Source: Phycisphaeraceae bacterium | Lineage (GTDB): Bacteria > Planctomycetota > Phycisphaerae > Phycisphaerales > Phycisphaeraceae | Direction: 5' to 3' | DNA length: 31,353 nt | Assembly: GCA_016763955.1 (NCBI GenBank) | Contig: JAESSU010000167.1 | Coordinates: 1-31,353, forward strand | Shown: in pieces, positions 1 to 31,353 of the stretch | How positions within the stretch are numbered: position 1 is the first letter of the stretch | How the letters are laid out: every line of letters starts with the position of its first letter | Made by a program: the position numbers and the translations under genes | The notes under the pieces: generated by a model | What the model saw: only the letters and a program-made list of their open reading frames with translations | Databases searched by the model: none | Told to the model about the DNA's origin: nothing

Positions 1-1059
1 AATTATAACGGCTTTAAAATTTCCGCAGCATTGGCAAAACCCGTTGGAGGAACCACCGGACTTACCGAAATTCTGACCATTGCCCAAACTGCTGGCCCGC
101 TAGGTTCCAAAGAAGTGACCGGCAGCTACAACGAACAGGACATCTGGGATGTGTACCGTAAACACATTCTCAAATTTCTAACAATCCCAGCTAAGCCCAT
201 CAAAGTCTTCATCGACGGTTCCAATGGTATGGCAGGCAAGCTGATCCCCAAAGTATTTACCGGTGTCAAAAATCTGGAAATTGTCGATGTGAACTTCGAA
301 ATCACAGGCAGCTTTGTCCACGAACCCAATCCACTTGTCGCAGAAAATATGATCCCCACCCAACAAGGTGTCGTGGCAAATAAAGCTCACTTTGGTGCTT
401 GCTTTGACGGTGATGCAGACCGCTGCATGGTGACTGATGAACTGGGGAACATTATTGGCTGTGATATCCTCACCGCATTACTTAGTGGCCACTTTTTGGC
501 TCAAGCACCCGGTGCGACAGTGATCTATGACCTGCGATCAAGCAAAGTGGTCGAAGAAACCATTATTGCAGCCAATGCTAAACCCCAAAAAGGTCGCGTC
601 GGTCACGTCTTTATGAAACAAAGTCTCCGCGAAACCAATGGCATATTCGGGGGCGAACTATCCGGTCACTTCTACTTCCGTGATAATTACTATGCAGACT
701 CAGGTGCGATTGCATTTGCAGCAATCGTTAGTGTCCTAGGGCAGACCGACACGCCACTAAGCGAGCTGATTGCTCCGTTTAAAAAATATCCTCAGTCCGG
801 CGAAATCAACTTCCGCACAGCAGACAAAGACGCGGTACTTGCGGGTCTTAAAAAAGAGTACGGCTCACGCGGTATTTTTGAGCAGCTCGATGGTGTTTCG
901 TTTGATCTTTGGGATGGCGAAGGTTTTTGGTTTAATGTCCGTGCGAGCAATACCGAGCCGCTACTGCGTCTAAATGCTGAAGCCAAAGACCAAGAAACTT
1001 TGGACACACTGCTTTCAGTATTGATGCCCAAGTTAGGCGAAGTTGCTGAAGGTCATTAA
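1..1059 (+). CDS. Phosphomannomutase/phosphoglucomutase family protein, 5' end outside the window
   Basis: An alpha-D-phosphohexomutase interconverts hexose 1- and 6-phosphates, feeding sugar-nucleotide, exopolysaccharide and LPS synthesis in the cytoplasm. The frame is open from base 1, so the TTG at 31 is internal and the gene is partial. About 352 residues are visible out of the roughly 450-460 usual for the family. Seen motifs are the metal-binding loop DGDADRC near nt 408-428, the sugar-binding GGELSGH near nt 650-672, and the C-terminal phosphate-binding RASNTEPLLRL near nt 942-972. The N-terminal catalytic phosphoserine loop would lie before the window. Phosphomannomutase versus phosphoglucomutase specificity cannot be decided here. 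A terminator follows at 1107. Confidence 0.93.
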   Translation, partial: NYNGFKISAALAKPVGGTTGLTEILTIAQTAGPLGSKEVTGSYNEQDIWDVYRKHILKFLTIPAKPIKVFIDGSNGMAGKLIPKVFTGVKNLEIVDVNFEITGSFVHEPNPLVAENMIPTQQGVVANKAHFGACFDGDADRCMVTDELGNIIGCDILTALLSGHFLAQAPGATVIYDLRSSKVVEETIIAANAKPQKGRVGHVFMKQSLRETNGIFGGELSGHFYFRDNYYADSGAIAFAAIVSVLGQTDTPLSELIAPFKKYPQSGEINFRTADKDAVLAGLKKEYGSRGIFEQLDGVSFDLWDGEGFWFNVRASNTEPLLRLNAEAKDQETLDTLLSVLMPKLGEVAEGH

Positions 1060-1106
1060 TCTGGCAAGGTTCGATTGGGCTTGCGAAATTTACAAATTTA
1101 ATTGAT

Positions 1107-1146
1107 AAAAAAAGGCACTGGTTAAATCGCTGGTGTCTTTTTTTTG
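1107..1146. terminator. Bidirectional rho-independent-type terminator
   Basis: A run of A, then GGCAC, a loop of about 14 nt, GTGTC and a run of about eight T form a hairpin flanked by A and T tracts, with one mismatch in the stem. It sits 48 nt after the phosphohexomutase stop codon and fits its terminator. Confidence 0.75.
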
Positions 1147-1160
1147 GAAACTCATATTTA

Positions 1161-1318
1161 ACCAAGGAAAACACAGAAGACACGGAAATGAACGATAGAA
1201 TCAGTGGCCTTTGGATTGTTGCTTTAGGGGAAAATCTTAAACACAATTCCTCAAACTGGATCATTCTGGTTCTCCAATAATCTTTTTTTCTTTTCCGTGC
1301 TTCCGGGGGTTGCGTGGT
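1161..1318. repeat. Degenerate MITE-like inverted repeat
   Basis: The left arm (1161-1191) contains ACCAAGG and GACACGGAAA. The right arm (1288-1318) read in reverse complement contains ACCACGC and GCACGGAAAAGA. The arms agree at roughly two thirds of positions. Sequences of the CACGGAA type are familiar as intergenic repeats in planctomycete-like genomes, which is recall and not a search result. The interior shows no gene. Confidence 0.4.
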
Positions 1319-1346
1319 AAAAAATCTGAGTCGTTTATTTTGAAAG

Positions 1347-2198
1347 GTGTGTTCATTGGAAATGGTTTACTTGATGCCGATGCTTGCGGAGATTTCATCG
1401 ATGCCGGTGAACTGGGGGATTATTGCGATCATTGGACTGATTGCGGGCTTACTTGGAGGCATGCTGGGTGTGGGGGGGAGCATTGTGATGATCCCGGCAC
1501 TAAGTTGGGTGTTTGGTTATGACCAGCATTTGTATCAAGCGGCTGCGATGGTGGCTAATGTCGCAGTGAGTTTGCCTGCTGCTAGGAGACATCATCAGGC
1601 GGGGGCGGTGCATTGGAAGATCGTGCGTTACATGATCCCTGCTGCGGTTATGTTTGCGTTTGCAGGTGTTTTTGTGAGCAATTTACCCCTGTTTTCAGGA
1701 CACAATGGCAGCCTTTGGTTAGGTCGTGTGCTGGCTGCTTTTCTGATTTACGTGGTTTGTTTGAATCTGTGGAAAATAGGGCAAAAGAGCAAAGATTTTA
1801 CGCTCGAAGAATCTCGTGATTCATTGCCTGTGAGTGGCGTGTTGGGCGCGATGATGGGGTTTGTCGCAGGCTTGCTTGGTATTGGCGGCGGGGCGCTTGC
1901 GGTCCCGATGCAACAGGTGATGCTCAAATTACCGTTGCGTGTTTGTATTGCCAATAGTTCAACGGTGATTGTGGTCAGCGCAGCGTTGGGTTCTATTTAC
2001 AAAATAGCCAGTCTCCCGGGACATGGGCATACCTGGATGACAGGTTTGCTCGTGGGCTTGATGCTGGTCCCCGGTGCGTTTTTGGGGGGGCGTTTGGGGG
2101 CTGTGTTGACACATCGATTGCCCTTGTCTGCGGTGCGTATTTCATTTGTCGCGTTGATGCTTGTTGCTGCGTGGAAGATGGCTGCGTTAGGGCAGTGA
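1347..2198 (+). CDS. Sulfite exporter TauE/SafE family membrane protein
   Basis: An inner-membrane transporter of the TauE/SafE (former DUF81) family. Members export sulfite, sulfonates or related anions, and the substrate here is unknown. The protein has the two-fold pseudo-repeat of the family. The first half carries LLGGMLGVGGSIVMIPAL near residues 38-55, and the second carries a matching LLGIGGGALAVPM. About eight hydrophobic segments span nearly the full 283 residues, which is a normal family length. The start is uncertain: GTG 1347 has AAAGG almost on top of it, and ATGs at 1362, 1374 and 1380 are in frame, all before the first membrane segment. It stands alone between two intergenic repeats. 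Confidence 0.85.
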   Translation: MCSLEMVYLMPMLAEISSMPVNWGIIAIIGLIAGLLGGMLGVGGSIVMIPALSWVFGYDQHLYQAAAMVANVAVSLPAARRHHQAGAVHWKIVRYMIPAAVMFAFAGVFVSNLPLFSGHNGSLWLGRVLAAFLIYVVCLNLWKIGQKSKDFTLEESRDSLPVSGVLGAMMGFVAGLLGIGGGALAVPMQQVMLKLPLRVCIANSSTVIVVSAALGSIYKIASLPGHGHTWMTGLLVGLMLVPGAFLGGRLGAVLTHRLPLSAVRISFVALMLVAAWKMAALGQ

Positions 2199-2240
2199 TG
2201 TGGGGGGGGCGTGTATTGGGATGTCGCAGGGGTTCTCACG

Positions 2241-2334
2241 GGGGCTAAAGTCCGCGCGCTTTATTTTTGACATGACGAATTTTGTGGGGTGCAATTTGAG
2301 ACCCATTTAAAGCCCGGGAGCTTTAGATCCCGGG
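2241..2334. repeat. REP-like pair of palindromes
   Basis: Two short imperfect palindromes face each other: CTAAAG-TCCGCGCG-CTTTA at 2245-2263 and TTTAAAG-CCCGGGAG-CTTTAGA at 2306-2327. The reverse complement of the second aligns with the first, so together they form a BIME-like inverted pair. It lies just after the exporter gene. The sequence differs from the hairpins around the transposase near 29 kb, so it is a different repeat family. Confidence 0.5.
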
Positions 2335-2430
2335 GTTGCCTGTAATCATCGCATTAAATTTGCGCATAAAAAAGGCACGACCACATGTCTGTAATCGAAC
2401 CTTGAGGGGGTGGCAAACATTTGTTGACCC

Positions 2431-3258
2431 TTACGCCAGTGCGGCGGTTGTCGTTAATTCATGTCGGCGTAGCTGGCTTCGCAGCTTAGCCATAATCATC
2501 GTGTGCATCTGACAGACGCGAGATTCGCTGATGTCGAAGGTCATACTGATTTCCTTCATCGTCATCCCTTCGTAGTAGTACAGAAGCACGATGAGTCGTT
2601 CGATACGTGTGAGGTCTTCTAAAATCAGATCACGTAGTTCCAACTTCTGAGCGATGACGGACGGTTGGCTGTAACTGTTGTCAGCCATGGTGTGGCTTGC
2701 ACAAAATTCCCGGTCAGAAGATTCGTTGTTATCAGTGATCTGTTGTTGTAGTGAGACGATACAGGCCAAAGATGCGTCCCGTGTGATCTTGCGGTATTCC
2801 TTGCGGTCTACATTCATCGTTTGGCAAAGGTCATCGTCGTTGGGGGCATAACCCCTTTGCCCCAACCACGAGGACTTTGCCTGTTCCAGCCGTGTGTTCC
2901 GTGTCCGGATCAATCTGGGCAGCCAATCCTGGCTTCGTAATTCATCGAGCATCGCTCCACGAATTCGATGGCTTGAAAAAGTTTCGAACTTAATACCTCG
3001 GTCAAAATCGTATGCGTCTAGTGCATCCATTAGACCAAAGACACCGGCTGTGATGAGTTCATCAGCGTTGGTGCGTTTGTGGGTCTTCAATGAGACGCGC
3101 TGGGCGTGGTACGTTACCAGTGGCATGTAGTTTTCTACTAACCTGTTTCTTAAGGCCACATCAGTGGGATGCAGTTTGTACTGAATCCAAGTGGCTTGAA
3201 TTGATACCGGCGACTTAAGACCCTGCCGGTTCTGGGATTCCCCTGATCGATACACCAT
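2431..3258 (-). CDS. RNA polymerase sigma factor, FliA/WhiG (sigma-28) type
   Basis: A group 3 sigma factor that directs RNA polymerase to a dedicated promoter class. Region 2 is clear: NADELITAGVFGLMDALDAY, then FDRGIKFETFSSHRIRGAML (core binding and -10 recognition). Region 3 continues as DELRSQDWLPRLIR, typical of FliA/WhiG. Region 4 is a helix-turn-helix with MTMKEISMTFDISESRVCQM near the C terminus. The length of 275 residues is slightly above the usual 240-260, with about 20 extra N-terminal residues. ATG 3258 is preceded by AGGGAG at about 6 nt, supporting this start. No flagellar or anti-sigma gene is adjacent, so its regulon cannot be read from context. An 11-bp inverted repeat about 50 nt upstream may control it. 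Confidence 0.92.
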   Translation of the reverse strand: MVYRSGESQNRQGLKSPVSIQATWIQYKLHPTDVALRNRLVENYMPLVTYHAQRVSLKTHKRTNADELITAGVFGLMDALDAYDFDRGIKFETFSSHRIRGAMLDELRSQDWLPRLIRTRNTRLEQAKSSWLGQRGYAPNDDDLCQTMNVDRKEYRKITRDASLACIVSLQQQITDNNESSDREFCASHTMADNSYSQPSVIAQKLELRDLILEDLTRIERLIVLLYYYEGMTMKEISMTFDISESRVCQMHTMIMAKLRSQLRRHELTTTAALA

Positions 3259-3307
3259 TGCTTTCTCCCTGAAAAAAGGCTGCTTCTCCGTATCCGCCCC
3301 AACAAAA

Positions 3308-3338
3308 CTTGTAGATTTCCCCTACAAAAATCTACAAG
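3308..3338. promoter_or_regulatory. Perfect 11-bp inverted repeat upstream of the sigma factor gene
   Basis: CTTGTAGATTT (3308-3318) and AAATCTACAAG (3328-3338) are exact reverse complements separated by 9 nt. The site lies 50-80 nt upstream of the sigma-factor start on its coding side. It could be an operator or a leader hairpin. It is not followed by a T tract, so a simple terminator is unlikely. A second small palindrome, ATTCAA-TCG-TTGAAT, lies near 3363. Confidence 0.5.
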
Positions 3339-3474
3339 GCGTTACACTTGTCCTATGTTGTTATTCAATCGTTGAATGACAACTAGTCGCTCACAGCTCT
3401 TTTCCTAGCAAACGAAATATCTGATGATTACAAATCAAACATTGAACACCACCATGTTCTGTTTATTTGATTCT

Positions 3475-3582
3475 TCTATACCAGTCGTCAATGAACTTGT
3501 CCGAATGCTATTGTACGTGACGACTTTTTTAAGCCTCCAAAACGTTTTTAACGCGGTCAAAATCATACCCGAGGGGTATAAG
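3475..3582 (+). repeat. Dispersed palindrome-bearing element, copy A
   Basis: Copy A aligns without gaps over 105 bp with the minus strand of 15065-15169, at about 72% identity by my count, and over its last 44 bp with 9728-9770. The core reads CGTTTTTAACGCGGTCAAAAT and is followed by ATACCC-GAG-GGGTAT, a perfect 15-bp palindrome at 3565-3579. TATAAG (3577-3582) overlaps the right half-site and resembles a -10 box. A 72-residue ORF (3424-3642) covers the element, but I do not recognise it as a gene. Confidence 0.6.
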
Positions 3583-3584
3583 TC

Positions 3585-3686
3585 AGTGTGTTCGCTAGCA
3601 AACTGCGATTTACCGACTGTCGACTTTGAGGGTTTAAGCTAAATGACCAAACACGATGTCAGGCGGGAGTGCCGGTCATTTTTTTT
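3585..3686 (+). ncRNA. Candidate small RNA of about 100 nt (speculative)
   Basis: The interval starts just after the TATAAG box of copy A and ends in a hairpin with a T tract. No convincing ORF lies inside it. The combination of a promoter-like element, about 100 nt of non-coding sequence and a terminator suggests a stand-alone transcript. The start is inferred only from spacing to the -10-like box, and no expression evidence exists here. Confidence 0.25.
3641..3686 (+). terminator. Rho-independent terminator with no coding gene in front of it
   Basis: AAATGACC (3641-3648) pairs with GGTCATTT (3674-3681), and the T run continues to 3686. The stem is about 8 bp with a long 25-nt internal region that can fold further. 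No upstream plus-strand gene explains it, which is why a small transcript from copy A is proposed. Confidence 0.55.
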
Positions 3687-3786
3687 AGCTGATCCTCAGG
3701 CCAACCTTTGCGGTTGTCCCTCTTCCAAGGAGCGATAACTGCAACATGCGTGCCAAACCAAAACAAGGCTTATCGTGTCTAAAGAT

Positions 3787-3925
3787 TAGAAGCGTTCGGC
3801 AATATTCCAGATGCCGTCTGTGCCGACTCGGTGACTTTACCGAAAGTGATGCCCAATGGAGACTTCTTTAATATAGAGGTCTTCACCCATGTCTTGATCC
3901 TCATTGCTCTTGGCTATCACTTCAC
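3787..3925 (-). pseudogene. Decayed ORF fragments, family unknown
   Basis: Read on the minus strand, one frame gives a protein-like stretch ending ...EDLYIKEVSIGHHFR and a stop. A neighbouring frame continues as GKVTESAQTASG, and a third as DGIWNIAERF followed by a stop. Short, well-formed peptide stretches that hop between frames suggest a gene broken by indels. I cannot name the family. No start codon with a ribosome-binding site is visible. Confidence 0.25.
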
Positions 3926-3939
3926 ATAAAATAAAGGCA

Positions 3940-4178
3940 ATGGATCAACCCGACACATCCCACACGCACTCGCCTCAAAGCTCTGAGCATAGGGTTGATC
4001 GATCTGCGTGGGTCGTGACCACATTACAGGTGAGTCAGACGAAAAAGCCTATTGGTTAAATAGGACCCCGCAACAACGACTAGAAGCCCTCGAACTCAAC
4101 AGGCGTACTGTCTATGGATATGGTGATCAAGAAGCTTCCCAACGACTTCAAAGAATTTTTGAAATTACTGAGCGTTGA
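3940..4178 (+). pseudogene. Small partner protein of the nucleotidyltransferase, apparently frameshifted
   Basis: The frame at 4029-4178 encodes GESDEKAYWLNRTPQQRLEA and continues to LQRIFEITER before a TGA. This strongly resembles the 60-80-residue proteins usually encoded just upstream of, and overlapping, this type of nucleotidyltransferase. It has no good start in its own frame: a stop lies at 3996-3998 and only a GTG at 4008 follows. The adjacent frame from ATG 3940 runs MDQPDTS...WVVTTLQ up to the same point and then stops at 4057-4059. Joining the frames by a -1 shift at 4029 gives one continuous protein of normal shape. Explanations are a single-base deletion, a sequencing error, or a shorter protein from GTG 4008. 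It overlaps the next gene by 65 nt. Confidence 0.55.
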
Positions 4179-4569
4179 AGAAGTAGAATATTTACTTGTA
4201 GGGGGTTACGCAGTGGGCTATCACGGCTATCCCCGTGCCACTTCCGATATGGATATCTGGATTGCAATGAGTGATCGTAACGCGATCAAGACCACCAAAG
4301 TTTTGGCTGACTTCGGATTCCAAGCTCCTAACCTCAATAAAGAACTTTTTTTACGCACCGAATGTCTCGTACGAATGGGAACCCCTCCGTTTCGCATTGA
4401 GATTCTCACCGATATTGATGGCGTTGAATTTGATAGTTGCTATAAAAATGCGTGTTTTGTAACCATCGACCAGATCGATGTGCCCATTATTAGTCTTGCA
4501 GACTTAAAGCAAAACAAGCTTGCTAGCGGTCGTCATAAAGACCTCGATGATCTAGAGAATCTTCCTTAA
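4114..4569 (+). CDS. Minimal nucleotidyltransferase (DUF6036/MNT-like)
   Basis: A small nucleotidyltransferase-fold protein of 151 residues. The signature glycine pair is at residues 30-31 (EYLLVGGYAVGYHGYPRAT), followed by SDMDIW with the two metal-binding acids D45 and D47. A third acid is likely E96 in FRIEILTDIDG. The C terminus ASGRHKDLDDLENL is typical of this family. Members resemble the catalytic half of MNT/HEPN-type toxin-antitoxin and AbiEii-like systems, but a toxin role is not shown here. The start at ATG 4114 or ATG 4120 overlaps the 3' part of the small partner ORF. The surrounding sequence is decayed, so the gene may be a horizontally acquired remnant. Confidence 0.75.
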   Translation: MDMVIKKLPNDFKEFLKLLSVEEVEYLLVGGYAVGYHGYPRATSDMDIWIAMSDRNAIKTTKVLADFGFQAPNLNKELFLRTECLVRMGTPPFRIEILTDIDGVEFDSCYKNACFVTIDQIDVPIISLADLKQNKLASGRHKDLDDLENLP

Positions 4570-4619
4570 ACGATCGAACACAAATAAATGCGTCGTTGTC
4601 CCGGGGGCATGAATGTTGT

Positions 4620-7178
4620 TTAACTGATGCTTACAGTGGGCAGTGAGAAGAAGAAGGTGCTGCCTTTGCCGGCTTGTGATTCAAGCCAGACGCGGCCTTC
4701 GTGGGCGTTGACGATTTCCTTGACAATCGATAGTCCTAGGCCGCTGCCTTGGAGCTTGTGCTGATCACTGACGGTGGCTTGATAGAACTTGTCAAAGAGA
4801 AAAGCTTGATCCTGTTTGGGAACACCCGGGCCATCGTCTTTAACCCAGATAACGACACTTGAGCCTTGCTGACGAGCACCAATGGCAATCGCTTTTTTCT
4901 GAGGCGTGAATTTGACCGCGTTAGATAGCAGATTCGTGAGAATTTGATGAATACGGTCACGATCCGCATAGACTGATGGCAGGCCTTGTGGGATTTGGAT
5001 AGACCATTTAAAGCTGCCTGCGGTTTGTTTGAATTGCAGGGTGACCTGCTCAATGAGTGGAGCAAGTTGTAAATGCGTAAAGTCATATGACTGGCTACAT
5101 GCTTCCATTCTGCGAATATCTAGAAAGTCATTAATGAGCTTGTTAAGACGGTGTGTTTCGTCGTGAATGATTTTCAGGAAACGGTTTTGTTTGTCCTTGG
5201 GAAAATCTCGACTGAGCAGTAATTCCGCATACCCACGCAGGCTTGTCAGAGGTGTGCGTAATTCGTGACTCACGGTTGCCACGAGTTCGTCCCTCATGCG
5301 GTCGACTTCTTTACGTTGGGTAATGTCCCGTTGGACGGTTGCCATGCATAAGGGGTCTCCCGTGCGTGGATGCTTCACGACAAAGGCATTGATATGAACG
5401 TCAATGCCTTTGTGCGTACTGCGATGCCTCACCGCTCCTTCACCGTCCCAGTGTCCAATTTCTGCAATGGCAGGCATGGTGATGTTTTGGAAAGTAGACC
5501 ATGTCCCCGGACTGTAAATGTCCGAAAGGTGCAGGGTATCGACCGGCTGGCTGTGGGTGAGTCCAAGGAGTTCACGGCCGGCATTATTGATGAATTGAAC
5601 CATCCCGGCATGGGATGCCATGATGATCAGATCATTGGAGGTTTGCACCAGTGAGACAAATTTTTGCTGCTGTTCTTCTGCGATTTTACGATCGGTGATG
5701 TCACGGAGAATCGCACGCGCAGCAGGTGGTCGCCCAGGCTCAGAGAGCAGGCTAAGGTTTCCTTCGACGGTGACGGTTTTGCCTTCACGGGTAAAAAACT
5801 CTGTTTCGACGCGCACGAGATTCTCGCCGGAGAACACGCGACGTAATAATTCGGTCCAACGTGTGCGACAGTTAGGCGGGACCACATCAAAGACGGACAA
5901 GCGTTGTACTTCACTATGGACATACCCCATTGCTTGCCGCCAAGCACGGTTGACGAAACGAATTTCCCCTTCACGTGAGATAATCTGAATCAAGTCGTTG
6001 GATCGTTCAAACAGGTCGCGGTATCTCTCCTCACCGCCTCGTGCTTGATCTTCTGCTTGACGGCGTTGATTGATCTCGCGTTCAAGTTGGTCGATGGTAC
6101 TTTGCAATTCAATAGATCGGGCATCGACCTGATGTTGAAGTTGTTTTCGAGCTTGCTCGTGTTGCTTGATACGACGTTGCTGAATGTCATGGCGAACCAC
6201 GGCAGCGGTGAGTTCAGAGGCCACCTCCAGAATATGTAATTCATGAGAGGTGGGGTGTGCGTCAATTTGGTGGAGGATGGCAAAGGTTCCCACCATGCAG
6301 CCAGGCTCCGTGGAGATAGGCGTGGACCAGCAGGCCCGCGTGCCATGTCTTTGAGCGATGGCTTCGACATCCATGGCTTTGCCGACTTGCAGACTGTCGA
6401 GTGACTGGGCCAAGGTCGGGACAAGGCTCGGCCCCGCTGCCAGTCGAATACGATGAGTCTGGGGCTCAAAGAGCATAATAGCGCATTGGCCATCAGTGAG
6501 TAATTTTTCAACCTGCAAGCAGATTTGTTCTAGGCAGGGGCGTAATGCCAGATTGCGTCCTACGAGTCGATAACCTTCAACTTGGAAAAGAGCTAATTGC
6601 ATTTGCCGGAGTCGTTGGATACCGCATTGGATTATCTCTGTGACTGCCGTCAGGAAATTGCGGTCTGCCATGGAGAAGGGGCGTGGTTCTGGATCGTTGA
6701 GCATTAGCACACCAAAGGCTCGGTCGGACATAGGAATTGGGATCACGGCACTGGCGCGTTGAGCATGTTCAACGAGTAAATCCGGAGCTGCAAAGTAAGT
6801 TTCTTTTTCAAAGTCGCTAACGAATGAGGGTTCAGATGATTGCAAGCAACTTAGTGCCTGTGTTTCAGGCGACATGCAAAGTGTCGCATGACCGACGCGT
6901 TGGCTGTCCCATCCGTAGCCTGCTCGGAGTGTCAAGGTTTTTTCATCGCAGCGCATTTCAAAGGCACCGGCTCGCTGGCATTGCAATGTTTTGGCAGTGA
7001 GCTCCACAGTCCGGCTTAGCAACTCAGCAATGGACTGTGCGTTAAGTACAATTTCACTTACAGCTACGAGTGCTTTTTGATGATCCGGCTGCACCATGTG
7101 AGCGGTTTTTGCCAGGGTTTGTTGGATGCTTAGTGTCGCCAAAGTACTTCTCTCTAAGTGATTTTGACACATGCTCAA
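4620..7178 (-). CDS. Multi-sensor histidine kinase (GAF-GAF-PAS-PAS-HisKA-HATPase)
   Basis: A cytoplasmic sensor kinase with no membrane segment. Two GAF-like domains (about residues 30-195 and 200-345) are followed by a coiled coil (345-400) and two PAS domains (about 400-515 and 520-630), each ending in the RDIT motif that leads into the next module. The HisKA H-box ATVSHELRTPLTSLRGY carries phospho-acceptor H638, counted from the TTG at 7178. The ATPase shows the N box (ILTNLLSNAVKFTP), G1 (DDGPGVP), F box (LFDKFY) and G2 (GSGLGLSIVKEI). There is no attached receiver. The cognate regulator may be the single-domain receiver at 8773-9162. The start is TTG 7178 or ATG 7172, neither with a strong Shine-Dalgarno site. 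A large inverted repeat lies about 80 nt upstream. Confidence 0.92.
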   Translation of the reverse strand: MSMCQNHLERSTLATLSIQQTLAKTAHMVQPDHQKALVAVSEIVLNAQSIAELLSRTVELTAKTLQCQRAGAFEMRCDEKTLTLRAGYGWDSQRVGHATLCMSPETQALSCLQSSEPSFVSDFEKETYFAAPDLLVEHAQRASAVIPIPMSDRAFGVLMLNDPEPRPFSMADRNFLTAVTEIIQCGIQRLRQMQLALFQVEGYRLVGRNLALRPCLEQICLQVEKLLTDGQCAIMLFEPQTHRIRLAAGPSLVPTLAQSLDSLQVGKAMDVEAIAQRHGTRACWSTPISTEPGCMVGTFAILHQIDAHPTSHELHILEVASELTAAVVRHDIQQRRIKQHEQARKQLQHQVDARSIELQSTIDQLEREINQRRQAEDQARGGEERYRDLFERSNDLIQIISREGEIRFVNRAWRQAMGYVHSEVQRLSVFDVVPPNCRTRWTELLRRVFSGENLVRVETEFFTREGKTVTVEGNLSLLSEPGRPPAARAILRDITDRKIAEEQQQKFVSLVQTSNDLIIMASHAGMVQFINNAGRELLGLTHSQPVDTLHLSDIYSPGTWSTFQNITMPAIAEIGHWDGEGAVRHRSTHKGIDVHINAFVVKHPRTGDPLCMATVQRDITQRKEVDRMRDELVATVSHELRTPLTSLRGYAELLLSRDFPKDKQNRFLKIIHDETHRLNKLINDFLDIRRMEACSQSYDFTHLQLAPLIEQVTLQFKQTAGSFKWSIQIPQGLPSVYADRDRIHQILTNLLSNAVKFTPQKKAIAIGARQQGSSVVIWVKDDGPGVPKQDQAFLFDKFYQATVSDQHKLQGSGLGLSIVKEIVNAHEGRVWLESQAGKGSTFFFSLPTVSIS

Positions 7179-7255
7179 CGGTCTTGAGGATTGATTTATA
7201 AGATCACATCAATGGAAGGTTGAGTTGTAGATTCCCGTAATCTTTTTGATAGGTT

Positions 7256-7385
7256 GAGTCAGAACTGCCAGGAACGTCAGGTAAATTATTGCTGTTTTGA
7301 AGACAATTCAGCGGATGTATTTTGTTGACGCAATCAAGGCCATAGTAATTATTGTGGCCCTGACGCTCCTGGTGATTCTGACTCG
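7256..7385. other. Large inverted repeat with internal hairpins (candidate structured RNA or MITE)
   Basis: Arms at 7256-7280 and 7361-7385 (25 nt) pair with two mismatches and two G-T wobbles on either strand, beginning GAGTCAGAA and ending CGTCAG. Inside, GGCCATAG...TTGTGGCC at 7339-7360 forms a second hairpin, and GCTG...CAGC near 7292-7312 a weak third. The fold is a closed multi-branch junction of 130 nt in the leader of the histidine kinase gene. No ORF occupies it. No clear target-site duplication is visible. Confidence 0.55.
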
Positions 7386-7448
7386 GTGTGTGAGATCGGA
7401 AATTTTTACATTAAATTAAGTGCGTTACATTTTGGTTGTTTGGCTAAC

Positions 7449-7464
7449 TCGGCACAATTGCCGA
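7449..7464. terminator. Short hairpin after the sigma54-activator gene (possible terminator)
   Basis: TCGGC-ACAATT-GCCGA is a 5-bp stem lying about 26 nt past the stop codon of the minus-strand activator gene. It lacks a T tract on that strand, so termination activity is only a guess. Confidence 0.25.
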
Positions 7465-7489
7465 ATTATCGGAAGTAGGATCGGGAAAA

Positions 7490-8776
7490 TCACGGATTCT
7501 TGGGTTTTGTGATTTTGTACTTTTTGATCCTGTATCGCAGGTTATCCCAACTGATACCTAGCGTCCGTGCAGCAGCTGCTTTATTCCAGTTCGCATGCTG
7601 TAATGCAACCTCAATTGTGTTCCTTTCTTGCTGTGCAAGGACTGAATTCGTGCCTGTGGTACTCAAAGGCCCATGGGGTTGCTTTGAATCTTGTGTGTTG
7701 GTGATGGTGTTATCTGCAAAATCCGGGCCAAGCGTGTCAGGTTCGACGATTCCGTCATCACATAGCAGGGCACTTCGTTCTAGGACATTGCGTAATTCTC
7801 GAATATTGCCCGGCCAGTCGTACTGGCATAGCGAGAGCATCGCTGCGGCGGAAAGGGTGATCGGATCGTTTTGAGAGAATATTGATTGGCGTTGTGTTAG
7901 AAAATGCTCTGCTAGCAGGGGGATATCTTCTTGCCTAAGGCGCAGCGGGGGCAATTCAATGGGGAACACGTTGAGTCGGTACATCAAATCTGCTCGGAAG
8001 CGTCCTTGGGTGACTTCGTGTTTTAGATTACGATTGGTCGCCGCAATAATGCGGACATCAGCTTGGAATTCAATGCCGCTGCCGACTTTTCGGAATGTTC
8101 GTTCTTCGAGTACACGTAGAAGTTTGACTTGCAAAGGTAAGGGCATTTCGCCAATTTCATCGAGCATTAATGTGCCAGAATTAGCGAGTTCCACGAGTCC
8201 CATTTTGTCTGTGTCTGCTCCGGTGAAGGCTCCTTTGACGTGGCCAAAGAGTTCGGATTCCATCAGTGATTCAGGTAATGCCCCGCAGTTGACTGCGATA
8301 AAGGGTTTTTGATGTCGCGGTGAGTGTTGATGGATATAGCGTGCGGTGAGTTCCTTGCCGGTTCCCGTTTCGCCGGTGATGAGCACGGTAGCCATGGACG
8401 GGGCGACACGTTGGCAGAGTTTTAGGATTTTCGTAACAGGCAGAGATTGGCCAATGACATTAACCGGCTGGGTTTCGTGTGTGTGTTTATGATTTTGAGC
8501 TTTTGAGTTTTTCTCTAGGCTTTTAAGCTGCTGATTGGTTTGGTCTAATTGTGTTTTAACTGCTTGAAGCTCATCGTCTTTACGCTGCTGGTCATCGACT
8601 AACCGTCGAAAATCACGAGCATAGAGAACCAATTGAGAATTGAGCAACTGCAGGTGTTGAGCCATCTGCTGATTAAGGGCAACCTCATCGCTAGCTAAGT
8701 GAGACGCATCGATATTCTGGGAGACAGAATTTTGCGATGGCGAGATAAATTTTAGAGGCTCGGGGGCTTCACTCAT
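7490..8776 (-). CDS. Sigma54-dependent transcriptional activator without its own receiver domain
   Basis: A bacterial enhancer-binding protein that remodels RNA polymerase-sigma54 using ATP. Residues 30-95 form a coiled-coil-like N region in place of a receiver. The AAA+ domain (about 108-335) has Walker A GETGTGKE (135-142), the sigma54-contacting GAFTGA loop (182-187), Walker B LMLDEIGE (203-210) and WPGNIREL (321-328). A Fis-type helix-turn-helix (398-420, KAAAARTLGISWDNLRYRIK) binds DNA. All key residues are intact. Its ATG overlaps the stop of the upstream receiver gene by 4 nt, so the pair is translationally coupled and behaves like a split NtrC-type regulator. The missing receiver on this chain is the unusual point. 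Confidence 0.94.
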   Translation of the reverse strand: MSEAPEPLKFISPSQNSVSQNIDASHLASDEVALNQQMAQHLQLLNSQLVLYARDFRRLVDDQQRKDDELQAVKTQLDQTNQQLKSLEKNSKAQNHKHTHETQPVNVIGQSLPVTKILKLCQRVAPSMATVLITGETGTGKELTARYIHQHSPRHQKPFIAVNCGALPESLMESELFGHVKGAFTGADTDKMGLVELANSGTLMLDEIGEMPLPLQVKLLRVLEERTFRKVGSGIEFQADVRIIAATNRNLKHEVTQGRFRADLMYRLNVFPIELPPLRLRQEDIPLLAEHFLTQRQSIFSQNDPITLSAAAMLSLCQYDWPGNIRELRNVLERSALLCDDGIVEPDTLGPDFADNTITNTQDSKQPHGPLSTTGTNSVLAQQERNTIEVALQHANWNKAAAARTLGISWDNLRYRIKKYKITKPKNP

Positions 8777-9162
8777 AGGCTTGGCTGTTTTTGGAGGTTA
8801 TCCGTTAAGGCTTCTTCGACGCGGTCAAGTAGTTCCATCGGGCTAAAGGGTTTGACGAGGTAGGTGTTAACGCCTGCTTCACGTCCTTGTTGCAGGTCTG
8901 CTGGCTGACTCTTACAGGTGAGCATAATAATGGGAATATGGGCGGTCTTACGTTCTGAGCGAAGCTTGGCAGCGACATCAATCCCGTGCAAGCCGGGCAT
9001 AAGCCAGTCGAGAATAATCAAATCCGGCACATGTTTGCGAGCTTGTTCAAGAACCTTGGGGCCGGTGCAAGCTTCAATCATCTGCCGGTTTGGATCCTCG
9101 AGCGTGGTTTGCACCAGCAAGCGGATGTTCGGTTCGTCATCAGCAATTAAAATTTTCTTCAC
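8773..9162 (-). CDS. Single-domain response regulator (CheY-like receiver)
   Basis: A 129-residue receiver domain with no output domain. The acidic pocket DDE is at residues 8-10, the phospho-acceptor is D52 (LIILDWLMPG), the switch threonine T82 is in MLTCKSQ, and the conserved lysine K104 is in YLVKPFSP. The start is GTG 9162 with a GGAA about 10 nt upstream. A nearby ATG is out of frame. The 4-nt overlap with the sigma54 activator suggests that phosphorylation of this receiver controls the activator in trans. The kinase at 4620-7178, also on the minus strand, is the obvious candidate phosphodonor, but a direct link is inferred. Confidence 0.93.
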   Translation of the reverse strand: MKKILIADDEPNIRLLVQTTLEDPNRQMIEACTGPKVLEQARKHVPDLIILDWLMPGLHGIDVAAKLRSERKTAHIPIIMLTCKSQPADLQQGREAGVNTYLVKPFSPMELLDRVEEALTDNLQKQPSL

Positions 9163-9299
9163 GCATGAATTCCAGTACGAATGAGGTTCGAATCGACTTT
9201 ACAATAAATGAGACGGGCAAGTTTTCCTGTATCTGCCAAGACCTATAAGAGAGCATTATTCTACAGCCTAAAGTCTTTTTTGTCCCCTATAAAGAGGTT

Positions 9300-9404
9300 G
9301 GCGTTTCGTGCACGTGGGTCACGTGTCGGCTAATGGATGGATTAGTTCGGATATGATTTCATAAGAAATAGCAACCGACACGTGACCATCATGCACGTTA
9401 CGCC
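9300..9404. other. Large inverted repeat enclosing two hairpins (cruciform/three-way junction)
   Basis: Arms at 9300-9329 and 9375-9404 (30 nt) match at about 25 positions, including an uninterrupted GGTCACGTGTCGG block and a CGTGCA block. The loop holds two perfect small hairpins: CTAAT-GGATGG-ATTAG (9330-9345) and ATTTC-ATAA-GAAAT near 9357-9370. It lies about 140 nt upstream of the response regulator start. Its architecture resembles the element at 7256-7385, but the sequence differs. Confidence 0.6.
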
Positions 9405-9727
9405 CGGAAATTTATTGGTTTTTCGAATCAAAATGTTGGCTTCAAGTTGACATAATTGCCCGGTTGGGTGACAAGGTCAGTCGACATCCTTTGACTTACC
9501 AAGGCACAGGGCAGGTGGGTGACTAGCGGTACTTTTACGATTGCCAGTCCATTGAGTAGCTTTAACGTAATCCTAGGTCCAATTTAAGTCAAGGAAAAAC
9601 ATTATTTTTTGAACTTAATGGGGCCCAAGTCACTGACAGACGCGGGGGGGCTTGCGAGATCACCTTGGTTAGTGACCCTGTTCGATTGTTTGTGTCTGCG
9701 GCCTGCCTAGTTATTGTTTGTCGGTCG
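9405..9727. other. Non-coding interval before the FHA gene
   Basis: No ORF with coding character is visible. The only structure I see is an imperfect AT-rich hairpin at 9582-9619, in which TTAAG...CAA pairs with TTG...CTTAA, each arm carrying one bulged base. Together with the cruciform before it and element copy B after it, this makes about 690 nt without a gene. Confidence 0.4.
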
Positions 9728-9775
9728 TCAATGCGTTTTTAATACAGACAAAATGATGTCCGATGGGCATATAAT
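9728..9775 (+). promoter_or_regulatory. Dispersed palindrome-bearing element, copy B, probable promoter/operator of the FHA gene
   Basis: The core shares about 75% identity over 44 bp with the minus-strand copy at 15065. CGTTTTTAATACAGACAAAA leads into ATGTCC-GAT-GGGCAT (9756-9770), a 15-bp palindrome with one mismatch. A perfect TATAAT at 9770-9775 abuts the palindrome. The FHA/phosphatase start codon is 80 nt downstream. A protein bound to this palindrome would cover the -10 region, consistent with repression. Confidence 0.55.
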
Positions 9776-9854
9776 GTATCTTCAATGGAGCTGATCCTGT
9801 ACGATATCGATTAATGCTAACGGGTTCTTGTTTTACTAAAGAAGAGAGACCAAT

Positions 9855-11543
9855 TTGGCCAAGGGATTTGCGGCAACAACACCACTTAACGCAATTGAAC
9901 CCTACGACCGCGTTTTTGAAATAGACGACGGCAGCGGGCAGATTCGTCATTTCCCTCTCATCGGGCAAACGATCACCGCCGGTCGTATCGCGGAAGTGGA
10001 TATTCAACTCAATAATACGAGTGTTTCACGTAAACATGCAGAGTTTTATTGTGACCGTTGGGGACGCTGGTGGGTTCGAGATTTAGGCTCTAGTAACGGC
10101 ACGCATGTCAACGGGTTTTTAACGACTCAGCGGATGCTCGAATTAGCCGACTGTGTCGAACTAGGCCAGTGCAAGCTGACTTTGACGATGCCTGATCCGT
10201 CGATGGAACCTTGCGGGGGGACTTCTATTGCAGGCCAAGTTGTTGAAGTTCATTCATCACCTGATTCTGTTTCAGGATTGAGCATCTTACGCCAGTCTCT
10301 AGCAGGATCGGCACGCATCTCTGCAATGCATTTAAATCAACTCATGGAAATGAGCCAGACGTTACATCGCACGGAACAGCAGCGAGAACGCTTGAGACTA
10401 CTTTGTGAATTAATGGTTAGTGAGCATTTTTCCGCAGACATCGCCGTCGTGCTGATGATCAATAAGAAGGAAGCTGGCTCGCCACAAACCTTGTGTGTCC
10501 CACAGGTGCGCACGGGCTGCGTTGCTCAATCTTTATATATCACCGATGCATTACTCGACGCGTGTAAAACTTGCACTGAACCGACGCTTGTTAAACCCTC
10601 CCAGCCGCAGGGAGCTGCTGCTACTGATACGCGATTGGCCGCCATGGCATGTCCGATTCGTAATGATGAGGATGTGTTGGTGTTGCTGTATTTAATGGTG
10701 CGTCAGAATTTCGCCAATGAAGAATGGTTGACGCTCGCGTCATTGGCTTCAGAGCATTTTAAGCAAGCTGAGTCTTCATGGGTCAACCGCAAACTTGCTA
10801 AGGTTAACGCACTTGTTGAAGTTGATCTTGAACGTGCTCGTGACATTCAAATGCGTTTAGTTCCAAGCGGCATTAAAATTCCTGACTTGGATGTCGCAAT
10901 CGGCTTTAAACCTTGCCGTTGGGTGGGGGGAGATTATGTCGATGTGCTTAGGCTTTCAACGGGTAATGTGTTGCTCGTCGTTGCGGACGTTTGTGGCAAA
11001 GGTTTGCCCGCATCATTGGTTTCATCTAGTTTGCATACCATGGTTCATACGGTGACCGCAGCGGGCGCGGATATGGTCAACATGACGTGTTTGCTTAATC
11101 GCCATTTGGTCACATATCTGCCCACGAACCGGTTTGTTACTGCGATACTCATCGAGTTAAATCTTAAGACAGGGCAACTGCAATTTATCAATGCAGGACA
11201 TCCCTCGCCACTGATTTTGGATGCTGCGGGCAACAAACGCGATTTGAAATTAGGAGGGTATGAGCCTTTAGGGATACGTGATGTGGCGTATCAGGCATCG
11301 GATGATATTCTCGCATCGGGGGAACTGCTTGCCATGTTCACCGATGGTCTGACCGAACTCAAAGACCGCTCAGGTAAAATGCTCACTTGCGTTAGGCTTG
11401 GTGATCACCTTTCGCAAATCGCAACTAATTGTAAAGAGCAACCTGTCGATGCTGCTGCGGAGCAGTTGAATCAAATCCTAGACGCTTATACCGGCAACCG
11501 ACTCCAAAGCGATGACCGCACCTTCTTGATGGCACGCCGTTAA
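9855..11543 (+). CDS. FHA domain-containing PP2C/SpoIIE-type serine phosphatase
   Basis: A signalling protein joining a phosphothreonine-binding FHA domain to a PPM phosphatase. The FHA domain (about residues 20-112) has AGR (42-44), SRKHAEF (58-64) and DLGSSNGTHVNG (76-87). The middle (about 160-320) is GAF-like and unassigned. A helical linker containing DLERARDIQMRLVPS leads to the SpoIIE domain. That domain has GGDYVDV (358-364), the metal ligand D378 in VADVCGKG, NAGHPSPL, D497 in FTDGLTE, and DDRTF at the end. All expected metal-binding acids are present, so it should be active. The start is TTG 9855, 7 nt after GAAGAGAG, and no earlier in-frame ATG exists. It probably acts in a partner-switching or Ser/Thr kinase pathway, with substrate unknown. 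Confidence 0.93.
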   Translation: MAKGFAATTPLNAIEPYDRVFEIDDGSGQIRHFPLIGQTITAGRIAEVDIQLNNTSVSRKHAEFYCDRWGRWWVRDLGSSNGTHVNGFLTTQRMLELADCVELGQCKLTLTMPDPSMEPCGGTSIAGQVVEVHSSPDSVSGLSILRQSLAGSARISAMHLNQLMEMSQTLHRTEQQRERLRLLCELMVSEHFSADIAVVLMINKKEAGSPQTLCVPQVRTGCVAQSLYITDALLDACKTCTEPTLVKPSQPQGAAATDTRLAAMACPIRNDEDVLVLLYLMVRQNFANEEWLTLASLASEHFKQAESSWVNRKLAKVNALVEVDLERARDIQMRLVPSGIKIPDLDVAIGFKPCRWVGGDYVDVLRLSTGNVLLVVADVCGKGLPASLVSSSLHTMVHTVTAAGADMVNMTCLLNRHLVTYLPTNRFVTAILIELNLKTGQLQFINAGHPSPLILDAAGNKRDLKLGGYEPLGIRDVAYQASDDILASGELLAMFTDGLTELKDRSGKMLTCVRLGDHLSQIATNCKEQPVDAAAEQLNQILDAYTGNRLQSDDRTFLMARR

Positions 11544-11674
11544 AAATTCGGTTTCCTAGTGGTTTTATAGACTCCAACAATACAATCAGCAACACATCAA
11601 AAAATAGCTGCGACACAATCTGTCGCTGATGCATCGCAAGATGCAATACGTGATGTTTTAGCTGCAACAAATCA
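11544..11674. other. Convergent intergenic gap with a short hairpin
   Basis: GCGACA-CAATC-TGTCGC (11610-11626) is a perfect 6-bp stem between two convergent genes and may help end transcription from either side, although no T tract follows. One frame across 11571-11669 reads as a protein-like peptide ending in a stop but has no start codon. I treat it as chance or a relic. Confidence 0.3.
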
Positions 11675-12697
11675 TTAGAGATGGATGTTCACACCTTCTG
11701 CTTTGACCTTTTGGATTAGCAGCTTGGCTTCGTCGAGCGTGGCGTTAAGGCGGTTGACGGCATCGTTGAGATTGTTGTAAAGCTGAGCATCATTGAGGAG
11801 CTTACCAACGGTTCCTTCACCTTGACTGGCTTTGTCTAGGGTGAGTTTGGCAGAGCGGATGGCTGCACTCATATCATCTACAACTGAAAATATTTTTTTG
11901 GAGATTAGGTCTGCACGCTCTTGGGTCTTGGTTGCGGTTTGTTCCCAAGCTGCGGCAGTGTCGGTGGTCTGCTGAACCATTTTCTGGATATCTGTTTTGA
12001 GTTGCTTATCACCAATGAGGCTGTTGATATGATCGATGGTGGTTTTAAGTTCTGCCATTCGTTCGTCAGCACGTGCCATGAGTGTGTTGATGTTGGCGGG
12101 GGCTTTGCCTTGGTCTACATCCGCTAAGGTGCGTGGGGCAGTGAGCTGGTTGATGTTGATTCCGACTTGTGTCCATTGTTTGGAGAGTGTGGAAAAATCT
12201 TCGGTGACCTGTGTGAGTTTTGAGATGGCAGGATCCAAATAGCCTTGCATGGTGTTAGTGAGGTTTGCGAGTATATTGGTCAGTTCGCCATGGAGTTTTC
12301 CTGAGCCATCTTTAGTCAGAAAAACGGTCATTTGTTGATCGGTGAGTTTGTCGGTCGTGAAGGATAGAGCTGGACTGCCCCCTAGGATTTTTCCTGCGAT
12401 TGTGACATGAACATCTTTGGGGATATTGAATTTGTTACGGATTTGTGCGGTCATGGTGACCCCGCGATTGGGTGGAGTTTGCAGATCAATATTAGTGAGT
12501 CTGCCGATATCCACGCCATCAAGGATCACACGTGAGGAAGAATTAAGTCCACCTGCCTGGATGAATTTGATTTTGACGATGTAGCCGGGCTCTAGGAACT
12601 TGGGGATGTATCCGAAGATAAACATCAGCATTCCTACACCAGCTACGCCGCCAATGGCAGTTAATCCAACGAAGATGTCACGGGTGCGGTGGCTCAT
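11675..12697 (-). CDS. mlaD: MlaD family (MCE domain) lipid-transport protein
   Basis: The periplasmic, membrane-anchored substrate-binding component of an MCE-type ABC lipid transporter. Residues 8-30 form the single N-terminal membrane anchor. The MCE domain follows at about 38-115, with AGGLNSSSRVILDGVDIGRL as its first conserved part. The C-terminal half (about 130-340) is long, helical and coiled-coil-like, as in PqiB/MlaD relatives that build a hexameric channel. The length of 340 exceeds that of E. coli MlaD (about 183). It starts 43 nt after the ATPase gene, in the same operon. The precise substrate (phospholipid or other lipid) is inferred from the family only. Confidence 0.87.
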   Translation of the reverse strand: MSHRTRDIFVGLTAIGGVAGVGMLMFIFGYIPKFLEPGYIVKIKFIQAGGLNSSSRVILDGVDIGRLTNIDLQTPPNRGVTMTAQIRNKFNIPKDVHVTIAGKILGGSPALSFTTDKLTDQQMTVFLTKDGSGKLHGELTNILANLTNTMQGYLDPAISKLTQVTEDFSTLSKQWTQVGININQLTAPRTLADVDQGKAPANINTLMARADERMAELKTTIDHINSLIGDKQLKTDIQKMVQQTTDTAAAWEQTATKTQERADLISKKIFSVVDDMSAAIRSAKLTLDKASQGEGTVGKLLNDAQLYNNLNDAVNRLNATLDEAKLLIQKVKAEGVNIHL

Positions 12698-12740
12698 TTG
12701 CGTCTCGACTCAATTAGGCAAAAAAAATACAGTTTGTGAT

Positions 12741-13556
12741 TCAATCAAAGCCGTTGCGGATCAATGCCAGATCATCTTCATTAGCCTGCCCGTGGATGAA
12801 TTGTTGAACAAACTTATCCGGGGAGTTGAGGAATTTGTCTGGTGTATCGTCCGCGACAACGTGACCATCGTAAAGCATGATCATGCGGTCGGCAATTTTT
12901 CGGGCGCTAGTCATATCATGCGTCACCACAATGCTGGTGATCCCTAGTCGTTTGCCAAGGCTAAGGATCAGCTCGTTGATCAGGTCTGATCGGATGGGGT
13001 CTAGTCCCGTGGTGGGTTCATCATACAAAACGACTTTGGGTTCAAGAACAATCGCGCGGGCTAGTGCAACGCGTTTTTTCTGACCGCCTGAGAGATCAAT
13101 GGGCATTTTGTTCTCAAAGCCTTCTAAACCGACAGCTTTGAGTACTTGGGCGCAGCGTTTGTGTTGATCTTCTTTGGCCATGCGTGTGTGTTCAACAAGT
13201 GGGAAGCAGATGTTGCCCCGGACATTCATCGAATCAAAGAGGGCGCCCATTTGAAAGAGAAACCCAAATTGTTTGCGGGGTTGGACCAGTTCATGGCTGG
13301 ACATTTCATCGATGCGTTGGCCTTGGAACCAAACTTCGCCTGCATCGGGTTTGAGCAAGCCGACGATGTGTTTGAGTAGGACACTTTTACCTGTCCCACT
13401 TGGGCCGAGGATGACGGTGGTTTGGCCGGGCATAAAATCTAGCGAGACGTGATCTAGGACGGTCAGTTTGCCGAAGGCTTTACAAACATCGACCAGCCGG
13501 ATGATCGGTTCAGTGCTCGTAGTGCTTTTATCCAAGCTTGATATATCCCTTGTCAA
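12741..13556 (-). CDS. mlaF: MlaF-type ABC transporter ATPase
   Basis: The ATP-hydrolysing subunit of the MCE lipid transporter, located on the inner face of the cytoplasmic membrane. It shows Walker A GPSGTGKSVLLK, a Q-loop in FLFQMGALFDSMNV (the MGALFDS stretch is typical of MlaF/Ttg2A), signature LSGGQKKRVALARAI, Walker B VVLYDEPTTGLDP and H-loop VVTHDM. The length of 271 is normal. The start is uncertain. TTG 13556 lacks an obvious Shine-Dalgarno site, and the ABC fold begins near residue 17. The gene lies 35 nt after an aminotransferase gene and before mlaD. The MlaE permease normally found beside it is not in this window. Confidence 0.93.
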   Translation of the reverse strand: MTRDISSLDKSTTSTEPIIRLVDVCKAFGKLTVLDHVSLDFMPGQTTVILGPSGTGKSVLLKHIVGLLKPDAGEVWFQGQRIDEMSSHELVQPRKQFGFLFQMGALFDSMNVRGNICFPLVEHTRMAKEDQHKRCAQVLKAVGLEGFENKMPIDLSGGQKKRVALARAIVLEPKVVLYDEPTTGLDPIRSDLINELILSLGKRLGITSIVVTHDMTSARKIADRMIMLYDGHVVADDTPDKFLNSPDKFVQQFIHGQANEDDLALIRNGFD

Positions 13557-13591
13557 TAAACTTGACTTGTTGTTTGTGTACGCGGATAAAA

Positions 13592-14707
13592 TTAGACCTG
13601 TTGGGTATAAAAATCTTTAATAACGTCGCAAACTTCGTCAATTTCAGCTTCAGTGAGTAGCGGATGCACGGGTAAGCTAAGAACCTGCTTTGCAGCTTTT
13701 TCACTGTGGGGCAGTGTGCCTTGGCTTTGATTTAAATACGCGAAGCATTCTTGCAAATGCAGGGGGGTTGGATAGAACACGCCAAAACCGATTTGGTTTG
13801 CTTTAAGATGAGCAACCAATCCGTCGCGTTGTTCCTGAGCCACGCGAATGGTGTATTGATGATACACATGGGTATAACCTTCGGGGGGCAGTGGCAAGTT
13901 AATCGGAAGGTCTGCGAGTTTTTGAGCATATAACGCAGCGTTAGATCGACGGGCCGCGTTGTATGTCGGTAGATACGGGAGCTTAATATTTAACAAAGCA
14001 GAATGCAGAGCATCAATACGGAAGTTCCCGCCGATGAACTTATGCTGATACTGACTGGTCTGACCGTGGAGCCTTAGTGACAGTAGTTTTTCTGCGAGTT
14101 TATCATCGTTGGTTAGGCAAGCGCCCGCATCACCGCATGCTGAAAGATTTTTAGTTGGGTAAAAGCTTAAGCAACCAATGTCTCCCATTGAGCCAATCTG
14201 CTTGTCACCGATACGCGCACCAACAGATTGGGCATTGTCTTCAACCACATGCAGTCCATGTTTTTGAGCGATGGCATTAATCGCGTGCATGTCCGCGGGC
14301 AAGCCGAAGATGTGCACGGGTATGATGGCTTTGGTGTTAGGCGTGATCGCAGCTTCAATTTGATTCGGGTCGATATTCATCGTCACCGGGTCAATGTCAA
14401 CGAAGACGGGCGTTGCCCCCACACGGGCAATACTGCCGCCGGTAGCAAAGAACGTAAAGGGGCTGGTAATGACTTGGTCGCCTGCTTTGATGTCCAACGC
14501 CATTAAAGACATGATCAGCGCATCGGTGCCGCTGGAGACGCCGATGGCATGTTTACATTCACATGCCTTAGCTAAGTCGGCTTCAAAGTCCGAGGTGTAC
14601 TTGCCTAACACAAACTGACTTGTGGCTAGGATGTTATTAAATGTTTCGCGCATCTGGTTAGCCAGAGGCTCGTGCAGGGCAGATAGATCAAGAATTGAAA
14701 CAGCCAT
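13592..14707 (-). CDS. DegT/DnrJ/EryC1/StrS family sugar aminotransferase
   Basis: A PLP-dependent enzyme that aminates keto-sugars bound to nucleotides, for surface polysaccharide or lipid decoration. From ATG 14707 the protein has 371 residues, normal for the family. The PLP pocket is visible: SSGTDAL (58-64), VVEDNAQSVGA with D157 contacting the pyridine nitrogen, and the Schiff-base lysine K186 in SFYPTKNLSACGDAG. The MAVSILDLS opening matches the usual start, so I prefer ATG 14707 over the TTG at 14725. It leads an apparent operon with mlaF and mlaD, an uncommon pairing that may reflect a shared role in the cell envelope or simple co-transcription. Confidence 0.92.
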   Translation of the reverse strand: MAVSILDLSALHEPLANQMRETFNNILATSQFVLGKYTSDFEADLAKACECKHAIGVSSGTDALIMSLMALDIKAGDQVITSPFTFFATGGSIARVGATPVFVDIDPVTMNIDPNQIEAAITPNTKAIIPVHIFGLPADMHAINAIAQKHGLHVVEDNAQSVGARIGDKQIGSMGDIGCLSFYPTKNLSACGDAGACLTNDDKLAEKLLSLRLHGQTSQYQHKFIGGNFRIDALHSALLNIKLPYLPTYNAARRSNAALYAQKLADLPINLPLPPEGYTHVYHQYTIRVAQEQRDGLVAHLKANQIGFGVFYPTPLHLQECFAYLNQSQGTLPHSEKAAKQVLSLPVHPLLTEAEIDEVCDVIKDFYTQQV

Positions 14708-15064
14708 ATAATTAATTCCAGACAAAGTGATGCAAAGTTCACTAGTGTATGATCAATAGACTCTGTAGACAATCTGCGACCCCCCGGGAAGTTTTTTTTT
14801 AAGACCCCCAGATTTTTTAAGACAGGTTTAAAATAATGACAAGCAGTTTTATTTAATTGCGAGCTGAGGGTGTCCGATCAAACCCCAAAATTTGTTCTCT
14901 GCGTGTTTTTTGCAGATTTTTTGTAAAAGAGATTGCTTCATGTCAGTGACATCCAAGCTCTCATTAAAAGGCTGTATTTTTTATCAGTCTTCACGGATAC
15001 GACGTTAAACGGTAAAATAAATTTTGTATTCAGTATTTTTAGCCCCATTGTTTTGGGGCAAGGG
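14708..15064. other. Divergent intergenic region
   Basis: No gene is seen. It contains ATGTCA-G-TGACAT (14940-14952), a perfect 13-bp palindrome that may be an operator. It also has a weak TCTGC...GCAGA hairpin followed by six T near 14897-14920, and a GCCCC...GGGGC hairpin near 15042-15060 beside element copy C. T and A tracts are frequent, as expected for a promoter region. Confidence 0.35.
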
Positions 15065-15169
15065 ATACCTATCGGGTATCATTTTGTCCGCGTTGAAAAC
15101 GCTTTGGAGACTGGGACAATATGCCGCGTAAGCAAGTAACAGAACAAGGTTGTTGACGATTGGTATAGA
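15065..15169 (-). repeat. Dispersed palindrome-bearing element, copy C
   Basis: On the minus strand this copy aligns base for base with copy A (3475-3579) over 105 bp, starting at TCTATACCA and ending in the palindrome ATACCC-GAT-AGGTAT (15065-15079; GATACC and GGTATC arms are perfect on a 5-nt spacer). The core CGTTTTCAACGCGGACAAAA is nearly identical in all copies. Here the element sits just before, and reads away from, the zinc-ribbon membrane gene. A minus-strand ORF covers it in the same frame as the ORF over copy A. Confidence 0.6.
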
Positions 15170-15173
15170 TTTT

Positions 15174-16958
15174 ATGGGGCAGTTAAAGTCCAAAAAATGT
15201 GCTAGTTGTCAGTCTGTGTTACCCAGCCACGGGCCGGATGATGATGTTGTATTGAATTTTTGCCCGTTTTGTGGCTTTCGGTTGGCAGAGCCTAAAATTC
15301 AAACACCTGTTAAACCTGAAAATCATATTCAGCAGCTTAAACAAACCGATGGCGGGTATCTCCTAGCATTCGATGATGATGTTCAAGGTGAGACCCAAGA
15401 GGACTTAGCAAGTGATGGGGGCATCAAACCACCCCAAGAGACTCCCAAGCGGTCTCCTCAACCCCCCAGTTCATCACAAACCGATTCGCCTGCTGTTTTA
15501 CCACCCTTACCTGACTCGATACAAGATAATGATAATGCAGATTTACTGGTATTGGATTTGGATTTGGTACGGTCAGAGGAAGACGCACAATCGCCGCCCC
15601 CGGAACTTCATGAGAAACCTTCTAAGCTTAAACATGCTCCAGAATCATCATTTTCAAAGACGCGTTTTATTCCAAGCGATGACAGTAACGTCTTGCCGAT
15701 GCCCGGTGAGGTGAAGACACCCAAAGCCGAGCCTGTTGCGAAAGATATTCCAACAGCGAACCTTTCTAACGACACACTCGCGGGGCTTGAGGACGAGGAA
15801 GATCAACTTGACCTTGCGATGGCAGAGGAAGTTGTTGATTTGACTGCGGACTCGGTTGACGATGATTTGGATGATGCATCAGGCGGTCTAGTGGTGACTG
15901 ATGCGGCGGATGATGACACGTTTGACCTAGATTACAAGATCAAACCCGAAGAGACCGCTCCGATTGTCGGTTTGAATATGCTTCAGCAGCAAGTGGGGCG
16001 GCTAAGTTCTTGGGACCGCGTGCCAGTGCCTGAGTTGGCTGGAGCTTCGGATCAATCTAGCGTGTATGAGCTGTCCGTCGATCCAGAGGAGGTGGCGGAG
16101 AAAGTTTGCCCATCTTGTAATGCGAGCATGTCGTTCGACACGGTCGTATGTTCGACTTGCGGGTACAGTATTCAACTTGGACGCCATGTCGATGGACTAG
16201 ATAGCGAACCTACGAGAGATCGCTTTGATCGGCCTGAACGCTTTGTTTTAGAAAGTGCAAAATACGAAGAGGATCAGGAATATTACCATCGCCAACATCT
16301 ATTTAATGATGTGTATTTCCCGACGGTGGTTTTGTTAGCCATGCTGGTGTTTTTGGTGTTCACTGTCATGGTGATTTCCCCGAAGGAAATGGTGAATCGT
16401 GATATTGTTGAAGCGGTTATCCCAAGCAAGGTCGTTGCAGTTGTGCCCGCTGCGCCCAACGCAGGTCTTAATGCACCGGGGATGGGGGGAGTGGCTGCGA
16501 GTTTTATGACTGGATTCGCGTCTCCGTTACCACTGCCACCGTTAACCATTCAACAACGATGGTTTTGTATTGCCTATTTGTTTGGCACGAACTTGCTGAA
16601 AATTGCGATTAAAATCCCTTTTATTTTTATTGGGATGCTATTGGTCGCACGACTCTTTGGGGTGTCCTTTGGCGGGGTTGTGACAGCGATTACCAAGATG
16701 CTAGCCATTGCGATGGCTGCGCATGTGATCACATTTTTTATCGAATCGATTCTCTTTATTATCACCGAGGGGTTGCCCTTGATGGGGTTAGGTGTTTATG
16801 TGAGTTTTCCCTTTACGGTGTTCACTTTTGTTAGCCTGACGATGCGGTTTTTTGAATTGGATATTCAGGAAGCGATTGTGATGTATCTAGCGAGCTACTT
16901 GCTGCCAGTCTTTGCTGCGATGTTCATGCTCATGTGGGTGGTCACTGCACTGACTTAG
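15174..16958 (+). CDS. Zinc-ribbon, acidic-linker multi-pass membrane protein of unknown function
   Basis: I do not recognise a named family. Numbered from ATG 15174, a first zinc ribbon has cysteines 9, 12, 30 and 33. It is followed by about 260 residues of low-complexity, Pro/Asp/Glu-rich linker. A second zinc ribbon (C312, C315, C326, C329) precedes a membrane domain with one segment near residue 385 and about four or five more from residue 465 to the C terminus. The architecture is common among uncharacterised planctomycete proteins. In-frame TTG codons at 15150 and 15153 are alternative starts with AAGG just before them. Element copy C lies directly upstream. The second plus-strand zinc-ribbon protein at 22007 has a similar plan but no sequence match that I can see. 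Confidence 0.8.
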   Translation: MGQLKSKKCASCQSVLPSHGPDDDVVLNFCPFCGFRLAEPKIQTPVKPENHIQQLKQTDGGYLLAFDDDVQGETQEDLASDGGIKPPQETPKRSPQPPSSSQTDSPAVLPPLPDSIQDNDNADLLVLDLDLVRSEEDAQSPPPELHEKPSKLKHAPESSFSKTRFIPSDDSNVLPMPGEVKTPKAEPVAKDIPTANLSNDTLAGLEDEEDQLDLAMAEEVVDLTADSVDDDLDDASGGLVVTDAADDDTFDLDYKIKPEETAPIVGLNMLQQQVGRLSSWDRVPVPELAGASDQSSVYELSVDPEEVAEKVCPSCNASMSFDTVVCSTCGYSIQLGRHVDGLDSEPTRDRFDRPERFVLESAKYEEDQEYYHRQHLFNDVYFPTVVLLAMLVFLVFTVMVISPKEMVNRDIVEAVIPSKVVAVVPAAPNAGLNAPGMGGVAASFMTGFASPLPLPPLTIQQRWFCIAYLFGTNLLKIAIKIPFIFIGMLLVARLFGVSFGGVVTAITKMLAIAMAAHVITFFIESILFIITEGLPLMGLGVYVSFPFTVFTFVSLTMRFFELDIQEAIVMYLASYLLPVFAAMFMLMWVVTALT

Positions 16959-16998
16959 AGCATTTTAAGAAAAGAATCTCTACACCGTACATTAAGTT

Positions 16999-17074
16999 CC
17001 CTCTGGAATCCTTCGGCTTCCGGAGGCTTTGGTAGGCAAAATCCGTAGGAACTGACGCAGTCAATTCCGGAGGG
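16999..17074. terminator. Convergent-gene hairpin with two competing right arms
   Basis: CCCTCTGGAAT (16999-17009) can pair with TTCCGGAGG at 17018-17026, giving a compact 9-bp hairpin. It can also pair with ATTCCGGAGGG at 17064-17074, giving an 11-bp stem closing a 54-nt loop. Each pairing includes one G-T wobble. The element lies between two convergent genes and may terminate both. Confidence 0.5.
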
Positions 17075-17117
17075 TGATCGTTGGTGGCAGATAATTACGC
17101 AGAACGCTTTATTGTGA

Positions 17118-19757
17118 TTATTCAAGCAGTTTTTTGGCAGGTGAATTGGGGTCTAGCTTCATTGCATGGGTCGCTGCTTGTTGACTCAGTTTGTGATCGC
17201 CTATGCGTTTGGCAATGGCGGCTAATCGAGCCCAATGGATCGGGCGCTGGGGCTCAAGTAAAGTCAATGCTCGAATCTGATGCAAGGCTTGCTTCATATC
17301 TGCTGTGAGTAGTGCCATGGTTGCTGCGGTTTCGCGGTAATCTGCGTTGTACGGTTCACGCTGGATTGCACGTTTGGCTGAGGCTAATGCTAGGGGCCAG
17401 TGTTTGTCCTTGGCATACAGTCGGGCGAGTTGAAAAGCCCATTGGCCGGTGGCTTGTTCATTGTCATCTAACGCAGTGAGCGCTCCGATGAGTTCTTCTT
17501 TGTGATTAAGTTGCTGGGCGATTTTGACCATTTGCATGTTGGGCCATGGATCAACAGGGCGAGCTTGGGCGTAACGCATGATGGCTGCTCTTGCTTTTTT
17601 GGGATCGTCATCTTGCAATGCGATTTCTGCTGCGATCCGCAAAACTTCCGGATGATTAGCATGTTCTGCGATGAGCGTTTGCATTATTTCTTTGGGGGCT
17701 TTAATCCCTTGGGCAAAAGCTTGGAGAATGGGAGCTAAGGCTTCATCGCCGTCATATTGACCCAGTCCCCATTGCTGGACTTGGGGGTGTGCCCATTGTT
17801 TAAAACCTTGCATGAACGTTTTTTCGTCTTGGCCGGTGACGGTTTTGATGACGACTTGCGAGTCATTGGTTTTGCCGAAGTTTTTGAGTATGTCCAGAAT
17901 GGCATCGTGTCCGAATGTGACTGTAATATAGTCGTACATCCAGTTGGCCTGTGCATAAGCTAACGGCCGTTCTTTAGGGGTCTTGGGTCGGACAAAAGCC
18001 CAGTTGATGGACTTTAAATCAAATAGCGTGTCGTTGTGCAAGGCTTCTGCGAGCAATTGGCAGGTATTGTAATCTCGCCCGCCGGGTTCCATGGCCACGG
18101 CACATGCTTCGGTGAACCAATGTGCTAAACGGTTGTGCGTTAGGTCCAGCGTGACGGTGTGGGTGAATTCATGTTGAATCACGCGAGCCCAGTCATACGC
18201 GCCGCGCTGCCGAGCACCGGTCTTGGGCGGTGTCATCGCAATGACATCGCCAGTACATGCAGCGGTGGTCCAGATTTCAGGAATCCCAGTGATGCGCACA
18301 GCAAACCATCGTTCGTTGGGCATGATCTGAATCTGTGTGGTGCGCTTGGGCTGATGCGAAAAGCTGGAGGTGACATTCATATAAATTTGATCGAGCATTT
18401 GCTGCATGTCCAATGCCAATGCCTCATCAGAACCCGGCGGATAGGTGATCAAAAAATGCTTGGTTTTAAGCGTTTTGAACCCTTGCATTTGCTCTGTGAG
18501 TTCCAATTGATTTTGCACATGTTTGTGAAAAGGGTCCAGTGCTGCTGCTTGTTTTAGTTCACTAAATGCTTGGTCATCTCGGCCTGCTTGCATTAGCAAT
18601 AGTGCCAGTTCACTACGGGGCTTAGGCCAGTTGGGTTGCATCGCAATGGCTTTACGCAGAAGCTGCTCTGCCCAGTCATATTGACGTGCCACTGATAGAA
18701 ACTCGCCCGCCGTTGCCAACGCAAGCGGACTCCCCGGTGAGAGGCGATCAAATTCATCGAGTGTTTGCTCAAGCTGGACAGAGTCGAATTGCATGGCATG
18801 TAAGGCAGCCTTAAGTGCCACAAACGTACGGTGTTTCGGATATTGATCTAACACACGATTTAAAATTTTCGGTACGGCTTGTATGTCTCGCTGAGCCAGT
18901 AGCGCACGGATTTCTAATTCGTCTGCGAACAAGTGATCTTCGTTAATCATTCGAAGTTTGTTGATGCAGTCTGTTGATTTTTCAAACTGAAAACTATCCA
19001 CGGACATTCGCCCTAATAGTAACCATGCTTCTGAACAATTCGGTTGCAAGGCCAAAGTATCCATGATCGCTTGGGCGGCTTGTTGCCGACTGCCTTTGTC
19101 AAAAAGCAGCTGTGCTTCAGCAAGATAGGCCGGCCAATACAGGCGATCTATTTGGTCATGTGCTTGGGCAAACCAGTTCATAGCCTGTTGGTAGTCACGG
19201 GCTGGGAGTCCTTGGAGTTTGGCAAGTTGGCTTAGCAAAATGCCTGCATAGGTCAGATCAGCAGCATTTTCAGGTAGATGCTTTAACACCTTCTCACGCC
19301 AAGGAGTCAACGCCTGAGTTGCTTGATCTAATTGACCTAACATCTGCATCGCATCGGCTTGAAGCAGGGCTTGGCGTAAAGATTGAGGCGGACCTAAAAG
19401 CTTAAGTGCAACTTGGGGATGACCCCCGATTAATGCAGCCTTGGCACGAAGTACTGCTGACGTCTTAGCGTCCGACAAAACCGTAGCATCTAATTGGTAC
19501 TGGGCAATTGCCAACTCCGCGCGTTGCTTTAAATTTAGCTGCGCATTATCCACTGTGTCCCATTGACCATGAAATAGTTGTAACGTAAGTTTTTGAGCTT
19601 GCGTGTTGATCGGGTCATCTAAGAGTCGTTGGATCACCGGCGAAAGTGCAATGTCCGATGAGGCATCCGGGGCATCATCCTGTGCAGAGACAACTGAAAA
19701 CGAAAGCGAAAAAATCAGTACAAGCGACAGGTAAATAGGTTTGGCGTGCGTCTTCAT
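17118..19757 (-). CDS. Secreted TPR protein with a gluzincin-type metallopeptidase domain
   Basis: An exported protein of 879 residues. The signal peptide (about 1-25) is hydrophobic and ends at VSAQ. TPR-like helical repeats run from about 50 to 430. A peptidase_MA-like domain follows, with zinc motif HEFTH (H529, E530, H533) and downstream glutamate E550 in WFTEACAVAME, the usual third ligand of gluzincins. More TPR-like repeats (about 660-870) close the protein. All catalytic residues are present, so it is probably an active periplasmic or outer-envelope protease or peptidase scaffold. The substrate is unknown. ATG 19757 is well placed before the signal peptide. The neighbouring gene at 19797 is divergent, with only about 40 nt between them. 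Confidence 0.85.
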   Translation of the reverse strand: MKTHAKPIYLSLVLIFSLSFSVVSAQDDAPDASSDIALSPVIQRLLDDPINTQAQKLTLQLFHGQWDTVDNAQLNLKQRAELAIAQYQLDATVLSDAKTSAVLRAKAALIGGHPQVALKLLGPPQSLRQALLQADAMQMLGQLDQATQALTPWREKVLKHLPENAADLTYAGILLSQLAKLQGLPARDYQQAMNWFAQAHDQIDRLYWPAYLAEAQLLFDKGSRQQAAQAIMDTLALQPNCSEAWLLLGRMSVDSFQFEKSTDCINKLRMINEDHLFADELEIRALLAQRDIQAVPKILNRVLDQYPKHRTFVALKAALHAMQFDSVQLEQTLDEFDRLSPGSPLALATAGEFLSVARQYDWAEQLLRKAIAMQPNWPKPRSELALLLMQAGRDDQAFSELKQAAALDPFHKHVQNQLELTEQMQGFKTLKTKHFLITYPPGSDEALALDMQQMLDQIYMNVTSSFSHQPKRTTQIQIMPNERWFAVRITGIPEIWTTAACTGDVIAMTPPKTGARQRGAYDWARVIQHEFTHTVTLDLTHNRLAHWFTEACAVAMEPGGRDYNTCQLLAEALHNDTLFDLKSINWAFVRPKTPKERPLAYAQANWMYDYITVTFGHDAILDILKNFGKTNDSQVVIKTVTGQDEKTFMQGFKQWAHPQVQQWGLGQYDGDEALAPILQAFAQGIKAPKEIMQTLIAEHANHPEVLRIAAEIALQDDDPKKARAAIMRYAQARPVDPWPNMQMVKIAQQLNHKEELIGALTALDDNEQATGQWAFQLARLYAKDKHWPLALASAKRAIQREPYNADYRETAATMALLTADMKQALHQIRALTLLEPQRPIHWARLAAIAKRIGDHKLSQQAATHAMKLDPNSPAKKLLE

Positions 19758-19796
19758 GCCTGTTAGTCTACGACTATCGCTAACCTTAAAGCAAGG

Positions 19797-20939
19797 ATGA
19801 ATCTGATGGATATGACAACCCAGTTCCCCATTTTAGAGCAGATGGATTTTTTTAACCATGCAGGGGTCGCGCCCATTAGCCATCGAGCCGCAACTGTTTT
19901 ACAGGAATATGCGTTAGAAGCCTCCAGCTTTGCCTATACCAAAGACAAATGGTATCCCCAGTTAGCTCAAGTCAAACGCAGCCTTGCTCAACTGATCAAC
20001 GCTCGCGGTGAACACGAAATTGCGTTTGTGCCCAATACCTCCACAGGTCTGAGCATGATTGCCAACGGGATTCAGTGGCATCAAGGTGACAACGTCATCA
20101 TCTCCGATGTCGAGTATCCAGCGAATCGCTACCCATGGGAAAACCTCGTTAAGCAGGGCGTGGAACTGATCGAAGTCCCCCAACTGCCCGATGGCACGAT
20201 TGATGCCGAATTTGTCTGTAATGCAATCACCAATCGAACCCGCGTTGTCTCACTGTCCAGTGTCCAGTACGCATCGGGCTTTCGCATTGATCTAAAACCC
20301 ATCGCTCAAATGATCCACCACGCAGGAGGCTATCTCTGCGTGGATGGGATTCAATCCGTAGGACTCATCCCACTGGACGTGCAAGCCATTGGCATCGATT
20401 TCCTCGCTGCGGATGGTCACAAATGGCTCCTTGGCCCTGAAGGACTTGGCTTCCTATATGTCCATGAAGACCTCGTGCGTTTGTTACATCCAACCGTCAT
20501 CGGCTGGCATAGCGTGGTCAATCCAATGGACTTTGGGAATTACAATTTTGAATTACACGCAGATGCCAAACGCTTTGAACCTGGGACACAAAATATACCC
20601 GGAGTCTTAGCGCTGGGCGCAAGTGTCAATTTATTACAAGAAGTCGGAATCGACACCGTTTGGCAAAATGTCCAGAAACTCAATGAACAACTTTGCAACG
20701 GCTTGCCCGATGCAGGATGTCAGGTTCTAAGCCCCCGGGGTCAAGGACAGTTTGGAGGCAGCGTCATATTCAAGCCAACGAATCCTGAGGTTAATCCCAA
20801 GCGCGTGGTCGCAGAATTACAAAAACAAAATATCATCGCGGTCGTTCGTGAAGGTTGCATCCGTGTGAGTCCACATTTTTATAATCAACCTCAGCAGATC
20901 GACCGACTTTTAGAGCAACTTGGTAAACTATGTCGGTGA
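19797..20939 (+). CDS. PLP-dependent aminotransferase class V
   Basis: A fold-type I PLP enzyme related to SufS-like cysteine desulfurases, isopenicillin-N epimerase and kynureninase. From ATG 19797, the cofactor residues are D183 in CVDGIQSVG and Schiff-base lysine K209 in AADGHKWLLGPEG. TSTGLSM (81-87) is the phosphate-binding turn. The RxGHHC loop holding the SufS catalytic cysteine is absent, so sulfur transfer should not be assumed. The end has REGCIRVSPHFYN, typical of the epimerase-like group. In-frame ATGs lie at 19797 and 19806, and AAGGA at 19793-19797 is better spaced for 19806. Its stop overlaps the longest frame of the SppA gene, indicating an operon. Confidence 0.9.
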   Translation: MNLMDMTTQFPILEQMDFFNHAGVAPISHRAATVLQEYALEASSFAYTKDKWYPQLAQVKRSLAQLINARGEHEIAFVPNTSTGLSMIANGIQWHQGDNVIISDVEYPANRYPWENLVKQGVELIEVPQLPDGTIDAEFVCNAITNRTRVVSLSSVQYASGFRIDLKPIAQMIHHAGGYLCVDGIQSVGLIPLDVQAIGIDFLAADGHKWLLGPEGLGFLYVHEDLVRLLHPTVIGWHSVVNPMDFGNYNFELHADAKRFEPGTQNIPGVLALGASVNLLQEVGIDTVWQNVQKLNEQLCNGLPDAGCQVLSPRGQGQFGGSVIFKPTNPEVNPKRVVAELQKQNIIAVVREGCIRVSPHFYNQPQQIDRLLEQLGKLCR

Positions 20940-20959
20940 TGCTTGAAAGGTTGGTGGTT

Positions 20960-22006
20960 ATGATTTGCCGTTATATTTTATTCACTTGTTTGTTCGTTTT
21001 GCTCACTGGCTGTGGGCCGATGACTTTGGTTGTGGGTAACACTTCGGATCAGCAGCTAAAAACCAAGGTCGTCCAGCGTGATAGCGGGGTGATTGATGGG
21101 CGCGTTGCGATTATTGATATCACCGGCCCGATCACCAACTATGCCAAGCCCGGCTTGCTTAAGCAAGGCGAAAATCCTGTGAGTGTGATCTATGAAAAAC
21201 TTCAAGCAGCTCGCAAAGATAAGCGAGTCCGAGCACTGATTTTGCGAATTAATTCGCCCGGTGGAACGGTGACGGCAAGCGATGATATTAACCGCCAAAT
21301 TATCCGCTTTAAACAAGAGACGGGCATGCCTGTCGTGGCGATGTTTATGGACTTAGCAGCTAGCGGCGGATACTACGTTGCATGTGCTAGTGACCACATC
21401 GTCACCTATCCCACATCCATTACCGCAAGCATCGGCGTGATCATGCAAACGATCTCCATTAAACCAGCATTGCAACGCTGGGGCATCGAGCCTCGTGCAA
21501 TTACTTCAGGGCCAAATAAAGCAGTGGGATCACCCTTGGAAACCATGACTGATGAGCAGTATCAAATTCTCCAACAACTGGTGGATGATTTTTATGCACG
21601 CTTTGTCGATACCGTCAAAACTTCTCGGCCTAATATTGATCCCAAAGATTTACCTTGGCTTACCGATGGCCGAATTATCTCTGGCGCAACGGCGGTAAAA
21701 GTCGGACTTGCAGATGAGCTAGGTGATTTGCAAACAGCCTTTATTGTGGCCAAGCAGATGTCGAATATCAAACGCGCAGAGTTGGTGCGATTCCATCGTC
21801 CGCTTAATTATGTGGGCTCGCCTTATGCCAACTCACCGATTAATGCACCCCAAACACAGGTTAATATTGCGTCACTCAATATCGGGCAAGGTATGTCAGA
21901 TTACGGCGGCGGGTTCTATTATCTATGGCCCGGATTCGCCCCCGGATTCGCCCCCGGATTTGCCCCCGGATTTTCCTCCGAAACTTCCGGGGGGGGCGGG
22001 AATTAA
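20960..22006 (+). CDS. sppA: Signal peptide peptidase SppA (S49 family), predicted lipoprotein
   Basis: A membrane-bound serine protease that degrades remnant signal peptides and other short membrane peptides. From ATG 20960 the N terminus is a clean lipoprotein signal with lipobox LLTGC, so it should be lipid-anchored, unlike the usual transmembrane form. The S49 core has NSPGGTV, nucleophile S135 in LAASGGYYVA and general base K187 in SGPNKAVGSP. Their 52-residue spacing equals that of the Ser147-Lys199 dyad of B. subtilis SppA. The upstream ATGs at 20930 and 20939 would add charge before the signal, and GAAAGG fits 20960 better. The C terminus carries PGFA repeats and a Gly-rich tail, probably disordered. 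It is flanked without gaps by the aminotransferase and zinc-ribbon genes. Confidence 0.9.
   Translation: MICRYILFTCLFVLLTGCGPMTLVVGNTSDQQLKTKVVQRDSGVIDGRVAIIDITGPITNYAKPGLLKQGENPVSVIYEKLQAARKDKRVRALILRINSPGGTVTASDDINRQIIRFKQETGMPVVAMFMDLAASGGYYVACASDHIVTYPTSITASIGVIMQTISIKPALQRWGIEPRAITSGPNKAVGSPLETMTDEQYQILQQLVDDFYARFVDTVKTSRPNIDPKDLPWLTDGRIISGATAVKVGLADELGDLQTAFIVAKQMSNIKRAELVRFHRPLNYVGSPYANSPINAPQTQVNIASLNIGQGMSDYGGGFYYLWPGFAPGFAPGFAPGFSSETSGGGGN
21929..21976 (+). repeat. 12-bp tandem repeat, four units, inside sppA
   Basis: Four consecutive 12-bp units based on CCCGGATTCGCC (two exact, two with one and two changes) encode PGFA three times and then PGFS. The length is a multiple of three, so copy changes keep the frame. 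The tract lies in the C-terminal tail, away from the catalytic core, and could vary between strains. Confidence 0.85.
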
Positions 22007-22921
22007 ATGTCGATGGATTTGATGCCTCAACAGCTTGAGATTATTTGCCCGGCTTGTGGTGTGCATTTTGCGTTGGACACCGCTTTTGCGGGCAGTGTTT
22101 GCCGTTGTAGCAGTTGCGGTGTTTTAATAGATGTGCAGGTGGAGTTGCCTGGCAGTGATGCCGTCGATGCTCCAAGGCATGATAATCCGTTGCATCAGAT
22201 GACCGCAGCAGATATTCACCCCACGGTGCTCGTTGAACATCGCGCGATGGCAGGTCGCAGTGTGATGGCTTATCAGCGTGATATCCCGCCAAGGCAATTC
22301 GGTAAACGCATCGCAGAGATTTTGCTCGTCGCCTTGATTATGGTCACAGTCGCAGGAGCCTCGGTGTATTGGGTTACGAAGCAAAAACATTTGCCCGCAC
22401 CTGCTAATCGAGCATCTGAATCTGCCCTGAATCACAAGGACCTTGGTGTTGATCTGGTAAGTCATGCGGCATTGTTTTGGGGGGTGTCATTGGATACGCC
22501 TTGTGTGGTGTTAATTGATGCAACCGTTGCGAGTTCCCATTGGCTAACTGATGTCAAAGAACAAGTCACACAAGTGCATGGCGTGTTGCAGGAGTCTGAT
22601 GTGCCTGTGACCTTTGCGTTTTGGAATGGGCAGGCCATCGCGATTAAACAGTATGTATCCAATGAACCTTTGCCTGCCGTGTTTGAACAAATGTCTCCCA
22701 AGGGGCAGTTAGTGCCTGCTGATGCACTCGGGCGACTGAGTGCCTTGCAGATGCAGCGTGTGGTGTTAGTGAGTTCACAGCCGTTAACGGCGAGCCAAGT
22801 GCAAGCGATGGACAAAGTGCTAGATGCGAACGTGCGGCTGGATGTCATCTGGGTGGGGACATTGCCAGAGGGCTTAGAAGCAGTGGTCGCACAACGACAG
22901 GGCGTTTGTGTCACCCGGTGA
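22007..22921 (+). CDS. Zinc-ribbon, single-pass membrane protein with a vWA-like C-terminal domain, function unknown
   Basis: Not a family I can name. The N terminus has a cysteine cluster (C14, C17, C32, C34, C37) resembling the MJ0042-type zinc finger that is frequent in planctomycetes and deltaproteobacteria. A transmembrane segment spans about 104-123. The C-terminal part (about 150-300) alternates beta strands and helices (CVVLIDATVASSHWL, VPVTFAFWNG, MQRVVLVSSQPL, VRLDVIWVG), like a Rossmann or vWA fold, with DATVASS where a MIDAS DxSxS would sit. The MIDAS match is imperfect, so metal binding is doubtful. ATG 22007 directly follows the sppA stop, so the two are co-transcribed. Confidence 0.75.
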   Translation: MSMDLMPQQLEIICPACGVHFALDTAFAGSVCRCSSCGVLIDVQVELPGSDAVDAPRHDNPLHQMTAADIHPTVLVEHRAMAGRSVMAYQRDIPPRQFGKRIAEILLVALIMVTVAGASVYWVTKQKHLPAPANRASESALNHKDLGVDLVSHAALFWGVSLDTPCVVLIDATVASSHWLTDVKEQVTQVHGVLQESDVPVTFAFWNGQAIAIKQYVSNEPLPAVFEQMSPKGQLVPADALGRLSALQMQRVVLVSSQPLTASQVQAMDKVLDANVRLDVIWVGTLPEGLEAVVAQRQGVCVTR

Positions 22922-23005
22922 TCCTTGTCTGTTCTCTTTATTTGAGCATCATCAATTTAATCGTAGCAATGATTCGAAGTAAGCGTTACGGTTGGATTTA
23001 GAACG

Positions 23006-23084
23006 CTCTAGCCGCGTCGTTATACGACGCTGGTGAATTGCTGATTAAACGTTTTTCCAGCATCGTGTAACGACGCGGATAGAG
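23006..23084. other. Long imperfect hairpin between the zinc-ribbon and Y-polymerase genes
   Basis: Arms at 23006-23033 and 23057-23084 (28 nt) pair at about 25 positions around a 23-nt loop. Each arm also contains its own palindrome, GTCGT-TAT-ACGAC on the left and TCGT-GTA-ACGA on the right, so a cruciform is possible. It may terminate the upstream operon or affect the polymerase leader. No LexA-like box is evident nearby. Confidence 0.55.
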
Positions 23085-23151
23085 ACTATTGTGGTTTAAT
23101 AGTTTTTTAAAAGCTCTTGATTTTTGGTTTTTGTTTGGTATTGTAAAGGGT

Positions 23152-24384
23152 ATGCCAGACGGCCCGTTGCGATATCTCTATGTCGATATGAATTCTTATT
23201 TTGCCTCCGTGGAGCAGCAGGAAAACGCTGCTTTGCGCGGGCGGCCTGTTGCTGTGATTCCTACTGACACGGATCGCACTTGCTGCATTGCTGCAAGCTA
23301 CGAGGCTAAGTGGGTCGGCGTTAAAACCGGCACGCCTGTCTGGCAAGCCCGTGAAATATGTCCGACCATCGAATTGGTCTTAGCCCGTCCGCGACTTTAT
23401 GTTCAGTATCACCATCGGATCATTGATGCAGTGGAAAGCTGCTTGCATGTGGATCAAGTGAGTTCCATTGATGAAATGTATGGCAAACTCATGGGCGATG
23501 AACGACAGCCCGCCAACGCGATCGCTTTGGCCAACAAAGTCAAGACTGCCATCCGTGATGCGGTGGGTGAGTCTGTCCGCTGCTCCGTGGGCCTAGCACC
23601 TAATTGCTGGCTTGCCAAGGTCGCAACTGACATGCAAAAGCCCGATGGTCTTGTGGCAATCTTGCCTGATGAAATTCCCACCAAGTTGTATCCGCTAAAA
23701 CTTAGAGACTTACCAGGCATTGGTAAGGGGATGAGTCGTCGCCTAGAACGTCATCGCGTTCAGACCGTTGAGCAGCTTTGCCAACTGTCGCTTAAGCAGA
23801 TGCAAGACATTTGGGAAAGCAAAGTGATGGCGGACATTTGGTGGGCACAACTCCATGGCCAGGATTTACCCAGTCGCCCAACGCGCCGGCGGACGGTGAG
23901 TCATTCGCATGTGCTAGCTCCTAAGTCTCGCACAGACCCCGGTGCCCGTGCGGTGATGGCACGGATGATTCACAAAGCAGCCACGCGAATGCGCAGTCTT
24001 GGCTATTGGGCACAGCATATGCAGATGACTGTCAAACATGTGGACTCACCAAGCTGGACAGTGAAGGTTTCGCTGGGGGCTTCTGGTGGGAGCAATGACA
24101 CTTTGGTGATGGTGCAGAAGATGAGTGAGCTTTGGCCCACGCGACATGCGGGCGTGCCGATTCAGGTGATGGTGTTGTTGTATGACATGGTGCCTGAAAA
24201 TTCGGTTGCACCTTCGCTGTTTGAAGAGCCTCGCAAGCAGGCGGAGCTTGCTGTGACGATGGATAAAATTAATAAGAAGTATGGTCGCCACGCTGCTTTT
24301 TTGGGCGCGATGTGGGGTGCGCAGGAGTCTGCTCCGACAAGGATCAGTTTTACACAGGTCCCCAAGGACTCAGATTGGGATTAG
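23152..24384 (+). CDS. Y-family DNA polymerase (DinB/Pol IV-like)
   Basis: A translesion polymerase able to copy damaged templates. From ATG 23152 the catalytic acids are D12 in VDMNSYFASVEQQ and D107/E108 in SSIDEMYG. The finger-palm core continues with SVGLAPNCWLAKVATDMQKPDGL, and DLPGIGKGMSRRLE is the thumb helix-hairpin-helix. The little-finger region (about 235-340) is more divergent. I see no canonical C-terminal beta-clamp peptide. The open frame extends back to GTG 23089, but homology begins just after 23152 and AAAGGG lies directly before that ATG. SIDEM instead of the commoner SLDEA puts it slightly outside typical DinB, so an ImuB-like or clade-specific polymerase is possible. Confidence 0.88.
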   Translation: MPDGPLRYLYVDMNSYFASVEQQENAALRGRPVAVIPTDTDRTCCIAASYEAKWVGVKTGTPVWQAREICPTIELVLARPRLYVQYHHRIIDAVESCLHVDQVSSIDEMYGKLMGDERQPANAIALANKVKTAIRDAVGESVRCSVGLAPNCWLAKVATDMQKPDGLVAILPDEIPTKLYPLKLRDLPGIGKGMSRRLERHRVQTVEQLCQLSLKQMQDIWESKVMADIWWAQLHGQDLPSRPTRRRTVSHSHVLAPKSRTDPGARAVMARMIHKAATRMRSLGYWAQHMQMTVKHVDSPSWTVKVSLGASGGSNDTLVMVQKMSELWPTRHAGVPIQVMVLLYDMVPENSVAPSLFEEPRKQAELAVTMDKINKKYGRHAAFLGAMWGAQESAPTRISFTQVPKDSDWD

Positions 24385-24418
24385 GGGGCCAAGCCCGATG
24401 ATGAGGCTTTTCCGGGGG

Positions 24419-24434
24419 CGAATCGCGGGATTCG
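24419..24434. terminator. Hairpin between convergent polymerase and mtnA genes
   Basis: CGAATC-GCGG-GATTCG is a perfect 6-bp stem in the 72-nt convergent gap. A run of eight T lies 17 nt further on the plus strand, which is too far for a textbook terminator but suggests this gap ends transcription. Confidence 0.4.
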
Positions 24435-24456
24435 GGGTGAATTGAAGGCCTTTTTT

Positions 24457-25467
24457 TTACCCTAACACTGCTTTGATATTTTCCGTTGTCACTGGGGCGA
24501 TGATTCCCTTTTCGGTGATTAGGCCTGCAATCAAATGGGCGGGGGTGGCATCGAATGCTGGGCTATACGTTTGAACATTTAAGGGGGCGGTACGTTTGCC
24601 AAAGCCTTCGGTGATTTCTTCTGATGCTCGTTGTTCGATGGGGATTTGGTCGCCACTGGTGAGTGCAAAGTCGAAGGTGGAACTCGGTGCTGCGACATAA
24701 AACGGGACGTTGTGATATTGGGCTAGAATCGCCACGCCATAGGTTCCGATTTTGTTTGCCGCATCGCCGTTGGCCGTGATGCGATCTGCGCCGGTGATGA
24801 CCATGCCGATCTTGCCTTCGCGCATGACTTGGGCAGCCATGTTGTCACAGATGAGCGTGACATCGATGCCTGCTTCTTGGAGTTCAAAGGTGGTTAGGCG
24901 TGCGCCTTGCAGTAGCGGGCGAGTTTCATCTGCGTAGACTTTGAATTGCAATCCTTTTTCATGGGCAACATACATTGGCGCGGTGGCTGTTCCAATCCCG
25001 CCGGTGGCTAGCGCGCCTGCATTGCAATGTGTCAGCACGCCGCGTTTGTCCGCAGGCAGAGCTTCGATGAGTCCCACTGCATGCTCTCCGATGGCACGGC
25101 ACATTGCCCGGTCTTGGGCGTGAATTTTAAGGGCTTGAGTTAACAATGCCTCAGGTGTGCGGGGGGAAACTTTTTTCATCCGGTTAATCGCCCAAAACAG
25201 GTTCACTGCGGTGGGGCGACTGCTTGCCAGATGGTCAGCTGATTCATCAAATGTATTTTTTTGTGCGGCGATGACCATGCCAAAGGCTGCGGTGATGCCG
25301 ATGGCCGGTGCACCTCGGACGGAGAGCCGCTTAATCGCGTCCCAGACGGTTTGCACATCTTTGCAGTCGATATAGGTTTCTGTACCCGGAAGTACGGTTT
25401 GGTCCAATAGGCGAAGGTAGCCAGTGGCTGCGTCGCCGATCCATTGCATGTGATTAAGTGGGTTCAT
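24457..25467 (-). CDS. mtnA: S-methyl-5-thioribose-1-phosphate isomerase
   Basis: Converts methylthioribose 1-phosphate to methylthioribulose 1-phosphate in the methionine salvage pathway. The protein belongs to the eIF2B-alpha-like superfamily. It shows RGAPAIG (51-57), catalytic C148 in THCNAGALATGGIGTA, and catalytic D228 in GADRITANGDAANKIGT. The 80-residue spacing of these two equals that of Cys160 and Asp240 in B. subtilis MtnA. A length of 336 is normal. No other salvage gene is adjacent. The aliases with eIF2B-like proteins or ribose-1,5-bisphosphate isomerase are less likely given the intact Cys/Asp pair. Confidence 0.94.
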   Translation of the reverse strand: MNPLNHMQWIGDAATGYLRLLDQTVLPGTETYIDCKDVQTVWDAIKRLSVRGAPAIGITAAFGMVIAAQKNTFDESADHLASSRPTAVNLFWAINRMKKVSPRTPEALLTQALKIHAQDRAMCRAIGEHAVGLIEALPADKRGVLTHCNAGALATGGIGTATAPMYVAHEKGLQFKVYADETRPLLQGARLTTFELQEAGIDVTLICDNMAAQVMREGKIGMVITGADRITANGDAANKIGTYGVAILAQYHNVPFYVAAPSSTFDFALTSGDQIPIEQRASEEITEGFGKRTAPLNVQTYSPAFDATPAHLIAGLITEKGIIAPVTTENIKAVLG

Positions 25468-25739
25468 GGCCAGCCATCGTAGCGAATAATTCGGATGATG
25501 TTGTCTTTTAGGGAGTAGGGCATTGAAAAGTTCATGGCCGAGTCAGTCTAAATAGTGTGATTCATTTTAAGGGTTGGTCTGCTTCAATGACATCACTAGA
25601 CACACTTTTTATCGACATCTAAAGGAAACAGAGTTCCGCATTAACCATCGACGTGATAACCTCTATAAAGTCATACTCATTCGATTACGAAAAAACCAAT
25701 TTGACCACTCTTAAATTCCTAAAAGCCTAGGTAAATATA
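25468..25739. other. Divergent promoter region between mtnA and the thioredoxin-fold gene
   Basis: No gene is seen in these 272 nt. TTGACC occurs at 25701-25706 on the plus strand, but no well-spaced -10 box follows. TATAAT overlaps the ATG at 25740 itself, which cannot serve as a promoter for that start. No strong inverted repeat is present. Confidence 0.35.
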
Positions 25740-26855
25740 ATGTGTCCACTGCTAAAAAATCGATCCTTTGTGGCTGTCTTATTGTTGTCACTAATCCCCA
25801 CGCTTGAGGTTCAGTCTCAGGCAACTGCCCAGCGGCCGGCGATTCTTGAGCTTTCACAGCAAGACGTATTGCTAAACCAAGATGGCACACAACAAAAACT
25901 CGCTCGCGAACAACTCAATGAACTACAAAACCAAATCAACCTGCAAATCCAACAGTCCACCAACCCGCGTGAGCAATTTGTGCTTCTTGAACAACGACTA
26001 AAAATCATGCATACCCTAGCAGTCGATGCTCGCCTTAACCAACAGTTAAAACACCACGCACGCTGGTATCAAGCAATGCGCTCTGATGCATGGAAACTAA
26101 GGCAATCGGAAAATCCAGAGTTGCATATCACCGGCGATTATTGGTTTCTACTCTGTGATTTGTCAGACATTCGCAGGCTCGCACGAGACCTAGAAAGCAG
26201 CCAACGCGCGTGCATTCAACGCCTTGAACAGTTCTTGGAAAAACAAACCCGCATCACCGAGCCCAACGAACCGCAAGCCATGCATTTGCTCCAGCAAGTT
26301 CGCCTTGCGCTGCTCCAACTTTATGATCAACGCGGTAGTAGTTCACAAGCCTGCAAACTAATCAGTCGTCTTAAACAACTAGACCCGGAAAACCAACCAC
26401 TACTAGACGACTTGCAACAAACCTATGGCTATTGCCATCTCATCGGCACACGGTTTAACACCCGCCTAATCACAGCAGATGGTAAAGCTTGGGACAGCCG
26501 AGAAAAACGCGGCACCTCCATCGTGATCTACTTTTGGCCAGGCATCGAATTGCCCACTGTACCAACGAACAAGGCTAACAATCAGTACCCCGTAGACTCA
26601 CTATGGAATCAAATGCATCAAACCAAAGCAGAAGTTTTACTAGTCGACCTAAGTCATGCCGATGAGTCAGGATTGCAAATTCCTGCAAGTCCATGGCCCA
26701 AGTACCGCCAGGAACCCGGACAGTTCAAACTCACCGATTACTTTCATGTTAAAACGCTGCCACGCATTGTCATTATAGATAAGCAGGGCGTGATCCAAGC
26801 TATCGGCGGACCTGCGACAAATAACATCTTGCAAAATTTGGCCACAACGCAATAA
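25740..26855 (+). CDS. Secreted protein with a thioredoxin-like C-terminal domain lacking CxxC
   Basis: Not a named family. Residues 1-30 form a signal peptide (hydrophobic FVAVLLLSLIPTL, then VQSQA). Residues 45-230 are Gln-rich and helical, possibly coiled-coil or degenerate TPR. The C-terminal part (about 238-370) resembles TlpA/AhpC-type thioredoxin folds. GTSIVIYFWPG aligns with the first strand, where the CxxC would follow but is replaced by PGIELP. TLPRIVIIDKQGVIQAIGG supplies the cis-proline and last strands. Without the redox cysteines it is unlikely to be an oxidoreductase, and a structural or binding role in the periplasm is more plausible. It is preceded by no clear Shine-Dalgarno site and stands upstream of PEPCK. 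Confidence 0.7.
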   Translation: MCPLLKNRSFVAVLLLSLIPTLEVQSQATAQRPAILELSQQDVLLNQDGTQQKLAREQLNELQNQINLQIQQSTNPREQFVLLEQRLKIMHTLAVDARLNQQLKHHARWYQAMRSDAWKLRQSENPELHITGDYWFLLCDLSDIRRLARDLESSQRACIQRLEQFLEKQTRITEPNEPQAMHLLQQVRLALLQLYDQRGSSSQACKLISRLKQLDPENQPLLDDLQQTYGYCHLIGTRFNTRLITADGKAWDSREKRGTSIVIYFWPGIELPTVPTNKANNQYPVDSLWNQMHQTKAEVLLVDLSHADESGLQIPASPWPKYRQEPGQFKLTDYFHVKTLPRIVIIDKQGVIQAIGGPATNNILQNLATTQ

Positions 26856-26864
26856 AAAGACTTT

Positions 26865-26893
26865 TTGACCTTCTGTTTGCGGTGTGCCATAAA
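26865..26893 (+). promoter_or_regulatory. Possible sigma70-type promoter for the PEPCK gene
   Basis: TTGACC (26865-26870), a 17-nt spacer and CATAAA (26888-26893) give a moderate match to the -35/-10 consensus, about 100 nt before the PEPCK start. A TATTAT lies a few bases further on. This is a pattern match only. Confidence 0.3.
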
Positions 26894-26995
26894 AGTACTA
26901 TTATATTTGGAGATAAATCACACAATAGCCGGATAATAAATATAGCTGTGTTTTTTTCCTAACCGCTTTTGTATTCAACTAGATAGGATTGGGTC

Positions 26996-28816
26996 ATGAC
27001 AACTACCAGCGTCCCCACTTCACACACCAAGCTCTTGGCTTGGGTTCAAGAAGTCACCGAACTGACCACCCCCGATAATGTCCACTGGGCAGATGGCACA
27101 AATGATGAATATCAAAAGATGCTCAATCTCATGGTGGACTCTGGTTCCGCAAAATGGCTTGCACAAGACAAAAAGCCCAACTCGATTCTTGTTCTCTCGG
27201 ACCCCGCAGACGTTGCTCGCGTTGAAGGAAGTACCTTCATCTGCTCTGAGCATAAAGAAGATGCAGGCCCAACGAACAACTGGAAAGCTCCTCAGGAAAT
27301 GAAGGATATCATCATGCCCTTATTTAAGGGCTGCATGAAAGGGCGTACGATGTACGTCATCCCCTTTTCCATGGGGCCCATCGGATCACCGATTGCACAC
27401 ATCGGCATTGAAATCACTGACAGCCCCTACGTCGTAGCCAACATGCACACCATGACCCGCGTGGGAAGTAAAGTCCTTGATGTCCTTGGTAGCGAGGGGC
27501 AATTTGTTCCATGTGTCCATTCCGTAGGCATGCCCTTAGCCGAAGGGCAAGCAGACGTCGCCTGGCCATGCAATACTGATAACAAATACATCACACACTT
27601 CCCAGAAACTAAAGAAATCTGGTCCTACGGATCGGGCTACGGCGGAAACGCATTACTGGGCAAAAAATGCTTCGCACTACGCATCGCCTCCACCATGGCA
27701 CGCGAACAAGGATGGATGGCAGAACATATGCTCATCCTCAAACTCACCAGCCCAGAAGGTTTGATCAAATACATCGCAGCAGCATTCCCCTCGGCATGTG
27801 GCAAAACCAACTTAGCGATGATGAACCCATCACTGCCCGGCTGGAAAGTCCAAACCGTCGGCGACGATATCGCATGGATGAAATTCGCGCCCGGTAAAGA
27901 TGGCAAACTCCAACTTTTTGCAATCAATCCAGAAGCAGGCTTCTTTGGTGTCGCGCCCGGGACAAACTATGCAACCAATCCAAATGCAATGGAGTCCCTC
28001 ATAGAAAATGCAATCTTCACAAATGTCGCACTCACAGACGATGGCGATGTCTGGTGGGAAGGCATCGACGGCCAAGTCCCCGCACACCTAATCGATTGGA
28101 ACGGTAACGACTGGACACCAGACAGCGACAAAAAAGCAGCCCACCCCAATTCCCGATTTACTGCAAAAGCTCAGCAATGCCCCGTTATCGCCCCCAACTG
28201 GGAAGACCCCGCAGGCGTGCCTATCGACGCAATTGTCTTTGGCGGTCGCCGTGCGTGTACACAGCCTCTGGTTATGGAGTCTTTTAACTGGGAACATGGC
28301 ACATTCCTAGGCTCAACGATGGCCTCAGAAAAAACAGCAGCTGCGGCAGGCAAAGTCGGGGAACTGCGATTTGACCCCATGGCTATGCTCCCTTTCTGCG
28401 GTTACGACATGGCAGACTACTGGGCACACTGGCTAGAGATGGGTAAAACCCCAAACGCTCAAATGCCCAAGGTTTTCTATATCAACTGGTTCCGAAAAAA
28501 TGACCAAGGTAAATGGCTCTGGCCCGGATTCGGCGAAAACAGTCGCATCCTCAAATGGATCTGTGAACGAGTCGATGGCAAAGATAAAGTCCGCCAAACC
28601 CCCATTGGCATCCTCCCCACCATCGAGAGTTTAGATATAAGTAACTTGGACATGCCCGCAGAAGACTTTGCAGGATTATTTAAAGTCGATCCCAACGAAT
28701 GGCTCGCCATGATCCCGCATATGGAAGAACATTATGCGCAGTTTGGCAGCAAGCTCCCTCCCGAACTAGCAACCCAACTCCAAGACCTAAAAGCTCGTCT
28801 CGAAGCTGCAAAGTAA
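26996..28816 (+). CDS. pckG: Phosphoenolpyruvate carboxykinase (GTP)
   Basis: Converts oxaloacetate and GTP to phosphoenolpyruvate, GDP and CO2, the first committed step of gluconeogenesis. The 606-residue length is normal for the GTP-dependent family. The kinase P-loop with the reactive cysteine is FPSACGKTN, with C268, K270 and T271. The metal and nucleotide region includes [19 protein letters not shown] and [16 protein letters not shown] are family hallmarks in the C-terminal half. All expected catalytic motifs are intact. The start is ATG 26996, with AGGA about 10 nt upstream. A long hairpin of the RAYT-associated type lies 57 nt after the stop and may act as its terminator. Confidence 0.97.
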
Positions 28817-28873
28817 CTCCCCGGAAGTGTTGAAGTTTTGTAGAAGAGGTGGCATCCCTGTCTTGGGGACATT

Positions 28874-29016
28874 CAGTCTTCGCCGAGCCTCAGACATGGG
28901 CTTGTGGTGGTTTTTTTTGTTAAACTAACTTTATGACTGGGGTTTGTGGTGATGTTTTTTGTTAAACTAATTTTATTGTCGGGGCAAAGCCCATGTCTGA
29001 GGCTCGGCGAAGACTG
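28874..29016. repeat. REP-type hairpin R1 (perfect 30-bp arms, duplicated loop)
   Basis: Arms 28874-28903 and 28987-29016 are exact reverse complements over 30 nt, containing CAGTCTTCGCCGAGCC and GACATGGGCTT. The 83-nt loop holds two tandem copies of a roughly 40-bp T-rich unit, each with TGTTAAACTAA. R2 and R3 have only one such unit. The perfect arms suggest recent formation or active maintenance. The hairpin lies between PEPCK and the transposase gene. Confidence 0.9.
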
Positions 29017-29064
29017 GGATCGACCTTCATGTAACACCTGATATTTTATCACAGGGAACACGCA

Positions 29065-29586
29065 ATGCCCAAGCCCGGCTACGCATGGTGGCATCTGGTA
29101 CTACACACCAAAGGCTCATGGCTACACGGCGACCCTCGCGGCTTTCGAACACGTCAACATCGAATCCACAGTAGCGGTGATTACAAAAGTCCTCCCCCAT
29201 CTGGTGAACATCAAAATCTTCATCAATACGAAAAAGAAAAACTCAAAAACGCGGTCGTTATTCCAACTCATTTATATCAAATCATCGGCCAAGCACTTTA
29301 TCTTAAATCCAGCAAAATGAATGTCAAAACGCTAGCCATTAGCGTGGGGCCAACCCATGCTCATCTGCAAGTTGAACTTGAAAATAACTACAAGGTAGCA
29401 CTAAAACATACCGCAAAAATAAAACAAGCAGCTTCATATGCAGTGCGCAATGCACTGCCCGGCTCACTGTGGGCTCGCGGCGGAAAACCCATCGCAATCA
29501 GTGATCTAAAACACCAAATACGTGTTTATCAATACATTCAAACCCATGCCAAGCAAGGTGATTGGGTTTGGACATTCCAAGATTAA
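29065..29586 (+). CDS. REP-associated tyrosine transposase (RAYT, Y1/HUH family)
   Basis: An IS200/IS605-related single-strand nuclease that mobilises or processes REP hairpins. At 173 residues it is complete. GSWLHGDPRGFRTRQHR near the N terminus is typical of planctomycete RAYTs. The HUH metal motif is THAHLQV (H98, H100). The catalytic tyrosine is probably Y157 in VYQYIQTHAKQG, with Y155 the alternative. The start at ATG 29065 has AGGGA 8 nt upstream. It is bracketed by hairpins R1 and R2, and its 3' end is fused to sequence repeated before R3. All catalytic residues are intact, so it may still be active. Confidence 0.82.
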   Translation: MPKPGYAWWHLVLHTKGSWLHGDPRGFRTRQHRIHSSGDYKSPPPSGEHQNLHQYEKEKLKNAVVIPTHLYQIIGQALYLKSSKMNVKTLAISVGPTHAHLQVELENNYKVALKHTAKIKQAASYAVRNALPGSLWARGGKPIAISDLKHQIRVYQYIQTHAKQGDWVWTFQD

Positions 29587-29602
29587 TGACAATACGATTT
29601 TA

Positions 29603-29707
29603 TCCCAGTCTTCGCTGCGCTTAGACATGGGCTTGTGGTGGATTTTTGTTAATAGAATTTTGTTATCAGGGGCAAAGCCCACGTCTGAGGCTCAGCGAAG
29701 ACTGGGA
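29603..29707. repeat. REP-type hairpin R2
   Basis: Arms 29603-29634 and 29675-29707 share the TCCCAGTCTTCGCTG and TGGGCTT blocks with a few mismatches. The single-unit loop contains GTTAATAGAATTTTGTTATC. It starts 17 nt after the transposase stop. The sequence immediately before it, including the last codons of the transposase, is repeated before R3. Confidence 0.85.
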
Positions 29708-29768
29708 TCAAAACCCCAAAATCCCAAACCACAAGAGCAAAACTTATAGTTTCTTCTTAAAACTTAAT

Positions 29769-29990
29769 CTAATTCTTGATCGTCTTACGATAGAGACTTT
29801 CCACTTTCTCTCTAGCCCAAGGTGTTTTACGAAGAAACTTCAAGCTAGATTTTACTGAAGGATCGTTGTTGAAACACCCAACATTGATGCGTCTTCCAAG
29901 TTCTTCCCACCCGTAATACGCTTCTAGGTAATTGATAATCTTTTCAAGCGTCACACCGTGCATTGGATTGTTTGATTGTTCTTCAGCCAT
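29769..29990 (-). CDS. VF530 family (DUF2132) small protein
   Basis: A 73-residue protein matching the VF530/DUF2132 family. [20 protein letters not shown] is followed by [20 protein letters not shown] and then [20 protein letters not shown], almost the entire family profile. The Vibrio family member has a helical fold with similarity to double-strand DNA-binding domains, so DNA binding is possible but unproven here. The start is ATG 29990, with AGGGA about 10 nt upstream. It lies between an autonomous transposase copy and a miniature derivative, on the opposite strand. It may be a passenger or simply a neighbour of repeated insertion. Confidence 0.88.
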
Positions 29991-30021
29991 AAGTGGTCAT
30001 CCCTGTTTTTCTGTATTTTAC

Positions 30022-30111
30022 GATATTTTTGTTGCCGCATCACAAAGGACCACGCAATGTCCAAGCCATGCTCAATAAGCTGATTGGGGTTGGAGTTTTC
30101 AAGATTAATGA
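30022..30111 (+). pseudogene. Internally deleted RAYT remnant (MITE-type derivative)
   Basis: The first part (30022-30067), including CACGCAATGTCCAAGCC, matches the transposase leader and first codons (29041-29076). It then jumps directly to ATGCTCAATAAGCTGATTGG and onward through CAAGATTAATGAC, matching the last codons and stop of the transposase (29546-29590). About 470 bp of the interior are missing. Both retained ends show point changes, so the deletion is not very recent. Hairpin R3 follows as R2 follows the full gene. Confidence 0.75.
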
Positions 30112-30124
30112 CCATACGATTTTA

Positions 30125-30229
30125 TCGCAGTCTTCGCTTCGCTTAGACATGGGCTTGCGGAGCGTTTTTGTGAATCGAATTTTGTTATCAGGGGCAAAGC
30201 CCACGTCTGAGGCTCAGCGAAGACTGGGA
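30125..30229. repeat. REP-type hairpin R3
   Basis: Arms 30125-30156 and 30197-30229 belong to the same family as R2, with CAGTCTTCGCTTCGC and GACATGGGCTT on the left and a right arm nearly identical to that of R2. The loop has a single unit. The preceding ATACGATTTTATC is shared with R2, showing that the two are copies of one larger unit. Confidence 0.85.
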
Positions 30230-30339
30230 TCAAAATGCATGAAGGCCAAAACTAAAAGAATTAACGAATAGCGTTGTTGAAATTTCGTATCACAGTTTAC
30301 TCATATTACCCCATGAAAGCTAACGCTTTTCAAACCGGA

Positions 30340-31353
30340 TCAATCCGTGATTGCCATCGTTGTATCACGATAAGGCTTGTGGTTTTGATACAACGTCAGC
30401 CGACGGGTCATCGTGGTCACCAATTCGGTAAAACCGGCTTGTTTGGCGAGTCCGATCGCTTGGGTCTGGACGGTGATGGCTTGTGGGTAACGCCCGACCT
30501 CAGCCGAGGCAGCTGCGAGTGTGTCTAGGTATCGTGGTGCACGGTTTTTAGTGAGCTTGCATAGTTTTATGGCGAGTTGCAACGCTTTATTGCCATCACG
30601 CAAATCACTGTCGGGATGAGTTGCTAGAAGCCATGCCCAATGATGGATCGACTCGACGGAGGCACTTTGGCCTTCTTTGGCAGAACGTTCAAAAGACGTG
30701 AGGGCTTGCTGGGTGTGGCCCATTTGTAATTGGATCATGCCCATGCGTTGATACGCTTCTGCAACTGTCGTGACGTACTGCTGTGCGCCTTGTTCATAAC
30801 GTTGCAAAGCTTGTTCTAACTGACCACAGCCTTCTAACGCGCGAGCGTGATTCATCCAACCGCGTGGGCTATTAAGAAATCGGGGTAACTGTTCATAGAC
30901 GGTGACTGTTTGCTTAAAATAAGCCGTTGCTGCTTGCTTGTCACCGACCTGTTCTAATGCCTGGGCAATTCCTAGCAAAGCCCGCCGGTCATCAGGAATC
31001 TGATCAAGAACCACCTGGAAATGCGTCACTGCTTGAGCGGGCTTACCTAGTTCCATCATGAGCTGGCCTATGTTTAGGCGGGGTTCGATAGCATTGGGGG
31101 TCCGCCGAATCGCTTCTTGCATGAGTAGCTCTACCGCATCAATCTCACCGCGTTGACGTAGTAAAATAGCAAGGTTATTGCGCGCAAGCCAAGCATCAGG
31201 ATTGGTCCGAATCGTCGCCCGCCAAAGTGATTCTTCGTTGGCATAATTCAAAGTCTGCATGCCTGTTAGACAACACAAAGTCACCAACAAAACGGCAATG
31301 AGCCAGCGTGCTTTAGCAAGTAATCGTGAGAGGATCACTGCTAACAAGATCAG
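30340..31353 (-). CDS. Membrane-anchored TPR protein, 5' end outside the window
   Basis: The frame is open to the right edge, so the TTG at 31347 is probably internal. The visible N-terminal part (LAKARWLIAVLLVTLCCLTG) is a membrane segment, followed by ANEESLWRATIRTNPDAWLA and at least six TPR units up to about residue 310. Proteins of this plan, with many membrane helices and then a LWRxTLxxNP junction and TPRs, are common in planctomycetes as TMTC-like or DUF1736-type glycosyltransferase relatives. Only the last membrane helix and the TPR tail would be visible here. This assignment rests on the junction motif and is tentative. Confidence 0.75.
   Translation of the reverse strand: MILLAVILSRLLAKARWLIAVLLVTLCCLTGMQTLNYANEESLWRATIRTNPDAWLARNNLAILLRQRGEIDAVELLMQEAIRRTPNAIEPRLNIGQLMMELGKPAQAVTHFQVVLDQIPDDRRALLGIAQALEQVGDKQAATAYFKQTVTVYEQLPRFLNSPRGWMNHARALEGCGQLEQALQRYEQGAQQYVTTVAEAYQRMGMIQLQMGHTQQALTSFERSAKEGQSASVESIHHWAWLLATHPDSDLRDGNKALQLAIKLCKLTKNRAPRYLDTLAAASAEVGRYPQAITVQTQAIGLAKQAGFTELVTTMTRRLTLYQNHKPYRDTTMAITD

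Follow-up and report, generated by a model that had tools for sequence, protein, structure and literature searches.

A dispersed intergenic element of about 105 nt in a Phycisphaeraceae genome is very probably a MITE linked to IS630 and resembling pneumococcal RUP

The repeated intergenic motifs found in a DNA stretch of a Phycisphaeraceae bacterium (GCA_016763955.1, contig JAESSU010000167.1, positions 1-31,353 of the forward strand; this whole stretch of 31,353 nt is the window) are very probably copies of an IS630-linked MITE of about 105 nt, much like the pneumococcal RUP. The family belongs to a type of mobile DNA that has been described before, and does not represent a gene switch common to several genes. 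Our reading is carried by the copy number, the borders and inverted ends of the element, its lack of polarity relative to genes, its placement in two lineages and the occurrence of its end next to a truncated IS630 transposase.

Four copies lie in the window. Copy A (3477-3580, + strand) is full length (HMM E 8.7e-29), 90% identical to the genome copy G000:C520, and located where a sigma-70-family gene (2431-3258, -) and a gene at 4114-4569 (+) diverge. Copy C (15065-15167, -) is also full length (E 2.8e-25) and separates the divergent genes 13592-14725 (-) and 15174-16958 (+), with 6 nt between its left end and the start modelled at 15174. Copy B (about 9664-9771, +; E 5e-12) is near full length and diverged. 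Its left end faces a response-regulator gene (8773-9162, -) and its right end lies about 83 nt upstream of an FHA/SpoIIE-phosphatase gene (9855-11543, +), both genes being named after Pfam matches, with a TATAAT standing at the end of the copy. The profile HMM was built from 43 genome copies, including A and C but neither B nor D, and its best match in the reversed window reached E 0.43. Copy D (13542-13609, +) is matched by the HMM over 13542-13586 (E 8.2e-7). As this part is directly followed by an element-like right end reaching 13609 (13567-13609 belongs to the repeat family D4), copy D is an internally deleted copy of 68 nt, the left end of which is fused to the right end. According to the ORFs, it fills the gap between 13592-14725 (-) and an ABC ATPase gene (12741-13535, -), and it overlaps the final codons and the stop of the aminotransferase ORF.

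An earlier note, made from the window sequence, had reported A, B and C. All three are real, whereas D had been missed. Copy A had been placed correctly, with ends slightly off (3475-3582), and copy B had been limited to the last 44 bp shared with the others, which it does share, while its match spans model positions 7-105. The ungapped alignment of A and C described there is reproduced with the same count (76/105 identical, 72%); B and C are 77% identical over 47 nt, and A and B 74% over 43 nt. The right-end palindrome is indeed present in A, B and C. In copy A (ATACCC-GAG-GGGTAT, 3565-3579, +) it forms the inner portion of the right terminal inverted repeat, a placement given by the base profile of right ends in 70 full-length copies. 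In the MITE reading, the palindrome is the right terminal repeat, and the so-called -10 box arises where a terminal repeat meets the DNA next to it.

The alternative suggestion of the same note, a small dispersed repeat family, was right. The fetched sequence of the host genome (G000) contains 96 distinct copies, each place counted once, of which 70 are full length. This list is incomplete, as 2 further copies appear in 40 sampled contigs chosen mostly to avoid known copies, and places at C464:13, C395:2372 and C105:14490 also lie beyond the 96-copy set. Genome-wide, the right-end pattern has 111 matches with at most 3 mismatches, versus 10 for the reversed control pattern. G019, a family-level relative, has 31 copies in fetched sequence (26 full length), and G001 and G002 have 1 each. 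The element has the form TATACC...GGTATA and contains no gene; its two arms are 70% alike. Its borders are sharp: each position of TATACC and GGTATA carries 1.0-1.8 bits, and positions outside mostly less than 0.2 bits, except for three A/T-rich positions past the right end (0.2-0.45 bits), and the sequences surrounding the copies are unrelated. The terminal inverted repeats are imperfect (consensus 19/27 in G000 and 20/27 in G019). Among full-length copies, TA is found at both borders in 43 of 70 in G000 and in 18 of 26 in G019; beyond TA, no target duplication was detected, as observed values equalled expected ones over the 1-9 nt that adjoin the ends. The search for an empty site was negative: 124 script-joined junctions yielded 11 spanning hits, of which 10 were the copy itself and one (L168 vs L241) a different repeat.

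The link with IS630 comes from these ends. The end pattern TATACCNNTCGTCAATGANCTTGTCC has one match, with 2 mismatches, in each of G001 and G002, which belong to the genus of the host, and none in controls. In both genomes, this 26-nt end adjoins a truncated IS630-family transposase, a 75-aa ORF corresponding to the IS630 C-terminus (NF033545, E 2.1e-11; PF13358, E 2.3e-7, above the cut-off). Related full-length IS630 elements end with TATACCCAT.../TATACCAGTC..., namely TATACCCATTT/TATACCAGTCACG in G336 and TATACTCAAGGCG/TATACCCATAGCG in G225, and these intact relatives encode transposases of 343 and 354 aa (NF033545, 225 and 191 bits). The ends of the short element are moreover asymmetrical, with TATACCAGTC on the left and TATACCCATC on the right, as 5' and 3' of the intact IS630 gene of G336. 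The element thus has ends in common with IS630-family elements, through the G001/G002 remnant and the end bases of the intact relatives; in G159, whose multi-copy, full-length elements are the nearest of those searched in detail, the ends are TATAGTCAAACAAATCAG / TATAGTAAAAAGCATTT and not TATACC. An intact IS630 with the ends of the element (TATACCCATCGTCAATGA) was not found in G000, the assembly of which is 78.5% complete and contains a single PF13358 match, a degenerate element with other ends. The intact IS630 elements of G002 (8/9 matches of that type, one partial; L185 and L188-L193 compared) and of G019 also have ends that differ from those of the element. A second end pattern matches 5 of 51 family genomes, with 0 control matches; one of the five, in G068, sits within a coding gene and was rejected as a chance match. 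Another match, of 22 bp without surrounding element, in the gammaproteobacterial MAG JAADHS010000062.1 was likewise discarded as due to chance.

We infer that an IS630 (Tc1/mariner) family transposase, recognising ends of the type TATACC(C/A)..., would move the gene-less MITE in trans, and that insertion at TA would leave, by duplication, a TA bordering each end. Separate amplification would then have taken place in at least two related lineages, with copies surviving almost exclusively between genes, and today's set would mostly consist of old, diverged and presently inactive copies. The element has been placed independently in two lineages: its positions in G000 and G019 are not conserved, except in two common intergenic regions (L024/L121 and L149/L092), which hold it in opposite orientation. 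A tree puts 26 G019 copies on one side and 73 G000 copies on the other, a clean split that is valid for the included copies alone, as some of the further G000 places resemble the G019 type.

Most copies lie outside modelled genes (93/96 in G000, 31/31 in G019), although such genes occupy 86% of the contigs sampled (272 kb). The earlier note had proposed a common operator/promoter for a regulon not yet described, in which a conserved core and a TATA box would drive or regulate the gene on the right. The position of copy B, which does precede the phosphatase gene as claimed, and the finding that, of the 81 G000 copies whose neighbours on both sides are known, 77 are upstream of at least one gene could point in this direction. 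However, there is no polarity: the right end is turned toward a gene start in 50/81 of these copies and the left end in 55/81, and between tandem genes the right, "promoter" end is turned toward the start in 22/49 cases (p 0.57) in G000 and in 5/15 in G019, without the fixed strand or distance to start codons expected for a regulon promoter. Nor is the -10-like box a family feature, TATAAT being found at the right end of 1/70 full-length copies in G000 and 0/26 in G019. Divergent, tandem and convergent gaps hold 28/49/4 copies, versus 25.3/48.1/7.6 expected from intergenic TA sites, so that convergent gaps are not significantly avoided (p 0.25). An avoidance was seen against a background made of the element loci themselves (28 convergent/123 regions), and was lost with a background from other contigs (15/138; p 0.25 for TA sites, 0.08 for length and 0.21 for region counts). 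Together with the unconserved positions in G000 and G019, these results make a regulon highly improbable, while the gene context agrees with insertion at intergenic TA sites.

A multi-copy RNA element, either a structured non-coding RNA or a cis-acting one, could account for the palindromes, at the right end and, in some copies, as CGTT...AACG; we consider it very improbable. The window has 0 Rfam matches at gathering thresholds, the copies occur in both orientations relative to genes, and folding is no better than that of shuffles (z -0.3, -1.4 and -1.2 as RNA; -0.9, -2.0, +0.3 and -0.4 as DNA). This lack of a strong single-strand stem-loop also bears on the MITE itself, since such a structure is a usual property of bacterial MITEs as described in PMC2229807. 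We treat it as non-defining, the element being otherwise short (<200 bp), multi-copy, devoid of coding capacity and bounded by terminal inverted repeats. The imperfect ends and the lack of an intact helper bearing them in G000 might alternatively suggest a MITE of another transposase family, or a REP- or attC-like element, with IS630-like ends arising by chance. This is very unlikely, given the 26-nt end found beside an IS630 C-terminus in two genomes without control matches, and the TATACCCAT and TATACCAGTC that the intact relatives' ends have in common.

Within the reading as an IS630-linked MITE, it is conceivable but rather unlikely that some copies have been co-opted to act as portable promoters directed outward or as sites of RNA processing, by analogy with Neisseria CREE. 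GGTATA ends joined to A/T-rich target DNA would create TATAAA-like boxes on either side, and copy B, before the phosphatase gene, as well as A and C, in divergent gaps next to a sigma-factor gene and others, would set the expression of their neighbours. Such copies would then form a domesticated MITE network in Planctomycetota.

Our results allow three puzzling intergenic motifs to be annotated as a repeat family, which avoids their misreading as a regulon, and add an abundant IS630-linked MITE for Planctomycetota; no such family is mentioned in the titles and abstract openings listed by literature searches on MITEs in these bacteria. As the element amplified separately in two lineages and has asymmetrical ends, it also offers a small system for studying the origin of such elements.

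Among known systems, the IS630 elements of G336 and G225 are like the element in their ends (TATACCCAT.../TATACCAGTC... and TATACCCATAGCG), and their transposases are related to the end-bearing remnant (49-59% over a 68-aa piece), but they are about 1.1-1.2 kb long, carry a transposase gene and have inner end portions unlike those of the element. The Correia/CREE/NEMIS elements of Neisseria, compared by description, are also small and numerous with inverted ends and TA, but their inverted repeats of 24-26 bp are longer (PMC2229807, PMC3049150). CREE is described as able to create a promoter at one or both ends (PMC2649163), and the TATA box at copy B might best be seen in the same way. Nezha of cyanobacteria is likewise a MITE, the proposed mover of which is a resident, ISNpu3-like IS (PMC3049150). 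RUP belongs to another phylum, and the likeness drawn here is one of description. Compared with its descriptions in PMC2229807 and PMC3049150, the element is of similar length (about 105 vs 107 bp), is present in about 100 copies, is intergenic and gene-less, resembles an IS of the IS630 family at its ends (IS630-Spn1 for RUP) and has TA there. RUP is reported to be over-represented between convergent genes (PMC3049150), where 4/81 of our copies lie, and its copies are called highly conserved (PMC2229807), versus a mean pairwise identity of 70% among copies of the Phycisphaeraceae element.

Four places in the window are matched by a profile HMM built from 43 copies of the element in the genome, the best match in the reversed window reaching only E 0.43. 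Copies A (3477-3580, + strand) and C (15167-15065, - strand) belong to the seed of the model; copies B (9664-9771, +) and D (13542-13586, +) lie outside it. The ungapped similarity earlier claimed for A and C is confirmed (105 nt aligned, 72% identical), and the right-end palindrome claimed for A, B and C is present in each of the three; identity is 77% over 47 nt between B and C, and 74% over 43 nt between A and B. B had been described as the mere last 44 bp, and is instead a diverged, nearly full-length copy, because its match covers model positions 7-105. The three copies of the earlier note are thus real, but a fourth had been missed: as its HMM match is followed by an element-like right end on to 13609, D is a deleted copy. 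D overlaps the final five codons and the stop of a DegT-type aminotransferase ORF (13592-13609), so that the end of the protein is supplied by the repeat. The TTG start listed for the ORF 15150-16958 falls within copy C (15150-15173), and the gene model begins at ATG 15174.

The window contains other repeats. A second dispersed family, with CTAG-type ends (TTGCAGCTAAAACGTCACG...GATGCATCAGCGACAC...TAGCTGCAA), is found at 11556-11679, where its copy occupies the gap between 9855-11543 and 11675-12697; the copy at locus L139 matches 7 of 40 sampled contigs, and this looks like another MITE-like family. A further cluster, at 28874-30250, combines a direct repeat of 191 nt (86%) with repeat families of 51 nt and 42 nt and a perfect 30-nt inverted repeat around CAGTCTTCGCCGAGCCTCAGACATGGGCTT.

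In the window's own genome, G000 (3.58 Mb, 559 contigs, 78.5% complete), BLAST with A gives at least 42 matches (40 of 80 candidates scored), two of which are weak (E 7.6), opposite-strand pairings of one end with the other, and BLAST with C gives 40. The right-end pattern, with up to three mismatches, occurs 111 times versus 10 for the control, and the left-end pattern 68 times versus 0. When copies are called by nhmmer (E 1e-3) on fetched regions, with overlapping calls merged, distinct copies number at least 96 in G000 (70 full length, i.e., model 1-3 to 103-105), 31 in the family-level relative G019 (26 full length) and one in each of two genomes of the genus, G001 and G002. A second check confirmed that every place was counted once, and the 96 copies are a lower bound, with 2 more in 40 other contigs (272 kb) and 3 further places reached via the G019 consensus. 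Matches at E 0.01 are found in 4 of 61 relatives.

The earlier note had proposed either the operator/promoter of a regulon or a small dispersed repeat family. The latter is upheld by the copy number in G000 together with sharp borders and inverted ends. In the 70 and 26 full-length copies of G000 and G019, conservation starts abruptly at TATACC and stops at GGTATA, most positions outside these borders carrying less than 0.2 bits; A/T enrichment is seen at three positions 3' of the right end (0.2-0.6 bits). The terminal inverted repeats are imperfect (consensus left end versus reverse-complemented right end, 19/27 in G000 and 20/27 in G019), TA stands at both borders in 43/70 and 18/26 copies, and no target duplication beyond TA is seen outside these ends. 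The palindrome ATACCC-GAN-GGGTAT forms the outer portion of the right inverted repeat. The -10-like box consists of the final four bases of that repeat together with flanking DNA. TATAAT does not hold as a family feature, being at the right end of one of the 70 G000 copies (a count from which B, below the full-length cut, is absent); the commonest hexamer there is TATAAA (15/70). Strong single-strand folding is not seen, folds being near those of shuffled sequences.

Position relative to genes, modelled with a simple codon-usage caller, also bears on the promoter reading. Only 3/96 copies in G000 and 0/31 in G019 lie within modelled genes. For 81 of the G000 copies that lie outside genes, both neighbours are known. 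Divergent gaps hold 28 of these, tandem gaps 49 and convergent gaps 4, where the TA sites between genes in 40 further contigs predict 25.3, 48.1 and 7.6; avoidance of convergent gaps is not significant (p 0.25), and the G019 copies (n=30) are distributed as 8, 15 and 7. A gene start is faced by 50 right and 55 left ends in these 81 copies. Of the copies in tandem gaps, 22/49 in G000 (p 0.57) and 5/15 in G019 have their right end towards the start, showing no polarity, so that the genome-wide test of strand and position proposed earlier goes against a regulon promoter. Neighbour proteins of the G000 (179) and G019 (61) copies give 13 BLAST rows; both neighbours match in two cases (loci L024/L121 and L149/L092), where the orientation of the element with respect to the genes is opposite in the two genomes, and some remaining rows have one neighbour in common. 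The pattern suggests that the element inserted independently several times.

Mean pairwise identity is 70% within 73 full-length G000 copies, as cut for the identity and tree comparisons, 78% within the 26 of G019 and 61% between the sets, which are wholly separated in a tree. The G019 consensus matches G000 places missing from the G000-model set (C464:13-127, 77%; C395:2372-2437, 88% over 66 nt); both element types may therefore have occurred in G000. These data fit old, largely separate amplifications in the two lineages.

G001 and G002 each contain a single occurrence of the left-end pattern, at 2 mismatches (controls 0), directly adjoining a 75-aa reading frame. A 68-aa piece of this frame is hit by DDE_3 at E 2.3e-7 and by NF033545, the model for IS630 transposases, at E 2.1e-11 (43.8 bits, under the cut-off of 100 because that cut-off is for the whole protein and the query is a piece), and is matched in 2/51 genomes of the family and 10/392 of the phylum. 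In G002 the frame is preceded by a 446-aa ORF, which we take to be an ISL3-type transposase. Among the intact relatives examined, the IS630 ends are TATACCCATTTC... on the 3' side of the gene and TATACCAGTCACG... on its 5' side in genome G336, TATACTCAAGGCG... and TATACCCATAGCG.../TATACCAATAGCG... in G225, and TATAGTCAAAC.../TATAGTAAAAAG... in G159; the left (TATACCAGTCG) and right (TATACCCATCG) ends of the element each echo one side of the G336 IS630. The sole DDE_3 match in G000 is a degenerate IS630 element (L186, G000:C208) with different ends, GATACCAATTCCAT / TATACCAATCCCAT... (also given as ATGGGATTGGTATA), and neither G000 nor the intact relatives examined yielded an intact helper bearing the ends of the element. 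At G019 loci L174 (1536-1750) and L176-L178, a right end is followed by unrelated inner sequence, with a left-end-like stretch 150-300 nt off; these may be longer derivatives that share the element's ends.

In being short, present in many copies and bordered by inverted ends the element agrees with a MITE, and it is very probably an IS630-linked MITE family, a fresh case of an already known kind of element. Correia elements, compared by published description, have TA ends in common with it; promoters are reported to be possible at either of their ends (PMC2649163), and single copies here may, with low probability, act as outward promoters. The closest known element is RUP, the pneumococcal repeat unit, described as 107 bp long, intergenic and present in 108 copies, with IS630-Spn1-like ends and TA targets (PMC2229807; PMC3049150). 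Judged by these descriptions, the element would, by analogy, work like RUP.
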